A program made the translations under genes and the position numbers. From positions 124,001-188,000 of the forward strand of contig NZ_JAKRFD010000006.1 in NCBI RefSeq assembly GCF_022348185.1: DNA of 64,000 nt, written 5' to 3'. Of the stretch, positions 1 to 64,000 are shown piece after piece. Positions within the stretch are counted from its first letter, which is position 1, and each line of letters opens with the position of its first letter. The notes below the pieces were generated by a model. The model saw only the letters and a list, made by a program, of their open reading frames with translations. It was not told where the DNA came from and ran no database searches. Source of the stretch: Epibacterium sp. Ofav1-8 (GTDB taxonomy: Bacteria > Pseudomonadota > Alphaproteobacteria > Rhodobacterales > Rhodobacteraceae).

Positions 1-216
1 GTTGATTTGCTGCGCGACCTGCAGGCCCGCTACGGGCTGGCCTATCTCTTCATCAGCCACGATCTCAATGTCGTACGCGCCATGTCGCATGAGATCCTGG
101 TGATGAAGGCGGGCGACATCGTCGAACATGGCGCCGCGGATGAGGTGTTTACCAAGCCGAAACAGGACTACACGCGACATCTACTCTCCGCCGTCACATT
201 GGACGGTCACCCGTAG
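1..216 (+). CDS. ABC transporter ATP-binding protein, C-terminal fragment (peptide/opine type)
   Basis: This is the last 71 codons of an ATP-binding subunit that begins before the window; the frame is open from base 1. The switch (H-loop) motif LFISHDL is visible, followed by the segment VRAMSHEILVMKAGDIVEHG, which is typical of the C-terminal half of oligopeptide or dipeptide transporter ATPases. The tail TRHLLSAV also fits that family, in which the end of the nucleotide-binding domain leads into the oligopeptide-type C-terminal extension. The Walker A and signature motifs lie outside the window, so the substrate cannot be stated. The stop is TAG. Confidence 0.85.
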   Translation, partial: VDLLRDLQARYGLAYLFISHDLNVVRAMSHEILVMKAGDIVEHGAADEVFTKPKQDYTRHLLSAVTLDGHP

Positions 217-464
217 GCTCAGGACTCAAAGCAGAAAATAACAAGCGCTACGAGTGCGATGGCGGAGGAGAGAGTTTTTGGGGCACCGGTAGTATCTGGT
301 TGCGACACGTCGTCGATCTTAGAGCCGGTCAAGCATTATCCCGGTGTGTTTGCGGTGTTTGTAGCGACGCTTGTGATGCTTTAGCGATGTTTTGCGCTCC
401 TTCCGGCCGGGGGAGCAGGCGCGTGTCCCTCTATTTTGCAGGGCTTCGCGGAACTAGTCGGCGT

Positions 465-1549
465 GGCTTTGTTGCACAAACCGGTTTATGGGCGTGCTTC
501 CCCTTTCCCCGGGCGGATTTAGCCTATGGGCCCGGTGACAGGTATGCTGAGGGCTGTGTAGCGGTTGAGCACGGAGATGCGGATTTGGATTTCCGCGACC
601 TGTCTATCGAAGTCCCGCGCCATGAGCCTTTGACCCATCAGTTTCACGCAGTGCATTTTGCTCTCGACGCGGCTTCGGCGGTGGTATCCTGACCGCTTTC
701 GCCACAGGCACACCCCAGGTAACGAGACGCACGCACTGCTTCTTTGCGTGTGATAGCGCCTGCACTGGTGGGCTTCCAGGGCTTGGCGTTCCTGCGCGGC
801 GGGGTCACAGCATGTGCATCCCGGACGGCAACGGCCTCGTGGCATTTGCGTGTGTCGTATGCTCCGTTGGAAGTCACTGATCCGATTGTCCGGGGGGGTG
901 ACCCAACAGTTCGGGCAGCATTGGCGCATCACTGACATTGCTGCTTGTGACCTCCACGGCGCGCACTTCCAGCGTTCATTCATCAATACCGATGTGTGTC
1001 TTGCGCCAAATCCGGCGTTTCGGACCGCCATGCTTGCGCGTTTGTCGGGAAACACTCCCCCAGACTGTTTTCTGATCCTCCGCACTCCACTCGCCTTCAC
1101 CCTCGGCCTTGATGCCGGTACTATCGATCAGGAGATTGAACGGGCCGGTACCGCCTCGACACGGCAGGCATACATTCAGCGTTTTCTGGCGGCGGCAAAA
1201 CGTGCTGTAATCTGGCACAGCCCAATCCAGCCCAACCAGCCGCAGGAGGCTCTGACCGAAACCCGTCTTCTGTCTCAACGGCATACCAAACAGCACCTTC
1301 ATCGTGAGGCAAGTCTGGATCGCCGCATCGCTGAAGCTTCGCTGCCGACCGCGCTTGCCGCTGGGCGGCGGCGTCCAAACCATCTCCGGATCAAACCAGA
1401 TCGATAGCGATCCGCGCTGCTTAAATGCATCATTGTAGGACGACCAGTTCGTGGTCTCGTATTTCGTAGGGGCCCAACTGCTCATACATACCGGGTATCA
1501 CGCTGGATTGATGAGATGAATCCCAGGGAACGATCTGTACAACAAACCC
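465..1549 (-). mobile_element. Degenerate IS5-family insertion sequence
   Basis: An element of about 1.09 kb is bounded by imperfect 16-base inverted repeats: ggctttgttgcacaaa at 465-480, and the complement of tctgtacaacaaaccc at 1534-1549 (13 of 16 positions match). The terminal sequence and the encoded transposase match the IS5/IS903-like elements common in Rhodobacteraceae. I could not identify a convincing target-site duplication. The transposase frame is broken, so the copy should be unable to move by itself. Confidence 0.7.
519..1485 (-). pseudogene. IS5-family transposase, frameshifted
   Basis: The N-terminal part (frame ending at 976) starts MSSWAPTKYETTNWSSYNDA and includes the segment NLLIDSTGIKAEGEGEW, which carries the first catalytic Asp of the IS5 DDE domain. 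The second part appears in other frames: SNGAYDTRKCHEAVA (within 644-877) and the C-terminal segment MHCVKLMGQRLMARDFDR (within 519-1100). An intact protein would need at least two frame changes, so this is a dead transposase. The family assignment rests on these recognisable blocks. Confidence 0.8.
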
Positions 1550-2013
1550 CGTCTGTGCACGCAGCTTCAAGGAAAACTTCCGTGTCCGGTATAGTTCACC
1601 AAGTCGGAGGTTTGATCGCTTGGGCGGAGACCGTCGAGCCGGACTATGGTGCGCGCGCATTTGAGAACTTTGAGTCGGTTGACTGGCCGCCATTGGAGCC
1701 GAACCGTCTCCTAGGTCATCGAGACTGAAAGCCAGGGTCGCATGAAGCTACAAACCAACCAAAATGTTTGAGTTAACTAGGGGCTGAGGCAAGCGCAATA
1801 ACAGTGAAAGTCGTCGTTTGCTGCGAATTATAGAATCGTTCGCTTGTTCGCTTCGCGGTTGCCGCGAATGCCCGGATCGACGGGCGGCGCCGCGGCATCT
1901 GGATGTCAAGGCGGATGTCGGCATTGGAGCCGTGAGTGTCGGGCAGCGGGAGGCCGGAGGGACCATGCGGTTTGTCTGCTTCAGCAGTTTCGCCACGGCA
2001 ACTAGAGATGACG
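1550..2013. other. Region without a recognisable gene
   Basis: This 464-base stretch lies between the IS remnant and the first ATPase copy. Short frames exist, but none has recognisable content or a good ribosome binding site. From about 1935 onward the sequence resembles the region downstream of the second ATPase copy near 23.4 kb, so that part belongs to the duplicated block. Confidence 0.5.
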
Positions 2014-2725
2014 TCAATTTGCCAGTTGCTTACAGACAAAGTCGGCGCGTGTTACAATGTCGGTGCACGGCAGCTCCGTGATTTTGTATCCGAGGGCGGT
2101 GTAGGTCTCGCGCAGGACGGCACAGGTCGCTTCGGCTTCGGCGCGAGTCTGCTTGCGTTCGCTGTCTTGCGTGAAGATCTCATCCCAGAACGGCGCCAGG
2201 AAGACGCGACGGTTGTAGTGGGCTGCCTTGGCTGCTGCGGCGACGTGGGGCGGCACGGGGAGGCCGCAGAGCTTAAGGTAGCCAAGAGTGTCGGGAATGC
2301 CGCGGTCGAAGATTGTGGGGCCTGAGAGCGCCCGTGCGGCGCTGTAGGTGCGCAGGTCCCGCTCCAGCAGCCGTTCGGCATAGGCCGTGCGATCCGCCCA
2401 GGGGAGGGCGTCTCCGCCGCTGGCCATCTCCTCTCGGATGATCGTGCGGCCGGATTCGGGCACAGTGTGGAAGCCGCGGCAGGCAAGCTCGGTGATGAGG
2501 CTGGTCTTGCCCGTACCGGGGCCGCCCGTCACGACAAAGAAATGGTCGCTCATGGGCCATCCTCGGTTTTGACAGAGGGGAGGGCTGCGAAGCGATCAAC
2601 ACGCCGAAAAGGCGCGGATCGTATTAGCACGGGTTTTTGTATGAAAAACAGCACCTGTCTGCGCGACAGAGGCAAATCCCTTGACGAGAAAGGCAGAGCT
2701 ATCTGGCGCTTTTAAGGAAGTGGGA
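1935..2725. repeat. Left copy of a diverged direct repeat (ATPase gene plus flanks)
   Basis: This block is similar, but not identical, to about 23400-24180. The similarity covers the P-loop ATPase gene, its start-side flank (the fragment gacgagaaaggca occurs in both) and part of its downstream side. The right copy runs up to the 3' end of tRNA-Ala. The left copy loses similarity just before the point where the tRNA would begin. The two copies are in the same orientation. Confidence 0.75.
2014..2553 (-). CDS. P-loop ATPase/kinase-like protein (AAA_28 type), copy 1
   Basis: This 179-residue protein starts MSDHFFVVTGGPGTGKTS, with a Walker A motif at residues 10-17. It belongs with the small single-domain AAA_28-like ATPases, which are often annotated as predicted ATPases or kinases. 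The segment FDRGIPDTLGYLKLCGLPVP resembles a nucleotide-kinase lid region. A diverged copy of 233 residues lies at 23316-24017 and differs mainly in a longer C-terminus; this copy ends earlier, at LAN. No partner gene is obvious. The cellular substrate is unknown. Confidence 0.75.
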   Translation of the reverse strand: MSDHFFVVTGGPGTGKTSLITELACRGFHTVPESGRTIIREEMASGGDALPWADRTAYAERLLERDLRTYSAARALSGPTIFDRGIPDTLGYLKLCGLPVPPHVAAAAKAAHYNRRVFLAPFWDEIFTQDSERKQTRAEAEATCAVLRETYTALGYKITELPCTDIVTRADFVCKQLAN

Positions 2726-2961
2726 AGGGGCACATAGTTTTGCCTCTGAGCGCCAAAATTTCCTTTTGAAGTCAGTGCCCCGAAATCTCGATGCTGAACT
2801 GAAGCTGCCTTTTTCGTCAGATAAGGTTGCCTCTCGGAAGATATGAAAAAAGCCGACGCAGTGGTCGGCTTTCTCAAGGGTTATCGTGTCAGAAGGTTCT
2901 GGGGATGGAATGCACAGGCTTCGGCCCCATCAGGCAGCAAATCCCACCATCATTCCTGACC
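2554..2961. other. Intergenic stretch between ATPase copy 1 and the transposition operon
   Basis: The first ~170 bases match the flank of the second ATPase copy. The remainder is unrelated and holds the terminator of the transposition operon (2846-2872). I see no coding sequence here. It could contain one end of the Tn7-like element, but I could not find a paired terminal repeat. Confidence 0.5.
2846..2872 (-). terminator. Intrinsic terminator of the tnsA-tniABQ operon
   Basis: A perfect 9-bp stem (aaagccgac / gtcggcttt, loop of 6) is followed, on the minus strand, by a run of six T. It lies 90 bases beyond the last tniQ-frame stop, so it closes the operon. Confidence 0.85.
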
Positions 2962-3642
2962 TCATCTATCGTTCACATCGCGGCGGCGGAAGATGATCCG
3001 GTTTTCGCCGTTGAAGATGAGTGGTTCGACGCCGTTCTTGTAAAGCTCGCGGCAGAGATTGGCGGGATCGCGTCGTAACTCGCGGGCAAGATCGGTAGCA
3101 GAGATGTAGTGCTCGGCGAAGATTGTGACGGAGGCCTCATCGACCACCCGCCAGCGTTCTGAGGACTTTTGGCTCTTTGGAGCAGCACTCAAGTAGGCTG
3201 CGTTCACCAAATTGCGGATTGTAGCGGTATCGACTCCTAGCTTGCCGGCAGCCTCCGACATGCTGATCGCACCAGCTGAGTTCTGGCCTATGGCCGTTTT
3301 GGCCCGCTCGACAGATATCAGGAAATCGTTGAACCTTGCGTCTGCGCCCGTAGCACAGCGTAGCGGAATGTCGTGTTCGAAAATCAGATGCAGGAGTTCG
3401 AGGGTCGAGCATTGGCACGCGGGCGTGGCCGCAACGAGGGAAACCTCATCATTGGCCGGTTCCAAATCAGGGCGTGTTTGGCGGTATAAGCGACCGATAA
3501 AGGCGTCGAGATCTTCCCTTCGGAAATACGGCGCGTTTCGGGCCATCTCTCCTGCCTTCTTGATGAGCCCTTCCACGACGAACGTGCGCAGCAGGTGGAT
3601 GTCCAGCCCGAGATAGTCTGCCGCATCGAACCCGCGTAGCAC
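2962..3642 (-). CDS. TniQ C-terminal part, separated from tniQ by an in-frame TAG
   Basis: This 226-residue frame (GTG start at 3642) is in the same reading frame as tniQ. The two are separated only by the TAG at 3664-3666 and seven sense codons. It contains helix-turn-helix-like segments such as DAADYLGLDIHLLRTFVVEG near its N-terminus and ISMSEAAGKLGVDTATIRNL in its middle, as expected for the DNA-binding C-terminal part of long TniQ/TnsD proteins. I infer that tniQ was originally one gene of about 603 codons. Whether the downstream part is translated separately is unknown; no strong ribosome binding site precedes GTG 3642. Confidence 0.7.
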   Translation of the reverse strand: MLRGFDAADYLGLDIHLLRTFVVEGLIKKAGEMARNAPYFRREDLDAFIGRLYRQTRPDLEPANDEVSLVAATPACQCSTLELLHLIFEHDIPLRCATGADARFNDFLISVERAKTAIGQNSAGAISMSEAAGKLGVDTATIRNLVNAAYLSAAPKSQKSSERWRVVDEASVTIFAEHYISATDLARELRRDPANLCRELYKNGVEPLIFNGENRIIFRRRDVNDR

Positions 3643-3663
3643 GCCGTTGGTTTCATTGGCGAG

Positions 3664-4773
3664 CTATTGCAGCGTCTCCCGTGACGGGTAGCGATGATAG
3701 GTGATGGCACCGGATTTTCCCGATTTCGAGATGTCACCACGCTCCAGAAGTTTATGGCGCAGCATCCGTTCGTCGATGCCGTAGGCCTTCGCGCCTTTTC
3801 GAAGGGAATACACCTGTTGCCTGTCGCAACGTATCCGCAGGACTGTGCTACCGACGAGCACGGGATAGGTCCGCAGGATGTAGTCGAAGACCATCTGACG
3901 GATGTCATCGAAGGCAGCATCATCCTCACGCTGGGATAGCCAGGTCAGGAAAGAACCTGCAATCGCACCGTAGGTGTGACAGCCAGGGCCTGCCTTTAAG
4001 CGAAGCTCTTCAAGCACTGCGACCATCTGATCAGGTCCGTTGCATAGGACGTCGTATCCGGCTGCACCGGCCTCAAGCCATTGTCGTTCGGTCGTTTCAG
4101 CTCGACTGGCTTTGGGGCCTCGCGTCAGCAAAAGGCCGAAATTTTCGCAAAGCTGTGCCGCGACATGGAACTCCAGCGTGTCGAGCCAACGGCCCGCAGA
4201 CGCGCCATCCAATCGGCCAAGGAGGTAGCGCTCCAGAGATCGCGCTTCTTCGGCAACGATCTGAATGTCGTCTATGTCCATGTTGTCGACCATCCGCGCG
4301 AAATCATAGCTGTGCTTGTGATGCGAGGGAGGCGGGACCTCGATCAACATGCAGGAATGGTGGGCGCAGGTTCGGATAGAAGTGAGTTGCCATGCCCCGA
4401 GATGAAACGGGCCATGGGCACCCTGCTCTGAAAGAGCTTCAGCGGCACATTTCGGGCATCCTCTGATCGTGCTTCGGCTGTAGGCCGTGAACCTCGGCGC
4501 TTCTGCCCCCAGCTGATAATTCGTCTTCGACGGGGCGTGGGGTGTCCAAGTGCGGAGTGTGGTGGGAGCGCACCCGGCGAGTGCGGCAACCCGCTCGATC
4601 TCCACCGGGTCGCCGACTTTCAAGGCGCGATAGGAAATGCTCATGTCGGCGCAGAAGGACTGAAGACTTGCCGTCCCATTCTTCCGCGCGATGCGGGATG
4701 CAAGCGACGTCGCGCTTTCACCGGGTACCGGAGTGACGTTGAGTGGAAGCGGCTTGAGGGGGGACAACATCAT
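3664..4773 (-). CDS. tniQ: TniQ family target-selection protein, N-terminal part
   Basis: TniQ/TnsD proteins choose the insertion target of Tn7-like transposons and recruit the TnsC/TniB ATPase. This 369-residue product starts MMLSPLKPLPLN and has the family zinc-binding pattern: C106 and C109 (CPKC), then C136 with H139 (RTCAHHSC). Its ATG overlaps the tniB stop as ATGA, indicating translational coupling. It ends at an amber codon after RETLQ, but the same frame continues for another 233 codons with TniQ-like content. The gene is therefore probably truncated by a nonsense mutation, and target selection may be impaired or altered. No CRISPR array or Cascade genes lie nearby. Confidence 0.85.
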   Translation of the reverse strand: MMLSPLKPLPLNVTPVPGESATSLASRIARKNGTASLQSFCADMSISYRALKVGDPVEIERVAALAGCAPTTLRTWTPHAPSKTNYQLGAEAPRFTAYSRSTIRGCPKCAAEALSEQGAHGPFHLGAWQLTSIRTCAHHSCMLIEVPPPSHHKHSYDFARMVDNMDIDDIQIVAEEARSLERYLLGRLDGASAGRWLDTLEFHVAAQLCENFGLLLTRGPKASRAETTERQWLEAGAAGYDVLCNGPDQMVAVLEELRLKAGPGCHTYGAIAGSFLTWLSQREDDAAFDDIRQMVFDYILRTYPVLVGSTVLRIRCDRQQVYSLRKGAKAYGIDERMLRHKLLERGDISKSGKSGAITYHRYPSRETLQ

Positions 4774-5723
4774 GTGCGGTTCTCCCGAGAAAACACTTGG
4801 CGGGCGTCGATGCGCATGAAGTCCGGCACGAGAAACGGGTTGAACTCGGCATCGCAGGAGCTCCGCCGATGGTAGGCCCTGATGAAATTGTGCCGGTTCA
4901 GCGTTTCCTGCCCCTGCAGGTAGGCATCCTCAATTGCGTCCAGGATCAAGAAGATGGCGTTGCCGAACTGGTTGGCCGCAGCATGGACCAAGCGTTCGCC
5001 GTGGATTAACTCCAGAACGTCATCCTCTGGTTCGAGCTTCGCCCGTTCGCAGTAGTTCTCGAGCAGGTCGAGAATATCATCACCATATGCGGCAGGGGAT
5101 AGGCTCTCGAACCGAACGGTCCTCATGCGCCGAGCGAGCTGGTGGTCGTGGTTGAGGATGTCTTCCAGCTCGTTTGTGCCCGACAGAATGATCCCAACTG
5201 GCCATTCCGGGTCCGTCATCAGAGTCTTCAGCATGGATGTCACCGAATCTAGCTCGTGCTTGGTGCCCCGCGACGCCAGGTCCTGCGCCTCGTCGAGATG
5301 CACGAACAGGACACGCCGCTCCTTGAGGTGATGTTGGACCAAGTCCCAGATGTACCAAGCATGGCGATCGGCACCGATAGGGTAGCCTAGCGCCCGAAGG
5401 AGCATCTGTCCGACGAATTTCAGAGTTGCGGGTGATGGCACCCGCAAGCTGATGATGGTTGAATCTCCGTAACCTCGATCGGCCAGTCTCTGGCTTTGCT
5501 GGGAACGAAGATGGTTGATTGCCGCGCTTTTTCCGGCCCCGGAATGCCCGGACAGGGCAAGCCCTTGTGCCTCGTTGATACGACCGGTTTGGATATCTAC
5601 GAGCCTTTTCTCGGCGAGGATGGAGAACCCTTCTGCCAGTGGAACGAAGCGCTCGTGATCGACGAAGTACCCCTTCAGTTCAGCGATCCGCTGGGCTGCT
5701 TGGATGATCAGATCATTTTCCAT
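4770..5723 (-). CDS. tniB: TniB/TnsC-like transposition ATPase
   Basis: This 317-residue AAA+ ATPase regulates the transposase and links it to the target selector. Walker A is GHSGAGKS at residues 59-66, and Walker B is LFVHLDEAQDL. ATG 5723 is chosen because the family N-terminus begins there (MENDLIIQAAQRIAELKGYF) and a G-rich ribosome binding site (GGGGG) lies upstream. The start overlaps the tniA coding end, and the stop overlaps the tniQ start (ATGA). The frame extends further upstream as open sequence, but that part is antisense-like and not family sequence. Confidence 0.9.
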   Translation of the reverse strand: MENDLIIQAAQRIAELKGYFVDHERFVPLAEGFSILAEKRLVDIQTGRINEAQGLALSGHSGAGKSAAINHLRSQQSQRLADRGYGDSTIISLRVPSPATLKFVGQMLLRALGYPIGADRHAWYIWDLVQHHLKERRVLFVHLDEAQDLASRGTKHELDSVTSMLKTLMTDPEWPVGIILSGTNELEDILNHDHQLARRMRTVRFESLSPAAYGDDILDLLENYCERAKLEPEDDVLELIHGERLVHAAANQFGNAIFLILDAIEDAYLQGQETLNRHNFIRAYHRRSSCDAEFNPFLVPDFMRIDARQVFSRENRT

Positions 5724-7857
5724 CGTTGAACCCCCAGCGTCTGCGGTTCTTGCTTCTCGTTCGACGCTCGGATACCGGCCCGTCATCGTCGCTGCCCGGC
5801 TTCCGAGATGTGCCCTTTGGCGGAGTAATGGAGATCGCGTCTCTGAGCAGGTCGTTGCTCGGCGGCATGTATCCCAACCGCTGCTCATCAGAGCGGAGCG
5901 GATAGTGCAGCGCCGCATCAGCGCGGGCGACTTCCACGTCGGTCACATGGAAAGGTGTCAGGGCGCGCAGCGAGAATGCGCGGCGGTTCGCGTCTGATAT
6001 CCGCGCGATAGCCCGCTGGACCTTGGGCGCGTCCAACTTCGCAGCACGCGCATGTGCGTGACGAACGGCCCGAACGCCTTCACGCAGCTCGTCGAAGCTC
6101 ACGCCCTCGAAGCCGGGTTGATTGGCGAGCGCCGGATACCAGGTTGCGCCGACCTTGACGGCGATCCACCCGATGTCCTGCAGATCGACCCTGATTTCCA
6201 CCTCCCGTATGGGAGAGTGCAGATAGGCTTCCCGCAGCGCCTCGCAGCTATAGCTGAGCCCCGAGAACAGCACGCCCTCGTCATTGAGCTTCCGGGGCAT
6301 CGGCCTGCCGAATGCCTTCCTGAGGGTCAAACCATCCGGCACCGGAGGCGTCCCGTGTTTAGCCGCCAGCCGCTTCCAGGCTGCATTCGGGGTTTCCCCG
6401 TTCAGAGAGCCATGCGGTTGGTTGTGGTAGATATCAACGATATAGGTCAGCAGGACCTTGATCAGGTCGTCATCACACAGACAGGCGAGCATTTCTGAAG
6501 GATAGTCACCGCGATTAACAGTGTCGAAGAAGGTCCGGCCTGCCAGCCGCGGCATGAGCTGATGCCCGAGAGTGCGGAAGAAGGACTCGATGTGCCCCCG
6601 CATCCAGGGGATACCAGCGGGCGGCAAGTGCGACGTGACCCCAAGTGACGCTACCGTTGCTTGGAAGGCATCCGAGACGAAGGCAGGCCCCATGTCGGTC
6701 ACGAGGGTTCCGATCCCACCGTGATGATGCCATGTGCTCTCGCATTCGGCCGCCTGGGCCAGCGGGGTCTTGTCCTCGAAAATCTGCCGCAGCGCGCGGA
6801 TCGCATCATCCGAGTTTGGATTGTCGGCCAGTCGCATCGAAACGACACATTTCGTGGCGCAGTCGATCGCAAGATACATCCAGCGCCGCCCTGTCTCGAA
6901 TTTCTTCTGCCGATCTGGGGGCAGGTGTTCCCAGATGCCTGTCAGCGTCAGTAACGACATGACGTCGAGCTTGTTTTCATCCATCTCGACCCGCTCCATG
7001 GGGCGCACGACATCAGGACCGTTGCTGCTCATGGCAAATTTCCTGGCGGCCGCAGATGCGCCAAATCGTTTTGTGCAGACGTAGAATGGGTCTGCCGAGT
7101 CCAATCGGCGTTTAACGCTGGAGGCAGAAGGGATCGCGAGCGGCGTTGCTCCCGCGCTGGCTCTACGCGCGTTCTCTTCGGCGAACAGCGCCCGAGTCTC
7201 CTGAATAGACTGGACCTTGGTTGGTTGCTGCGTGTCGGCGTAAATCTCGATGACCTGGTTCATCAGGGCTTCCGCCTTCGGACACCAGCGCCGGCTCCGA
7301 TTGCCGGATAGGTGAGTGGCCGGAATGAGAGAAAGTGCAGAGTAGCCTGCAGCCTGATAGGAGCGGACCCACTGCAAGACCGTTCGGCTTCCCGGCAGCT
7401 TACGAACTCTTATTTCCTTGCCCGGTCGTATCTTGGCAAAGGCCGCTGCGCCTTCGCCAACGAGCCTGGCCGTCACTGATGCGAGGTGCGCTTTGGCCTG
7501 CTCATATGCCCGCTGCGTGCGTTTGACGAGGCCCGCAGCTTCGAGAGCCAGGAAGGCGTCACAGACGGCCTTCCGCCAGATCACCAGCCGTGCGGTCTTT
7601 TCCGACAGTTCGCTGATGACCTCTACCGGCTTGTTGCGACGCGCCTCTTGCGTAGCCCGGTCAAAATATCCTGGAAAATATTTGGTATCTGGGCGACGCA
7701 TCATCTCAGCAAGTTCTCGGTGAGAAAAAGCCTCTGTGACCCCGGGCTGGCCCACACGCCCATAGATACCGCCGTGCTCGTTGGTCTCAATCGGGTAGAT
7801 CGCGACACCCGCAGTGATAATCATGTCAGAGGTCGACAAGCGGAAGTGAGGGATCAT
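5713..7857 (-). CDS. tniA: TniA/TnsB-like DDE transposase
   Basis: This 714-residue protein is the strand-transfer transposase of a Tn7/Tn5053-like element. The retroviral-integrase-like core shows the triad D293 (MDENKLD), D388 (LVTDMGPAF) and E424 (GHIESFF). The D-D-35-E spacing between the last two is canonical. N-terminal helix-turn-helix regions precede the core. ATG 7857 overlaps the tnsA stop as ATGA. The motif is complete and the frame is open, so this protein could be active. The longer open frame to 7890 reads into tnsA and is less likely to be used. Confidence 0.92.
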   Translation of the reverse strand: MIPHFRLSTSDMIITAGVAIYPIETNEHGGIYGRVGQPGVTEAFSHRELAEMMRRPDTKYFPGYFDRATQEARRNKPVEVISELSEKTARLVIWRKAVCDAFLALEAAGLVKRTQRAYEQAKAHLASVTARLVGEGAAAFAKIRPGKEIRVRKLPGSRTVLQWVRSYQAAGYSALSLIPATHLSGNRSRRWCPKAEALMNQVIEIYADTQQPTKVQSIQETRALFAEENARRASAGATPLAIPSASSVKRRLDSADPFYVCTKRFGASAAARKFAMSSNGPDVVRPMERVEMDENKLDVMSLLTLTGIWEHLPPDRQKKFETGRRWMYLAIDCATKCVVSMRLADNPNSDDAIRALRQIFEDKTPLAQAAECESTWHHHGGIGTLVTDMGPAFVSDAFQATVASLGVTSHLPPAGIPWMRGHIESFFRTLGHQLMPRLAGRTFFDTVNRGDYPSEMLACLCDDDLIKVLLTYIVDIYHNQPHGSLNGETPNAAWKRLAAKHGTPPVPDGLTLRKAFGRPMPRKLNDEGVLFSGLSYSCEALREAYLHSPIREVEIRVDLQDIGWIAVKVGATWYPALANQPGFEGVSFDELREGVRAVRHAHARAAKLDAPKVQRAIARISDANRRAFSLRALTPFHVTDVEVARADAALHYPLRSDEQRLGYMPPSNDLLRDAISITPPKGTSRKPGSDDDGPVSERRTRSKNRRRWGFNDGK

Positions 7858-8354
7858 GCTGCGGCCTCCACTAGAGAGGGGCGCGACCAAGCGAGCGTCC
7901 GCGCCGCTTCAGCGGCAGCCTGTCGGTCAATGTGCTGGTCCGTAACGAGCAGCACGCGATCCGCAAATGACTTGGATACTGCCGCAGAGACAGCTTCGAG
8001 CTCGGATGCAAAGTTCAGCTTCAGTACACGCGGCATGGGTTTGATGGCCACGGCGATGCGCTCCCCGTCAGTTTTCGTGACCAAGAAATCGAAGACATGT
8101 CGCGCGGGGCGGCCGTCAGTGCCGACATAGGATATCGCCGGGGGTTGTTCGCGGATGTGGTGCACGTCGTCGCGTACCAACATCAGGCAGAGGAAAGCGT
8201 ATTCGAGCGCACTCTCGAAGTGGATGATGCGCGGGCGCTCGAAGCCGGGCAGCAGTGCGACCATCGAGCCGCGAAGGCTCCCTTTTGAACGGCGCGCAGG
8301 CACCCGGGTCGCGTGGCTCGGCTCCGGCCCGCGGTAGAATAAGGTGTTGTACAT
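7854..8354 (-). CDS. tnsA: TnsA-like endonuclease
   Basis: TnsA cuts the 5' strands at the transposon ends, allowing cut-and-paste movement together with TnsB. From ATG 8354 the product is 166 residues. The PD-(D/E)xK pattern is recognisable: FESALEY near residues 46-52, HVFDF with D89, and VAIKP with K105. The usual Gln or Glu two residues before the Lys is Ala (A103). An upstream GTG at 8375 is an alternative start; ATG 8354 fits the family better. It is the first gene of a four-gene operon in which each gene overlaps the next. Confidence 0.75.
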   Translation of the reverse strand: MYNTLFYRGPEPSHATRVPARRSKGSLRGSMVALLPGFERPRIIHFESALEYAFLCLMLVRDDVHHIREQPPAISYVGTDGRPARHVFDFLVTKTDGERIAVAIKPMPRVLKLNFASELEAVSAAVSKSFADRVLLVTDQHIDRQAAAEAARTLAWSRPSLVEAAA

Positions 8355-8447
8355 GATGATTGGAGCGCACCTCACCTAGGCGCCGACCTATGTGGATCGG
8401 AACAGGTGCGGGGCGGCATCCCCTATGTTTGAGATGAGTTTAGCTGC

Positions 8448-8530
8448 CCTGCCGAGAGACGCCTCGGCAGGTTGACTTTTCGTGAGACTCAGGGGATGAA
8501 TAAGGGGTCGCGACCAACGACACTTATTCA
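8448..8530 (+). other. Cluster of hairpins between tnsA and the Ner-like gene
   Basis: Two strong inverted repeats lie in this non-coding stretch. One is a 9-bp stem at 8448-8456 / 8463-8471 with a 6-base loop. The other is an 8-bp stem at 8497-8504 / 8523-8530 that encloses the perfect palindrome ggtcgcgacc (8506-8515). Together with the terminator at 8534-8567 they could form a small structured RNA on the plus strand. They could equally be regulator or transposase binding sites. The sequence shows only the symmetry. Confidence 0.4.
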
Positions 8531-8533
8531 AAA

Positions 8534-8567
8534 GGCCTTCCTGTTAGCGCAGGAGGGTCTTTTTATT
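8534..8567. terminator. Bidirectional intrinsic terminator
   Basis: A 10-bp stem with two G-U pairs (8534-8543 / 8550-8559, loop of 6) is followed on the plus strand by TTTTTATTT and on the minus strand by TTTT. On the minus strand it lies just after the Ner-like gene and probably terminates it. Confidence 0.75.
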
Positions 8568-8575
8568 TCCCCATG

Positions 8576-8836
8576 TCAGGTGTTGTTTGCCGCGCTGTCC
8601 TCCTCTGCTGGGTAACGGTCGGGAAAAAGCTCAGCCGGGGTCTTCTCGACAGCATCGGCAAGGGCCCTCTCGATTTTCGAAGACCTGCGCAGGCCTTGGC
8701 TGACCAGCGTAACTGTCGAACGCAGAACCTCCAGCTCGCGGGCGACTGAGGCGATGGATTTGCCACGTAGACGTAGCTCCATTTTCAGGCGTTCATGAGC
8801 TGGATTCACTGTGTGTGACATTGACGCTGTAACCAT
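8576..8836 (-). CDS. Ner/Nlp-like helix-turn-helix regulator
   Basis: This 86-residue protein has the layout of the Mu Ner / Nlp (SfsB) family of small DNA-binding regulators. The segment RLRGKSIASVARELEVLRST forms the helix-turn-helix, followed by the typical tail AVEKTPAELFPDRYP. It lies upstream of tnsA on the same strand, separated by the hairpin region, and is divergent from the gene at 8989. In Mu, Ner represses the early transposition promoter; I infer an analogous role here. ATG 8836 and ATG 8821 are both possible starts, and neither has a strong ribosome binding site. Confidence 0.75.
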   Translation of the reverse strand: MVTASMSHTVNPAHERLKMELRLRGKSIASVARELEVLRSTVTLVSQGLRRSSKIERALADAVEKTPAELFPDRYPAEEDSAANNT

Positions 8837-8988
8837 GATTGCTGGGACTTCGTGATCCGGAGGGAATCAGCTATCAACGAATCAGTCAAGGATAACTGTT
8901 TAGAATCATGTGGTTAAAATCTGCGGCAAAATTCTCATGATGGATGGCGGTAGAATTTCACCGGAGTTTTTAGTCAGAGGAAGGGTCT

Positions 8989-9600
8989 ATGGCCGAAGCA
9001 AAACACCATCTGGAGGTTTCTGGCGATTTCGTCATCATCTTTGCGGATGGCGACGGTCAAGGCGTCCATCACTCTGAACTCATCGAACTAATGAAGCTTA
9101 GCCGGTCGCTGGCTGAGGTTCGGAAACGTTTCGTCGGCAGTCGGACCAATCTGATCGAGACGTTGGAGCACTTCGGCTATGATTTCGACGCGCTGCTCCA
9201 ATCCCAGTTTCGGGAGGGTTATCGCGACACGACCCTGGCGAAGCTACATCGCGTTGATCCGAAATGGATCGCTCGTAAGCGGGAGGCACTGGGCTTTCCG
9301 AACACGCCTGGACGGTCGCGTGTGGAGTTCTCGTCTGAACAAGTTAGAATAGCATATGACGCCGCCGGCAGCTTCGCCGGTGCCGCAAGGTTGATGGGTA
9401 TCAATCGGCAAACGTTCAGAAAGTTATACGCCCACGCGACCGAGAAAATGGGACTGGGGCAAGATGACACCTTGGACCGGAATCTAGAGAATGACCGTCT
9501 CGCAAAGGCGCGAGCGGCAGCTCGCTGCGTCGGCTCCAAGGTTTATTCTTCTGGGGATGAGCTGAAGAAGTTTTTCGACGACGAGTGGGGTGAGGGTTAA
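8989..9600 (+). CDS. Hypothetical protein with putative DNA-binding helices
   Basis: I do not recognise this 203-residue protein. It starts MAEAKHHLEVSGDFVIIFAD after a good ribosome binding site (aggaagg). Two similar helical stretches, around DTTLAKLHRVDPKWIARKRE and SFAGAARLMGINRQTFRKLY, resemble helix-turn-helix units. The C-terminus is charged and acidic (FFDDEWGEG). It is divergent from the Ner-like gene, so both could be controlled from the 150-base space between them. A regulator of the mobile element is a reasonable guess but is not shown. Confidence 0.65.
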   Translation: MAEAKHHLEVSGDFVIIFADGDGQGVHHSELIELMKLSRSLAEVRKRFVGSRTNLIETLEHFGYDFDALLQSQFREGYRDTTLAKLHRVDPKWIARKREALGFPNTPGRSRVEFSSEQVRIAYDAAGSFAGAARLMGINRQTFRKLYAHATEKMGLGQDDTLDRNLENDRLAKARAAARCVGSKVYSSGDELKKFFDDEWGEG

Positions 9601-9668
9601 TCGCGGCATACAGTCGCCAGTACCGTATTGAGATGGATGAATTAAGGTTGAAAAAATTATCGCAATCC

Positions 9669-10481
9669 TCAGGAAACCCCTTTCAGAAATGCCTCGCCAA
9701 CTTCTTCCGCCTCAATTTCAATCAATCCCTCATCATGTAGAATTTTTGTCGCGACTACGAGGAGGGATTTCTCATCATCAATAAGTTTTCCAATTCCAAG
9801 TGCGCCGTGAACTTCGTCTGCGATGAAGGTCATCTGGCAAATGTAAGACACATGCAGAGCATATAGGTTCCGCGCAAGTTCACGATGGAATAGTGGGACT
9901 ACAGACGGCCCTTTCCTGTCGCCCATCTCCGTGGCGATTATGTCGTGCATGAGCCGGGATTGAGAAACATGCGCCGCACCGCTCAGTTCACCATAGACCT
10001 TGCCCATGTTTTTCAGTCGGCCGATGGTTGCGTGTGGTGTTTTGCCGTCTTTTCGTTTCGAAACCCCGAGTTCCTGTACCGCTGAGATCAACTCATGCTC
10101 TTGTCTCAGAAGGGTCGCAGCCTGCGCGAATAGTCCTTCAATAATCGCGATTTCACAAAGATTCATACCGTGCATGAAGTGCGTTATAAGGTCAATCTGT
10201 TGTGCCGGGGCGCCGGTTACTTCATCAAATTGCCGCCCGCAGCAACGTGAGATGAAGTTTAGAAATGCACTGCAAGCCGACGCATGCGCCTGTGTCAGGA
10301 TGATATCATTCTCTTTGAACGCCTCTCGGTTTTTAGCGCATTGCTCCGCGTGCTTCCCCATAAGAATTGAGACAGGTGCCAACGTCTTCTCACCCCAATT
10401 CTTCATTTGGGAAATAATGTCATCCCCATAGCTGAGTTCTTTTTTTGCTTCCACTACTGAAACTCCATTGTCGGGAAACAC
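9669..10481 (-). CDS. Hypothetical helical protein (HEPN/DUF5677-like features)
   Basis: This 270-residue protein is predicted to be mostly helical and has no signal peptide or membrane segment. The block ATLLRQEHELISAVQEL followed later by YGELSGAAHVS resembles the pattern of DUF5677/HEPN-like proteins, where similar residues precede a histidine-containing helix. The resemblance is weak and I do not claim RNase activity. Codon use is AT-richer than in core genes. It is convergent with the gene at 8989. Confidence 0.6.
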   Translation of the reverse strand: MFPDNGVSVVEAKKELSYGDDIISQMKNWGEKTLAPVSILMGKHAEQCAKNREAFKENDIILTQAHASACSAFLNFISRCCGRQFDEVTGAPAQQIDLITHFMHGMNLCEIAIIEGLFAQAATLLRQEHELISAVQELGVSKRKDGKTPHATIGRLKNMGKVYGELSGAAHVSQSRLMHDIIATEMGDRKGPSVVPLFHRELARNLYALHVSYICQMTFIADEVHGALGIGKLIDDEKSLLVVATKILHDEGLIEIEAEEVGEAFLKGVS

Positions 10482-11338
10482 TGTTCGAGAATAACTTCTT
10501 ATTTATTGGATCGTTATCAACGCGCCTGAGCGCTAAGATGTCACGATTCGATCCTAATGTTGTCTGTGCGTCTCTATCCTGTGCATGTGCATCTAGGAAC
10601 CCTCTCGTTTGGACCGCCTATGCATCGCGGTAGGTTGCTGCTCGGTGTTATTGCACCTAATCAAGCTCGCGAGAAGGCCGGTCGCACCTATCACGGACGC
10701 CATTCTGGATGGTATGACAAACGTCTGTTTGAAGTAGAGGACAGGGTTGCTCTTGCGGCCGTAGCGACAGGCGGCTCTCCGCCCTCTTCAATCTCCGTGG
10801 CCAGCGCAGTGAGCGACAGCGCTCCGCCCGCTTCTACTAGACGTCTCGCTGTCGCGGCATGGATCGTGCTGGTGTCCGGCAATCGGCTTACTTGCGTCCG
10901 TAAGGGGATGGCCCTGTGGAACGGTACCAGCCGCTGTAACAGTGTCCCTGCCAAGTTTTTGGAACGCAGCAGATGGCGGGTCACCAGTCTTTGGGGGGCA
11001 GAGCAGACGGCAACCCTTCGTGGGTGTTCAAGCGGAAGTAATAGAGAAACGCGTCTGGAGGGCCTTCATGCCCGAGGAGGCCAGCGCATTCGGCGTCCAA
11101 GCTTTCAAGTGTAGCGGTATCTCCACTATCAGATACCGCATCAATGCGCTGAGCCAGGTAACCAATTTGCATATCTGAATCCACAGGTTTCTTTGCTTTT
11201 CGCCTTGCTCCTTCACGCTGCGCTCGGTCGGAATAAATCCGTTTGTGATCGCAACATTTACGTTCTTGTCGGCATTCAAAATGCCCATTCAGGCGAAGCT
11301 TGCTCACGCGGGAAATCTTGCCGTGTGCTGAGAATTTT
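10482..11338. other. Region with only broken coding remnants
   Basis: No intact gene is supported in these 857 bases. Minus-strand fragments with plausible protein character occur (see 10981-11288), and a separate 97-codon minus frame at 10691-10984 has no recognisable content. A long plus-strand frame at 10557-11114 has an unlikely residue composition and I regard it as a shadow. Confidence 0.5.
10981..11288 (-). pseudogene. Remnant of an unidentified protein gene
   Basis: Two overlapping minus-strand frames can be joined by one shift near the run KEQGEKQR. The first gives MGILNADKNVNVAITNGF at the start. The second gives the segment ESLDAECAGLLGHEGPPDAF, then FLYYFRLNTHEGL, and stops at 10981. 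The second part resembles the N-terminus of tetratricopeptide/HEPN-type proteins, but only weakly. I read it as a broken and truncated gene. Confidence 0.3.
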
Positions 11339-12337
11339 CTAAGAACCGATGAAGCGAAAATCAGCCTCCGTGGTTCGTTTCAAAAAGAGTTCAGTGTTGG
11401 CGAGCAGCTTGGCCATAGCTGGAGAGTACGTCGCTCCACTGACGGATGGCTGAACGATAACTACACAAAAACTCAGCTTCGCCTTTCGCGACTTGTCGAC
11501 AAAGTAAGACAGCTTCTTGAGGTCACCCTTTAGTAGTCGTGAGGCCCCTTGCTTAGCCCATTTTTCATGCCGCTTTCTAAGTGATGTTGCCAGCTTCGGT
11601 AAACCTTCGTGCTTCACGACGATGGACTTTTGGGCCTGCCCGCAAACCTCATATAGGTTGGCGATCAGCCCCGACACCTTTCCCTCGCTAGCATATTTGC
11701 AGTGTATCAACGTTAGACGGATCTCGTCTTCGCTTACATCCTTGAGGCCAACAAGATCTGCAGCCTCACCAGCGCCGTCGTCGTTGAAAACCATGTCGTG
11801 CTCGGCTTCTAAAAGCTCAAAGCTACGATACTGCACCGTATCCCGCTTGTTGCTTTTCCCCATTGACTCCTGACCTAAGTCAACGCCGTTCCAATCGACG
11901 ACCTCAAGGCGCTCATATGGAAAATCATCAGCTTTTAGGTCGAAAGGGATGTGGAACTTATTGTAAGAATAAGTGCCGTCGGCGTAGCGGATCAAAAGCG
12001 AGTCAACCACCATCTGCTCTTGAAAGTCTCTAAGACGTTCTTTGCTGATTTGAAATTTGATATCCTCTCCTGCAACAGGCTCATGAAAATAGCCGTTAGT
12101 TACTTTCGCATCAATTTTGAAACGAAACTGTGCAGCGTGGTTTTCGCTATAAATAGAGTAGAGGATTGCCCCATCGGTCTCTACGCCATCGATGCGCAGA
12201 TCGGCCATATACAATGGAACAGCTACATCACCGAAATAGATGGAAAGATAGTTTGAAAATGAGCTCTGCAGGTATTCTCCCCATTGGATGGAGATGGGGT
12301 GTTCATCATAGGGAGCTTTGAGTGTTTGCGGCCTCAA
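11339..12337 (-). CDS. C-terminal part of the SF2 helicase, split off by an in-frame TGA
   Basis: This frame of 332 codons (TTG at 12337) continues the reading frame of the helicase at 12404-14623. Between the helicase TGA (12404-12406) and 12337 there are 22 open codons with protein-like content (TLQKLEDTREDSSNITIGF). The segment has no catalytic motif that I recognise. LTLIHCKYASEGKVSGLIAN and HEKWAKQGASRLLKGDLKKL look like an alpha/beta domain, possibly nuclease-like, but I cannot identify it. I infer one original gene of about 1094 codons. Confidence 0.65.
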   Translation of the reverse strand: MRPQTLKAPYDEHPISIQWGEYLQSSFSNYLSIYFGDVAVPLYMADLRIDGVETDGAILYSIYSENHAAQFRFKIDAKVTNGYFHEPVAGEDIKFQISKERLRDFQEQMVVDSLLIRYADGTYSYNKFHIPFDLKADDFPYERLEVVDWNGVDLGQESMGKSNKRDTVQYRSFELLEAEHDMVFNDDGAGEAADLVGLKDVSEDEIRLTLIHCKYASEGKVSGLIANLYEVCGQAQKSIVVKHEGLPKLATSLRKRHEKWAKQGASRLLKGDLKKLSYFVDKSRKAKLSFCVVIVQPSVSGATYSPAMAKLLANTELFLKRTTEADFRFIGS

Positions 12338-12403
12338 GAAGCCAATAGTGATATTACTCGAGTCCTCACGTGTGTCTTCGAGCTTTTGGAGTGTTCGCGA
12401 ACA

Positions 12404-14623
12404 TCATTTCATCCAATCATCAATTGATCCGCTGCTCTGCTGCCAGATTTTTCCCTTCTTCTGCGCGGCTCCCCACAGAACCTTTTCACCGTCTTCGTAA
12501 CCCATGAAAGCAATGTTGTTTAGTGCAGACTCCGCCTTCTCGATACTAGCCAGCCCTTCTGTCACATTAGGGCCAAAGTAAGACGTAAAGCTGATAGCAC
12601 CCAAACGAGAGGAGTCGAGATTCTTTGCAAGTGGAAGTTGAGCGTTGCTAAGAATCCGGAAAATTGGATCTCCGGTGAGAAGTTCCGTTTCGTCTCCACA
12701 AACCGCTTTCGCAATTGAGCCAACACGCATCGCGTCATAAGAACTCGAGTTCATAAAGAGCGTTTTGTTCTCTTCATCCCAGAATGCGACCAGGAGCTCA
12801 TAGGAACTCTCTTTCAAGTTTTCATAACGCCCCCATTTTACTCGACTTTCCAAATATCCAACAACAATGAGGACATTGTCTTTCTCGCTTAGCGCGTGCC
12901 AGTACGTTCCGGAACCTTTCAGCACTTCGGCATATGTCAGCGGGTTCCAATCCACGCACTTTGTTCTATAGACTTGCGTTGAGAGATTGGGGGTGAGATT
13001 CCACAATGAGAGCTTTTCATGAAGCATGCCGCTCTTCTTGAGCCTTTCTATTACATCTTGGAGCTGCAATTCTCCCTGAATTTTGTTCTCGCTCAGACGG
13101 CTAATCACACGATCCCAATCAGCTCCTTCAGCGTAGAGGTCACTGAGGCTTCTCTCCGCGTTTGTGTCGGCGATGTTCACTACCACCGCCGCATCACCTA
13201 CGTTGTCGGCCTTTCGTGTAAAACGCCCAACAAACTGAAGTGTCACAGCCAAGCTCTTGTGATTTTCATGAGTTGCCGCAACTTTCAGGTTGGGAAGATC
13301 AAAACCTTCGCCCAACATGTTTACGCACACAACTATCCTGGATGTACCTGCCTCGAGGCTCATGAGGGAATCGAGTGCATTTCGATTGATAGAAGCACGA
13401 CCAGTACCAGTATATACGGCTACAGGATGAAACTCGGGAGCAAGTTTCTGGTATATCTGAAGCACCTCTTCAGCTCGCTCCCAGCCCGTTACTCGGGCCA
13501 TCATGAAATGCTCATGACCCCGTGAAATGTCCGAGCGAAAAATTTCTAAGGCCCGTTCAGCTATGGCGTAGTCGCGGGTTTCAGTTTCTCCGAACTCCTC
13601 CACTGTTTCAAGTCGGATCGGCTTGTAGTACCCATCCTTCTGGGCATCGCTAAGCCGATAATTAAAGATAATCCGGCCACCAATATGCTTGCGATCTTGT
13701 CGGAACGGAGTTGCAGTAAACTGAACAATCTTCCGCCTTGCGAACTTGTCTTTTACTCTCTGCCAACTTGACGCTGAGACGTGATGGGCCTCATCAACAT
13801 ACAGGTCGCTACAGTTCTGACACAGCTTCTCAAAAACAGCGTCACTGCAGGACGCGAGTGTGTTTGGGAGAGTGACTATGACGTTGGTATTTTGAATAAT
13901 TTCATCGAGAGTATCTAGGCTTTTGATACCTTCTTTAAGTTTAAGGACGCTTGGATTGAATGCCTCAGGAGCGACAGATCCAATCTCTCTAAGGATTCCG
14001 AGATTTTCAAATTTCTTGGATATCTGGTCCCTCAGCGCATCGGAAGGCACAAGTACGAGAAGTTTAGGAATTCTCCGATACACCAGAGAGGCCAGCATTG
14101 TCTCGGTTTTTCCCTTGCCAGTCGGCAGAACAACCGTTGCGGCCTCAAATTCCGCTCCTACTGCGAAGTGTGCGGAGATTGCATGAAGAGATCCAATCTG
14201 TGGGCGGCGAAGGCCGGCAACATTCAGTTCTGGTGCAAATTCATTGAAACTGAAACCCGCTACCCACGAAGCGCAAATATTATCTGGAGTAAATATATCT
14301 TGCTCTAGTACTCCGGTGTTTTCTAGCTGTAGATCATCGAGTACTTGCAACTTGTGCCAGTCTTCGATGCCACCTGTTGCAAGAACCAACTCTTCTTGCT
14401 CAATTCTTCTCACCCCTTTCGGGCGAAGCAGCATCGTGTCGAAAGGTGGCTTGCAATTGGTAACAATCCGTTTGTAGCTGCTTTGCGGGATATCATAAAT
14501 TTCTGCCTTGGTCTGAAAACTCTCAAAGAGCGTATGGCGAAGGGTCGAAGCACCGTACTTCTTGGTCTTCATAGGGAGCGCGGGCACACGGATCGTACCG
14601 CGCCATAGTGGAAACAAATTCAT
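12404..14623 (-). CDS. DEAD/DEAH-box (SF2) helicase, N-terminal part
   Basis: This 739-residue protein carries the superfamily 2 motifs in order: motif I VVLPTGKGKTETM, motif II LYVDEAHHVS, motif III FTATPFRQD, and motif VI QFVGRFTRKA. The ATG at 14623 begins MNLFPLWRGTIRVPALP. The frame ends at a TGA after DDWMK, but the same frame continues into a 332-codon segment, so the protein is probably truncated (a Trp codon TGG changed to TGA is the simplest explanation). Large helicases of this kind are common in phage-defence islands, but no known system is completed by the neighbours. Confidence 0.85.
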   Translation of the reverse strand: MNLFPLWRGTIRVPALPMKTKKYGASTLRHTLFESFQTKAEIYDIPQSSYKRIVTNCKPPFDTMLLRPKGVRRIEQEELVLATGGIEDWHKLQVLDDLQLENTGVLEQDIFTPDNICASWVAGFSFNEFAPELNVAGLRRPQIGSLHAISAHFAVGAEFEAATVVLPTGKGKTETMLASLVYRRIPKLLVLVPSDALRDQISKKFENLGILREIGSVAPEAFNPSVLKLKEGIKSLDTLDEIIQNTNVIVTLPNTLASCSDAVFEKLCQNCSDLYVDEAHHVSASSWQRVKDKFARRKIVQFTATPFRQDRKHIGGRIIFNYRLSDAQKDGYYKPIRLETVEEFGETETRDYAIAERALEIFRSDISRGHEHFMMARVTGWERAEEVLQIYQKLAPEFHPVAVYTGTGRASINRNALDSLMSLEAGTSRIVVCVNMLGEGFDLPNLKVAATHENHKSLAVTLQFVGRFTRKADNVGDAAVVVNIADTNAERSLSDLYAEGADWDRVISRLSENKIQGELQLQDVIERLKKSGMLHEKLSLWNLTPNLSTQVYRTKCVDWNPLTYAEVLKGSGTYWHALSEKDNVLIVVGYLESRVKWGRYENLKESSYELLVAFWDEENKTLFMNSSSYDAMRVGSIAKAVCGDETELLTGDPIFRILSNAQLPLAKNLDSSRLGAISFTSYFGPNVTEGLASIEKAESALNNIAFMGYEDGEKVLWGAAQKKGKIWQQSSGSIDDWMK

Positions 14624-15056
14624 TCACCTTACCTTGCCCAAAGCTATGCATGCTTAAGCATAACCAGTCTGAGGTATACTTCGCCTCTCAATTTCAATCC
14701 CGGAACGTCTTCAGCTACCTCAGTCCGGAATCTTCCAAATCCAACTTCCGCTTCCATTAAGTGAGCGTTTTGTGCTGGCCTGCAGCTAATGTCTGCTTTC
14801 CACCCCTTGTGTCGGCGCTTGGCATCTTGGATGGACGTCGCAGCGGGGCCCCAAAGGACTTAGCCGAGCCTCGCCGCGAATGGGTCGTGGCATCGCGAGT
14901 CTGAAGATCACTTCCAAAGAGGTAGGCTTACCTCGTGGCGACGAACATGCGCGAGCTTCCTCGACGCTCAAGCGACTCTTTACACTTCGTGTGTTTTTAA
15001 AGAGTTGTTCAGGGCCAAGCTTTGCTAGGCAGAGACTTGCGAGAGGCAACCGAACC
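14624..15056. other. Region without a recognisable gene
   Basis: These 433 bases separate the helicase (minus strand) from the recombinase (plus strand) and should hold both promoters. I see no convincing coding frame, RNA gene or repeat. An imperfect symmetry, tatgcatgcttaagcata, lies near 14645. Confidence 0.45.
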
Positions 15057-15733
15057 ATGCCCAATCGGCGAAGTGTTAAGAGTGTGGATGACCGGCCGAC
15101 TGACGCCCACGCGCGGAGCCGGGACTACCTTGGTCAACCGAATATCGACCGGCTTCTCGCTGCCGGCAAAAAAAAGGCCGCCACGGGGTTCGCGACCACC
15201 TTTTGATCCTGATGATGTTTCGGCATGGACTGCGCGCCTCCGAAGTGATCGCGCTTCGTCGGCAAGACGTGGATCTCGCGCAGTCGCGGATCTGGGTCGC
15301 ACGACTGAAGAACGGGCTCAGCGTTGAGCAGCCGGTCGCCGGCGAAGAGCTGCGGGCTATCAAGCGCTGGCTCGCGCGCCGGGATGATGCACTGCCCTGG
15401 CTCTTCGTCTCCGAGCGCAAGCTGCCGCTCACGCGGCAGGCTGTAAACTACATCGTCGGAGCTGCCGGCACTCGTGCCGGACTCGAGCGCGTCTACCCAC
15501 ATATGCTTCGCCATTCCTGCGGTTTCGCTCTGGCCAACAAGGGCCGCGATTTGCGAGTCATCCAGGACTACCTCGGCCACCGAGATCCCCGTCACACAGC
15601 GCACTATACGCGGACGGCGGCGCACCGGTTCGATGATCTGTGGTATCGGCAGCTGCAGTGGCTGCGAAGTGGAGAAAGGGCAGATTCTGGACCTTCACTG
15701 CGCCCTCAGAGAATGGCAGCTGTGCGCGAATAG
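15057..15733 (+). pseudogene. Small tyrosine recombinase, frame changed at an A8 tract
   Basis: From ATG 15057 the frame reads MPNRRSVKSVDDRPTDAHAR and ends soon after an A8 run at 15168-15175. A -1 shift at that run joins it to the catalytic domain: GRHGVRDH, FRHGLRASEV (first Arg), PHMLRHSCG (H-x-x-R), DYLGHRD (His) and TAHYTRT (catalytic Tyr). The joined protein would be about 225 residues, the size of FimB-like or integron-like mini-recombinases. The run is in the exact phase of the classical A AAA AAG slippery heptamer, so expression by -1 frameshifting is possible. An indel is equally likely. Confidence 0.75.
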
Positions 15734-16131
15734 CGTCAATTACAAGCTCGGGCTCCTTTGGCGCTTCGGGTGGTGCTAGGCGGCCTCGAACCGACATTTG
15801 CGTTACGCGACTATGGACTGAAAGCAACTAGCTTGCGGACGAATGCTTGGCGTCAGACAAGGCGAGCCTAGCGTTGCGGTAAACCGGTTCGGAAAATGGA
15901 GACCAACCTAGGAACCGTGAGCGCGGTGAGTGCTAGCCTCGACGGGAAGCCAGCGCCTACGTGTCTTGAACCTGCGAACACGCATCCACGATACATCGGT
16001 TTTGAGACTGGGCCACTGCGAAACATTAGGATAGTGTGAGCCAAATTCGGTTGTGACAGCGCAATGAGTTTTCTAAGTAAAAGAAAGCTATTCTCAAATA
16101 CCCAAAATAAACCTGCAGCAGGCTGAATCCC
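15734..16131. other. Region without a recognisable gene
   Basis: About 400 bases between the recombinase and the next plus-strand gene. Only short, unconvincing frames are present. If the recombinase acts in cis, its recombination site may lie here, but I see no clear inverted core site. Confidence 0.45.
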
Positions 16132-16749
16132 TTGTTCTTGACCTTCCTCACCAATCTGTTTCCTCATGTATCTTCATTGCTTCTGGGTGTTGGCTCTTCA
16201 TTCTTCGCATGGTGGCTCTTGCAACACTATCTAACGCCTCATGCATCTTTCTCTCAAGAGCTTGCCAAATACAAAGTTCCCGGAGGTGGGACAATTTACC
16301 TCAGCGCCTTCAAAAACACAGGTAGGCGTCGAATGGTCGATATTGAAGTGATCGCGAGGATTGGCGTTAGGGAATACAATGGCGCAGCAGGCTGGGCATA
16401 TTTCTCTGTCCGAACAAATGCCGCCCGGCTACCCGAGTTGGAAAAAGATAGACGCGGTGTCGTCAGAATATTCGACGACCGAGAGGAGCTTTCCTTTTTG
16501 GATGCACCATCAAAGGGGTTGCGTGATGAAGTTGAGCGATGTGGTGATTTGGAGGAAATTCTGTGCCTCGGCATCGATGCCACCATTGAGATTCACGTTT
16601 TTTGCACAGACTCATTCAGTGGAACTAGGCGCCATATGAAATCGCAAGAGTACAACAGGCTCAGTATAAGAAACGGGCGCTTTCGAGGTCTAAATGTTGT
16701 CAATGCCAATGACGCTGGTGGACGTGTGCATTCTCGCAGTGCGCTATAA
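16132..16749 (+). CDS. Hypothetical membrane-anchored protein
   Basis: This 205-residue protein has one hydrophobic N-terminal segment (VSSLLLGVGSSFFAWWLL) that could be a membrane anchor, followed by a soluble domain of about 170 residues. I recognise no family. The start is uncertain: TTG 16132 and TTG 16138 are both possible and no strong ribosome binding site is visible. It is convergent with the exonuclease gene and lies at the downstream end of the reverse transcriptase operon. It could be an effector of that system, but this is speculation from position only. Confidence 0.6.
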   Translation: MFLTFLTNLFPHVSSLLLGVGSSFFAWWLLQHYLTPHASFSQELAKYKVPGGGTIYLSAFKNTGRRRMVDIEVIARIGVREYNGAAGWAYFSVRTNAARLPELEKDRRGVVRIFDDREELSFLDAPSKGLRDEVERCGDLEEILCLGIDATIEIHVFCTDSFSGTRRHMKSQEYNRLSIRNGRFRGLNVVNANDAGGRVHSRSAL

Positions 16750-16791
16750 GATCGCATACGGAATCGGCCAGCGATCTATTTTGGATCGACG

Positions 16792-17685
16792 CTACGAGAC
16801 TCGAAATCTGTCCCTGGGACTCACTTTTTGAACTCGTGGGGCCCCCCGGCCCATATAAATCATATTTTCTAGCCACTCGAGAAGATGGTTAAGCTCTGTT
16901 TCCGGCACTTCCATCGCCCAAAACCGTTCCTTGGTGTTCCATGCGAAGCCATGCGATTTCAACGCGTCTTTTTTCTCAAAAGGAGCACCAACCGCCTCAA
17001 CACGGACGCTCGCCTCAAGTACGCGAGTAAGCAGGACGTTCAGGATGCTACCAGACGCCCCCGCATCCTGTCGCAGCAGCGCCACAACCGCCGCAACGTC
17101 GTTGGCAGCTCTATGCCCGCCAAAAAACATTCCGGATTGCATCAGTAGGTAGCCAAGATTGCGGCCATCGAATCCCAAATTCAGCCAATCAATCTGAGTA
17201 AGTGAGCAGGCCCAAATCTTTGAGTCTAGCTGCGAAAATCTCCGGTCTACGAACGGCCTATCAAATTGTGCGTTGTGGGCTATGATCACGTCCGCAGTTT
17301 CAAGAGCTGCGGTGATCTCATCATCCGCAAAGCTCCTGCCAGAAACCTGTGACCTGTCGATTCCAGTAATTTTGACTATCGCCGGTGGGATTTCGGAACT
17401 TGGTTCCTCCAGCCACGACTTCGGTCTTTCAACCTCAATGATCTTGCGCTCAGCATTAAATATAACGCGCTGAACTGCTATTTCAATTAACTCTGACGCT
17501 TCAAAGTCCAACCCAGTCGTTTCAGTGTCGACAATTGCTGCGATTCTTTCATCATCAGCAACCGGCCGCAATTCCTCAACCCCTTCCTCAACGTTAAGCC
17601 GTCTCAGAACTCGAAACTGATCGCTGGCATTTAGGCGCTCAATACATCTTTCAGCATCGTTCGCACTTATCTCACCCGAAGCCAT
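16792..17685 (-). CDS. DEDDh 3'-5' exonuclease (DnaQ-like)
   Basis: This 297-residue protein has the DnaQ fold motifs: Exo I IVDTETTGLD (D53, E55), Exo II AHNAQFDRPF (D142), and Exo III GHRAANDVAA (H191, D196), the DEDDh arrangement. A C-terminal segment (KKDALKSHGFAWNTKERFW) resembles a short extension seen in some stand-alone DnaQ-like exonucleases. ATG 17685 has a strong ribosome binding site (GGAGGTGAG). It begins 89 bases after the nitrilase stop on the same strand, so it is probably the fourth gene of the primase-RT-nitrilase operon and could trim DNA made or targeted by that system. Confidence 0.85.
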   Translation of the reverse strand: MASGEISANDAERCIERLNASDQFRVLRRLNVEEGVEELRPVADDERIAAIVDTETTGLDFEASELIEIAVQRVIFNAERKIIEVERPKSWLEEPSSEIPPAIVKITGIDRSQVSGRSFADDEITAALETADVIIAHNAQFDRPFVDRRFSQLDSKIWACSLTQIDWLNLGFDGRNLGYLLMQSGMFFGGHRAANDVAAVVALLRQDAGASGSILNVLLTRVLEASVRVEAVGAPFEKKDALKSHGFAWNTKERFWAMEVPETELNHLLEWLENMIYMGRGAPRVQKVSPRDRFRVS

Positions 17686-17774
17686 AGAAGCTCACCTCCA
17701 TACATTCTTCAAAAGCGGAGCAAGGGAGTGCGACGTGAAATAAGGGCGCAGTGGTATGTGGAGATGTCAAAGCG

Positions 17775-18686
17775 TCAAACTCTTTCAGTATTCGAGTTTA
17801 GACTGATAATGGAATCGAAGCCCGGAGGTCGACTCTTGAATTCTGGTTTATTACTTCCACTCTGGTGGGCGGCAAGTTCCGACACCGGAAGTTCAACAAT
17901 TTGAAAATTTGGAAGCTTTAGTCCGCTATGCTTATAAACTGTCCTCAGGTGTGGAGCGCGAAAAGGGCTGACAGCCAGTGAACCGCCGAAGTGCCCACAG
18001 TTACAAACAACAACATTGCAGAACAGCATGCGTGATAGCGCCTCCGCGGCATGTTCAAAAGACGTAGTATCCCGATTGTACGCTAAGATGAACAACGTTT
18101 GTACCTTCGCTCGGTACATAGCTAAACGATCTAGGTCAAGAAAGTCATAGCATACAGCAACGCCGAACTTACCCAATTCAGGGCTTTCAAAGAGCCAGAC
18201 TGTTGGTTGATTTAAGAACTTTACTGGGCCTGACTGGATCTCTGAAAGTTTTTTCAGCTCACCTGGGGCAGGGTAAGTTTTTCCGACATATCGCACACCA
18301 GTAGAACGAGAGCGTCGAACGCCGCCGAGGGAATGCGGAACAATAACAACAGCTTCATTTGAGACTGATGGCTGCGCAGTTGACCTATTAATCTTGTAGT
18401 CCAATCCTCCAATAAAAATAGCGCCGAGACTTTCCGAAGCTTTTCGAAATCTGCCCTCGAAGCCAAGTGGAATGGAGAGCTCTGGGAAAAGTACGAAGTC
18501 AGGAACTACTTCAGAAGAACGAATGGATGCTAAGAAGTGGCGTATCTCCCTTTTAGCCGCTCGCTCCTCGATCTCCGATATTTTTACGCAGTCCTCCCAA
18601 CTCGACGAACCACTATCTTGCCAAGCGCAGTCAGCGTTCAGTGATGTCTGGACGATGCATACCTTAATATCTTTTCTTAGTGCCAA
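17775..18686 (-). CDS. Nitrilase-fold (carbon-nitrogen hydrolase) protein
   Basis: This 303-residue protein has the nitrilase catalytic triad: E69 (LFPELSIP), K136 (YVGKTYPAPG) and C179 (VAVCYDFLD). I start it at TTG 18686, directly after the reverse transcriptase TAA, because a strong GGGGGAGG ribosome binding site lies 6-7 bases upstream. No signal peptide is visible. In DRT type 1 phage-defence reverse transcriptases a nitrilase domain is fused to the RT; here it is a separate gene. Its substrate is unknown. The tight coupling says that RT and nitrilase act together. Confidence 0.88.
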   Translation of the reverse strand: MALRKDIKVCIVQTSLNADCAWQDSGSSSWEDCVKISEIEERAAKREIRHFLASIRSSEVVPDFVLFPELSIPLGFEGRFRKASESLGAIFIGGLDYKINRSTAQPSVSNEAVVIVPHSLGGVRRSRSTGVRYVGKTYPAPGELKKLSEIQSGPVKFLNQPTVWLFESPELGKFGVAVCYDFLDLDRLAMYRAKVQTLFILAYNRDTTSFEHAAEALSRMLFCNVVVCNCGHFGGSLAVSPFRAPHLRTVYKHSGLKLPNFQIVELPVSELAAHQSGSNKPEFKSRPPGFDSIISLNSNTERV

Positions 18687-21600
18687 TTATCGACCTCCCC
18701 CATCAGAATCTTCCTCCAATTTAGAGGCGAAGTCAGCCAGCTTGAACGGAATTAACTGCCGTGGTTGCCCTAGCGTAACTGAAATCTGATTTTCCTCTAG
18801 AACATCTCTGGCATGCTCAATCTCCTTCAACAAGTCCTCAGGTCCATTCAGCTCAGGTGGATCAAATTCAGTATCATTCGGAGCCTCTCCATCATTGTTT
18901 CCGAAGTAACTTGGTCTTTCCTTCATTAATCGTGTCTCAGCAGCACGCCCCCCAAGACAAGCCTCGATCACACGAAGAGTGAGAGAAGAAATCGGAACTC
19001 TCTCAAACCATTCTCTCTTGGTCAGTGGGTGAACACTTTCGTTACCCCTAATATTCCAAATCGAAGGTGAAGAATGATTAAGTCGCACCATTCCCAAAAT
19101 AAAGCGACCAATTGCGGAAAGCTGACGTTCCGAAATATTACCTACGGGGTCTTTCTCACCCTTCGCGAACCGGTAGTCGCTCACTCCAAAATTCCCAGAG
19201 TTTATTTTGACACCATTTTCATTCAATCTGATCTTTTCTTGCCACGTTGACCAGTTCATGACTTGCTTGTCGACAGATGCATCTGATCTTAGAATCCAGT
19301 TCATCGGCAGAAAGACGTTCTTGGGGTGAATGTACAACAGGTCCGCATCGTCAATATTCTCGCCGAACTGAAGACGTGATTGGATCATCTGGCATGCGAT
19401 CTCCAGTGCAGTCCATTCACTTCGACGTGGGTCAAAGTAGTCAAGTTCAGATGCGTATTTAGTCCACTCTTCAACCGAAATATAGTTATCCGGCCGCGCC
19501 TGCAGCGCGCTCCACGCGCCTTGCGCGCTCTCGTACTTCGAGGAAAGACCGGACAAAATCTCGTGCTTGTCTTGCTCTCGTCCATCAACTACGTCTCGCA
19601 ACCATCCCGCGTCACTTTCCGTGCTTCCAACGCCAGAATTCAGCATCTCAACAAGCTCATTTTCCGAAATGCAATGAGGGTAGCGCCTCACAGCCAGCGC
19701 ATCGTTTTTGGCGGACAAATCAAATCCTTTGGCGAAGCTGCTCCAAGCGATAGTTGGTCCTCCAGCAAGCTGCAGTAGCTCTTCAGCGGCGTGTGCCCAA
19801 ACTCCGGAGGATCTGCCGGTGGCGGCGATCCAATCGTCTGAAGATGCCTCCAAGGGGAGCGGCAACAGTCGTAGTGCAACTTCCTCGAGCCTCTTTGGCA
19901 AGCTTGTGCCATACGAACTGTCTCGCAGCTCTGCGCCGCACTGTCGTAGCGCGACGCTAAACTCGATGCGTGCCTTGCGGTGAAACCAGCTTTCATTGGT
20001 GTCTTTAGCAAGGAAATCCGACAGGTCTATCTTCGAAATCGTCGTGAGATGCGCGAATGCGGCATTCGTGTCGGACCTTAACAATCCGTCGGATTTCAGC
20101 TTGGTGGTTGATGAAAGGCTTAATCTGGCAAGTATTTGGAAGGAAAGACCTGAGTAATAGGATGCCCACGAAAAATTGCCACTGGATCTCGTTTCAGCTA
20201 TCCAGCTGCCGACGTCTTTCAAGCCATCGTAGCCAGTGACTTGTAAATACCTCTGTATCTTAAAGAATAACCGCGCTTTCCCGGGGTGGTCCCTGAAGGA
20301 TTGCATCAAAAGGTCGAAGCACCTCTTTAGATGCTGGTGCTCAGATTTCTTAAAGTTTCGAGCCATTTCGTTGATGCTTTCCTTGAGCATCTGTAGCTCT
20401 TCCTCGACCTCATTATCAACTATTCCAGATTGCGTATGAAGCGCTGCTTTACGTGTTAGTTCGATTTCTCTGCGCGTAGCAGTCACTATGCCGTCTGTCT
20501 CTTGAATAAGGATTGGCGCCAAAGCTGCAATCTGTCCCGCCGCAAATGCTGCGCGTGTATCTGGACGAATTTCTCTTTCTGGAATGTCAGCTAGTAGCAG
20601 CCACTCAAGCATCTTGAAGCGGTCTTCAAGATCTCTGTCGTCCAAAACTTCTAGGTCTGTTGCGGCGATCGCTGAAACCTGTGTAAGCGTCTTTGTCATA
20701 AGCTTCGTTGGATTTCGGCCGTCAATCTTTGTATCTCGAATAGCGGCGCTTCGCGATTTCACCTGTGTAGCGCTTGCGTTGCTATTAGAAAAAGCACCAT
20801 CGGTCATGGCGCTCGAGCGCCGCTTTAACCAATCGCTCAATGAAGGCGGATCAACTTTCTTCTCGTTCACCACTGCACCGACTGCCTCTTCCTCCAGCAA
20901 GTTTTGGTACCAATCAATCCAATTGCATAAGATGTCGAAGTCGTAGCTTAGAATCGTATGATCATCTACGAACCTGAAATGCGCAATATTCCTTCTCTCT
21001 TTGAGGCTTTTTTGAACCGCCCTGTCGACCTCGATCATAACGCAGTTAGACAGAAAGCCAGAAACATATAGCCCGGTTGGGATCCCATTGACTTTGGTTT
21101 TCAAAAATCTTGGTTCAACGTTTTCGAGTGCGCTCGTGGTTACGTCTGACATGTCGATCTTGAAATCTAAAAGGGAATCAAGCAGACGCTCCATTCGTGG
21201 GTCGGACGTTGCCCCTTCATTTTTCAAGATTCGCTTCAGCGTATTAGTGTTGATACTTGGGTAAAACTGCTTCAGGTCGATTGAAGCATGATATAGCTCT
21301 CCCGACGGGGGCGACTTCTTCGACGGGTGATTAAAGAAATCCGGAGAAAAATAGATAAGATTGCTTTCGTCGGCTGCTAATCCAGCAAGTCGCTCCGCGT
21401 CGTCCATTTCGTCATCACGCAGCCTTCTCCGGAGAGCCATCATGCGGGTGGTAAGGGATACGTGTCTTCTAAACAGAGGCCAGCTGTTCTGAAATTTCTT
21501 GTATAAGTTCCCGCTTGAATGACGATAAGGTCCGAATTCGAGTTTTGACTGGGTGTTGGGTTTTCGCTCATACCAAGCCGCTCGATACAATCTATTCCCA

Positions 21601-21941
21601 TAGCTCCAGGCCTCCATCTTTTCGTCCAATAGTGGGCCGACAGCATTTACAAATGCCATCCATGCGACCTGATCTCTTGTGGAAATGTGGTAATACTGCC
21701 GATCGACAGTTTTGCCTTCTTGATATTTCTTAGGGCGAGGTAGAGGTCGGATCTTGTCGAGCTTATACTTGCCAAGAGCCATCTCCTCTCGAATCCTATT
21801 TAGGTTGTCTTCTAGATTTAGCTCGAATTCATAGAATTCACCGTGATCTAAATAGCCATCTGAAGCCTGATGCATTCTCCGAACTTTTTTCCAGGCAAAG
21901 TTCATATTTTCGGGAAGGGAAAGTCTGTCATATGCGGTCAT
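18687..21941 (-). CDS. Reverse transcriptase of the unknown-group/defence type, 1084 residues
   Basis: The RT palm motifs are clear: YHASIDLKQFYPSI with catalytic D222, GIPTGLYVSGFLSN at residues 286-299, and FRFVDDHTIL with the FVDD box (D326, D327). An N-terminal region of about 215 residues and a C-terminal region of about 700 residues, mostly predicted helical, surround the palm. This is far longer than group II intron or retron RTs and there is no maturase or integrase domain. Size and nitrilase partner point to the UG (DRT) class. The ATG overlaps the primase stop as ATGA. I cannot assign the UG number without a tree. Confidence 0.9.
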   Translation of the reverse strand: MTAYDRLSLPENMNFAWKKVRRMHQASDGYLDHGEFYEFELNLEDNLNRIREEMALGKYKLDKIRPLPRPKKYQEGKTVDRQYYHISTRDQVAWMAFVNAVGPLLDEKMEAWSYGNRLYRAAWYERKPNTQSKLEFGPYRHSSGNLYKKFQNSWPLFRRHVSLTTRMMALRRRLRDDEMDDAERLAGLAADESNLIYFSPDFFNHPSKKSPPSGELYHASIDLKQFYPSINTNTLKRILKNEGATSDPRMERLLDSLLDFKIDMSDVTTSALENVEPRFLKTKVNGIPTGLYVSGFLSNCVMIEVDRAVQKSLKERRNIAHFRFVDDHTILSYDFDILCNWIDWYQNLLEEEAVGAVVNEKKVDPPSLSDWLKRRSSAMTDGAFSNSNASATQVKSRSAAIRDTKIDGRNPTKLMTKTLTQVSAIAATDLEVLDDRDLEDRFKMLEWLLLADIPEREIRPDTRAAFAAGQIAALAPILIQETDGIVTATRREIELTRKAALHTQSGIVDNEVEEELQMLKESINEMARNFKKSEHQHLKRCFDLLMQSFRDHPGKARLFFKIQRYLQVTGYDGLKDVGSWIAETRSSGNFSWASYYSGLSFQILARLSLSSTTKLKSDGLLRSDTNAAFAHLTTISKIDLSDFLAKDTNESWFHRKARIEFSVALRQCGAELRDSSYGTSLPKRLEEVALRLLPLPLEASSDDWIAATGRSSGVWAHAAEELLQLAGGPTIAWSSFAKGFDLSAKNDALAVRRYPHCISENELVEMLNSGVGSTESDAGWLRDVVDGREQDKHEILSGLSSKYESAQGAWSALQARPDNYISVEEWTKYASELDYFDPRRSEWTALEIACQMIQSRLQFGENIDDADLLYIHPKNVFLPMNWILRSDASVDKQVMNWSTWQEKIRLNENGVKINSGNFGVSDYRFAKGEKDPVGNISERQLSAIGRFILGMVRLNHSSPSIWNIRGNESVHPLTKREWFERVPISSLTLRVIEACLGGRAAETRLMKERPSYFGNNDGEAPNDTEFDPPELNGPEDLLKEIEHARDVLEENQISVTLGQPRQLIPFKLADFASKLEEDSDGGGR

Positions 21942-23005
21942 TGTGGCGCTCTTATGCTGACAAGATATTCGTTAACATCCTTTATTTCTGACGCTGGTCG
22001 ACTAAGCCTGACTGCAGAGACGCCGTAGGTTGCAAGTCGTTCCTTGAGGGACTTTACTCTCTTCTCTCCCGCATCATCCCAATCCAAAAGGATATCAACG
22101 CGACGATTCCGCATCGCCTTTACCATTTCCTCTGGAATCTCAGAGCTTACTCCCATTAAGGCAATTGCATCATAATCAAAATGAGTTGCCGATATGGCAT
22201 CCAAGATGCCTTCGCAGATGGCAATTTTTTTCGCGCTAGGGGAGCTGAGAACGTCGACGTTGTATATCTTTTTTCGGCGTGACCGTAAATTCCACCATCG
22301 GATTCCGTTGGCCTCGTTCTTGATTTTTCGAGATTGAAGGTAAACAATCTTCCCTTCCTCCATGAACGGGAAAACTAGAGAGCCCGGGGAGAAAACACCT
22401 CTAATGTCGCCTGGCGTCGATTTCGCCGTCAATAGTCCGGATTTCTCGAGGCGGTCAAAGCCGTACACCTCAGCCAACTCGATCATTGCCGAGTTCTTGG
22501 GTGCTTGGTGAATCATGAATCTATTGATGTACTCTCGATCTATAGCACGGCCCGCCAGATATTGGACCCCACTTTCTTGAATAGGAGATATCGATAGGTA
22601 GGATTCGTACAAATCACTGTCCGCGTCGCTCTCTAATTGATTGTCCTGTGGTTGAGGTGCCTTCTTGACTTTCGGCGGAGTTCGCTTCGATGACGGGCCG
22701 ACCAGCCTGCGCCGTTTGGCGCTAGAAATGGATATACCTTCATGCTCGGCGAGCCATTTTTTGGCCTCGAAAAATGAGAGAGCCAGAGTTTCTTTCACTA
22801 AGTCAATGCTTCCGCCCGATCTGTTGCACCCAAAGCATTGCCATTTCGTTCCAGGTTTGAAAATTTGAAATGACGGACTTCTATCAGGGTGATCTGGGAA
22901 AGGGCAGGAGGCCGAACCTATATTGGGCAATTTATAACCGAGATGCGCGGCAACTCTATGTATGGGCGTGTTGTTCAGTAGTTTGGTTTCTTCTTTAATT
23001 GTCAC
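21938..23005 (-). CDS. DnaG-like protein with CHC2 zinc finger and TOPRIM domain
   Basis: This 355-residue protein has an N-terminal CHC2 zinc finger (C34, H39, C57, C60: CPFPDH ... CFGC) and a C-terminal TOPRIM domain with E265 (CEGILDA) and D308-x-D310 (LLDWDDAG). The intervening part (SLVFPFMEEGKIVYLQSR) resembles the DnaG catalytic N-subdomain. There is no helicase-binding C-terminal domain, as in phage-type or mobile primases. The start is GTG 23005, with GAGG seven bases upstream. It is the first gene of the operon and is coupled by ATGA to the RT, suggesting that it primes for, or processes the product of, the RT. The cellular dnaG is not in this window. Confidence 0.88.
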   Translation of the reverse strand: MTIKEETKLLNNTPIHRVAAHLGYKLPNIGSASCPFPDHPDRSPSFQIFKPGTKWQCFGCNRSGGSIDLVKETLALSFFEAKKWLAEHEGISISSAKRRRLVGPSSKRTPPKVKKAPQPQDNQLESDADSDLYESYLSISPIQESGVQYLAGRAIDREYINRFMIHQAPKNSAMIELAEVYGFDRLEKSGLLTAKSTPGDIRGVFSPGSLVFPFMEEGKIVYLQSRKIKNEANGIRWWNLRSRRKKIYNVDVLSSPSAKKIAICEGILDAISATHFDYDAIALMGVSSEIPEEMVKAMRNRRVDILLDWDDAGEKRVKSLKERLATYGVSAVRLSRPASEIKDVNEYLVSIRAPQ

Positions 23006-23315
23006 TTGATAGCCTCAAAACCCGCCCTGCGCTCCCCTCTGGAGGGTGTAGCACGCATCTACTTACTCTTGAAGTCGACTTGGATTAAGCGTCCACCTGT
23101 GAACGCAGTTCATGGCAGCGGCTTCCAATACCATGAGAGCGCATTGGCTTCGCGCCGCGACTTCAAACGCAGGTGAAGCATAGCCCGAAACAGTCGCAGC
23201 CTCCCTTGTGACTAGCCCGCGACGCGATCCTGTCCGCAACATGGGCTTCTCGGTCATTCTTGCAATACGCACTGAAAGACCGATTTCCACGCGACCTGCA
23301 TTCGAACCCGCCGTG
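23006..23315. other. Leader region of the primase-RT operon, no gene seen
   Basis: About 310 bases lie between the second ATPase copy (which ends at 23316 on the same strand) and the primase start. No supported protein frame is present. It should contain the operon promoter. A small hairpin (ccctctggaggg) lies close to the primase start. Some defence RTs use a nearby non-coding RNA template; this is one possible place for it, but I see no decisive structure. Confidence 0.4.
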
Positions 23316-24017
23316 CTATCTCGAAGGCGCGAGGTTTGCTTCGGGCTGACACCGGTCATCTGCCGTGCCTTGCGCGAAGGTCTCCTCAGGGCCGTCGGCT
23401 TCAGGTAGTAGGAGGCAGGAGGGAGCTGCGCGGTTTGTCCGCTTCAGTAGGTTCTCCGTCCATCTGGAGGATTCGGTCAGAGCGCTAGTTGCGCAGAGAC
23501 AAAAATCGGCGGGTGACGCGATGTCGGTGCACAGCAGAGCCGTGATCTTGTATCCGAGAGCGGTGTAGGTCTCGCGCATGACGGTGCAGGTCGCTTCGGC
23601 CTCGGCGCGGGTCTGCTTGCGTTTGGCATCCTGCGTGAAGATCTCATTCCAGTGGGGCGCAAGGAAGATACGGGCGTTGTGCCGGCCTGTCTTGGCCACT
23701 GTCACGGCTTGAGGCGGCACAGGCAGGCCGCAGAGGGTCAGGTAACCCATAACGTCAGGAGTGCCTCGGTCGAAGATTGCTGGGCCCGAGAGCGCCTGTG
23801 CGGCGCTGTGCGCGCGCAGGTCGCGTTCCAGCATCCGTTCGGCATAGGCCATGCGATCCATCCACGGGAGGGCGTCCCCGCCGCTATCTATCCCCTCGCG
23901 AATGATCGCGCGGCCGGATTCGGGGATCGTGTGAAAGTCGCGACGGGCAAGCTCCGCTATGAGGCTAGTCTTGCCCGCACCGGGACCGTCCGTCACGACG
24001 AAGAAATGGTCGCTCAT
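23316..24017 (-). CDS. P-loop ATPase/kinase-like protein (AAA_28 type), copy 2
   Basis: This 233-residue protein starts MSDHFFVVTDGPGAGKTS with Walker A at residues 10-17, and is homologous over its first ~175 residues to the product of 2014-2553. Its C-terminal 50 residues (from about SRWTENLLKRTNRAAPS) are open here; in copy 1 the corresponding sequence lies after the stop in a different frame. The gene lies between tRNA-Ala and the island cargo, all on the minus strand. Function is unknown. Confidence 0.75.
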   Translation of the reverse strand: MSDHFFVVTDGPGAGKTSLIAELARRDFHTIPESGRAIIREGIDSGGDALPWMDRMAYAERMLERDLRAHSAAQALSGPAIFDRGTPDVMGYLTLCGLPVPPQAVTVAKTGRHNARIFLAPHWNEIFTQDAKRKQTRAEAEATCTVMRETYTALGYKITALLCTDIASPADFCLCATSALTESSRWTENLLKRTNRAAPSCLLLPEADGPEETFAQGTADDRCQPEANLAPSR

Positions 24018-24180
24018 GGGCCACCCTCGGGTTTGACAGGGGAAGGACTGCGCAGCGATCGACGCGCTGAAAGGCGCGGATCAAGGCAGCATGGATTTTC
24101 AAAGGAAAAACAGCACCGGTCTGCGCGGCAGAGGCAAATCCTCTGACGAGAAAGGCATAACTATCTGGTGCTTTTCAGAA
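23400..24180. repeat. Right copy of the diverged direct repeat
   Basis: This block corresponds to 1935-2725. It includes most of ATPase copy 2 and the flank running up to the 3' end of tRNA-Ala. The visible differences are scattered substitutions and small indels, so the duplication is not recent, or the two copies came from different strains. Confidence 0.75.
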
Positions 24181-24185
24181 AGGAT

Positions 24186-24261
24186 TGGTGGAGCCTAGCG
24201 GGATCGAACCGCTGACCTCCTGCATGCCATGCAGGCGCTCTCCCAGCTGAGCTAAGGCCCC
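24186..24261 (-). tRNA. tRNA-Ala (anticodon GGC)
   Basis: The minus strand folds as a standard 76-base tRNA. The 7-bp acceptor stem contains the G3-U70 pair that is the alanine identity element. The anticodon stem is CCTGC/GCAGG with loop ATGGCAT, so the anticodon is GGC, reading GCC. The T arm carries GGTTCGATCC and the 3' CCA is encoded (complement at 24186-24188). The 3' end faces the accessory island, a usual integration position. Confidence 0.97.
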
Positions 24262-24805
24262 TTCCAACTCCGCTTGGGCATCGCCCCTGCGGTGTGAGAG
24301 GTCGTTTAAGGGAGGAGAGATTTGGCTGCAAGCGGAAAATGTCACCGGACGCGGATTTTTTAAATTGCCCTGTCAGATCAGCGTGAAATCTTTGCTTCGG
24401 GAAAGCGAGGCACGCGGCTGTGAAGGGGACCAAAAGATTGGAACAGGGTGCTTGTGATTGATCGCTGCTGTCCGAGGCGCTGCTGAGCATCGGCAGGAGG
24501 GGCGCGGGTGCGTCCTCAATCGATGCTGCATCTTTTTAGTGGCGGAGCCTTGTGCGCGGTGGCCTCCTGTGCAGGACGCAACCTCTGACGCAGAGATGGC
24601 AGGCCGTATCGATGGCCCTCGTGTTTTGGGGGAGGGCAAGGGCTCAGTGGCGTGTGACCCGCAGCGCCAAGCGGTACACTCTGCAGTGCTGGCGCGTCCA
24701 GGCAACACAGTGGAGAACAGCTTAAAGTCGGTATAAAGGGGGCAACCGGGAGCCGGTTTCAGCCCCGCGCCGCCAAGCGGTCGCGCGGGGCCCTGTGCGG
24801 GCACT
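24262..24805. other. Region without a recognisable gene
   Basis: These 544 bases lie between the FYDLN gene and tRNA-Ala, and I find no supported gene. Near 24762-24791 there is a GC-rich hairpin (gccccgcg / cgcggggc) that could terminate the FYDLN gene, although no T-run follows it. Confidence 0.45.
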
Positions 24806-25132
24806 TCAGGACTCGTCGTCCTCGTTGGCAACATCCGCGATCTCATCGAGGGACACGTTGTCCTCTTCGTCGTCTTCCAGAACATCGTCACCGAGGTCCA
24901 TGTCGACTGCGTCGTCGTCATCGTCCAGCACGGCCTCGTCGCCGTCGGTGTTCTGTTTTGCCTTCAGGCTTGCCGCATCTTCCGCGTCTGCTTCGATCAT
25001 GCGGCTCTTGGCGGTGTCGATCTCCACGACCTCGCCCGTGTAGGGGCTGACGATCGGGTTTTTGTTCAGGTCGTAAAAGCGTTTGCCAGTGGTCGGGCAG
25101 ACACGTTTAGTACCCCATTCTTCCTTGGGCAT
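24806..25132 (-). CDS. FYDLN-acid family protein (TIGR02300)
   Basis: This 108-residue protein begins MPKEEWGTKRVCPTTGKRFY, with the signature FYDLN motif and a single Cys-containing knuckle, followed by SPYTGE. The C-terminal half is extremely rich in Asp and Glu. This domain order defines the FYDLN-acid family, which is confined largely to alphaproteobacteria and has no known function. No operon partner is visible. Confidence 0.92.
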   Translation of the reverse strand: MPKEEWGTKRVCPTTGKRFYDLNKNPIVSPYTGEVVEIDTAKSRMIEADAEDAASLKAKQNTDGDEAVLDDDDDAVDMDLGDDVLEDDEEDNVSLDEIADVANEDDES

Positions 25133-25241
25133 GTGGGTCCCCTATGAAAATAGCGTGAGTCGGTAAGACGATTCAGGTGCCTTGCCATAAGCGACAGACC
25201 CTGTCAAAGCCTTTGCAGCCATGCCTGCGCGGGGAGATGTC

Positions 25242-25943
25242 ATGCCAGAACTGAGCCTGCCCGGCGATCCGGATGTCCGGGTCATACTGCGCCGCTCGGC
25301 CCGGGCGCGGCGGTTATCGCTGCGGATCTCCTCACTCGACGGGCGGGTGACGCTGACCTTGCCCAAACGGGTGTCCGAACGGGAGGGTCGCGCGTTTCTG
25401 CTGGAGAAGGAAGACTGGATCCGCAGCCATCTCGCCCGGCAGCCAAAGCCGGTTGCGGTGCGGGCGGGGATTCGACTGCCGGTAGAGGGGCGGGAATTGG
25501 ATATCCGCATTGGTGCCGGTCGCAGGGTCGAGCAGCGCGGCGAGGCCCTGATCGTGCCTGGATCGGCACCGGCGCGCCGGCTGGAGCGATACCTGAAGGA
25601 ACTTGCCCGGGATCGACTTGCGGCGGCATCCGACAGATACGCGGCCCGATTGGGGCGGTCCTATTGTAGCCTGAGCCTGCGCGATACCCGGTCACGCTGG
25701 GGATCATGTTCCGCGGCCGGAGGGCTGATGTACTCTTGGCGGCTGATCCTCGCGCCACCGGACGTCCTGACCTATGTAGCGGCCCATGAGGTGGCGCATT
25801 TGCAGGAGATGAACCACTCGCCCGCGTTCTGGTCGGTGGTCGAGGATCTTTATGGTGACTACGCCGCGCCACGCCGCTGGTTGCAAAGCGACGGCAATGC
25901 CCTGCACCGCTATCGTTTCGAAGATATCTCCGAAAAGGATTGA
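25242..25943 (+). CDS. YgjP-like zinc metallopeptidase (DUF45/M48-related)
   Basis: This protein of 233 residues (from ATG 25242, MPELSLPGDPDV) contains the zinc-binding motif HEVAHLQEMNHSPAFW (HExxH with a third His downstream), characteristic of the YgjP/DUF45 family of SprT-like predicted metal-dependent hydrolases. The conserved LRDTRSRWGSCS segment precedes it. The open frame extends to 25221, but the family sequence starts at MPEL. The natural substrate is not known. It is convergent in layout with the FYDLN gene's promoter side and is followed closely by the GntR gene. Confidence 0.9.
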   Translation: MPELSLPGDPDVRVILRRSARARRLSLRISSLDGRVTLTLPKRVSEREGRAFLLEKEDWIRSHLARQPKPVAVRAGIRLPVEGRELDIRIGAGRRVEQRGEALIVPGSAPARRLERYLKELARDRLAAASDRYAARLGRSYCSLSLRDTRSRWGSCSAAGGLMYSWRLILAPPDVLTYVAAHEVAHLQEMNHSPAFWSVVEDLYGDYAAPRRWLQSDGNALHRYRFEDISEKD

Positions 25944-25975
25944 TCTTCACCGGTTTTGTGATCACATACCGCGCC

Positions 25976-26638
25976 ATGGACAAGCTGCTGACGGGCAATC
26001 GACCCACTGCCGAGAACACAGGCTCGGCCCATGATCGCGTTTATCGGGCGCTTCGTACCCGCATCATGCACGGCGAAATAAGCCCGGGCGAAGCCCTGAC
26101 GCTGCGCGGGATTGGCAAGGACTACGACGTGTCGATGACGCCCGCGCGCGAGTCGGTGCGGCGGTTGGTCGCCGAAGGCGCGCTGTTTCTGTCGTCCTCG
26201 GGGCGGGTCTCGACGCCGGAGCTCTCGAACGAGCGGATTGAGGAACTTGCAGCTCTGCGCGCCCTGATCGAGGTGGAGCTTGCCTCTCGCGCCCTGCCGC
26301 GCGCCCATATGGCGCTGATCGACCGGTTGCAGGCCATCAACGGCACCGTGGCCGAGAAGATCTCCAAGCGCGATGCGGTGGGGTATATTCGCACCAACCT
26401 TGAATTCCACCGCACACTTTACCTGCGGGCGCAGGCGCCTGCGATGCTGGCGATGGCAGAGACGGTCTGGCTGCAACTGGGTCCGACCATGCGGGCGCTG
26501 TATGGTCGGCTGGGCCGAACCGAGCCGCCGCATAATCACAAGCTAATCATCGCGGCGTTGAAGGCTGGCGATGAGCCGGGGCTACGTCTGGCGGTGCGCA
26601 CCGATGTGACGCAGGGGCTGCGCCTGCTGGCCGGCTAA
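25976..26638 (+). CDS. GntR-family (FCD subfamily) transcriptional regulator
   Basis: This 220-residue protein has an N-terminal winged helix (RVYRALRTRIMHGEISPGEA ... MTPARESVRRLVAEG) and a C-terminal all-helical FCD ligand domain with the metal-binding pattern around EFHRTLY and HNHKLI. ATG 25976 (MDKLLTGNRP) is preferred over the upstream open frame from 25940. The target genes are not obvious, since pheT downstream is a housekeeping gene. Such regulators usually sense organic acids. Confidence 0.9.
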   Translation: MDKLLTGNRPTAENTGSAHDRVYRALRTRIMHGEISPGEALTLRGIGKDYDVSMTPARESVRRLVAEGALFLSSSGRVSTPELSNERIEELAALRALIEVELASRALPRAHMALIDRLQAINGTVAEKISKRDAVGYIRTNLEFHRTLYLRAQAPAMLAMAETVWLQLGPTMRALYGRLGRTEPPHNHKLIIAALKAGDEPGLRLAVRTDVTQGLRLLAG

Positions 26639-26833
26639 GGGGCAGGCGACTGGGTTGCGCCATGTGCACGTGTCGTGGGCCGTCATTCTGCCTTTGTGAC
26701 GAGAGGCCAAGGCGGCATTCGCGCCGCAGTTTGCCGCGCCGGGGGCGTCTGGATCTGCCAAGGCTTGAACCCCGGGGCATTCTTTGTCATTGCCATGGTC
26801 AAACCTGATGACTTTGCCAAAGGGCGCTGACCG

Positions 26834-29230
26834 ATGAAATTCACTCTCTCCTGGCTCAAGGACCACCTCGACACGGATGCAACCGTCGAGGAGATCACCG
26901 AGACCCTGACCGACCTCGGGCTGGAGGTCGAGGAGGTCGTGAACCCTGCCGACGCTCTTGGGGCCTTTACGCTGGCCAAAGTGGTTGGCGCGGAACAACA
27001 TCCGGATGCGGACCGCCTGCGCGTCTGCCGGGTGATGACCGATGAGGGCGAAAAGCAGATCGTCTGTGGTGCGCCCAATGCGCGCGAAGGCATTACCGTG
27101 GTGCTCTGCAAGCCGGGTGACTATGTGCCCGGGCTGGATTTCACCCTCTCAGTGGGCAAGATCCGCGGCGTCGAAAGCCATGGCATGATGGCCTCCTGGA
27201 AGGAGCTGACGCTGGGCGAGGATCACGACGGCATTGTCGAGTTGCCCTCGGGCGAGGTGGGCGAAAAGCTGGTGGACTGGCTGGCGCAGAACGATCCCGC
27301 CAAGGTGGACCCCATGATCGAAATCGCGATCACGCCCAACCGCCCGGATGCGCTGGGCGTCTACGGGATTGCCCGCGATCTGGCCGCGCGCGGTTTGGGG
27401 ACGCTGAAAACCCGGGACTATGCGCCGGTCGAAGGTCAGTTCGACAGCCCGATCAAGGTCACTATTGACGAGGACACGCTGGATGGCTGCCCCCTGTTCA
27501 CGGGCCGGCTGATCCGCGGTGTGAAGAACGGTCCCTCGCCGAAATGGTTGCAGGACCGTCTGAACGCCATCGGGCTGCGGCCCATTTCGGCGCTGGTGGA
27601 CATCACCAATTTCTTCACCTTCGATCAGAACCGTCCCCTGCATGTCTTTGACGCGGCCAAGGTCGCCGGCAATCTGCGCATTCACCGTGCGGCGGGCGGC
27701 GAGGAGCTGCTGGCGCTGGACGAGAAGACCTATCGCTTTGCGCCCGGGATGATGGTGATCTCGGATGACAACGGCCCGGAGAGCATCGCGGGCATCATGG
27801 GCGGCGAGGAAACCGGCTGCACCGAAGAGACAGTGGATGTCTTCCTGGAAAGCGCGTTCTGGGACCATGTCCAGATCGCAACCACCGGACGTGCGCTGAA
27901 GATCAATTCCGACGCCCGCTACCGCTTCGAACGTGGTGTTGATCCGGAATACACCTACGAAGGTCTGGAGCGTGCCACCCAGATGATCCTGGATCTGTGT
28001 GGAGGTGAGGCGTCGCATGTGGTTTCTGCGGGGGATGTGCCGGACCATTCCCGCGCCTACCGTCTGAACGCCGAGCGGGTGCAGTCCCTTGTCGGCATGG
28101 ACATCCCCGAAAGCGAACAGCGCCAGACCCTGACGCGCCTTGGCTTCCGTCTCGAGGGCAATCTGGCGCATGTGCCGAGCTGGCGCCCCGACGTGCAGGG
28201 CGAGGCCGATCTGGTCGAAGAGGTGGCGCGTATCGCGTCGCTGACCAAGCTTGAGGGCAAGCCGCTGCCGCGCCTGACCGCCGGTATCCCGGCGCCGGTG
28301 ATGACCCCGCAGCAGCGCCGCCTGCAAATGGCACGCCGCACCGCTGCCGCGCTCGGTTATAACGAGGTGGTAAGCTACACCTTTATCGACAAGGCGGCAG
28401 CCGCGCTGTTTGGCGGCGGAACGGACGCGACCATGCTGGCCAACCCGATTTCCTCGGAAATGTCGCATCTGCGTCCGGACCTGCTGCCGGGGCTGTTGCA
28501 GGCCGCGGCGCGCAATCAGGCGCGCGGCTTTGCCGACGTGTCTCTGTTCGAGGTGGGGCCTGCGTTCACCGGCGGCGAGCCGGGCGAGGAGCGTATTCAG
28601 GTCTCGGGTTTGCTGGTCAACCGCAACGGGCCGAAAGATGTACACGGCGCCTCCCGCAATTGGGATGTCTATGACGCCAAGGCAGATGCCGAAGGCGTGC
28701 TAGCGGCCATCGGCGCCCCTGCAAAGGTACAGATCCTGCGCGAAGGGGATGGCTGGTGGCATCCGGGCCGTCATGGCCGGATCTGTCTTGGTCCGAAGAA
28801 GGCGCTGGGTGTATTCGGGGAACTGCACCCCAAGGTGCTAGAGGCGCTGGGCGTCAAGGGCAGCGCCGTGGCCTTTACGATCTATCCCGATGAAATCCCG
28901 CTGCCGCGCAAATCCGGGGCCAGCCGCAGCGCACTCGCGATCAGCGATCTTCAGGCGGTCGAGCGCGATTTTGCCTTTGTGGTTGATACGGAGGTCGAGG
29001 CGTTGTCGCTGGTCAATGCGGCCGGTGGGGCCGACAAGGCGCTGATCGAAGAGGTGCGTGTCTTTGACGAGTTCATCGGCGGTGCGCTGGGGGAAGGCAA
29101 GAAATCCCTGGCCATAACCGTGCGCTTGCAGCCGATGGACAAGACATTGACCGAGAAGGACATCGAGGCCGTGAGCGAAAAGATCATTGCCAAGGTGACC
29201 AAGGCCACCGGCGGTACCCTGCGCGGCTGA
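26834..29230 (+). CDS. pheT: Phenylalanine--tRNA ligase beta subunit
   Basis: This 798-residue protein has the normal length. It starts MKFTLSWLKDHLDTDATVEE, the conserved N-terminus, followed by the EMAP-like tRNA-binding fold (residues ~40-150), the B3/B4 editing region, B5, and the C-terminal anticodon-binding FDX-ACB domain (ERDFAFVVD ... KSLAITVRLQ). It pairs with PheS to charge tRNA-Phe in the cytosol. pheS is not adjacent upstream, where the GntR gene lies instead, so the two subunits may be encoded apart. An intrinsic terminator follows directly. Confidence 0.97.
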   Translation: MKFTLSWLKDHLDTDATVEEITETLTDLGLEVEEVVNPADALGAFTLAKVVGAEQHPDADRLRVCRVMTDEGEKQIVCGAPNAREGITVVLCKPGDYVPGLDFTLSVGKIRGVESHGMMASWKELTLGEDHDGIVELPSGEVGEKLVDWLAQNDPAKVDPMIEIAITPNRPDALGVYGIARDLAARGLGTLKTRDYAPVEGQFDSPIKVTIDEDTLDGCPLFTGRLIRGVKNGPSPKWLQDRLNAIGLRPISALVDITNFFTFDQNRPLHVFDAAKVAGNLRIHRAAGGEELLALDEKTYRFAPGMMVISDDNGPESIAGIMGGEETGCTEETVDVFLESAFWDHVQIATTGRALKINSDARYRFERGVDPEYTYEGLERATQMILDLCGGEASHVVSAGDVPDHSRAYRLNAERVQSLVGMDIPESEQRQTLTRLGFRLEGNLAHVPSWRPDVQGEADLVEEVARIASLTKLEGKPLPRLTAGIPAPVMTPQQRRLQMARRTAAALGYNEVVSYTFIDKAAAALFGGGTDATMLANPISSEMSHLRPDLLPGLLQAAARNQARGFADVSLFEVGPAFTGGEPGEERIQVSGLLVNRNGPKDVHGASRNWDVYDAKADAEGVLAAIGAPAKVQILREGDGWWHPGRHGRICLGPKKALGVFGELHPKVLEALGVKGSAVAFTIYPDEIPLPRKSGASRSALAISDLQAVERDFAFVVDTEVEALSLVNAAGGADKALIEEVRVFDEFIGGALGEGKKSLAITVRLQPMDKTLTEKDIEAVSEKIIAKVTKATGGTLRG

Positions 29231-29263
29231 GCCGAGCCCTTGCAGCGCCGGCTTGTAATGCAG

Positions 29264-29293
29264 ACGCGCCCCGGAAATGGGGCGCGTTTTTTT
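29264..29293 (+). terminator. Intrinsic terminator of pheT
   Basis: A perfect 9-bp stem (acgcgcccc / ggggcgcgt) with a 6-base loop is followed by seven T, 34 bases after the pheT stop. The opposing LysR gene ends only 20 bases beyond it. Confidence 0.93.
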
Positions 29294-29312
29294 CTGCTCC
29301 GGCAGGTGCCGG

Positions 29313-30203
29313 TCAGCCCTCCATGCGCAGGGTGTCGGCGAGGAGGTCGAACACCAGGCGGATCTTCTTGCTGGTGTGCAGCTCGCGATGGGTGGTGAGC
29401 CAGAACGGAAAACGCACTGGCTCAACCCAGTGCATGACCCGTTCGATGTCAGGCGTTTGCTGGGCAATCTTGTCATACATCGGCGCGATGCCAAACCCGC
29501 TGCGCACCAGGTCCCAGGCCACAAGCCCGTTCTGCGAGTTGACCTTGAATTGTCCCGGCTGCAACCGCAGGCCGAAGCCGTGAAAATGTTCGATCATGCG
29601 GTCCACATCGCCAAAACCGACAAAATCATGGGCCGCGAGATCTTCGGCGGTGTCGGGGCGGCCGCGCCGATCTAGATACCGGGTCGCAGCGTAAAAACGG
29701 GCTGTGCCTTCAAGCACATGTTGCGCAATCAGATCCGGTTGCTCCGGTCGGACGTGGCGGATCGCTATGTCCGCCTCCCGTTTCATCAGGTCGCGGATGT
29801 CATTGGTCGCAATCAGGTCCAGGCGCAGGTTCGGAGCCAGATGGCGCAGTTTCTGCAACACTGTCGGCAGCAGGTAGGACGATAGCATGTCGCTGGCGGT
29901 GATGCGCACCGTGCCCTCGATCGCCTGAGCCTGACCGCTGGCGGCAAAGCTCATGGCGGCGGCGGCCTCTCCCATGCGGCGGCTGTGGTTGAGCAATTGT
30001 TGCCCCGCTTGCGTCAAGACCAGTCTGCGACCGACCCGTTCGAACAGCATCAGGTCAAGTTCGCTTTCCAGCATCGCAACCTGGCGCGAGAGCGTCGGCT
30101 GGGTCAGGCCGAGACGCCGCGCCGCGGCCGACAGGGACCCCGTCTCTGCGGTGGTGAGGAAAGCACGGATATGGTTCCAGTCAGTCGGTGGGGGCACGTT
30201 CAT
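29313..30203 (-). CDS. LysR-family transcriptional regulator
   Basis: This 296-residue protein is the standard LysR length. The N-terminal winged helix is NHIRAFLTTAETGSLSAAAR ... GLTQPTLSRQVAMLE, followed by the type 2 periplasmic-binding-like effector domain. It is divergent from the methyltransferase at 30288, with about 85 bases between them, so it probably regulates that gene. The small-molecule inducer is unknown. Confidence 0.92.
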   Translation of the reverse strand: MNVPPPTDWNHIRAFLTTAETGSLSAAARRLGLTQPTLSRQVAMLESELDLMLFERVGRRLVLTQAGQQLLNHSRRMGEAAAAMSFAASGQAQAIEGTVRITASDMLSSYLLPTVLQKLRHLAPNLRLDLIATNDIRDLMKREADIAIRHVRPEQPDLIAQHVLEGTARFYAATRYLDRRGRPDTAEDLAAHDFVGFGDVDRMIEHFHGFGLRLQPGQFKVNSQNGLVAWDLVRSGFGIAPMYDKIAQQTPDIERVMHWVEPVRFPFWLTTHRELHTSKKIRLVFDLLADTLRMEG

Positions 30204-30287
30204 GCATATTCGTATATATCTCCTGCGAATTTTCGCAATTCCTGCCGGTTATACGCATGAGTATGATGCGGGAAATGGTGGAGAAAA

Positions 30288-30926
30288 ATGATGACTGCGG
30301 ATGCTCAGTTCTGGAACCGGATCGCACAGTCCTATGCCGCGCGCCCGGTGGCCGACGCTGCGGCCTATCAAGTGACGCTGGATCGCGTGGCGCAGTATCT
30401 GCATGGCGATCAGGTGGCACTGGAACTCGGCTGCGGGACCGGCTCTACAGCCGTAACGCTGGCGCCGCATGTGGCGCAGATCATTGCCACCGATCTGTCG
30501 CAGGCGATGATTGATATTGGCGCGCGGCGGGCGTTGGAGGCGGGTGTCACCAACCTCCAGCTTCAGGTGGCGGAGCCCTTGACCGCGCCGGAGGGCCCGT
30601 TTGATGTGGTGCTCGCCTTCAACCTTTTCCACTTGCTCGCTGCGCAGGACGACAGCTTGCACGCGGCCGCGATGCGTCTGCGTCCGGGCGGGTTGTTCAT
30701 TTCAAAGACGATCTGTCTGAAAGACACCCGCAGCGCGTTCAAGCGCATCCTGATGCGTGGATTAATCCCACTGATGCAGCTGGTGGGCAAGGCGCCTGAG
30801 GTCGTGCATTTCATGACCGTCGCCGACTGGCAGGCACGGATCGAAGCGGCGGGCTTCGACATCATCGAAACCGGCAACTACCCGGCGGATCCGCCCAATC
30901 ACTTTGTGGTGGCGCGCAAGCGCTGA
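30288..30926 (+). CDS. Class I SAM-dependent methyltransferase
   Basis: This 212-residue protein has SAM-binding motif I VALELGCGTGSTAVTLAP, an acidic residue at motif II (IIATDLSQAMID), and motif post-I DVVLAFNLFHLL. The arrangement is the UbiE/MenG-like or Methyltransf_11/25 type. The substrate cannot be told from sequence. It is divergently transcribed from a LysR regulator, which suggests conditional expression. Confidence 0.88.
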   Translation: MMTADAQFWNRIAQSYAARPVADAAAYQVTLDRVAQYLHGDQVALELGCGTGSTAVTLAPHVAQIIATDLSQAMIDIGARRALEAGVTNLQLQVAEPLTAPEGPFDVVLAFNLFHLLAAQDDSLHAAAMRLRPGGLFISKTICLKDTRSAFKRILMRGLIPLMQLVGKAPEVVHFMTVADWQARIEAAGFDIIETGNYPADPPNHFVVARKR

Positions 30927-31008
30927 CGGGGTTGGCCTCTCCTGGTGGAGCGGGTAGGTCTTGGCGCGAACCCATGGCCCCGACCGGGGCGCGGCAGGAG
31001 GACCGACC

Positions 31009-31458
31009 ATGACCCTATCCGTTTACCTTTCCGGCGAAATCCACACCGATTGGCGCGAGCAGATCATCGAAGGTGCGCGGGATCTGAACCTGCGTTTCGA
31101 CAGCCCGGTGACAGATCACGATGCGTCCGACGATTGCGGTGTGGCGATCCTCGGGGCCGAGGACAGCAAGTTCTGGCATGACCACAAGGGGGCGAAGCTG
31201 AATGCGATCCGCACCCGCAAGGGCATTGAAGAGGCCGACGTCGTCGTGGTCCGCTTTGGTGAAAAGTACAAGCAATGGAATGCGGCCTTTGATGCGGGCT
31301 ATGCAGCGGCGCTGGGCAAGTCGATCATTGTGCTGAACCCGCCCGAGCATCAGCACGCCCTGAAGGAAGTTCATGCGGCGGCGCTTGCGGTGGCCGAAGA
31401 ACCACGTCAGGTGGTCGAGATCCTCACCTATGTGCTGACCGGGGCATTGCCCGAATGA
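31009..31458 (+). CDS. ytoQ: YtoQ family protein
   Basis: This 149-residue protein starts MTLSVYLSGEIHTDWREQII after a GGAGG ribosome binding site (31000 region) and matches the YtoQ family over its full length, including the conserved AEDSKFWHDHKGAKLNAIRT and VVVRFGEKYKQWNAAFDAG blocks. The fold is related to nucleoside 2-deoxyribosyltransferases, but the function is not established. Its stop overlaps the start of the following acetyltransferase gene (ATGA), so they form a unit. Confidence 0.93.
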   Translation: MTLSVYLSGEIHTDWREQIIEGARDLNLRFDSPVTDHDASDDCGVAILGAEDSKFWHDHKGAKLNAIRTRKGIEEADVVVVRFGEKYKQWNAAFDAGYAAALGKSIIVLNPPEHQHALKEVHAAALAVAEEPRQVVEILTYVLTGALPE

Positions 31459-32018
31459 GCGCCGAGTCGGCGGCATATTTTGCCGCGGGCGGGCCGCCGA
31501 TTCTGGAAACGGAACGGCTGATTCTGCGTCCGCATGGCATTGAAGATTTTGACGATCTCGCCGCGATGTGGGCAGATCCGGAGGTGGTGCGCTACATCAG
31601 TGGCGTGCCGTCGACCGCAGAGGCAAGCTGGTCGCGGCTCCTGCGCTACATCGGCCATTGGCAGGCATTGGGTTTCGGCTACTGGGCGGTGATCCTGCGC
31701 GACACAGGGGCCTATGCGGGCGATGTGGGGTTTGCTGACTACAAACGGATGATCGAGCCAGACCTTGGCGCGGTGCCAGAAGCCGGTTGGGTCTTGTCAC
31801 CTGCGGTACACGGGCGTGGTATCGCCACAGAGGCGGTGCGGTGTATCCATCACTGGGCCGAGGCGCAGACCAAATGGGCGCGCACCTGCTGCATCTTCGA
31901 TCCCGACCATAAGCTGTCGCAGAAGGTCGCGGTCAAACTGGGCTATCACACGGTGTCGGACTCGGCGCTCTACAACGAAAAACCTACCCTGGTGATGCAG
32001 CGTGATATCCCCCGGTGA
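31455..32018 (+). CDS. GNAT-family N-acetyltransferase (RimJ/RimL-like)
   Basis: This 187-residue protein has the RimJ/RimL-type pattern: ILETERLILRPHGIEDFDD at the N-terminus, then GWVLSPAVHGRGIATEAV, which is the acetyl-CoA pyrophosphate-binding loop (R/Q-x-x-G-x-A). The end is typical (KLGYHTVSDSALY). It is translationally coupled to ytoQ by an ATGA overlap. The acceptor is unknown: ribosomal protein, peptide or small molecule. Confidence 0.9.
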   Translation: MSAESAAYFAAGGPPILETERLILRPHGIEDFDDLAAMWADPEVVRYISGVPSTAEASWSRLLRYIGHWQALGFGYWAVILRDTGAYAGDVGFADYKRMIEPDLGAVPEAGWVLSPAVHGRGIATEAVRCIHHWAEAQTKWARTCCIFDPDHKLSQKVAVKLGYHTVSDSALYNEKPTLVMQRDIPR

Positions 32019-32181
32019 ACCGGTAGGGGTCTGATCTCAAAGGCACATCCACCGGTTGAATGCCGCGCGTTGGATTTGCGCTGAAAATATGCACCTGAAC
32101 TGTTTTTTAACGGTGGGCTTGTTAAGTGAAGGTGACGCCGCCGCGAGAGCGCATTCCATTTCAGACAATTCAAGTGGTTCT

Positions 32182-32679
32182 ATGTCCGACAAGAATAAAA
32201 CAGATCGCCGTAGATCCCGGTTCGAAGTTACACCGGAAACCGAAGACCGCGGTTTGTTTAAGCGCGGTTTGACACAGGTTGCGCTGACCTTGGTTCCAGT
32301 GATCGGCAAGACGGCGCGCGGCGATATTTCGGTGCGCGGCTACGTCAGTGAAAGCGAAGAGATTTCTGTCATTTTTGCTGGGCGGCGGATCAAGGAATTC
32401 GGGCCGCTGCACGAAGAGCTGCGCCGCCTGCTGACGGAGGCGAATTATTCGGCTCAACGGCGCCGCAAGGACCCGCCTCCGGTCAACAGCATTCGCCTGC
32501 CCGCACAGATCGAAGGCGCCTGGCGGGTGCGGTTCGAACGCAGCAATACCGGAGAGGACATTCGGGTGTTGCAGTTTCTCGCGGCCCGCTGGGGGTTTCT
32601 GGACCGCAACGGCGAGACGATCACCAGCGGCAAGCAGGCGCTTTATGGCAATCGCAGCAGCGATGCCGGCGCAATCTGA
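32182..32679 (+). CDS. Hypothetical protein, tandem paralogue A
   Basis: I do not recognise the family of this 165-residue protein. From ATG 32182 it starts MSDKNKTDRRRSRFEVTPET. The core GLFKRGLTQVALTLVPVIG, then TARGDISVRGY and ISVIFAGRRIKEFG, is shared with the product of 32829-33398. It has no signal peptide, no membrane segment and no obvious catalytic motif. The open frame upstream to 32056 has unlikely composition, so I reject the longer start. Confidence 0.7.
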   Translation: MSDKNKTDRRRSRFEVTPETEDRGLFKRGLTQVALTLVPVIGKTARGDISVRGYVSESEEISVIFAGRRIKEFGPLHEELRRLLTEANYSAQRRRKDPPPVNSIRLPAQIEGAWRVRFERSNTGEDIRVLQFLAARWGFLDRNGETITSGKQALYGNRSSDAGAI

Positions 32680-32828
32680 ACGGCGCATCGCATACCGCGG
32701 CGAGCGTGTTTCTACGCCTTTGTAACACGGTGAGCGCCATGGATTCTTAAGATTTGAAATCCACTATATGTGCAGGGGCACCGTCACGGCGGGTCTCTCG
32801 TGATGACAATGGAATTGCTGCTGAAAAC

Positions 32829-33398
32829 ATGATGCCTCCCACATCCAGAATCGACCGTCGTGCGCAAACTCCCGTCTCCCCGGAATACGAGGATAGCGGC
32901 CTGTTCAAAGGCGGTGTGATTCAGGTGCAACTGGCGCTGGTTCCGGTTTTTGGCACCACATCGCGCGGCGATTGCACAACCCGTGGCTTCAATGCTGACG
33001 GCTGCGAGGTGTCAGTTGTCTTTGCCGGACGGCGGCGGCCCCACTTCGAGGCCATTTATAACCAGCTTCGATATATGTATGCTCAGGCGCATCACATGGA
33101 TGCCATTCGTGGTGTCAAAATGCGCGATGTGAATGACATCCAGTTGCAGGTGCAATGCGAAGGGGCATGGCGGGCCCGGATGCTGGTGGATGAAAACGGG
33201 CAGGAACGTCGAAGTCTGCAATTCATGTTGGCGCGCTGGGCCTTTCAGGCGCATGACGGGCAGACCCTGCGGTTCGGAACTGCACCCCTCATCGCGCAGC
33301 GCCCCAAGGCCGCCCCCAAGGATCAGGGGGAAACGGCCGGGTTTGGAGCGGGTACCTGGCCCCCGACCCGAGGGCCGGGAGCCGCGTTCAGCCGCTAG
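32829..33398 (+). CDS. Hypothetical protein, tandem paralogue B
   Basis: This 189-residue protein (ATG 32829, MMPPTSRIDRRAQTPVSPEY) repeats the layout of its upstream neighbour: GLFKGGVIQVQLALVPVFG, TSRGDCTTRGF, CEVSVVFAGRRRPHF, then a matching EGAWRAR and LQF(M)LARW(A)F stretch. It differs by a longer, proline-rich C-terminal tail. The pair probably arose by gene duplication. The 150 bases between them allow separate promoters. Function is unknown. Confidence 0.7.
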   Translation: MMPPTSRIDRRAQTPVSPEYEDSGLFKGGVIQVQLALVPVFGTTSRGDCTTRGFNADGCEVSVVFAGRRRPHFEAIYNQLRYMYAQAHHMDAIRGVKMRDVNDIQLQVQCEGAWRARMLVDENGQERRSLQFMLARWAFQAHDGQTLRFGTAPLIAQRPKAAPKDQGETAGFGAGTWPPTRGPGAAFSR

Positions 33399-33412
33399 GG
33401 TCCTGACCCTAG
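33395..33412. terminator. Hairpin between convergent genes, possible terminator
   Basis: A perfect inverted repeat (ctagggtc / gaccctag, 2-base spacer) overlaps the stop codon of paralogue B and lies 15 bases before the end of the convergent mscS-type gene. There is no T-run, so a terminator role is tentative. Confidence 0.4.
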
Positions 33413-33426
33413 GGCCGGGGCCGGTT

Positions 33427-34233
33427 TCAGCCTTCTTTCTGGATTTCCACGCTGTGGGGATAGGGAATGGAGATGCCTTCTGCGTCAAAGGCTTCTTTCA
33501 CGCCTTGGATCATCGCCCACTTCAGTTCCCAATAGTCGCCCGCCGTGCACCAGAGGCGGGTGGAAATGTCGACCGAGCTGTCACCAAGGTTGGTCACGCG
33601 CACCCAGGGCTCCGGGTTTGCAAGCACGCGCCCGTCGGCCTCGGCTAGGCGCAGGATAATGCCCTTGGCCTTTTCGATGTCGTCGCCGTAGTCGATGCCA
33701 TAGGTAATATCGAGACGGCGGGTGTCATGCGCGGAGTAATTGGTGATGATCGCGCCCCAGGCCTGGCCATTGGGAACGATGATCTGCACGTTGTCAGGGG
33801 TGACCAGCTCCGTCACAAAGAGGTTCAGGTCCTTCACCGTCCCGGCAGTGCCGCCAATGTCGACAAACTGGCCGAGCTTGTAGGGCCGAAACAGGATCAG
33901 CATGAAACCGGCGGCCAGATCACTCAGCGTGCCCTGAAGCGCAAGGCCGATGGCGAGGGTGGCTGCACCGAGCATGGCCACCAGGCTGGTGGCCTCGATG
34001 CCAAAGACGCCAAGTACGGCAACCAGCACGATTGCCAGCAGCACCCAGCGCACCATGCTGGCGACGAAGTTGCCCAGCGTCTCGTCAATTTGCGGTGTCT
34101 TGTTGATGCGGCTGCGTACCGCGCTTGAAATCAGACCTGCGGCAATCCAGCCGAGTACCAGCACCACCAGCGCCTTGATGCCACTGACCACCAGCGGCCA
34201 CATCGCACCAGCCTGTTCGATGAATTCTTCCAT
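33427..34233 (-). CDS. Small-conductance mechanosensitive channel (MscS family)
   Basis: This 268-residue inner-membrane protein (ATG 34233, MEEFIEQAGAMWPLVVSG) has three N-terminal hydrophobic segments. The pore-lining and beta-domain signature is GLALQGTLSDLAAGFMLILF followed by RPYKLGQFVDIGG. This is the short MscS architecture, a tension-gated channel that releases solutes on osmotic downshock. The C-terminal cytoplasmic alpha/beta domain is complete. It is monocistronic. Confidence 0.94.
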   Translation of the reverse strand: MEEFIEQAGAMWPLVVSGIKALVVLVLGWIAAGLISSAVRSRINKTPQIDETLGNFVASMVRWVLLAIVLVAVLGVFGIEATSLVAMLGAATLAIGLALQGTLSDLAAGFMLILFRPYKLGQFVDIGGTAGTVKDLNLFVTELVTPDNVQIIVPNGQAWGAIITNYSAHDTRRLDITYGIDYGDDIEKAKGIILRLAEADGRVLANPEPWVRVTNLGDSSVDISTRLWCTAGDYWELKWAMIQGVKEAFDAEGISIPYPHSVEIQKEG

Positions 34234-34485
34234 GTCAGTCCCCACGTTTTGTGTTCACCCCGCAATGGGCCGAACAAGGATCCGGCGGCTGTGCGGGGCC
34301 GTCATCTGTGCGGCGGCGCGGATCGCAGCCGCTGCTCCTGTCCTTCTTGCGTCAGGAGGGCGGGGAGAATCGAGAGGTTTTTAACACGCGGCACGGGGAA
34401 ATTGTGCCGCGTGTCACACAAAACGCGCGGGTTCCGGGTGGGGCGACGCGGCTCCGGTGTCAGGACGCCGCGTCACTCGGCCGGG

Positions 34486-35610
34486 TCAGGCGGCGTCGCG
34501 CAAGGCGAGCGTCGGCGACAGAACGTCAAGGCCAAGCGCCTTGCCAACGGCATAGTAGGTCAGCTTGCCCGCGTGCACGTTCAACCCGTTCAGCAGATGC
34601 GGATCGTCGGCGCAGGCCTGTTTCCACCCCTTGTCGGCCAATGCCAGCAGGAAGGGGAGCGTGGCGTTGCCAAGCGCCTGGGTCGAGGTCCGGGCCACCG
34701 CGCCGGGCATGTTGGCGACGCAATAGTGCATGATGCCATCGACCTCATAGATCGGGTCGGCATGGGTGGTGGCGCGAGACGTCTCAAAGCAGCCGCCCTG
34801 ATCGATGGCGACATCGACCAGAACCGCACCCGGTTGCATGTCGGAAAGATCCGCACGCGACACCAGCTTGGGCGCTGCGGCGCCGGGGATCAGCACCGCA
34901 CCGATGACCATATCGGCATCCCGGATCAGCTCCGCTGTGGCGCCAGCGGTGGAATAGCGGTTCTTGAACGTGTCGCCGAACACATCATCGAGATACTTCA
35001 GGCGTGGCAGCGAGCGATCCAGAACGGTCACGTCGGCGCCCATGCCGGCGGCGATCTTGGCCGCATGGGTGCCGACAACGCCCCCGCCCACCACGACGAC
35101 CTTCGCCGGGGCGACACCTGGCACGCCGCCCATCAGGACACCGCGTCCGCCATTGGCCTTTTGCAGCGTGTAGGCGCCCACCTGCGGCGCCAGCCGGCCG
35201 GCGACCTCCGACATCGGGGCCAGCAGCGGCAGGCCGCCACGGTCATCGGTCACGGTCTCATAGGCGATGGCGGTGCAGCCGGAGGCCAGCAGGTCGTGGG
35301 TCTGCTCCGGGTCCGGGGCCAGGTGCAGATAGGTGAACAGAAGCTGCCCCTCGCGCAGCATCTTGCGTTCGACGGCCTGCGGCTCCTTTACCTTGACGAT
35401 CATGTCGGCACTGGCAAAGATCTCTTCGGCGCTGTCGATGATCGTCGCACCGGCGGCGGTGTAATCCGCATCCGGAAAGCCGGCCCCCAGTCCCGCACCG
35501 GACTGGATCATGACCTGATGGCCATGGCTGACGGCCTCGCGCGCGGCGTCGGGTGTCATGCCGACGCGGAATTCCTGGGGTTTGATTTCCGTGGGGCATC
35601 CGATTTTCAT
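34486..35610 (-). CDS. ald: Alanine dehydrogenase
   Basis: This 374-residue enzyme interconverts L-alanine and pyruvate plus ammonia using NAD. ATG 35610 gives the conserved start [20 protein letters not shown]. The catalytic residues K75 (IVKVKEP) and H96 (TYLHLAPD) and the Rossmann motif [20 protein letters not shown] are present. It is divergent from an Lrp/AsnC regulator 130 bases away, the usual AldR arrangement, so induction by alanine is likely. Its antisense strand holds a long open frame that I regard as a GC-rich shadow. Confidence 0.96.
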
Positions 35611-35740
35611 GGGTCTCTCCTCCGTTCCCTTTGGGACAGAGTGTCGCAGGTCCGGTTTCAAATGTGCTGCTTTTTTCGGCAGTTTGAAAACTCGACTTTC
35701 GAAGGATCTTCGAATAGAACTCAATCCTACGCAAGAATAG

Positions 35741-36211
35741 GTGGGTCATTTGGCGTTAGATCAGGTGGATCGTCGAATCCTCGAGGTGCTGCAAAAGCAG
35801 GGCCGGATCTCGAACGCGGAGTTGAGCGAGGCCGTGAACCTTTCGGCATCGGCCTGTCACCGGCGGGTGCAGCGTCTGGAGAGCGACGGCTATATTCGCA
35901 ATTATGTAGCGTTGCTGGACGCACGCAAGCTGGGGGTGCCGACCACGGTATTTGTGGAGATTACCCTGCAAACCCAGGCTGACGAGGTGCTGGAGGCGTT
36001 CGAGAAGGCGGTGGCACGCATTCCGGATGTGCTGGAGTGTCACCTGATGGCCGGGACGGCAGACTATATCCTCAAGGTGGTGGCGGAGAACACGGATGAC
36101 TTTGCCCGCATCCACCGCCAACATCTGACCCGGTTGCCCGGGGTCGCGCAGATGCAATCGAGCTTTGCGCTGCGAACGGTGTTCAAGACCACGGCGCTGC
36201 CGATCAATTGA
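35741..36211 (+). CDS. Lrp/AsnC-family regulator, probable activator of ald
   Basis: This 156-residue protein has an N-terminal helix-turn-helix (LDQVDRRILEVLQKQGRISN ... LSASACHRRVQRLE) and a C-terminal RAM effector domain with the GTADYILKV motif. GTG 35741 is the likely start; an internal TTG a few codons later is an alternative. It is divergent from alanine dehydrogenase, which it most likely controls in response to alanine. Related proteins include AldR and BkdR. Confidence 0.92.
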   Translation: MGHLALDQVDRRILEVLQKQGRISNAELSEAVNLSASACHRRVQRLESDGYIRNYVALLDARKLGVPTTVFVEITLQTQADEVLEAFEKAVARIPDVLECHLMAGTADYILKVVAENTDDFARIHRQHLTRLPGVAQMQSSFALRTVFKTTALPIN

Positions 36212-36429
36212 CGCAAGCTGCGCATTGGCGGCCGGGGAGCGTAAAATCATCGTGCCGGCCTGCATGGATCTGCCACGTGGCCTGATCCTGAGGCACAATG
36301 ATCGCGCGGGCGGGAAATTCAGGCGGAGACGGGCGATTTTCGACCGACGTGCCGCCATTTGACACCAAAGGATCACATGACGCCGCTATGCGGTGGTACA
36401 ACGCTATAGCAAGACTAAGGAGACACAGT

Positions 36430-37347
36430 GTGAGCAGCGATCAGGAAAATACCTCCTTCGAGTGGCTGGAAGCCGAGCTGCAGGACACGCTGGACGAGGA
36501 TTTCGAAATCGAATTTGCCGAGCCCATGCTGTCCATGGAGCTTCGCAAGATCTATCGCGCCCAGCATCCGGAAATGCTGGACCGCAAGGTTTATTTCCGC
36601 AACCTGCTGCGGTTGCAGGCGGAATTGATCAAGGTGCAGGACTGGGTGCAGCACACCGGCGCCAAGGTCTGCATCCTGTTCGAGGGCCGCGACAGCGCCG
36701 GCAAGGGGGGCGTGATCAAGCGGATCACCCAGCGCCTGAACCCGCGTGTCGCCCGGGTCGTGGCGCTGCCCGCGCCCAGCCGTCGCGAGCAGAGCCAGTG
36801 GTATTTCCAGCGCTATGTGCCGCATCTGCCAGCCGCGGGCGAGATCGTGCTGTTCGACCGCTCCTGGTACAACCGGGCCGGGGTCGAGCGTGTCATGGGC
36901 TTTGCCAATGACGATCAGGTGGAACAGTTCTTTCAGGACGTTCCGGAATTTGAACGCATGCTGGTCCGGTCCGGTATCATCCTGCTGAAATACTGGTTCT
37001 CGATCACCGACGAAGAACAGCAGTTGCGATTCCTCATGCGCATCCATGATCCGATGAAACAGTGGAAACTGTCTCCGATGGATCTGGAAAGCCGCATCCG
37101 CTGGGAGCAGTACACCAAGGCCAAGGAAGACATGTTCTTCCGCACCAATATCGAAGAAGCGCCCTGGTATATCGTCGAAGGCAACGACAAGAAGCGTGAA
37201 CGCCTCAATTGCATCGAGCACCTGTTGACCAAGATCCCGTATCACGATGTTCCAAGTGAGAAGGTCACGCTGCCGGATCGGGAATACAACCCGAGCTACG
37301 AACGCCGGGTGCTGCCGGACGAATTATACGTGCCAAAGATCTACTGA
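36430..37347 (+). CDS. ppk2: Polyphosphate kinase 2 family protein
   Basis: This 305-residue PPK2 enzyme transfers phosphate between polyphosphate and nucleotides. Walker A is EGRDSAGKGG, Walker B region FDRSWYNRAGVERVMGF, and the lid and C-terminal blocks (MDLESRIRWEQYTKAKEDMF, KKRERLNCIEHLL) are complete. GTG 36430 is chosen because AAGGAG lies seven bases upstream and the length matches the family. The open frame back to 36298 lacks family sequence. Nucleotide preference (ADP/GDP or AMP) is not evident. A shared terminator with rpsU follows. Confidence 0.94.
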   Translation: MSSDQENTSFEWLEAELQDTLDEDFEIEFAEPMLSMELRKIYRAQHPEMLDRKVYFRNLLRLQAELIKVQDWVQHTGAKVCILFEGRDSAGKGGVIKRITQRLNPRVARVVALPAPSRREQSQWYFQRYVPHLPAAGEIVLFDRSWYNRAGVERVMGFANDDQVEQFFQDVPEFERMLVRSGIILLKYWFSITDEEQQLRFLMRIHDPMKQWKLSPMDLESRIRWEQYTKAKEDMFFRTNIEEAPWYIVEGNDKKRERLNCIEHLLTKIPYHDVPSEKVTLPDREYNPSYERRVLPDELYVPKIY

Positions 37348-37448
37348 TCCCGACGCTGTGACAGGGGGGAGCGCCCCCCTGTTCCGACCGATTGGGCCGG
37401 GCAGGCAGTCGGCAGAGGGAGCAGGCAGACTGCGAGGCTGGCAAAGTG

Positions 37449-37478
37449 AAACCCCCGGAGCGGATGCCTCGGGGGTTT
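37449..37478. terminator. Bidirectional terminator between ppk2 and rpsU
   Basis: A 9-bp stem (aaacccccg / cgggggttt) with a 12-base loop lies between the two convergent genes. The flanks are T-rich on one side and A-rich on the other only moderately, but the position fits termination of both. Confidence 0.7.
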
Positions 37479-37524
37479 AAGTCTTAAACAGTATCCAGAA
37501 GAGACTGGAAACGGGCGAGGGGTC

Positions 37525-37731
37525 TTAGAGGAGACCTTCGCGCTGTGCTTTTTTGCGTGCCAGCTTGCGGGCACGGCGGATAGCTTCAGCTTTCTCGCGC
37601 GCTTTTTTCTCGGAGGGCTTCTCGAAATGTTGCTTGAGCTTCATTTCGCGGAAGACGCCTTCGCGCTGCAGCTTCTTCTTCAGGGCACGGAGCGCCTGAT
37701 CGACGTTGTTGTCGCGAACACTAACCTGCAT
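37525..37731 (-). CDS. rpsU: 30S ribosomal protein S21
   Basis: This 68-residue, strongly basic protein has the conserved start [20 protein letters not shown] and the typical C-terminal run of Arg and Lys ([15 protein letters not shown]). S21 joins late in assembly of the small subunit platform near the anti-Shine-Dalgarno sequence. It is encoded alone here, as usual in this group. Confidence 0.97.
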
Positions 37732-37839
37732 GTGGTTTTCACCACCTTTCTAAGTTGAGTTGCAAGGATTTGCAGGAGGTGGCCGTATAGCAAGGCGGAC
37801 CTAAATTGTCTAGTACTGGAACCGCCGAGACAGAGGAGC

Positions 37840-38553
37840 ATGTCCATTATGGTCGAAAACAACGGAAATTCCAGCGATCAGAGCGCTGAATTGCGGGACA
37901 GGCTGCTGGACGCGGCGCTGATGCATGTCCCGTTTGACGGTTGGACCGCGCCCACCTGGGCGGCCGCGGTGGCTGATTCGGGCGTGGAGCCGACTGTGGC
38001 TGAAGCCTTGTTTCCGCGCCGGGCGCTCGATCTCGCGGTCGCCTATCACAAGCGCGGTGATGCGCTGATGCTGGCGCGGTTGGCGGAGGGTGAGCTGGAC
38101 ACCTTGCGGTTCCGGGACCGGGTCGCGGCAGCTGTGCGATATCGTCTCGAAGCGGTCGAGGACAAGGAAGCGGTGCGCCGCGGTGCCACGCTGTTTGCGC
38201 TGCCGCATCATGCGGCCACCGGGTCGCGGCTGATCTGGGAGACGGCGGATGCGATCTGGACCGCGCTTGGTGATACGTCCGAGGATGCCAACTGGTACAC
38301 AAAACGGGCGACACTGTCGGCGGTCTATTCCTCGTCCGTCCTGTTCTGGCTGGGCGATGACAGCCCGGAGCACCAGGCGACCTGGGACTTTCTGGAGCGG
38401 CGTATCGACGACGTGATGCAGTTTGAGAAGTTCAAGGCCAGTGTTGGCAAGAACCCGTTGTTGAAACCGCTGCTGGCGGGGCCGGCGTGGGTGATGAGCC
38501 GGATCCATGCTCCTGCGCGTCGCGAGGACCTGCCGGGGCGCTGGCACTCCTGA
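37840..38553 (+). CDS. COQ9 family protein (ubiquinone biosynthesis accessory)
   Basis: This 237-residue protein starts with a TetR-like helical N-terminus (RDRLLDAALMHVPFDGWTAP, then EALFPRRALDLAVAYHKRGD) and carries the COQ9 C-terminal block SAVYSSSVLFWLGDDSPEHQ and TWDFLERRIDDVMQFEK. In eukaryotes COQ9 binds lipid and presents intermediates to COQ7; in alphaproteobacteria it is thought to serve the same late hydroxylation step. It is divergent from rpsU. The start has an aggag ribosome binding site. Confidence 0.93.
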   Translation: MSIMVENNGNSSDQSAELRDRLLDAALMHVPFDGWTAPTWAAAVADSGVEPTVAEALFPRRALDLAVAYHKRGDALMLARLAEGELDTLRFRDRVAAAVRYRLEAVEDKEAVRRGATLFALPHHAATGSRLIWETADAIWTALGDTSEDANWYTKRATLSAVYSSSVLFWLGDDSPEHQATWDFLERRIDDVMQFEKFKASVGKNPLLKPLLAGPAWVMSRIHAPARREDLPGRWHS

Positions 38554-38707
38554 TCGCCGGTGTGATCCCCGGTGGCCCCGCGTCGGGCGGTGCGCCTGTG
38601 CGCCAGGCCTGCGCGCGCGGGGCCGGGCGCAGGTGGTGGCTTGGCCGGGGGCGGAAGGGGTGTTAGCTCTGAGCGGAGACTGACATCCCGAAAGAGGATC
38701 CCTGCCG

Positions 38708-39712
38708 ATGACACATGCCCTGCCTGCCATGATGCGCGCGGTTGAAATCTCAGAACACGGTGCGCCGGAGGTTCTGAAACTGGTGGAACGTCCGGTGCCG
38801 CAGCCCGGCCACGGTCAGGTCGTGATCCGGGTGGCCTATGCCGGTGTGAACCGTCCTGATGCCTTGCAACGGGCGGGCGCCTATGCACCGCCCAAGGGCG
38901 CAAGCGACCTGCCGGGGCTTGAGGCCGCGGGGGAGATTGTCGCGCTTGGCGCAGGGGTGACCGGTTGGGCCCAGGGCGATCAGGTATGCGCCCTGTTGCC
39001 GGGGGGCGGATATGGCGAGTTTGTCGCGACCCCTGCGGCCCATTGCCTGCCGATTCCGGAGGGCCTCAGCCTGAAAGAGGCGGCGTGCCTGCCCGAGACC
39101 TGTTTCACGGTCTGGTCAAACGTGGTCACGCGCGGCGGTTTGACGGCGGGAGAGCGGTTCCTGGTGCATGGTGGGTCCTCCGGGATCGGCACAACCGCGA
39201 TCCAATTGGCGTCGGCCCTCGGCGCGCGGGTTTATACAACCGCCGGATCTGATGACAAATGCGCCGCCTGTGTCGGCCTGGGCGCGGATGTGGCGATCAA
39301 CTACCGCGACGAGGATTTTGTGGAGATCCTGAAGGCAGATGGTGGCGCGAATCTGATCCTCGACATGGTGGGTGGGGACTATATCCCCCGCAATATTCGG
39401 GCGCTGGCGGATGATGGTCGGCTGGTTCATATCGCCTTTCTGCAGGGGCCAAAGGCGGAGTTGAACTTTGCTCAGATCATGGCGCGCCGGCTGACCGTGA
39501 CAGGCTCTACGCTGCGCCCGCAGAGTGACCTCGCAAAAGCGCGGATCGCGCGGGATCTGGTCGAGGCGGTCTGGCCGATGATTGCAGCGGGCAAGGTGCG
39601 CCCGGTCATGGATTCAACCTACCCCCTGGCAGAGGCGGCAGCGGCTCATGCGCGGATGGAAGCCTCCACGCATATCGGAAAGATCGTCCTGAACGTGGGG
39701 GCTGACGCCTAA
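38708..39712 (+). CDS. NAD(P)H-quinone oxidoreductase (zinc-independent MDR, PIG3-like)
   Basis: This 334-residue member of the medium-chain dehydrogenase family has a GroES-like N-terminal domain (VIRVAYAGVNRPDALQRAG) and a Rossmann domain with VHGGSSGIGTTAIQLASALG. The zinc-binding cysteines of alcohol dehydrogenases are absent, as in quinone reductases of the Qor/PIG3 type. The family reduces quinones or enones with NADPH. The stand-alone position gives no further clue. Confidence 0.9.
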   Translation: MTHALPAMMRAVEISEHGAPEVLKLVERPVPQPGHGQVVIRVAYAGVNRPDALQRAGAYAPPKGASDLPGLEAAGEIVALGAGVTGWAQGDQVCALLPGGGYGEFVATPAAHCLPIPEGLSLKEAACLPETCFTVWSNVVTRGGLTAGERFLVHGGSSGIGTTAIQLASALGARVYTTAGSDDKCAACVGLGADVAINYRDEDFVEILKADGGANLILDMVGGDYIPRNIRALADDGRLVHIAFLQGPKAELNFAQIMARRLTVTGSTLRPQSDLAKARIARDLVEAVWPMIAAGKVRPVMDSTYPLAEAAAAHARMEASTHIGKIVLNVGADA

Positions 39713-39760
39713 GCCAAAAGATCGCTGCGGCACTCCGAGCGGCTATTCCGCGCCCCGGAA

Positions 39761-40627
39761 TCACATCACGGCACGGCGATAGAAATGCCACGTGGCGTGC
39801 CCCAGCAGCGGGACGACAAATATCAGCCCCGCAAAAAGCGGCACCGATCCAAGCACCAGCAAGGCTCCGACCAGAGCGCCCCACAACAGGCAGACAAGGC
39901 GGTTCTGACGCATCACCTGCAGGGATGTCGCCACAGCCATGGGCAAACCCACATGCCGGTCCAGCAAGAGCGGGAAGGATACGATGCTGACTGCAAGCGC
40001 TGCATAGGCGAAGGCCGCGCCGACGAGGGTGCCAACCACGATCATGGTCCAGCCGGACGATGTGGTGAACACATCACGGGCGAAGGTCGTCAGCGAAGCG
40101 GGCGTGTCGGGCCCTAGTGTCGCGCCGAAGATGGCCTCTGCCACCATGATCCAGATCACGAAAAGCGCCGCGAGGTAAAACGCCAACGCCAGAACCGAAG
40201 CAAAGGCAGGAGAGCGCAGCACGGAAAAGGCCGACATCCAGCCCGCCGATTCTCCGGCCTCGCGGCGGCGGGACATTTCGTACAGCCCGATCGCGGCTGC
40301 GGGGCCGACAATGGCAAAGCCCATGACCATCGGGACAAGCAGTGGCAGCACATCGAGGTGAAAACCACTCATCACCAGCGCGAGGCCGATCAGCGGATAG
40401 ATAAACACCAGGAACATGGCGTCCGACCGTGCGGACTTGAAATCCGCCCAGCCCGCGCGAAGCGCGTGAGAGATGTCATCTATATCCATCGTCCGGACGC
40501 GCGGGCGGGCGTTGGTGTCGCTGCGCAGCTCTTCAATGGCTTCGGTGGTTCCGTGACTGGCGCTTCGCAGTGATTGCAACACCCAGCTTGCGGGGTTGCC
40601 GATGGTCTTGGGGGCGGTCTCTGACAT
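39761..40627 (-). CDS. DUF2189 domain membrane protein
   Basis: This 288-residue integral membrane protein (ATG 40627, MSETAPKTIGNPASW) has a soluble N-terminus and about six hydrophobic segments, for example FLVFIYPLIGLALVMSGFHL and TMIVVGTLVGAAFAYAALAV. The segment ISHALRAGWADFKSARSDAM marks the DUF2189 family, whose members are sometimes annotated as cytochrome c oxidase subunit I-related, although the metal-binding histidines are not evident. Function is unknown. Confidence 0.85.
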   Translation of the reverse strand: MSETAPKTIGNPASWVLQSLRSASHGTTEAIEELRSDTNARPRVRTMDIDDISHALRAGWADFKSARSDAMFLVFIYPLIGLALVMSGFHLDVLPLLVPMVMGFAIVGPAAAIGLYEMSRRREAGESAGWMSAFSVLRSPAFASVLALAFYLAALFVIWIMVAEAIFGATLGPDTPASLTTFARDVFTTSSGWTMIVVGTLVGAAFAYAALAVSIVSFPLLLDRHVGLPMAVATSLQVMRQNRLVCLLWGALVGALLVLGSVPLFAGLIFVVPLLGHATWHFYRRAVM

Positions 40628-40849
40628 AGCTTGGCTCCTCCTGTGGCTCGCCGGGGCGCGCCGCGCGGAACAGCTGGGATCCAAGCCGGGACCAGGCCAA
40701 GATATGCGATCATGCGCGTCTGCGTCTCGGATGGTCCCGGTGGGAAACCCTCGATTGGGCCGTCGCGCGGCATGTCGGATCCCCACCCTAACACGCCTGC
40801 GCGGTTTTGTCTGTCACAGTCGCGGGAGCAGATCCGGCGCGTGGCCGGA

Positions 40850-41494
40850 TCACCGCACGGGTTCGAACCGCGCGTCGGTCAGGGCGCAGTCCCGGATCAC
40901 GTCACGTCCGCAGGGAACCGGATCCAGCGTGCGGGACAGGCAGATTCGCGCTTCCTGGATAAATCCGTCGCGGCAGGTGATGGTCAGGCTGTCCTCATCA
41001 AGCGCGGGATTTTCCTTCAGAAACGCCTCTTCGACCACGGCAGCGGGCAGTGTCACCGGCTTGTCGAGGCGGCGGAAGGCCACGGGGCGCGTGACGCTGT
41101 CGAAGGCCCGGCGGGACAGGTCGAAGTAGGTCCGGGGCGACAGGCCGGAACAGGTCCCGTGTTTTTTCCACTGATGCCAGGCAAGGCCGGACGTGCCCAT
41201 GATATCGGCCATTTCGCCGGTCATGCTGCGGTTCGGGGGCGCTTTGGTTGTGCGGCAGTAGCTTGGCCAGCCCTGGTGAAACTGCGGCCACAGGCCATGC
41301 AGGGTCCAGCCGTGATCGTGGCGGTCATCGCATTGGTCTGATCCTTTTGCGTCCCCCTCGATCGCACACCAGTTGGGGGACCAGCTGAGCGCCAGAACGT
41401 AATAGTCGAACTGGCCCGCGGGGTCGCCCTCGGCCTGCGCAGAAGGGGCGAAGCCGGCCAGACTTGCCAGAATTGTAAAGATCAACCGCCGCAT
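40850..41494 (-). CDS. Ribonuclease T2 family protein, secreted
   Basis: This 214-residue protein has a signal peptide (MRRLIFTILASLAGFAPSAQ, cleavage near AQA-EG) and the two RNase T2 conserved active-site segments: CAS1 TLHGLWPQF with H66, and CAS2 WHQWKKHGTC with H107 and H112. The Glu usually found in CAS2 (HEW) is Gln here (Q108). Several cysteines would form disulfides in the periplasm. It is expected to cleave RNA non-specifically outside the cytoplasm. Confidence 0.92.
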   Translation of the reverse strand: MRRLIFTILASLAGFAPSAQAEGDPAGQFDYYVLALSWSPNWCAIEGDAKGSDQCDDRHDHGWTLHGLWPQFHQGWPSYCRTTKAPPNRSMTGEMADIMGTSGLAWHQWKKHGTCSGLSPRTYFDLSRRAFDSVTRPVAFRRLDKPVTLPAAVVEEAFLKENPALDEDSLTITCRDGFIQEARICLSRTLDPVPCGRDVIRDCALTDARFEPVR

Positions 41495-41668
41495 TCGCCT
41501 CTTTCCTTATGGTTTCAAGGCGACTATATAGACCTGAAGTTCCCCGACAACGGAAACCCGCCCCGCAGACCGGGGAAGCCGATTTAAGGCGACGGGAGAG
41601 GTTTACCCGCAGGTTGTCCGGTCCAGCGTGACATTCGGGGACAGACGTGTTTCGAAGGAGTAAAGCAC

Positions 41669-42436
41669 ATGGCAAAACCGTTGATGGCCAAGGCGACCGC
41701 CGTGTGGCTGGTGGACAATACCACGATCAGCTTCAAGCAGATCGCAGATTTCGTGGGCATGCACGAACTGGAGATCCAGGGCATCGCGGATGGCGACGTC
41801 GCGGCTGGCGTGAAAGGGTTCGACCCGATTTCCAACAACCAGCTGACCCAGGATGAAATCAACGCCGCCGAGAACAATCCGCTGCACAAGTTGAAGCTGA
41901 AGTTCAACGCCGCCGCCGCAGGCGAGGAAAAGCGCCGTGGTCCGCGCTACACCCCGCTGTCCAAGCGTCAGGATCGTCCGAACTCGATCCTGTGGCTGGT
42001 CAAATTCCATCCGGAGCTGTCCGATGGTCAGATCGCCAAGCTGGTGGGCACCACCAAGCCGACGATCCAGTCGATCCGGGAACGCACCCATTGGAATATC
42101 TCCAACATGGAGCCGATCGATCCGGTGGCGCTGGGCCTGTGTAAACAGTCCGAACTTGACGCAGCCGTGCAGAAAGCGGCCAAGGCGCGCGCCGCCGAGG
42201 GCGGGATCATGAGCGATGATGAGCGTCGCAAACTGGTGTCCACCGAACAGTCGCTGGAGATGGATGCAGAGCCCAAAATCCCCACCGCGATCGAAGGTCT
42301 GGAAACCTTTACCCTCGGGTCGTCCGATGAGGATGACAAGAAAGAAGAAGAAATCGTCGATGCGGACAGCTTCTTCAATCTGCCGGCGTCTGACGATGAG
42401 GATGAAGACGACGATAGTGACGATCCGCGGTACTAA
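41669..42436 (+). CDS. trcR: TrcR-type cell cycle transcriptional regulator (DUF1013)
   Basis: This 255-residue protein begins MAKPLMAKATAVWLVDNTTI and contains the DUF1013 helix-turn-helix core: ISFKQIADFVGMHELEIQGI and later LSDGQIAKLVGTTKPTIQSI. The C-terminus is highly acidic. The family is confined to alphaproteobacteria and essential or near-essential where tested; a role in cell-cycle transcription has been reported under the name TrcR. A strong terminator follows. Confidence 0.93.
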   Translation: MAKPLMAKATAVWLVDNTTISFKQIADFVGMHELEIQGIADGDVAAGVKGFDPISNNQLTQDEINAAENNPLHKLKLKFNAAAAGEEKRRGPRYTPLSKRQDRPNSILWLVKFHPELSDGQIAKLVGTTKPTIQSIRERTHWNISNMEPIDPVALGLCKQSELDAAVQKAAKARAAEGGIMSDDERRKLVSTEQSLEMDAEPKIPTAIEGLETFTLGSSDEDDKKEEEIVDADSFFNLPASDDEDEDDDSDDPRY

Positions 42437-42500
42437 GTCCTGCGACGCACCCGCTTTGGTAATATGCCAAGTTGCCGGGTAAAGCATTGTCGAAAAACAA

Positions 42501-42540
42501 CAAACGCCGCCCTTTTGACGAGGGGCGGCGTTTGTTTTTT
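42501..42540 (+). terminator. Intrinsic terminator of trcR
   Basis: A perfect 12-bp stem (caaacgccgccc / gggcggcgtttg, 42501-42512 / 42523-42534) is followed by six T. It lies 65 bases after the trcR stop. Confidence 0.96.
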
Positions 42541-42689
42541 CACTCTTGCAAATAGCTGAGTAAATAACTAAGAAATGCACGCCCAGCTTAACGACCGCCT
42601 CTGACGCGTCGAACCTGCCCGGACCAAACCGTAGCAAATGCAGCGCCCGCCGAAGGTTCCGGCGCGGCAGGTAAAGAGGGTGAACGTCC

Positions 42690-43190
42690 ATGACACTTCA
42701 GGTTCCCATCGCGCCAGATCTGGGACAGGCCCCTGTGGCGGCCTTCGGGTTTGACCCGTTTGAAACCCGCCTGCTGGCGGTGACGCGGCATCTCGTGACG
42801 ACATCGCGCGCGCCGGACAGTCAGGCCTGGCACCGTGGCTTTGTGATTGCGGCGGAAACCTGGGGCGAAGCGCAGGGGCTGGCGGTGGCCTATGCGCTCT
42901 GGCCGGTGGTGCGTGAGGTGCTGGCGCTGCGGGGCGATGATTTTGCCTGCAACGATCCACTGGATCTGGACACGCGGGATCTGCTGACCGCGGATGAGGC
43001 ACAATTCCTGGCGATGCTGCATCACATGCGGCGGGATGAGACCAACCGCGCCCGGGATGCCGTTGATGCGCTGACGTTGGGGCGCATGGACCCGGAGCTG
43101 ATCCGGGCGGGGCTGTCGTTTTCGGATCGGTTTCCATCCGGGGCGCGTCAGCGTCTGCGGGGCGCGCCGGCGCTTCGGGTGGTCCGTTAA
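42690..43190 (+). CDS. Hypothetical protein
   Basis: I do not recognise this 166-residue protein. It starts MTLQVPIAPDLGQAPVAAFG with aggta about ten bases upstream. It is predicted to be helical, for example FETRLLAVTRHLV and EAQFLAMLHHMRRDETNRAR, and has no signal peptide or membrane segment. GC content and codon use match the core genome. It may be co-transcribed with sseA, 130 bases downstream, but the link is weak. Confidence 0.7.
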   Translation: MTLQVPIAPDLGQAPVAAFGFDPFETRLLAVTRHLVTTSRAPDSQAWHRGFVIAAETWGEAQGLAVAYALWPVVREVLALRGDDFACNDPLDLDTRDLLTADEAQFLAMLHHMRRDETNRARDAVDALTLGRMDPELIRAGLSFSDRFPSGARQRLRGAPALRVVR

Positions 43191-43321
43191 GCGCCGCGCC
43201 GCGCCACGCCGCGTTCCCGAAGTTTCGTAACGGCCGGCGGGAAAGCACAGCAAGCAGCCTTGCACGACCGGGGCGCGGGTAGTAGGCATTTCGCCAACGC
43301 AAGTCCCGGGAGGCGTTGAGC

Positions 43322-44173
43322 ATGGACGATCCAAAAACCCTGGTTTCCACCGACTGGCTGGCGGCGCATCTGAGGGACCCCGATTTGCGGGTCCTCGACG
43401 CGTCCTGGTATCTGCCGCAGATGGAACGCGATGCGAAGGCCGAGTATGAGGCCGGTCATATTCCAGGCGCGCGCTTCTTTGATATCGACGAGATCTCTGA
43501 TCACCGCTCGGATCTGCCGCATATGGCTCCGCCGGTGGAAAAGTTCATGTCGCGGCTGCGCGCCATGGGCGTTGGGGATGGCCACCAGGTGGTTGTCTAC
43601 GATGGGATGGGGCTGTTTTCCGCGGCCCGAGTCTGGTGGCTGTTCCGCCTGATGGGGCAGACCAATGTCGCGGTGTTGGACGGCGGCCTGCCCAAGTGGA
43701 AAACCGAGGGCCGCCCGCTGGAGGATCTGCCGCCGGTGATCCGCGACCGCCACATGACCGTTCGTGTACAGAACCATATGGTGCGCGATGTGACCCAGGT
43801 CTCCTCCGCCGCCAAGCTTGGCGATCACGAAATCATCGATGCGCGCGCCGCGGAGCGGTTTCGCGGAGAAGCGCCTGAGCCGCGCCCAGGCATGCGGGCG
43901 GGGCACATTCCGGGCTCCAGGAACGTGCCTTTTACCACGCTTCTCAATGACGATGGCACCATGAAGGCGGCAGACGATCTGCGTGCGATCTTCGAGGCGG
44001 CCGGTGTCGACCTTGGCAAACCTGCCATTACCTCTTGCGGGTCGGGCGTCACCGCCGCCGTGCTCAGCCTGGCGTTGGAACGCATGGGCAAGCACGATCA
44101 CGCGCTCTATGACGGATCCTGGTCCGAATGGGGCGCTTTCCCGACCCTTCCCGTTGCAACCGGAGACGACTGA
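43322..44173 (+). CDS. sseA: 3-mercaptopyruvate sulfurtransferase
   Basis: This 283-residue protein has two rhodanese domains. The C-terminal active-site loop is CGSGVTA with catalytic C239, the loop type of mercaptopyruvate rather than thiosulfate sulfurtransferases. It moves sulfur from 3-mercaptopyruvate to acceptors such as thiols or cyanide. ATG 43322 (MDDPKTLVSTDWLAAHL) is used. The stop overlaps the aminotransferase start by one base (TGATG). This coupling is sensible because transaminases make 3-mercaptopyruvate from cysteine. Confidence 0.95.
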   Translation: MDDPKTLVSTDWLAAHLRDPDLRVLDASWYLPQMERDAKAEYEAGHIPGARFFDIDEISDHRSDLPHMAPPVEKFMSRLRAMGVGDGHQVVVYDGMGLFSAARVWWLFRLMGQTNVAVLDGGLPKWKTEGRPLEDLPPVIRDRHMTVRVQNHMVRDVTQVSSAAKLGDHEIIDARAAERFRGEAPEPRPGMRAGHIPGSRNVPFTTLLNDDGTMKAADDLRAIFEAAGVDLGKPAITSCGSGVTAAVLSLALERMGKHDHALYDGSWSEWGAFPTLPVATGDD

Positions 44174-45357
44174 TGTTCGAGAACCTGAAACCCCAGCCCG
44201 CCGACAAGATCCTGGCGCTGATGCAGATGTACCGCGATGACCCGCGGGACCAGAAGGTGGATCTGGGTGTGGGGGTCTACAAGAATGCCGAGGGCGTGAC
44301 CCCGGTCATGCGGGCGGTTAAGGCCGCCGAACAGCGCATCATCGACGAGCAGACCACCAAGGCCTACACCGGGCTGGCGGGTGATCCGGCCTATGCGGAT
44401 GCGATGATCGGCTTGATCCTCGACAACGCCGTCGAGCGCAGCAAGATTGCAGCCGTCGCGACCCCCGGCGGCACCGGCGCGGTGCGCCAGGCGTTTGAGC
44501 TGATCAAGATGGCGAACCCCGGCGCACGCGTCTTTGTGTCCGACCCCACCTGGCCGAACCACGTGTCGATCCTGAAATACGTTGGCATCGAAACGGTGGT
44601 CTATCGCTATTTTGATGCCGAGACCCGTGCGGTGAATTTCGACGGTATGATCGAGGACCTGAAAACCGCCAAAGAGGGTGATGTGGTGTTGCTGCATGGG
44701 TGCTGCCACAACCCCACCGGGGCCAACCTCAATCAGAGCCAGTGGAAAGCGGTGGTTGAGCTGCTGAATGAACGCGGTCTCATTCCGATGATCGACATCG
44801 CCTATCAGGGCTTTGGCGACGGTCTGGAAGAGGACGCCGCAGGCGTCCGTCTGGTGGCCTCTTCGGTGCCGGAATGCCTGATTGCGGCAAGCTGTTCCAA
44901 GAACTTCGGCATCTACCGCGAACGCACCGGCCTGTTGATGGCAATCAGCCAACAAGGGGACGCAGAGGGGCTCAACCAGAAGACGCTCGCCTTTCTCAAC
45001 CGCCAGAACTACTCGTTCCCGCCGGATCACGGCGCGCGTGTCGTGACCACGATCCTGAACGATCCTGAGCTGCGCGCCGACTGGCAGAAAGAGCTGGAAG
45101 AGACCCGTCTCGGCATGCTGGCCCTGCGTCAACAGCTGGCAGACGAGCTGCAGCGACTGACCGGATCTGACCGCTTTGGCTTCATCGCCGAGCACCGGGG
45201 CATGTTCTCGCTGCTCGGTACCACGCCGGAGCTGGTGGAAAAGATGCGCGTGGATGCGGGGATCTACATGGTGGGTGACAGCCGGTTGAACATCGCCGGT
45301 CTCAATGCGCAGACGGTACCGATCCTGGCCAAGGCGATCGTCGACGCGGGCGTGTGA
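44173..45357 (+). CDS. Aromatic amino acid / aspartate aminotransferase (class I, AspC/TyrB type)
   Basis: This 394-residue PLP enzyme starts MFENLKPQPADKILALMQMY, a typical AspC/TyrB N-terminus. The PLP lysine is K243 in ASCSKNFGIYRERTG, and the substrate carboxylate-binding Arg lies in DSRLNIAGL. It is translationally coupled to sseA. Either aspartate or aromatic substrates are possible; a tyrosine-transaminating role would supply the homogentisate pathway encoded further right, but the two loci are 13 kb apart. Confidence 0.93.
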   Translation: MFENLKPQPADKILALMQMYRDDPRDQKVDLGVGVYKNAEGVTPVMRAVKAAEQRIIDEQTTKAYTGLAGDPAYADAMIGLILDNAVERSKIAAVATPGGTGAVRQAFELIKMANPGARVFVSDPTWPNHVSILKYVGIETVVYRYFDAETRAVNFDGMIEDLKTAKEGDVVLLHGCCHNPTGANLNQSQWKAVVELLNERGLIPMIDIAYQGFGDGLEEDAAGVRLVASSVPECLIAASCSKNFGIYRERTGLLMAISQQGDAEGLNQKTLAFLNRQNYSFPPDHGARVVTTILNDPELRADWQKELEETRLGMLALRQQLADELQRLTGSDRFGFIAEHRGMFSLLGTTPELVEKMRVDAGIYMVGDSRLNIAGLNAQTVPILAKAIVDAGV

Positions 45358-45384
45358 TCCTTTCCAAGTTCGGTCAGAATTGAC

Positions 45385-45418
45385 AACGCGCCCCCGTCCT
45401 GCGGGGGGCGCGTTTTTT
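45385..45418 (+). terminator. Intrinsic terminator of the sseA-aminotransferase operon
   Basis: A perfect 11-bp stem (aacgcgccccc / gggggcgcgtt) with an 8-base loop is followed by six T, 28 bases after the stop codon. Confidence 0.95.
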
Positions 45419-45456
45419 GTTGGGCGACGTGCAAAAGTGCCCGGTCTGGAAACGCA

Positions 45457-45482
45457 AAACGCGGCGCCGGAGCGCCGCGTTT
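45457..45482 (-). terminator. Terminator of glnK-amtB
   Basis: A perfect 11-bp stem (aaacgcggcgc / gcgccgcgttt, 4-base loop) ends in TTTTGCGTTT on the minus strand and lies 28 bases after the amtB stop. Confidence 0.88.
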
Positions 45483-45509
45483 GAGGTGTTTGGGTGTTGG
45501 ACCGTTGTG

Positions 45510-46829
45510 TCAGCCGGCCTTGAACTCCGGGTAGGCTTCCATGCCCAGTTCCGCCATGTCGAGGCCGTTGATTTCGTCCTCTTCGCTCACGCGGATGCCC
45601 ATGGTGGCCTTCAGGATGAACCAGACGATGCCCGAGACGATGAAGGTGAAGGCGCCGATGGCGACGAAGCCGATGATCTGGGTCACAAACGAGGTGCCTT
45701 CGGTGTAGAAGGGAACCGCGAAGGTGCCCCAGAAGCCCGCAACCAGGTGAACCGGGATCGCGCCGACGACGTCATCAATCTGCAGCTTGTCGAGCATCGG
45801 CACCACAAAGACCACGATCACACCGCCGATGGCACCGATCCACAGAGCGCCAAACAGGCTGGGGTCGAGCGGACCTGCGGTGATCGACACCAGGCCGGCC
45901 AGCGCACCGTTCAGTACCATGGTCAGGTCCGGCTTCTTGAACAGAGCCTGGGTCAGCAGCAGGGCGGCGACAGCGCCAGCGGCAGCGGCCATGTTGGTGT
46001 TGGCAAAGATACGTGACACATCGGTCACATCACCCACGGTGCCCATCGCCAGCTGCGAACCACCGTTGAAACCGAACCAGCCGAGCCACAGGATGAAGGT
46101 ACCGAGAGTCGCCAGCGCCAGGTTGGAGCCGGGCATCGGGATGGTTTTGCCGTCTTTGTATTTGCCGATACGCGGGCCCAGGATCAGGGCACCGGCCAGC
46201 GCGGCAAAGCCACCAGCGGCGTGCACCAGGGTCGAACCGGCGAAGTCGGAGAAGCCCATTTCGGAGAGGAACCCACCGCCCCACTGCCAGGACGCCTCGA
46301 TCGGGTAGATCACGCCCGTCAGAATGGCGACGAAGATCAGGAAGGGCCAGAGTTTGATGCGTTCAGCCAGAGTGCCCGACACGATCGATGCGGTGGTGGC
46401 GCAGAACATCAACTGGAAGAAGAAGTCGGAGCCGACCGATGCATAATCCAACGAGGCATCCGCCGCGTCGAGACCAACGGTTTCCAGCGATGTGATGGAG
46501 AACCACGGTCCCATCACGCCTTCGATCATCCACTCACCCGGGTACATCAGGTTGAAGCCGATCAGCCAGTACATGATGGCCGCGATGGAGAACAGCGCGA
46601 TGTTCTTGGTCAGCTGCATGGTCACGTTCTTGGACCGGACCAGACCCGCTTCGAGCATGGCAAAGCCGGCGGCCATCCAGAACACCAGGAACCCGCCGAT
46701 CAGGAACAGGAGCGTGGTGAAGATGTAGGGGTTGATGTCCGGTGTCTCCGCCGCAGCTTCCTGCGCGAAGGCCAGACCCGGCAGGGCCGCCAGCGCCGTG
46801 GCGGCGAGTGTCACTGTCAGTTTTTTCAT
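45510..46829 (-). CDS. amtB: Ammonium transporter
   Basis: This 439-residue Amt/Rh-family protein has a cleavable signal-like N-terminus (MKKLTVTLAATALAALPGLA) and eleven hydrophobic segments. The conserved segments YWLIGFNLMYPGEW, DFAGSTLVHAAGGFAALAGA (first pore His) and VHLVAGFWGTFAV (second pore His) are present. It conducts ammonium across the inner membrane. It is downstream of glnK, 30 bases away, in the standard nitrogen-regulated glnK-amtB operon. Confidence 0.97.
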   Translation of the reverse strand: MKKLTVTLAATALAALPGLAFAQEAAAETPDINPYIFTTLLFLIGGFLVFWMAAGFAMLEAGLVRSKNVTMQLTKNIALFSIAAIMYWLIGFNLMYPGEWMIEGVMGPWFSITSLETVGLDAADASLDYASVGSDFFFQLMFCATTASIVSGTLAERIKLWPFLIFVAILTGVIYPIEASWQWGGGFLSEMGFSDFAGSTLVHAAGGFAALAGALILGPRIGKYKDGKTIPMPGSNLALATLGTFILWLGWFGFNGGSQLAMGTVGDVTDVSRIFANTNMAAAAGAVAALLLTQALFKKPDLTMVLNGALAGLVSITAGPLDPSLFGALWIGAIGGVIVVFVVPMLDKLQIDDVVGAIPVHLVAGFWGTFAVPFYTEGTSFVTQIIGFVAIGAFTFIVSGIVWFILKATMGIRVSEEDEINGLDMAELGMEAYPEFKAG

Positions 46830-46859
46830 TGGTTTTGGCTTTCCTTTGCGAAAGGCGCG

Positions 46860-47198
46860 TTAGAGCGCGTCCTGATTGGTTTCGCCGGTGCGCACGCGCA
46901 CGGCCTGGGCCACGTCCAGCACGAAGATCTTGCCGTCGCCGATCTTGCCGGTGCGGGCGGTCTGGGTGATGGTTTCAACCACCTGGTCGGCCAGGTCGGA
47001 GGGCACCACGATTTCCAGTTTCACCTTCGGCACGAAATTCACTTCGTATTCGGCGCCGCGGTAGATCTCGGTGTGACCCGCCTGTGCGCCAAAGCCCTTG
47101 ATTTCGGTTACCATCAAACCTGACACCCCAAGCGCGGTCAGCGCCTCGCGGACCTCCTCCAGCTTGAAGGGTTTGATGGCTGCAATGATCAATTTCAT
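46860..47198 (-). CDS. glnK: Nitrogen regulatory protein P-II
   Basis: This 112-residue protein has the P-II signature: MKLIIAAIKPFKLEEVREAL at the N-terminus, a T-loop with the uridylylated Tyr Y51 (YRGAEYEVNFVPK), and the C-terminal signature TARTGKIGDGKIFVLDV. It binds 2-oxoglutarate and ATP/ADP and blocks AmtB when nitrogen is plentiful. Expression is probably NtrC-dependent, as in related operons, but I could not make out an unambiguous sigma-54 promoter in the 288 bases upstream. Confidence 0.97.
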   Translation of the reverse strand: MKLIIAAIKPFKLEEVREALTALGVSGLMVTEIKGFGAQAGHTEIYRGAEYEVNFVPKVKLEIVVPSDLADQVVETITQTARTGKIGDGKIFVLDVAQAVRVRTGETNQDAL

Positions 47199-47486
47199 CT
47201 CGTCACCCTTTCCCGGGCCCTGCGCCCGATGTTTGCAGGTGCAGAAGATCGTCCCGCTCGAGTCGGGGGAACGTTACAGCTGGGTTAAGACGCCTGCTTT
47301 CTGGGCGTCGGCTCAATAAATTCGCTCAAAAAAGGGGCTCTGCTTGTTAATTAGGCGCATTTTGGATGGGGTGTGGCGGAAAACCGCCTCTCTACATCCT
47401 GCGCAAGAGGCGCTATTCTGTGCCAAAGAGGCAGGGCTTAAGCCCGCCCAGACGTCGAAGATGAGCAGTCAGAACAGGATTTCAGC

Positions 47487-49703
47487 ATGACGCAGGGGCG
47501 CAATTCCGGGCGCGGAACTTCGGGACGTGGACGTGGTCCGCTGGTTGCGGACAAGCGTTACCCTGGCGGGAGTGCACGCAAACCCGCCAAGAAAGCGCCC
47601 CGCAGGAAAACCTCAGCCAAGGCCAAATCCGGATGGCGCCTGTTCGGGCGGCGCAAGGCGGTGCGGCGGCCTCCGCGCAAGCGCGGCCTGCTGGGATGGC
47701 TGCTGATGCCGTTCCAGATCGTCTTGCGTGCGATTTGGGCCGTCAGCTGGCGCATGGGGGTGCTGGTCGGGCTGTTTCTCGTGGCGGCGGTGGCCTATCA
47801 CTATTCGAAGTTGCCGGAATACCAGGCGCTGCTGGACGGGCGAAATCAGGGCTCGGTCACGCTTCTGGATCGCGAGGGCAAGACATTTGCCTGGCGCGGT
47901 GACCAGTTTGGTGGCGTGGTGACGGCCGAAACCGTCTCTCCGCACCTGAAAAACGCGATCGTTGCGACGGAGGACAAGCGGTTCTACCGCCACTTCGGCG
48001 TCTCGCCGCGCGGGATCGCCAGTGCGGTGCGGATCAACCTGCGCGAGGGGCGCGGCCCGCTGTCCGGGCACGGTGGCTCCACCATCACCCAGCAGACCGC
48101 AAAGCTGATGTGCCTCGGCGTTGAATACGACCCTGAGATCTGGGACAGCGAAGCCGCCTATGAAAGCGACTGTCGCCAGTCCTCACTCTGGCGCAAGGCA
48201 AAGGAAGCGATCTTTGCCATGGCGATGGAGGCTAAATACTCGAAAAACGAGATCCTCTCGATCTACATGAACCGCGCCTATATGGGCGGCGGGGCCTATG
48301 GCGCCGAAGCGGCATCGCAGCGGTTCTTTGGAAAATCCGCCAATCAGGTGAACCCGCCCGAGGCCGCAATGCTGGCCGGTTTGCTGACGGCACCCTCGAC
48401 GCTGGCGCCGACCAACAACATCGAACGTTCGCGCAATCGCGCGGCCACCGTGCTGCGTCTGATGGAGGAGCAAGGCTATCTGAGCGAACAAGAACGCCAG
48501 ATGGCAGCTGCCAATCCCGCAGAGCTCAGCGAAGCGGCAGCAGCCCGGGCCGGTGGCTATTTTGCGGATTGGATCATGGACACGGTGCCGGGGTTCCTGG
48601 GCGATCAGACCACCGAGGATGTGGTCATCCGCACCACGCTCGACCAGCGTTTGCAGCAGGCGGCCGAGGATGCGGTCACCTATGTGTTCGAAAACAAGGT
48701 GCGCGAGGGGTCCAAGGCGCAGGCCGCAGTGGTGGTTATGAGTGCGGATGGGGCGGTGCGTGCGATGGTCGGCGGGCGCAAGGTCCGGGCCTCGGGCGTG
48801 TTCAACCGGGCCACGCAGGCCAAGCGGCAGACAGGATCGTCGTTCAAACCCTTCGTTTATGCGGCGGCGCTTGAACTTGGCTATTCGCCCTACGACCGGG
48901 TGCTGGATGCGGAATATTGCATCGACATTCCGGGATCCGGCCCGTGGTGTCCGCAGAACTATACCCGCAAGCATTATGGCGAAATCACCCTGACCCGCGC
49001 CTTGCGCGACTCGCTCAACGTGCCGGCGGTCAAAGTGTCAGAAGCCGTGGGGCGGGACAACGTGCGCCACGTGGCGGGTGAATTCGGTATCGAGAGCAGC
49101 CTGGCGGACGGTCCGTCGCTCGCGCTTGGCGCCTCGGAGAGCACGCTGATCGAGATGACCGGCGCCTATGCCGGTATTCTGAATGGGGGATCGTCTGTGA
49201 CCCCCTATGGCGTGGAGGCCCTGACGCTGGTCGGTGATGCCGAGCCTTTGATGGGCGCGTCCGGCGGCATGGGAGAGCGGGTGATCCGCCCGGCCGCCGC
49301 GCAGGAATTGATCTGGATGATGGAAAAAGTCATCGCCGAGGGCACCGGAAGACGCGCGCAGATCCCGGGCTGGCAGGCGGCGGGTAAATCCGGCACGACC
49401 TCGGCGGCAAAGGATGCCTGGTTCATCGGGTTTACCGCCGAATACGTGGCGGGGGTCTGGATGGGCTACGATGACAACACGCCCCTGACCGGTGTGACCG
49501 GCGGTGGTCTGCCAGCCGAGATCTGGCGCGAGGCCATGGTGCGTGTTCATGCTGGTCTGGAGCCGCAGCCGCTGCCGATGAAGGCCCCGGAGCCGATCGC
49601 GGTGCCGGAGCCACAGCCGGCTCCGCGTCGACAAGGGGATGGCGTCGGGCGTGGGATCGAGCGGGCCCTGAACGGCGTGCTGCGCGACATCTTCGGCAAC
49701 TGA
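47487..49703 (+). CDS. Class A penicillin-binding protein (transglycosylase/transpeptidase)
   Basis: This 738-residue peptidoglycan synthase has a basic cytoplasmic N-terminus and one membrane segment (MGVLVGLFLVAAVAYHY). The glycosyltransferase domain shows EDKRFYRHFGVSPRGIASA and GGSTITQQTAK. The transpeptidase motifs are SSFK near residue 450, S-x-N in DSLNVPAV, and KSGTT near 634. The C-terminus is proline-rich. It matches the PBP1 group common in Rhodobacterales. It is divergent from glnK-amtB and probably monocistronic. Confidence 0.95.
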   Translation: MTQGRNSGRGTSGRGRGPLVADKRYPGGSARKPAKKAPRRKTSAKAKSGWRLFGRRKAVRRPPRKRGLLGWLLMPFQIVLRAIWAVSWRMGVLVGLFLVAAVAYHYSKLPEYQALLDGRNQGSVTLLDREGKTFAWRGDQFGGVVTAETVSPHLKNAIVATEDKRFYRHFGVSPRGIASAVRINLREGRGPLSGHGGSTITQQTAKLMCLGVEYDPEIWDSEAAYESDCRQSSLWRKAKEAIFAMAMEAKYSKNEILSIYMNRAYMGGGAYGAEAASQRFFGKSANQVNPPEAAMLAGLLTAPSTLAPTNNIERSRNRAATVLRLMEEQGYLSEQERQMAAANPAELSEAAAARAGGYFADWIMDTVPGFLGDQTTEDVVIRTTLDQRLQQAAEDAVTYVFENKVREGSKAQAAVVVMSADGAVRAMVGGRKVRASGVFNRATQAKRQTGSSFKPFVYAAALELGYSPYDRVLDAEYCIDIPGSGPWCPQNYTRKHYGEITLTRALRDSLNVPAVKVSEAVGRDNVRHVAGEFGIESSLADGPSLALGASESTLIEMTGAYAGILNGGSSVTPYGVEALTLVGDAEPLMGASGGMGERVIRPAAAQELIWMMEKVIAEGTGRRAQIPGWQAAGKSGTTSAAKDAWFIGFTAEYVAGVWMGYDDNTPLTGVTGGGLPAEIWREAMVRVHAGLEPQPLPMKAPEPIAVPEPQPAPRRQGDGVGRGIERALNGVLRDIFGN

Positions 49704-49773
49704 CGCGGCGGCACAGGCTCCACCCGAGTTTGTCCGAGCGCCTGTCGCAAGAGGGCGCTTCGCCCGGATGGGA

Positions 49774-50196
49774 TCAAAACAATCCCGGGTGCCGCTGCGC
49801 TGCAGACCCGGTTTTGCCAGGCTCCATCAGGCGATGGGATCGGGACACCCCCTGCAATCCAAGCGCGGTTTCGGGAGTGCCGCAGGTTTGCGGCAGGCCC
49901 CGAAACATCGTGCAGGCCGCGTTGCAAAATCGATCGCGAAACGCGACAGCGGCGTTGTCGGCGCGCAGAGTATTCAGCCGGACAAGGCGGTCATGGAGGG
50001 GACCGCCACGCTCATTCTGTGCGAGATAGGCTGCGAATTGGGGTCCGCTGGTGGTGGCCCCGACCATCTGGGCGCCACCCAGGGTCACCAAGGCCGCCAT
50101 GGCAAAGATCGCAGGGCCGGCGGCGAGGGGCCGCGTCTGGTCATTGGACTGCAGCGCGGCGGAGACGACGCGGGAGAGAGCTTTGGAAAGTGACAT
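49774..50196 (-). CDS. Hypothetical small exported protein
   Basis: This 140-residue protein (ATG 50196, MSLSKALSRVVSAALQSND) has one hydrophobic segment (GPAIFAMAALVTLGGAQMVG) that could be a signal anchor, then a polar tail with three cysteines (FCNAACTM, QTCGTPE). I recognise no family. GC content matches the core. The start and even the reality of the gene are less certain than for its neighbours. Confidence 0.5.
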   Translation of the reverse strand: MSLSKALSRVVSAALQSNDQTRPLAAGPAIFAMAALVTLGGAQMVGATTSGPQFAAYLAQNERGGPLHDRLVRLNTLRADNAAVAFRDRFCNAACTMFRGLPQTCGTPETALGLQGVSRSHRLMEPGKTGSAAQRHPGLF

Positions 50197-50383
50197 GGTC
50201 CGGTCCTCGCAAGTGAGTTTCAACTTGGGGACAGGAGTAGGTGCGGCGCGCGGACGGGCTGGGATCAGCCTATGGCGAAATTGCGGAGCTTGTTATCAGT
50301 TTGGTAAGAATTGTCCCGAAGTTCCAATGATGTCAGCCTGATGCTTGGTTGAGTGTCGGTGGACCCCGATGACAGAGAGGCGT

Positions 50384-51565
50384 TCAGCTGAGTGAGATCA
50401 GGAGTTCGCACAAGGCTTCCGGATCGTATCGGTGCGGCTTGAGTGCATGTGCAAGCGGCTGGCCGATGCAGGGGATCCCATGGTCGCGGCTGACCTGGTC
50501 GCGGTCCTTGGCCGGGGTTTGCTCGTCACAGACCACATGGGTCAGAAGCGCGGACGTGGAGACGAGTCCTGCGTCGCGGCGCAATGCGTCCAGCAGGGCG
50601 GCGACCTGATCGGTCAGCCGCATGCCATGACACTCCGGGTCGTCACCGAGGCTGGGCACATAGATTTTCGGCACGGTGCGCGACGCGATGGCGCGTCCGA
50701 CACCGGCGGGCAGCAGGTTGGAGATCACACTGGAATAGAGGCTGCCGGGCGGGTAGCAGATCAAATCGCTGGCCGCGATCAGCTTGTGGTTCCGTTTCGG
50801 CAGGCGCACCGAGTCGGCAGGCAATTCTCCGGTGCCATCCGACAGGAAGAGGCGCAGGATGCGGGTGCCGAGCGGCGCGCTCTCCTTCCCTGTCATCTGG
50901 CGTTGTCCGATGACGCGCCGCCCGTCTTCCAGCTCGGCACCGATCTGCAGGTTCACATCGGCAATGGGGCGCACGGTTCCACGCACATCGACCATCTTCG
51001 ACATCAGGAACAGCACCGGTTCGAGCCCCTTGTCATTGTCGAGGTAGCCGCCGGCGAGGATCAGGTTGCCGATGCTGGCGTTGCGATAGTCCAGATCACC
51101 GGGCGCGGCCTCGGAGAAATGGCGCAGGTAGCCGACAATCAGCTGCCGCATCGGCTTGGACAGGGCCTTCAAAAGTGGATGCGATCCGTCGAACAGGCTG
51201 GCCACTTCGCGGGCCAGATCCTTGTCGCGGGCCGCTTTCGGCAGCCGGTGGGAAAACAGTCGATAGATGTCCGGCTGGCCCAGTTCGGTTTCATCAGCCA
51301 GTGCCATCAGGCGGCTTCGCAAATCTCCCACGGCAGGCATGGCGAAGGCTTCGCGCAGCACCTGCGAAGAGCCGCCACTGTCGAACGGGGTGATGAGATG
51401 GACCGAATTATGCGTATGGTATTTGAGTTTGCGGGAAATCTCGTTGAGCGCGCTGCCACCGGAAAAGAACAGCAGGCGCGGCCCGAGGTTGGGCGCAGCC
51501 CGCGAGCGTGCGATGCGCAGGTTGTCGGGAACCGAGGCTTGGCGTAGGATCGCGAAATCGGTCAT
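50384..51565 (-). CDS. CofD-like protein, GAK system
   Basis: This 393-residue protein belongs to the CofD/YvcK fold. The N-terminal glycine-rich site is RLLFFSGGSALNEISRKL, followed by HLITPFDSGGSSQVLREA and the conserved ASDLICYPPGSLYSSVI. CofD enzymes move phospho-groups between substrates, while YvcK relatives are regulators. The sequence and neighbours match the CofD-related component of the GAK system (TIGR04357). ATG 51565 is divergent from the Nudix gene with 66 bases between, so one promoter region could drive the whole cluster. Confidence 0.9.
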   Translation of the reverse strand: MTDFAILRQASVPDNLRIARSRAAPNLGPRLLFFSGGSALNEISRKLKYHTHNSVHLITPFDSGGSSQVLREAFAMPAVGDLRSRLMALADETELGQPDIYRLFSHRLPKAARDKDLAREVASLFDGSHPLLKALSKPMRQLIVGYLRHFSEAAPGDLDYRNASIGNLILAGGYLDNDKGLEPVLFLMSKMVDVRGTVRPIADVNLQIGAELEDGRRVIGQRQMTGKESAPLGTRILRLFLSDGTGELPADSVRLPKRNHKLIAASDLICYPPGSLYSSVISNLLPAGVGRAIASRTVPKIYVPSLGDDPECHGMRLTDQVAALLDALRRDAGLVSTSALLTHVVCDEQTPAKDRDQVSRDHGIPCIGQPLAHALKPHRYDPEALCELLISLS

Positions 51566-51631
51566 GGATCTCCACTCGTGCTGCTCGCGGCGACCATGCC
51601 ACTCCTTTTGCCAAAACACCACAGACTTGCC

Positions 51632-52102
51632 ATGCCCTCTCCTGCACCAGAGTTCCTTGATGTCATCCGCATTGCGGCGCGGGCGGTGATCTGGCGTGAA
51701 GGATGTGTTCTTGTTCAGGTCAAGCAGGCCGCGGACGGGCGCATATACCTCGGTCTTCCGGGCGGACGGCTGGAGCCGGGAGAAACACTGGCCGAAGCCG
51801 CCCGGCGCGAAGCCGAAGAAGAAGTCGGCGCCAACGTTCAGGTCGGTGCGCTGATCCAGGTTCTGGAAACCTACCGCCAGCGCCCCGAGGGGATACGCCA
51901 TCAGGTGGAACATCTGTTCACCTGTCATGTGGATGACACATATGTCCCGCAGATGGGGAAACATCCGGATTCCAAGCAGATCGCGGTGCGCTGGGCCGAT
52001 CCCGTTGCCGAGGCCGACCTGTTTGATCCACCCTATGGTGCGTTGCTGACGGATCAGATCGCCGAGATCTACCGAGGGGTAGTACAAGATGAAACTGCCT
52101 GA
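51632..52102 (+). CDS. Nudix hydrolase
   Basis: This 156-residue protein (ATG 51632, MPSPAPEFLDVIRIAARAVI) contains a full Nudix box (G at GGRLEPGET through REAEEEVGA, within residues ~44-66) with all the Glu residues that bind metal. It would hydrolyse a nucleoside diphosphate-linked compound. It is the first gene of the plus-strand half of the cluster and its end overlaps the next gene by 14 bases, so it belongs to the operon. The substrate is unknown. Confidence 0.93.
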   Translation: MPSPAPEFLDVIRIAARAVIWREGCVLVQVKQAADGRIYLGLPGGRLEPGETLAEAARREAEEEVGANVQVGALIQVLETYRQRPEGIRHQVEHLFTCHVDDTYVPQMGKHPDSKQIAVRWADPVAEADLFDPPYGALLTDQIAEIYRGVVQDETA

Positions 52103-53723
52103 GGCGGCACAAGAAAACCTGGCGTTTCTGCTGGCGGAGCTGGACGGGCAGATGTCCGGCCTGCTGGCCTATTTCAAGGCTCCGTCGCCGGAGGCGGCAC
52201 AGAAGGTGGTGCAGCGCGCAGGCTATGCCCACAACCTGTGGTCACGGGTGCAGTCGGCCTGCCGCAGCGCTGCCACCCGGGGCAAACCGTCGCAATCCCG
52301 GCGGCTGGTGCTTCAGAATGTGGACACAATTGCTCGCAACCTCGATCAGCTGTCTCGCCTGTCCCGCATGGCCTTGCTGCATGCGGAAGACGTGGAGCGG
52401 GGGAAGCTGTTGCGCCCCGAGGCTTATCGGAAAGTCGTGAAACAGGTGGCGGGCGCGCTGCACGAGGTGTTGCCGGCGCTGGAGGCCACCGATGGCAAGA
52501 GCGCGATCGCCATCGGGCAGCACAAGGCCGAGGTCGATGACTTCTACGACCGGATGTTCCGGACCTACACGCGCGATATGCGCGACACCCGCCACACCGA
52601 AGACCTCGCCAATGCGCTTTTGGTCCTGAACGAGGTACGCCGCATGGGCGAAAGCCTGCAAGGCATTTCCGAGGCGCTGCTGTCGATTTCGATCGGGCAG
52701 AATGTGCAGTTCGAACGCTATTTCACCCTGCGCAGCGTGCTGTCGGGCAGCAAGGTCGCTGATGAGGACCTGGTATTGAAACCGCTGGCTGAAACCCGTT
52801 CCGGTAGCGCGATTTCTGCTGTCAGCACCCGTGACAAGGGCGGAGATCTGATCGATGCGGTGTTCAAGGACGGCGAGAAACGCAAGGTCAAGGAGGAGCG
52901 GGCAGGGGTCAAGAGCTGGCATGCGATCTATCCCGGGCTGGCGCCGCGAATACTGTCGTATGAAAAACGCGGCCAGTCTGCGGCGCTGCTGATTGAACAC
53001 CTGCCGGGCTACACCTTCGAACATGCCCTGCTGAACGAGGGCGAGGCGGCGTTGTCCGCGGCTCAGCGGGCTTTGTACAAGACCCTGCAAGACATCTGGA
53101 CCCGCACGCGCGCGGATGATCCGGTCGAGATGCGCGCGATGAAGCAACTGGCCGACCGCATGCAGGACGTCTATCGTGTCCATCCCGAATTCGACACCGG
53201 CACCGCGTGCATCCAGGGCGTAAGCCACCCTGCTTTCGAAGATCTGCTTAAAGCGGCGGAGAAGCGCGAAGCAAAGGCGACCGCACCGTTTTCGGTTTAC
53301 ATTCACGGGGACTTCAACCTCGACAATGTGATCTACGATCCCGGTGAAAAGAAGGTCCGGTTTATCGATTTGCATCGCTCGCGCTATATGGACTACGTGC
53401 AGGATGTATCGGTGTTCATGGTGTCGACCTACCGGTTGCAGGTGCAGGACGGCCCGGTCCGGGCGCGGATTGCCGACACGGCGTTGGGGCTGCACCGGAT
53501 GGCGGCAAAGTTCGCCCGTGCCGAAAAGGACACGACATTCGAATACCGGCTGGCGCTGGGACTGGCGCGGAGCTTTGCCTCATCCACGCGGTTTGTCTTT
53601 GACAAGGAGCACGCGCGGCGGATGTTACTGCGCGCGCGCTACCTGCTGGAGAGTGCCCTTGCCGTGCCTGAAGGCCGCGAAGGCCGATTGAAATTGCCAA
53701 TCAAGGAGCTGTTTGGTGACTGA
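52089..53723 (+). CDS. PhoU-like / aminoglycoside-phosphotransferase-like fusion protein
   Basis: This 544-residue protein has two parts. Residues 1-220 are helical and resemble PhoU (HKAEVDDFYDRMFRTYTRDM, then ALLVLNEVRRMGESLQGISE). Residues ~240-540 form an APH/choline-kinase-like fold with the catalytic loop VYIHGDFNLDNVIYD (near 400-415) and the metal-binding FIDLHRSR near 424. It overlaps its neighbours on both sides. I infer that it phosphorylates a small molecule under phosphate-related control. Confidence 0.85.
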   Translation: MKLPEAAQENLAFLLAELDGQMSGLLAYFKAPSPEAAQKVVQRAGYAHNLWSRVQSACRSAATRGKPSQSRRLVLQNVDTIARNLDQLSRLSRMALLHAEDVERGKLLRPEAYRKVVKQVAGALHEVLPALEATDGKSAIAIGQHKAEVDDFYDRMFRTYTRDMRDTRHTEDLANALLVLNEVRRMGESLQGISEALLSISIGQNVQFERYFTLRSVLSGSKVADEDLVLKPLAETRSGSAISAVSTRDKGGDLIDAVFKDGEKRKVKEERAGVKSWHAIYPGLAPRILSYEKRGQSAALLIEHLPGYTFEHALLNEGEAALSAAQRALYKTLQDIWTRTRADDPVEMRAMKQLADRMQDVYRVHPEFDTGTACIQGVSHPAFEDLLKAAEKREAKATAPFSVYIHGDFNLDNVIYDPGEKKVRFIDLHRSRYMDYVQDVSVFMVSTYRLQVQDGPVRARIADTALGLHRMAAKFARAEKDTTFEYRLALGLARSFASSTRFVFDKEHARRMLLRARYLLESALAVPEGREGRLKLPIKELFGD

Positions 53724-54603
53724 ACGGAAAATCGGGGTCGTCGGCATCCCGGGCAAGTGGTCGACCGAAGCGATCGCAGAGGCGCTGGAGGCGCGGACGG
53801 GATTTCGCCTGGTGATCGACATGGCGGAGGTCTCGCTGGATCTTGCGTCTGGCGCGCTGCTGTATCGCGGCGAGGATCTGTGCCAGCTTGATGGGCTGGT
53901 GATCAAGAAGATTTCCGAAGACTACAGCGTCCATGCGCTTGACCGGCTGGAAATGCTGCGCGTGGCCGAAGCCAAGGGCGTGAAGATCTACAGCCGCCCC
54001 GAGGCGATCTTGCGGTTGATGGACCGGCTGGCCTGTACGGTGACGCTGGCAAATGCCGACATCCCGATGCCGCCAACCACGATCACAGAAGACGAAGGCG
54101 CGGCGTTGCGGGCGGTGGAAACCTATGGCAGCGCGGTGTTCAAGCCGCTGTTCTCGACCAAGGCGCGCGGCATGTGCGTGATCTCAGCGGACGATGCGGA
54201 TGCGGCAGACCGGGTCGCGGCCTTCAAGGCGGATAACCCGGTGATGTATGTGCAGGCCAAACGCGAACTCTCCGGTCAGGACCTGGGCATGGTGTTTCTC
54301 GGCGGTCGCTATCTGTGCACCTATGCGCGGGTGAAACAGGACGAAAGCAGTTGGAACACCACCATCCTGTCGGGCGGCAAATACGAGGCGTTTGAACCGG
54401 ACGCGGCGCTGATCGCGTTGGGGCAGCGCGCACAGGCCCCCTTCGGCCTGAGCTTTACCACCGTGGATGTGGCCCTGACCGAGACCGGTCCGATCGTGTT
54501 CGAAGTCTCTGCCTTTGGGGGCTATCGCGGGGTTCGGGACGGTTGCGGCATCGATGCGGCGGCGCTGGTGGCTGATCACGTGCTGACGGGGATCACTGCA
54601 TGA
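53716..54603 (+). CDS. ATP-grasp enzyme, GAK system
   Basis: This 295-residue RimK-like ATP-grasp ligase starts at GTG 53716, with AAGGAG seven bases upstream. The segments VFKPLFSTKARGMCVIS and FTTVDVALTETGPIVFEVSA carry the ATP- and metal-binding residues. ATP-grasp enzymes join a carboxylate to an amine or thiol through an acyl-phosphate. The sequence and neighbours match TIGR04356 of the GAK system. It overlaps the kinase genes on both sides by a few bases. Confidence 0.92.
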   Translation: MTERKIGVVGIPGKWSTEAIAEALEARTGFRLVIDMAEVSLDLASGALLYRGEDLCQLDGLVIKKISEDYSVHALDRLEMLRVAEAKGVKIYSRPEAILRLMDRLACTVTLANADIPMPPTTITEDEGAALRAVETYGSAVFKPLFSTKARGMCVISADDADAADRVAAFKADNPVMYVQAKRELSGQDLGMVFLGGRYLCTYARVKQDESSWNTTILSGGKYEAFEPDAALIALGQRAQAPFGLSFTTVDVALTETGPIVFEVSAFGGYRGVRDGCGIDAAALVADHVLTGITA

Positions 54604-55688
54604 CGGCACGGACTGTTGCTGACATGCGCGCCCATTTCGACCTGACCCGCGCCATGGCCGCCGCGCCGCTGGATTTGCAGGTCGGGCCGGTGACGTTGCG
54701 CATCCTCTGCGAGGGGACCCTGCGCGAGGCGCTTGCAGACTACTTCAAGGATGCCGTTGCAACGGTCGTGGCCCCCGACATCACTGTCCATGTGGTCGAG
54801 GGGCAATTGCCGGTGCCGGCCCCGGTCTGGCAGGACTGGGCGCGAGAGCCGGGCAAGACCGGACGCAAGGATGCAATCTTCGACCTAAGAGACGGTCGGT
54901 TGATTCACAAATGGCGCACCGGCGTCACGTTCCTGCAATCGCCGGACCTGCTGGTGGCGTTTGGTCCGGTCTCGGCACATCCCAATCAGGTGGTGAATTT
55001 CATCAATACGCAGGTGCTGAACCATGGCCAGCGCATGGGGTGGCAGATCTGTCATGCCGCGGCCGTTACCCGGGGCGCGCGCACGCTTGCCATCGCCGGT
55101 CTTTCAGGAGGCGGCAAGTCCACGTCCATCCTGCGCCTGATGGATGTTCCGGGTACAGCGTTCATGACCAATGACAGGTTGCTGGCAACGTCTGACGACA
55201 GCGGGGCCCGGGGGCTGGGCATCCCGAAACATCCGCGCATTAACCCCGGTACCATCCTTGGCAATGGCCGCTTGCACGGCATGCTGAGTACGGCGCGCAT
55301 CGCTGAACTGCGTGCCATGCCGGAACGCGACCTGTGGGAGCTGGAAGAGAAACACGACCTGATGATCCCGGACATCTATGGCGAGAACCGCATTGCCTAT
55401 GCGGGCCCGTTGACGGATTTCTGGGTGCTGAACTGGCAGCGGGACGCCGACAAGGCGACCATGATCGAAGAGGTCGATCTTGCGCAGCGCCCGGATCTGC
55501 TGAGCGCGATCATGAAGAGCCCCGGGCCATTCTATCAATATCCCGATGGCCGCTTCCTGCATGACAATGAAGCCCCCGATCCGCAGGGCTATCTTGCGGC
55601 GTTGCGCAATGTGCGCGTGCAGGAGGTCACCGGGCAGGTGAATTTTGATGCCATTGCCTATTTCGGGCGCGAGTTGTTCGATGCCTGA
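54600..55688 (+). CDS. HprK-related kinase B
   Basis: This 362-residue protein has an HPr-kinase-like domain with the P-loop GLSGGGKS at residues 167-174, the segment FMTNDRLLA, and HPRINPGTILGN downstream. The N-terminal 140 residues are specific to the HprK-related kinase B family (TIGR04355). There is no HPr or PTS gene nearby, so the substrate is probably not HPr. The start overlaps the ATP-grasp stop as ATGA. Confidence 0.93.
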   Translation: MTARTVADMRAHFDLTRAMAAAPLDLQVGPVTLRILCEGTLREALADYFKDAVATVVAPDITVHVVEGQLPVPAPVWQDWAREPGKTGRKDAIFDLRDGRLIHKWRTGVTFLQSPDLLVAFGPVSAHPNQVVNFINTQVLNHGQRMGWQICHAAAVTRGARTLAIAGLSGGGKSTSILRLMDVPGTAFMTNDRLLATSDDSGARGLGIPKHPRINPGTILGNGRLHGMLSTARIAELRAMPERDLWELEEKHDLMIPDIYGENRIAYAGPLTDFWVLNWQRDADKATMIEEVDLAQRPDLLSAIMKSPGPFYQYPDGRFLHDNEAPDPQGYLAALRNVRVQEVTGQVNFDAIAYFGRELFDA

Positions 55689-56379
55689 GCCACGGCGTGT
55701 CATCGCACTGGTGCGCCACGGGGCCTATGCGCAGCGACCAGCTGCGCCCTCTGCGTTGCAGCCCTTCCCGCTGACCGAGGTGGGCAAGGCACAGGCGCAG
55801 GCCTGCGGTTCGGCGCTGGACCGAATCCTGAACGCGGAAACGCTGACGCTTGCTCCGGTCATTCATGCCTCGCACCAGTTGCGGGCATGGCAAACGGCGG
55901 ATCTGATTGCGCAAACCCTCCGCGCCGCAGGACATCACGTGGCACAGATCTCCGAGACGGCAGATCTGGCCGAACGCAGCGTCGGGGCCGTGGCGAATTT
56001 GACCACTTCGGAGATCGAGACCCTGCTGGACGTCGACCCGCGCTACGCATCTGCCCCCGCAGGCTGGAAATCTGACAGTCACTATCGCCTGCCGTTTCAG
56101 GGGGCGGAATCGCTGATGGAGGCGGGTGCGCGTGTGGCCTCGCATCTCACCGATGTGGCCCGGGCAGCCGATGCCGGGACCCTGACGATCTGTGTCGGCC
56201 ATGGGGCATCCTTTCGACACGCAGCGCACCACCTTGGGCTGTTGCAACTGAGCGAGATCCCGCAGCTGTCGATGTTTCATGCACAGCCGTTACTGCTCTG
56301 TTACATGGGCCATGGTAGATGGGCGCACTTTGGCGGTGCCTGGAAGCAGCGACAAAGACAGGAGACCCATCTGGACTAG
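55681..56379 (+). CDS. Histidine phosphatase family protein
   Basis: This 232-residue protein begins MPEPRRVIALVRHGAYAQRP, with the catalytic LVRHG motif, and has the second active-site His in CVGHGASFRH. The branch-1 histidine phosphatases remove phosphate from sugars, proteins or cofactors. ATG 55681 overlaps the kinase stop by eight bases. Its own end runs about 60 bases into the frame of the next gene, an unusually long overlap, so one of these boundaries may be misjudged. Confidence 0.9.
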   Translation: MPEPRRVIALVRHGAYAQRPAAPSALQPFPLTEVGKAQAQACGSALDRILNAETLTLAPVIHASHQLRAWQTADLIAQTLRAAGHHVAQISETADLAERSVGAVANLTTSEIETLLDVDPRYASAPAGWKSDSHYRLPFQGAESLMEAGARVASHLTDVARAADAGTLTICVGHGASFRHAAHHLGLLQLSEIPQLSMFHAQPLLLCYMGHGRWAHFGGAWKQRQRQETHLD

Positions 56380-57731
56380 GGATCTACGACTTGCAGACCT
56401 GCCGCACCGACCGTTCGCCGCTTCTGCCGCCTGTTCACGACCCCATCGGCGACTTGTCAGACCTGCCGCACCAACTGGAACGCTGGGCCATCACCGCAGA
56501 GCATTCCGGCAGTGCCGCCCCCGAAAGCGCCGCGCATCTGCGCGCCTGCCTGGCCCGTGCCCAGGCCCATGGCGGGTGGCGCTGGCCGACCAGACCGGTG
56601 GTGTTCCTCTCCGATACCCATGCCGATGCCGAGGGCTTTCTGCGATCGCTTGCCGCCGCAGGGCTGATCCGGCGAGACCGGCGTGAAGCGGGGGGCTTCG
56701 GCCTGACAGAGTTCGGGCAGAGCGCCACGATCTTGATCGGCGGGGATTGCCTCGACAAAGGGCCGAGCGATCTGGATATGCTGGATGCGCTGGGGCGGCT
56801 GATGGCCAAGGGCCCCGATCTGCGCATTCTCGCCGGCAACCATGACCTGCGCCTCCGGCTCGCGGTGGGGGCCTTGCGCACGCCACCGACCGCCCTGACG
56901 GAACATCTCCTGGTGCGGATGGGGCGCAAGATCATCCCGCTTCTGCGTGAAATCCATGATCGATACGTGACCGATGCCGATCTGGCCGCGCTACCGGATG
57001 AAGCCGCTTGCCGCACGCGGTTGCATCCACGCCCCGACTGGGCGGAGCGTTTCTCGATCGAGGCCGTGGCGCATCTGAATTCCGCCGCCGTCGCGCGTGA
57101 AGTGGTGAAACTTGAAAAGAAGGCCGCGCAATTCGACCGCGAAGTGGCACAGGCGGGGATGACCGCGCGTATGGTCCTGGCGGCTGCGCTCAAGTGTCAC
57201 GATGTATTCTTTGCGCCAGATGGCGACTACGCGTGGTTCTACGAGTCGATGGATGTCGTCTGCCAACTGGGCTCACTGCTGTTTGTGCACGCGGGGTTGG
57301 ACGACAGCATGTGCGCGCTGCTGGCAGAGGGCGGAGCAGGCGCAGTCAACGCGCGCTACCGCGCGGAACAGGGGGCGCATCCTTTTGCGTTTTACTTCGG
57401 TCCCCTCGCGAACCTTGTGCGGACCAAATATCGCAGCTCCGACGCCGCGCTGACGGACCGGGGGGTGGCGATGCTGCATGAACTTGGTATCCACATGGTG
57501 GTCCAGGGCCATGTCAACAACCAGAGCGGTCAGCGCCTTCTGACCAAGCAGGGCCTGTTGCATCTGGAAGGGGACGTGACCCTTGATCGGGCCTCGCGAC
57601 GATCCGAGGGCTTGCCCGGGATCGGGGCCGGGGCGACCTTGATCTTTCCCAGTGGCGATGTCATCGGTCTCAGTAGGGACTATCCCCGCGCCAAGCATTT
57701 TGCACCGGAGCGACAGTTTCTTTCGCGCTAG
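56319..57731 (+). CDS. Metallophosphoesterase
   Basis: This protein of up to 470 residues has calcineurin-like motifs: VVFLSDTHADAEG, ILIGGDCLDKGPSDLDML, ILAGNHDLRLRLAV, then LLFVHAGLDD and MVVQGHVNNQSG. The metal-binding Asp, His and Asn residues are complete. The start is uncertain: ATG 56319 lies inside the previous gene, and later TTG codons are possible. It is co-directional with the kinase-phosphatase genes of the cluster, and a similar phosphoesterase often accompanies them. Confidence 0.88.
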   Translation: MGALWRCLEAATKTGDPSGLGIYDLQTCRTDRSPLLPPVHDPIGDLSDLPHQLERWAITAEHSGSAAPESAAHLRACLARAQAHGGWRWPTRPVVFLSDTHADAEGFLRSLAAAGLIRRDRREAGGFGLTEFGQSATILIGGDCLDKGPSDLDMLDALGRLMAKGPDLRILAGNHDLRLRLAVGALRTPPTALTEHLLVRMGRKIIPLLREIHDRYVTDADLAALPDEAACRTRLHPRPDWAERFSIEAVAHLNSAAVAREVVKLEKKAAQFDREVAQAGMTARMVLAAALKCHDVFFAPDGDYAWFYESMDVVCQLGSLLFVHAGLDDSMCALLAEGGAGAVNARYRAEQGAHPFAFYFGPLANLVRTKYRSSDAALTDRGVAMLHELGIHMVVQGHVNNQSGQRLLTKQGLLHLEGDVTLDRASRRSEGLPGIGAGATLIFPSGDVIGLSRDYPRAKHFAPERQFLSR

Positions 57732-57769
57732 CGCTGCGCGGACGTCGGGACACAACAGGGCAGGCACCA

Positions 57770-58063
57770 ATGGCCAAGGACGAAAAGACACGCGACGACG
57801 CCCGCTTTCGCCATGATTCCCTGCAGGATCGCAAAACGATCAAGACCCTGATCGACGCGATCAGCAAAGGGTTGGCAAAAGGCGAGCTGAGCCTCAGTGA
57901 CGAGGATGGCGAGATCGTGTTGACGCCGGAAGGCCTGTTGACGCTGCGCATCCGGGCAGAGCGTAACGACGGGCACTGCAAGGTTGATTTCCGCGTCAGC
58001 TGGACAGAGCGGGATGCCGACCTGCAGGAAAAGAGCGCGCCCAAGGTGAAGTCCCGAGGCTAA
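57770..58063 (+). CDS. Amphi-Trp domain protein
   Basis: This 97-residue protein has the layout of the amphi-Trp domain family (TIGR04354): a basic N-terminus (DDARFRHDSLQDRKTIKTLI), an amphipathic helix region, and a short beta segment ending in the conserved Trp (FRVSWTERD). It is the last gene of the GAK cluster. The family has no assigned function and could be a carrier or modification target for the kinase and ATP-grasp enzymes. Confidence 0.9.
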   Translation: MAKDEKTRDDARFRHDSLQDRKTIKTLIDAISKGLAKGELSLSDEDGEIVLTPEGLLTLRIRAERNDGHCKVDFRVSWTERDADLQEKSAPKVKSRG

Positions 58064-58113
58064 GCGCCCCCCGGTCGACCTGATTACCGGCCCGGCCGAT
58101 GTCCGGCGCACGA

Positions 58114-58749
58114 TCAGTTGTGCGACTGCTGGTCCGGATGCGCGGCGGCAAAGGCTGGATGATCCGCGCAGGTGGCCTCGATCCGCTCCAGGCGAGGGAA
58201 GGGGCTGAGGTCGACCTCCCAGCGCCGCGCATTATAAAGCTGCGGCATCAGGCAGATGTCAGCCAGCCCGGGGCGATCACCGGTGCAATAGGGGGCCTCA
58301 TTCCAGCGATTGAGCAGCGCATCGAATGCGGCAAGCCCGGGACCAATAAACTGGCGCATCCAGTCGCCCATCTGCAAACTGCCGCCGCTTTGCGCAACGC
58401 CGAAACGGGCAACAGAGAGGTTGCAGACCGGATGCAGATCGACCGCGATTGACTGTGCCAGAGCCTCGACATGGGCACGCTCGGACGGGGCGCTGGGCAA
58501 CAAGCCAAGATCGCGAGTTGTGTTCAGGTAGGTGAGACAGGCCAGCGACTGCGTAAACCGATGCCCGTCGATTTCCAGCACCGGCACAAACCCCTGAGGA
58601 TTAAGCGCCAGATGATCCGGCGACCGCTGATCGCCTGCAACCAGATCAACGGCGCGGCTCTCGTAAACGATCCCTGCAAGGTTCAGCGCAATGCGCAGAC
58701 GGTAGCTGGCCGAGGAGCGCCAGTAGTCATAAAGCACCGCCTCAGTCAT
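58114..58749 (-). CDS. maiA: Maleylacetoacetate isomerase
   Basis: This 211-residue zeta-class glutathione S-transferase has the active-site motif RSSASYRLRIALN near residues 11-23 (S-S-x-S-x-R). It isomerises 4-maleylacetoacetate to fumarylacetoacetate using glutathione, the fifth step of tyrosine breakdown. The start overlaps the DUF2783 gene's end by eight bases. It is the last gene of the minus-strand homogentisate operon. Confidence 0.94.
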   Translation of the reverse strand: MTEAVLYDYWRSSASYRLRIALNLAGIVYESRAVDLVAGDQRSPDHLALNPQGFVPVLEIDGHRFTQSLACLTYLNTTRDLGLLPSAPSERAHVEALAQSIAVDLHPVCNLSVARFGVAQSGGSLQMGDWMRQFIGPGLAAFDALLNRWNEAPYCTGDRPGLADICLMPQLYNARRWEVDLSPFPRLERIEATCADHPAFAAAHPDQQSHN

Positions 58750-58948
58750 CGCGCAGCCCTCGTTTGGCCTCTGTTAGAGCCTGTTTCAGAACCTGTGGGT
58801 CGCCAATGTGGTTGGCCAGAAGCAGGATCAAGCGGGCATTCAGCGCATCACTTTGGGCCTTGGTCAGTCCCTCATGCGCAGCCAGCAGCAGGGCGTAACT
58901 GTCATCAGGTTTCGCAAGGTTTGGGGTCAGGGTCAGGGCATCGGTCAT
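58742..58948 (-). CDS. DUF2783 domain protein
   Basis: This 68-residue protein (MTDALTLTPNLAKPDDSYAL) belongs to DUF2783, a short helical family found beside aromatic-degradation genes. ATG 58948 is preferred over GTG 58957 because the AAGGAG of the preceding gene's end is then eight bases away; from GTG it would be adjacent. It sits between the monooxygenase and maiA, overlapping maiA by eight bases. A role as an accessory subunit is possible but unproven. Confidence 0.85.
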   Translation of the reverse strand: MTDALTLTPNLAKPDDSYALLLAAHEGLTKAQSDALNARLILLLANHIGDPQVLKQALTEAKRGLRDD

Positions 58949-58953
58949 ATGGG

Positions 58954-60561
58954 TCACTCCTTACCGATGGCGCGGCGCAGGGCGGCGCGGAAATGGGGCG
59001 CGTCAAAGCGGTCCATCCGGGTGGCGACATGCTGATCCGGGCGGATCAGATAAACGGCGGAAGCGGCGTCACCCAGGTAACGCTCGGCCAATGCCGTGTG
59101 GGTTTCGGTGGTGAGCGCCAAAGTCGAGACGGCCACGCCAGCCTCCTCGAACCCGTCGGGCACCTCTGCATTGATCGACAGCAAGGTAAACCCGCCGCCG
59201 AGCTGCGCCAGCAGATAGCCCGCGTCCAGCGGCACATCGAGGCAGGGCGCACCGGGACGGGTCCGGGCAGGGCCACCGGGCAGCTGATCGGCAGAATTGA
59301 GCCGGGAGCCGTCATAGACAGAGGGCACCGAGAGGCGGCCCGAGTTCACCAGCGGGCGGGCAAAGCTATGATGTTCGGAAAGATCCAGCACCGCATCGCG
59401 GAAGATGCGCGACATCTCTGATTTGGGCGTAATGAAGTCGGTTGAGCGGGAAGAGTTGAGGATATTCTCATCCGCCGCCGCCAGCCGCTCGGCATCGTAG
59501 GTATCCAGAAGGCTCTGATCCGCGACGCCGTCCAGCACCAGTTTCAGCTTCCAGATCAGATTGTCAGTGTCTTGCAGGCCGGAATTTGCCCCGCGTGCGC
59601 CAAAGGGCGAAACCTGATGCGCGCTATCTCCGGCAAAGATCACCCGACCGTGGCGAAATTTCTCCATCCGGCGGCACTGGAATGTGTAGATGGAGACCCA
59701 CTCCAGCTCGAACTGAACGTCGTCACCCAGCATCGCCTTGAGGCGCGGGATCACGTTTTCGGGCTTTTTCTCGGCCTCTTTGTCGATGTCCCAGCCCAAT
59801 TGCAGGTCGATGCGCCAGACGCCATCGGGCTGTTTGTGCAACAGCGCCGACTGGCCTTTGTTGAAGGGCGGATCGAACCAGAACCAGCGTTCGGTCGGGA
59901 AATCGGCGTCCATGACCACATCGGCAATAAGGAAGTTGTCCTCAAAGACGCGGCCCACAAAGTCGAGCCCCATCTGCGCGCGAATGGGCGACCCCGCTCC
60001 GTCACAGGCGATGAGCCACTCGGTTTCCAGCCTATAGGCGCCGTCCGGGGTCTCCACCGTCAGTGCGGCATAATCGCCGTGGTCCGAGACATTCGTGACG
60101 CGGTTCTTGCCGCGCATTTCAATCGGCGCGCCCTCAGCCTGCAGGGCGCGGACGCGGTCCACCAGATATTCCTCGATGTAGTATTGTTGCAGGTTCACAA
60201 AAGCCGGAAACTGGTGGCCATCCTCGGGCAGAAGGTTGAAGTCATAGACCTTGCGATCGCCGAAAAACACCTTGCCGACGTTCCATTCCTCGCCCTTGCC
60301 CGCCATCGCATGGCCAACACCAAGGCGATCCGCGATTTCCAGCGTGCGTTTTGCAAAACAGATCGCACGAGAGCCAAAGCTCACCTTGTCATTGTCGTCC
60401 AGTACCACGACCGGAACGCCGGATTGTGCAAGGTCAATGGCGGCGGCAAGGCCCACGGGACCTGCCCCCACCACAACCACCTTGTGGCGCGCAGGCGGAT
60501 GCGCGTCCTGATCCGCATGGCGCGTATATGGGTATAGCGGCACCTCGAAAATCTTGTTCAT
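58954..60561 (-). CDS. FAD-dependent aromatic monooxygenase (MhpA/3-HPP hydroxylase-like)
   Basis: This 535-residue class A flavoprotein monooxygenase (ATG 60561, MNKIFEVPLYPYTRHADQDA) has the FAD GxGxxG motif VVVGAGPVGLAAAIDL, a DG-type motif (LIACDGAGSPIRAQMG) and the second FAD motif FAGDSAHQVSPFGARGANSG. The C-terminal thioredoxin-like domain fits the phenol hydroxylase/MhpA group. It probably hydroxylates a phenolic acid upstream of ring cleavage, perhaps feeding homogentisate or gentisate, but the substrate is not shown. Confidence 0.9.
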   Translation of the reverse strand: MNKIFEVPLYPYTRHADQDAHPPARHKVVVVGAGPVGLAAAIDLAQSGVPVVVLDDNDKVSFGSRAICFAKRTLEIADRLGVGHAMAGKGEEWNVGKVFFGDRKVYDFNLLPEDGHQFPAFVNLQQYYIEEYLVDRVRALQAEGAPIEMRGKNRVTNVSDHGDYAALTVETPDGAYRLETEWLIACDGAGSPIRAQMGLDFVGRVFEDNFLIADVVMDADFPTERWFWFDPPFNKGQSALLHKQPDGVWRIDLQLGWDIDKEAEKKPENVIPRLKAMLGDDVQFELEWVSIYTFQCRRMEKFRHGRVIFAGDSAHQVSPFGARGANSGLQDTDNLIWKLKLVLDGVADQSLLDTYDAERLAAADENILNSSRSTDFITPKSEMSRIFRDAVLDLSEHHSFARPLVNSGRLSVPSVYDGSRLNSADQLPGGPARTRPGAPCLDVPLDAGYLLAQLGGGFTLLSINAEVPDGFEEAGVAVSTLALTTETHTALAERYLGDAASAVYLIRPDQHVATRMDRFDAPHFRAALRRAIGKE

Positions 60562-60685
60562 CCGGTTTCCTCCCTCCGGGCAAGCAGGCACGGGTCCGGT
60601 CCCGCGACTTGGGGACCGGTGCAGGGGCGGACAAGGCCGCCGATGCGTTCAAAATAGGCTCTATATCAGGCGTTAGAGCCGAAAA

Positions 60686-61636
60686 TCAGGACTGCAGCGC
60701 CTCCCACATCTCCAGATCACGCTGGGCGGTCCAGATGCGGGGGGTGTCGATGCCACGGGCCTCGTCATAGGCGCGGGCGACGTTGAACGGCAGGCAGTGT
60801 TCGTAGATCGCGTAGTCTTTGAACTTGGGATCGCAGGCCTCGCGCACCGCGTCCCATGCTTCCTTGAGAGACCCACCACGGGCGGCAACCTTGGCTGCCG
60901 GGCGATAGGTGCTCTCGACAAAGTCACGGGTGTTTTCAATGGCGGCGTTGACCATGTCCTTGCCGACCAGCGCGTCGCCACGACCGGGGGCGATGGCGTC
61001 CACATCATAGGCCTTGATATTGTCGAGGGTGTTGCCCCAGTCGCCAAAATGCCCGTCGCCGCAGTAGCAGGCGGAGTGGTATTCGACGATATCACCGGTG
61101 AACATGACGTTCTGGTCTGGCACATGGATCACCGCATCCCCCGCGGTATGGGCGCGGCCCAGATGTTTGATGTCGATGCGGCGATTGCCGAGGTAGACGG
61201 TCATACTGTCCGAGAATGTTGTGGTCGGCCAGGTGAGGCCGGGGATGCTCTCATGGCCCTCAAACAGGCGCGGGAAGCGCTGGAATTCGCTGTCCCAGTC
61301 CTCTTGGCCGCGTTCCACCACCATGGCGCGTGCGGTGTCGGACATGATGATGTTCTGGGCGCCAAAGGCCGAGGCCCCCAGAACACGCACCGCGTGGTAG
61401 TGGGTGAGCACCACATGGCTGATCGGTTTGTCGGTGACGGAGCGCACACATTCGATCACCTTGTTGGCCAGACGCGGGGTTGCCTGTGCCTCAACAATCA
61501 TCACCGAGTCATCCCCGATGATGACGCCCGAATTCGGGTCGCCTTCGGCGGTGAAGGCATAAAGGCCCTCGCCCACTTCGGTGAAGGAGATCTTCTTTTC
61601 GCTCATGTCGCCTTGGGATGCGAATGCCTTGGCCAT
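60686..61636 (-). CDS. MBL-fold metallo-hydrolase with altered metal motif
   Basis: This 316-residue protein has the metallo-beta-lactamase fold: VLTHYHAVRVLGA after a beta strand, then VMFTGDIVEYHSACYCGDGH and a late DAIAPGRGDALVG. The canonical HxHxDH reads HYHAVR, so the Asp and the third His are replaced. Possible metal ligands elsewhere include the H of EYHSACYCGDGHF. It lies between the monooxygenase and fumarylacetoacetase genes, so a step or protection in aromatic breakdown is likely. Confidence 0.85.
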   Translation of the reverse strand: MAKAFASQGDMSEKKISFTEVGEGLYAFTAEGDPNSGVIIGDDSVMIVEAQATPRLANKVIECVRSVTDKPISHVVLTHYHAVRVLGASAFGAQNIIMSDTARAMVVERGQEDWDSEFQRFPRLFEGHESIPGLTWPTTTFSDSMTVYLGNRRIDIKHLGRAHTAGDAVIHVPDQNVMFTGDIVEYHSACYCGDGHFGDWGNTLDNIKAYDVDAIAPGRGDALVGKDMVNAAIENTRDFVESTYRPAAKVAARGGSLKEAWDAVREACDPKFKDYAIYEHCLPFNVARAYDEARGIDTPRIWTAQRDLEMWEALQS

Positions 61637-61718
61637 GGTTGCGTATCCTTTTTGTCTGTTCCGCCGGAGGTCAGGTTGGGATGCCTCCGGCGGAGGTATT
61701 TATGAAAAGATGAAGGCG

Positions 61719-62975
61719 TCAGCGTGCGAAAGGATCGCTGAGGGCGGGCAAGACCGTGCCGGTGCAGTCGCCAAACCCGATGGTATAGCCATCGCCTTTG
61801 GCGGCGCCCTTCAGCGTGAGCGTGTCGCCATCCTCGATAAAGCTGCGGGTGTCGCCCGAGGGCAGCGTGAGTGGCTCCTTGCCGCCCCAGCTGAGTTCAA
61901 GGAGCGAGCCACGTTCGTCCTTGTTAGGGCCTGATATGGTGCCGGATCCCAGCAGATCGCCCGCGTTCATCGGACAGCCCGAGGTGGTGTGATGCGCCAA
62001 TTGCTGCGCGGCGGAATAATACATTTCCTTGTAGTTGGTGCTTGCGATGGTGGCCTCTTCGCCACCCTCAGGACGCAGGCTCACGGCAAGGTCGATGTCA
62101 TAGAGCATCGGGCCGCAGTCCTTCAGGTGATCCAGAAGCTCTACTTCGCGTGCAGGTGTGTCGCAGCGGAAAGGCTCTAACGCGGCTTTGGTGACGATCC
62201 ACGGACTGATGGTGGTGGCAGTCGCTTTGGCCTGGAAGGGGCCGAGCGGCTGGTATTCCCAAGCCTGGATATCGCGGGCGGACCAGTCGTTCAGCAGCAC
62301 ATAGCCAAAGATGTGATCATCTGCTTCCTGCACCGTGATCGGCCCATCCGAAGGCGTGCCAACAATCGCGCCCATTTCCAGCTCGATATCAAATCGTGCG
62401 CAGGGCGCCCAACGGGGTGCGTCATCATTTGGCCCCTTGAGCTGGCCCCAAGGACGCCGCACATCGGTGCCGGACACCACGACAGAGGACGCACGACCGT
62501 TGTACCCGATCGGGATATGCAGCCAGTTTGGTGGCAGCGCGTTCTCCGCGCCGCGGAACATGGTGCCGACATTGGTGGCGTGGTGACGCCCGGCATAGAA
62601 ATCGGTGTATTCCGACACCATGAAGGGCATGTGCATCTCGGCATCGGCCATCGGCACAAGGCAGGCTTCGACTTTCTTTTGCTCTTCTGCGCCCTCTTGC
62701 AAAAGCGCGATCAGGCGATTGCGAAGCGTGGCCCAGACCGCAGGACCTTCTTCCATAAACTCGTTCCAGAAGGGCAACTCGAACAGCGCTTCCTCGCCCA
62801 TATCAACCAGTCCAGCCGCTTCTGCCGCCTGCAGGTCGAGGATCATGTCACCAATCGCCACGCCACAGCGCGGATCGCTGTCGGTGGTCGAAAACACACC
62901 ATAGGGAAGGTTATTCAGCGGAAAAGGGTGGTCAGCGGAATTGGCCGACGTCACCCAGGATTTTTTCAAAGGCAT
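61719..62975 (-). CDS. fahA: Fumarylacetoacetase
   Basis: This 418-residue protein starts MPLKKSWVTSANSADHPFPL and has the family N-terminal SH3-like domain followed by the FAA hydrolase domain. The segment FYAGRHHATNVGTMFRG holds the catalytic His, and ARFDIELEMGAIVG carries metal-binding Glu residues. It cleaves fumarylacetoacetate to fumarate and acetoacetate, the last step of tyrosine degradation. It follows hmgA by about 115 bases in the same operon. Confidence 0.96.
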   Translation of the reverse strand: MPLKKSWVTSANSADHPFPLNNLPYGVFSTTDSDPRCGVAIGDMILDLQAAEAAGLVDMGEEALFELPFWNEFMEEGPAVWATLRNRLIALLQEGAEEQKKVEACLVPMADAEMHMPFMVSEYTDFYAGRHHATNVGTMFRGAENALPPNWLHIPIGYNGRASSVVVSGTDVRRPWGQLKGPNDDAPRWAPCARFDIELEMGAIVGTPSDGPITVQEADDHIFGYVLLNDWSARDIQAWEYQPLGPFQAKATATTISPWIVTKAALEPFRCDTPAREVELLDHLKDCGPMLYDIDLAVSLRPEGGEEATIASTNYKEMYYSAAQQLAHHTTSGCPMNAGDLLGSGTISGPNKDERGSLLELSWGGKEPLTLPSGDTRSFIEDGDTLTLKGAAKGDGYTIGFGDCTGTVLPALSDPFAR

Positions 62976-63090
62976 GCGCGTTCCTTTTTGGTGGTGAGGG
63001 CTCTGTCGGCCCTCCTTCAGCTTTTACAAATATCTCGGGGGTGAATGCGGCCCCGATTGGGGGCCGCAGAGGGGGCAGCGCCCCCGCCCC

Positions 63091-64000
63091 TTACTTCTTA
63101 CCGGGGGTTCCGTCGAATTTCTTTTCCAGATCGCTCCAGCAGTCGATGTATTCATCCTGAAGCGGGGCCTCATTGGCGGCAAACTCCGTCAGATGCTGAG
63201 GGAAGCGGGTTTCAAACATGAAGGACATGGTGTTCTCCAGCTTCTCCGGCCCGAGGTTGGAATTCGACGCGCCCTCAAAGGCCTCCCGGTCGGGACCATG
63301 CGGCAGCATCATGTTGTGAAGGCTCACGCCACCGGGGACAAAGCCCTGCGGCTTGGCATCATACTGGCCGTAGATGTTGCCCATCAGCTCCGACATGATG
63401 TTCTTGTGATACCACGGCGGGCGGAAGGTGTTTTCCGCCACCATCCAGCGTTCGCGGAACAGCACAAAATCGATATTGGCGGTTCCCGGCTGGCCCGAGG
63501 GCGCGGTCAGCACGGTAAAGATCGACGGGTCAGGGTGGTCAAATAGGATCGCGCCCACCGGGCAATAGGTGCGCAGATCGTATTTATAGGGCGCGTAGTT
63601 GCCGTGCCAGGCCACCACGTCCAGCGGGCTCTGGCCGATCTTGGTTTCATGGAACTGGCCACACCATTTCACGGTCAGCGTCGAGGGCACTTCACGGTCC
63701 TCATAGGCGGCCACCGGTGCCTTGAAATCCCGCGGGTTGGCCATGCAGTTTGCACCGATCGGACCACGGCCGGGCAGATCGAATTTCTGACCGTAGTTTT
63801 CGCAGACAAAGCCGCGCGCCGGGCCATCCAGCACTTCGACACGGTACACCAGACCACGCGGGAGGATGGCGATTTCTTTCGGTTCGATGTCGATGATACC
63901 GAGTTCGGTGGCAAAGCGCAGGCGGCCTTCTTGCGGGACCACCAGAAGCTCCGAGTCGGCGGAGAAGAAATATTCATCCTTCATCGACTCCGTCACAAGG
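63091..64000 (-). CDS. hmgA: Homogentisate 1,2-dioxygenase, C-terminal part
   Basis: About 303 codons of this gene lie in the window; the remaining ~150 N-terminal codons are beyond 64000, and the frame is open to the edge. The iron site is seen in [14 protein letters not shown] (His, Glu) and [14 protein letters not shown] (His). The enzyme opens the homogentisate ring to maleylacetoacetate. Neighbours fahA and maiA complete the pathway to fumarate and acetoacetate. Confidence 0.96.

Follow-up and report, generated by a model that had tools for sequence, protein, structure and literature searches.

Among the described systems closest to the locus reported here, DRT1 (UG1; PDB 9YFD) carries a reverse transcriptase (RT) palm and a nitrilase on a single 1229-aa chain, and the C1116A substitution is reported to abolish its defence (PMC13275509). 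UG5-nitrilase RTs are likewise fused proteins. Reports on DRT3, DRT4 and DRT9 make it depend on a nuclease whether the RT-made DNA stays harmless. DRT9 works with an ncRNA and host ExoI, and in it a 3'-5' exonuclease is described as limiting RT-made DNA, with ExoI degrading poly-dA and the active system giving no transformants in a delta-sbcB strain (PMC12483538). Experimental work on UG6 was not found in searches of an open-licence library, where the term turned up only in PMC8934634 and in an unrelated plant paper; this negative is weak because subscription papers lie outside the search.

The window, by which we mean the whole 64,000-nucleotide stretch analysed, contains an operon on the minus strand. 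Its first gene encodes a DnaG-like primase (21938..23005, 355 aa), followed by a UG6 RT (18687..21941, 1084 aa), an RT-associated nitrilase (17775..18686, 303 aa, TTG start) and a DEDDh 3'-5' exonuclease of the PRK09182 type (16792..17685, 297 aa). Our analysis confirmed these four same-strand genes with complete motifs, as an earlier note on this DNA had described them, together with their junctions. The primase and RT genes overlap as ATGA, and the RT stop codon TAA at 18687 is directly followed by the nitrilase TTG, with a ribosome binding site (GGGGGAGG lies immediately 5' of this start). The exonuclease gene follows after 89 bp, its start codon preceded by GGAGGTGAG, a strong ribosome binding site, and no terminator-like site was seen in this gap. 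The four-gene inventory had overlooked a fifth gene beside the exonuclease, which encodes a one-helix membrane protein on the plus strand (16132..16749, 205 aa, TTG start uncertain) and is convergent with the operon. Promoter and terminator scans gave matches no better than chance level, and a tRNA was the only Rfam RNA within window positions 1-30000.

Profile searches gave family matches for the operon proteins far above chance. The RT matched the RT_UG6 model of PADLOC-DB 2.0.0, our source of UG6 and RT-associated models, at 1051.9 bits over profile positions 2-918 of 925, the next-best PADLOC model being a generic RT at 71.5 bits; the RT class is thus read from profile scores, and it bears out the earlier assignment to the UG/DRT type. 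The motifs IDLKQFY and FVDD are present, and identity to the RTs of two other UG6 loci is 47% and 42%. Against the PDB, the RT profile found DRT1 9YFD as top match, across the palm (E 3.1e-7). Since the predicted RT structure failed (pLDDT 44, pTM 0.32), the likeness to DRT1 is taken from the sequence profile.

The nitrilase matches PADLOC RTasNitrilase at 351.8 bits and retains the motifs PEL, VGKT and CYD, with residues E69, K136 and C179. With matches admitted up to E 0.1, its profile found a single PDB entry, again DRT1 9YFD (E 5.5e-19), and counted along the printed 9YFD alignment, C179 aligns with DRT1 C1116. Pfam CN_hydrolase scored 15.2, under its cut-off of 23.2. The suggestion of a split-nitrilase relative of DRT1 therefore stands on both the RTasNitrilase match and this single PDB match. 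Palm and nitrilase are homologous to those of DRT1, and the catalytic Cys and the acidic RT residues align; however, RT and nitrilase are separate adjacent ORFs in the window, accompanied by a primase and an exonuclease. The nitrilase also scores higher against the fused UG5-nitrilase profile than against Drt1a (126.6 vs 90 bits), but the UG5-nitrilase RT belongs to another clade by score (40.8 bits for the window RT vs 1051.9 for UG6).

The primase matches PADLOC RTasDnaG-like at 344.7 bits and comprises a CHC2 zinc finger, a partial DNAG_N region and a TOPRIM domain, with the CHC2 and TOPRIM motifs present. Zn_ribbon_DnaG and Toprim_2 are above cut-off, and DNAG_N, at 25.0, is under its cut-off of 26. 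A three-sequence primase profile matched primase 2au3 in the PDB (E 1.5e-14), which we take to be an Aquifex-type primase. The earlier note had singled out the primase coupling as unusual, which did not hold: the coupling is already described, because PADLOC holds RTasDnaG-like, RTasNitrilase and RTasSbcB models and the primase is present in all three UG6 loci.

These three full-length loci, from the window, Pseudorhodobacter and Maricaulis, make up our UG6 comparison. All share the order primase-RT-nitrilase with the ATGA overlap, the nitrilase E/K/C residues are invariant across them, and RTasDnaG-like and RTasNitrilase matches are found at both other loci. Judged by sequence, the primase-RT-nitrilase core is a known UG6 type and not new. 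The gene order of the core thus recurs in other genomes, but the exonuclease of both relatives is ExoI-like and upstream. A described UG class always accompanied by this primase and exonuclease had been named as what would count against the earlier reading, and the primase in 3/3 UG6 loci goes a long way towards that.

Scanning genome contigs with the window RT alone found no UG6 locus, while the window RT together with the first relative found that relative and one further locus. Full-length UG6 RTs occurred in 2/394, 1/385, 1/398, 1/15 and 1/292 genomes of overlapping samples, in each case the window's genome or Pseudorhodobacter, whose two records match at 100% and were counted as one genome. 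A further 2, 5, 13, 0 and 1 genomes gave partial matches only (E 1e-10 to 1e-3), confined to profile positions 85-254 of 925, or to 220-354 of the alignment model of the n=292 sample; these are presumably other RTs and were left out of the UG6 count. No UG6 locus was found in viral contigs scanned with the RT, nitrilase and membrane protein, by tblastn of the RT against plasmids and phages, or with the UG6 RT profile in 14 control genomes.

The exonuclease is where the window departs from its relatives. Both other UG6 loci carry an RTasSbcB (ExoI-like) gene 5' of the primase (702 and 448 bits) and have no PRK09182-type gene. RTasSbcB has no match in the window, whose own exonuclease exceeds the NF006615 (PRK09182) cut-off (288.8 bits vs 207), contains the motifs DTETTG, HNAQFD and HRAANDV, is of a DEDDh subfamily other than that of the ExoI-like enzymes and is encoded at the opposite, downstream end of the operon. 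PRK09182-type genes over the cut-off number one in the window's genome and occur in 0/14 control genomes. ExoI has no match in the window's genome at E <= 0.001, and among the 14 control genomes only E. coli gave one. We also considered an ExoI-like gene remnant in the window and rejected it, since tblastn returned only a weak match (E 0.05) on the existing exonuclease. The window locus appears, as a single instance, to have swapped the usual ExoI-like exonuclease for a PRK09182-type DEDDh enzyme, and this swap is the new part of an otherwise known arrangement.

It is possible, though not our preferred reading, that the operon consists of the three core genes and that the PRK09182 exonuclease is an unrelated gene of the island, next to a UG6 copy that lacks or has lost an exonuclease of its own. 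PRK09182-type exonucleases are frequent accessory genes elsewhere: 393 plasmid records carry one, in every case less than 60% identical to the window exonuclease, and all six annotated plasmid neighbourhoods list no RT (in an incomplete gene table). A three-sequence UG6 RT profile, which would miss other kinds of RT, matched nothing in 11/11 exonuclease neighbourhoods (6 plasmid, 5 genome), and the PRK09182-type gene is absent from both other UG6 loci, as this reading would have it. Against it, the exonuclease shares the strand of the core across a short gap that holds its own strong ribosome binding site and no terminator-like site, it is the sole such gene over the cut-off in the genome, and the ExoI-like gene of 2/2 other loci is missing at exactly this locus. 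In one of the exonuclease neighbourhoods (L079, 4674-6857), a protein about 0.5 kb from the exonuclease weakly matches the UG6 primase profile (E 6e-6 and 3e-6), as a TOPRIM protein of plasmid origin might.

We favour, at a probability of roughly 0.55, a UG6 DRT operon on an acquired island that forms a split, multi-gene DRT1-like abortive-infection system, with the exonuclease restraining RT-made DNA. The operon is probably antiviral, making DNA with its own RT, and would have arrived on a horizontally acquired island in a bacterium of Pseudorhodobacter's family. By analogy with DRT1, the RT would synthesise short DNA that needs no external RNA template and is probably protein-linked; priming is argued by analogy because the DRT1 priming serine (S402) is reported not to be conserved in other class 3 DRTs (PMC13275509). 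The DnaG-like primase may then initiate a strand, either for use by the RT or on the RT product, which would become partly double-stranded. The nitrilase would act as effector, silenced by the RT-DNA assembly and freed on infection to stop growth. In uninfected cells the exonuclease would trim the DNA, much as host ExoI guards DRT9, except that the window exonuclease is encoded beside the operon, in a genome with no ExoI match. Where the two other UG6 loci would supply an ExoI-like guard, the window locus would use its PRK09182-type DEDDh enzyme.

A different division of labour, which we regard as unlikely, is that primase and exonuclease make or trim a defined dsDNA which is toxic in its own right, as has been reported for DRT3 and DRT7, with the nitrilase only regulatory. 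DRT3 is reported to make dsDNA restrained by RecBCD (PMC13174585), and DRT7 (UG10) to fuse its RT to a primase-polymerase and to yield a duplex-like product (PMC13213688, itself citing a preprint); the latter resembles UG6 in coupling RT to primase, although in UG6 the DnaG-like primase is a separate gene. The PADLOC RT_UG29 profile, too, has at its start a DnaG-like stretch, to which the window primase matches. A nitrilase confined to regulation fits poorly, however, with the invariance of its E/K/C residues in 3/3 loci, and with DRT1, where defence is reported to need the active sites of both RT and nitrilase (PMC13275509).

The operon has a GC content of 47-51%, while three genes of host type, flanking or duplicated, have 63-65%. 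The surrounding island includes a TniA/B/Q-like module and an integrase ORF, and one of its edges is marked by a tRNA gene. The broken genes noted there earlier were recovered in part: the integrase ORF has no N-terminus, and an AAA_28 gene is present in duplicate, the second copy being changed at its C-terminus. Such an island, and the pairing of primase with exonuclease, would suit an operon for mobile-element replication or repair instead of defence. We consider this very improbable: the operon matches are to DRT families, a match to the candidate defence family PDC-S37 adjoins one relative (L025), and the labelled ORFs of the island, where several carry no label, include no replication initiator or polymerase.

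Returning to the favoured antiviral operon, the membrane protein beside it is a possible accessory component. It is 43% identical over 179 aa to a protein whose gene follows the nitrilase gene of Pseudorhodobacter at a distance of 220 bp, there on the same strand as the operon, whereas in the window it lies on the opposite strand. The DRT1 report places a membrane-protein gene beside about 18% of drt1 genes (PMC13275509). The family occurs in 5/384 genomes of the bacterial family, among them both UG6 genomes (2/2; hypergeometric 1.4e-4), a figure that serves as description alone, the family having been chosen by looking beside UG6. The three remaining carriers had no UG6 match in the 394-genome search, and their proteins resemble that of the window at least as closely (43-50% identity, vs 41% for the Pseudorhodobacter protein in the same comparison); the Maricaulis UG6 locus is without the gene.

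The best model of this protein shows a helix at 2-33 and a beta-sandwich with a pLDDT of 65, four of the five models being at 38-44. With this low-confidence model, Foldseek against the PDB reached a best E of 6e-6, and potassium channels made up 49 of the best 50 rows (query TM-scores 0.38-0.50); against a viral library, none of 4 matches at E <= 0.001 named a channel. Pfam gave none at E up to 10, a PDB profile search listed no Kir up to E 10, and hhalign against one KirBac-like protein did no better than two unrelated controls (low power, Neff 1.9). A shuffle test for Kir likeness gave 20/500 for the window protein, whereas three relatives gave 441/500, 474/500 and 423/500. Striking as the Foldseek matches are, four kinds of sequence test lent no support to a Kir/KirBac homologue, and we keep the resemblance as no more than a lead. 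A broader proposal remains doubtful, namely that UG6 carries its own interchangeable guard exonuclease, imported where the host has no ExoI, and that the membrane protein, with its low-confidence likeness to the cytoplasmic domains of Kir channels, is a second DNA-gated effector, as suggested for DRT1b.

In UG6, the RT, nitrilase, primase and exonuclease are single genes, so each step packed into the DRT1 chain can be removed alone. A self-encoded exonuclease, apparently drawn from two families in one slot, would open the guard idea to direct testing by deleting and exchanging genes.

The operon consists of four contiguous minus-strand genes encoding a DnaG-like primase (21938-23005, 355 aa), a UG6 reverse transcriptase (RT; 18687-21941, 1084 aa), a nitrilase (17775-18686, 303 aa) and an exonuclease (16792-17685, 297 aa), as described in the earlier note. 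The sequence bears out the coupling described there: the primase stop and the RT start share an ATGA overlap, the nitrilase TTG immediately follows the RT TAA and has GGGGGAGG upstream, and 89 bp separate the nitrilase from the exonuclease, whose ATG is preceded by GGAGGTGAG. A check of the window proteins also found their catalytic motifs intact.

The family placement of the operon is near certain. Against the PADLOC profiles, the RT scored 1051.9 bits with RT_UG6 and 71.5 bits with the runner-up model. The primase matched RTasDnaG-like at 344.7 bits and the nitrilase matched RTasNitrilase at 351.8 bits; judged by these profile matches, the trio is therefore made of components already catalogued as RT-associated. 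UG6 is reported to be a class 3 UG/Abi RT, an assignment attributed to Mestre et al. 2022. In addition, the myRT report lists a UG6-assigned RT with a nitrilase in its neighbourhood (PMC8934634). Positions 7-364 of the PADLOC RT_UG29 profile (2280 positions) match the UG6 primase at 94.9 bits; the start of this profile suggests that primase and RT may also be coupled by fusion.

UG6 is rare: of 394 genomes searched within the family, two have it, one being the window's own. The other, G247, supplied the first relative. A scan of 84,980 species genomes with these two RTs returned the named record of G247, Pseudorhodobacter sp. PARRP1 (L026, with L025 covering the same stretch), and one further locus in a Maricaulis MAG, a count that is a lower bound given the narrow scan patterns. 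Identities between the window and the Pseudorhodobacter and Maricaulis proteins are 47% and 42% for the RT, 41% and 40% for the primase, and 58% and 53% for the nitrilase. With respect to the gene order of the earlier note, primase-RT-nitrilase recurs in all three loci, together with the 4-bp ATGA overlap, but the exonuclease is a different one: both relatives carry an ExoI-like protein (460 and 468 aa) encoded upstream of the primase ORF, by 134 and 39 bp. These two proteins match RTasSbcB at 702 and 448 bits; with NCBIfam PRK11779 they reach 231.7 and 178.5 bits, short of the cut-off (260). In each relative an integrase also lies no more than about 4 kb away.

No such ExoI-like gene was found in the window by profile match or tblastn, and the window's genome gave no ExoI match at E <= 0.001. 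The Pseudorhodobacter genome carries the operon-linked copy only; among 14 control genomes, ExoI was present only in E. coli. A further, partial ExoI-like exonuclease lies at the edge of another contig of the Maricaulis MAG (L052, 2-1234), where the 2.6 kb examined showed no RT, primase or nitrilase of UG6 type.

The window exonuclease, which has no RTasSbcB match in PADLOC, belongs to NF006615/PRK09182 (288.8 bits, cut-off 207). Among 61 genomes, counting the window's own, six carry genes of this type over the cut-off, and genes similar to the window exonuclease occur in 393 plasmid records, every one below 60% identity. Their annotated plasmid neighbours include toxin-antitoxin and ABC-three-component genes; an RT is listed in none of six annotated plasmid neighbourhoods, and the UG6 RT profile found no such RT in the 11 neighbourhoods scanned, of which six are on plasmids and five in genomes. 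The PRK09182-type gene therefore needs no RT partner, and its placement beside the window operon could be due to chance. A role in the operon is favoured by position, strand and ribosome binding site, and also by its being the sole copy over the cut-off in a genome where the ExoI-like gene is missing. A swapped exonuclease is plausible as the new element, but only a single locus shows it. In one of the 11 scanned neighbourhoods (L079, 3330-6857, minus strand), about 0.5 kb separates the PRK09182-type exonuclease gene from one whose product weakly matches the UG6 primase profile.

Beside the exonuclease gene, a plus-strand gene (16132-16749) encodes a 205-aa membrane protein with 43% identity over 179 aa to a Pseudorhodobacter protein encoded 220 bp downstream of the nitrilase. 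The Pseudorhodobacter gene shares its operon's strand, whereas the window gene is convergent with the operon. The Maricaulis locus has no such gene. Of 384 genomes sampled from the taxonomic family, five carry a member of this protein family, three of them without a UG6 match. The structure model (pLDDT 65) comprises one helix and a beta-sandwich, and Foldseek ranked Kir channels first; none of the sequence tests run supported a Kir identity, and matches in a viral structure library point away from it. We keep the protein as a lead because an optional membrane partner, DRT1b, is also described for DRT1 (PMC13275509). Directly beyond the membrane-protein gene of the Pseudorhodobacter locus, a 1575-aa protein (L025, 1361-6088) matches the candidate defence family PDC-S37 at 1775 bits. 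One of the three carriers lacking a UG6 match (L070) has its membrane-protein relative (7855-8436) about 4 kb away from a Dsr1-like gene (12234-16025).

The operon genes have a GC content of 47-51%; an AAA_28 copy, PheT and the 25221-25943 gene to the right have 63-65%. A 772-bp stretch (23411-24182) adjoining tRNA-Ala, comprising the AAA_28 gene and its flank towards the tRNA, is repeated at 1949-2720 with 80% identity; these duplicates may mark the two edges of the island. At 23316-24017, the ORF of the AAA_28 copy ends in an altered, longer C-terminus. Inside the island lie a minus-strand transposition module of TniA/TnsB-like, TniB and TniQ proteins with an HTH_17/MerR-like protein (2962-7890), its transposase-core matches slightly under the Pfam cut-offs, and, in a GC-rich patch flanked by two AT-richer blocks, a plus-strand integrase-family ORF without its N-terminus (15203-15733); its Phage_integrase match begins at profile position 27 and its match to invertase-type PRK09870 at position 38. 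Also inside, on the minus strand, a 739-aa ResIII/DEAD helicase is followed by a 332-aa protein that has no Pfam match (11339-14623); as low in GC as the operon, the two are possibly another defence pair.

We assign the mechanism by homology. At E up to 0.1, DRT1 (9YFD, E 5.5e-19) is the one PDB sequence matched by the nitrilase profile, with window C179 aligned to DRT1 C1116, and the best PDB match of the RT profile is the DRT1 palm (E 3.1e-7). DRT1 defence requires both the RT and nitrilase active sites, DNA synthesis is template-free and serine-primed, and DNA adducts keep the nitrilase filaments inactive (PMC13275509). In DRT9, ExoI removes the product in uninfected cells, and delta-sbcB with an active system yielded no transformants (PMC12483538); DRT4 (PMC13213688) and DRT3 (PMC13174585) follow similar logic. 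The UG6 primase retains CHC2 and TOPRIM motifs; against a cut-off of 26 for DNAG_N, the primase catalytic core, the window protein scores 25.0 bits, its Maricaulis counterpart 26.1 and the Pseudorhodobacter one 18.9. Primer synthesis is therefore only a possibility. By analogy, we infer that UG6 would be a DRT1 divided into separate parts, with an added primase and its own guard exonuclease.
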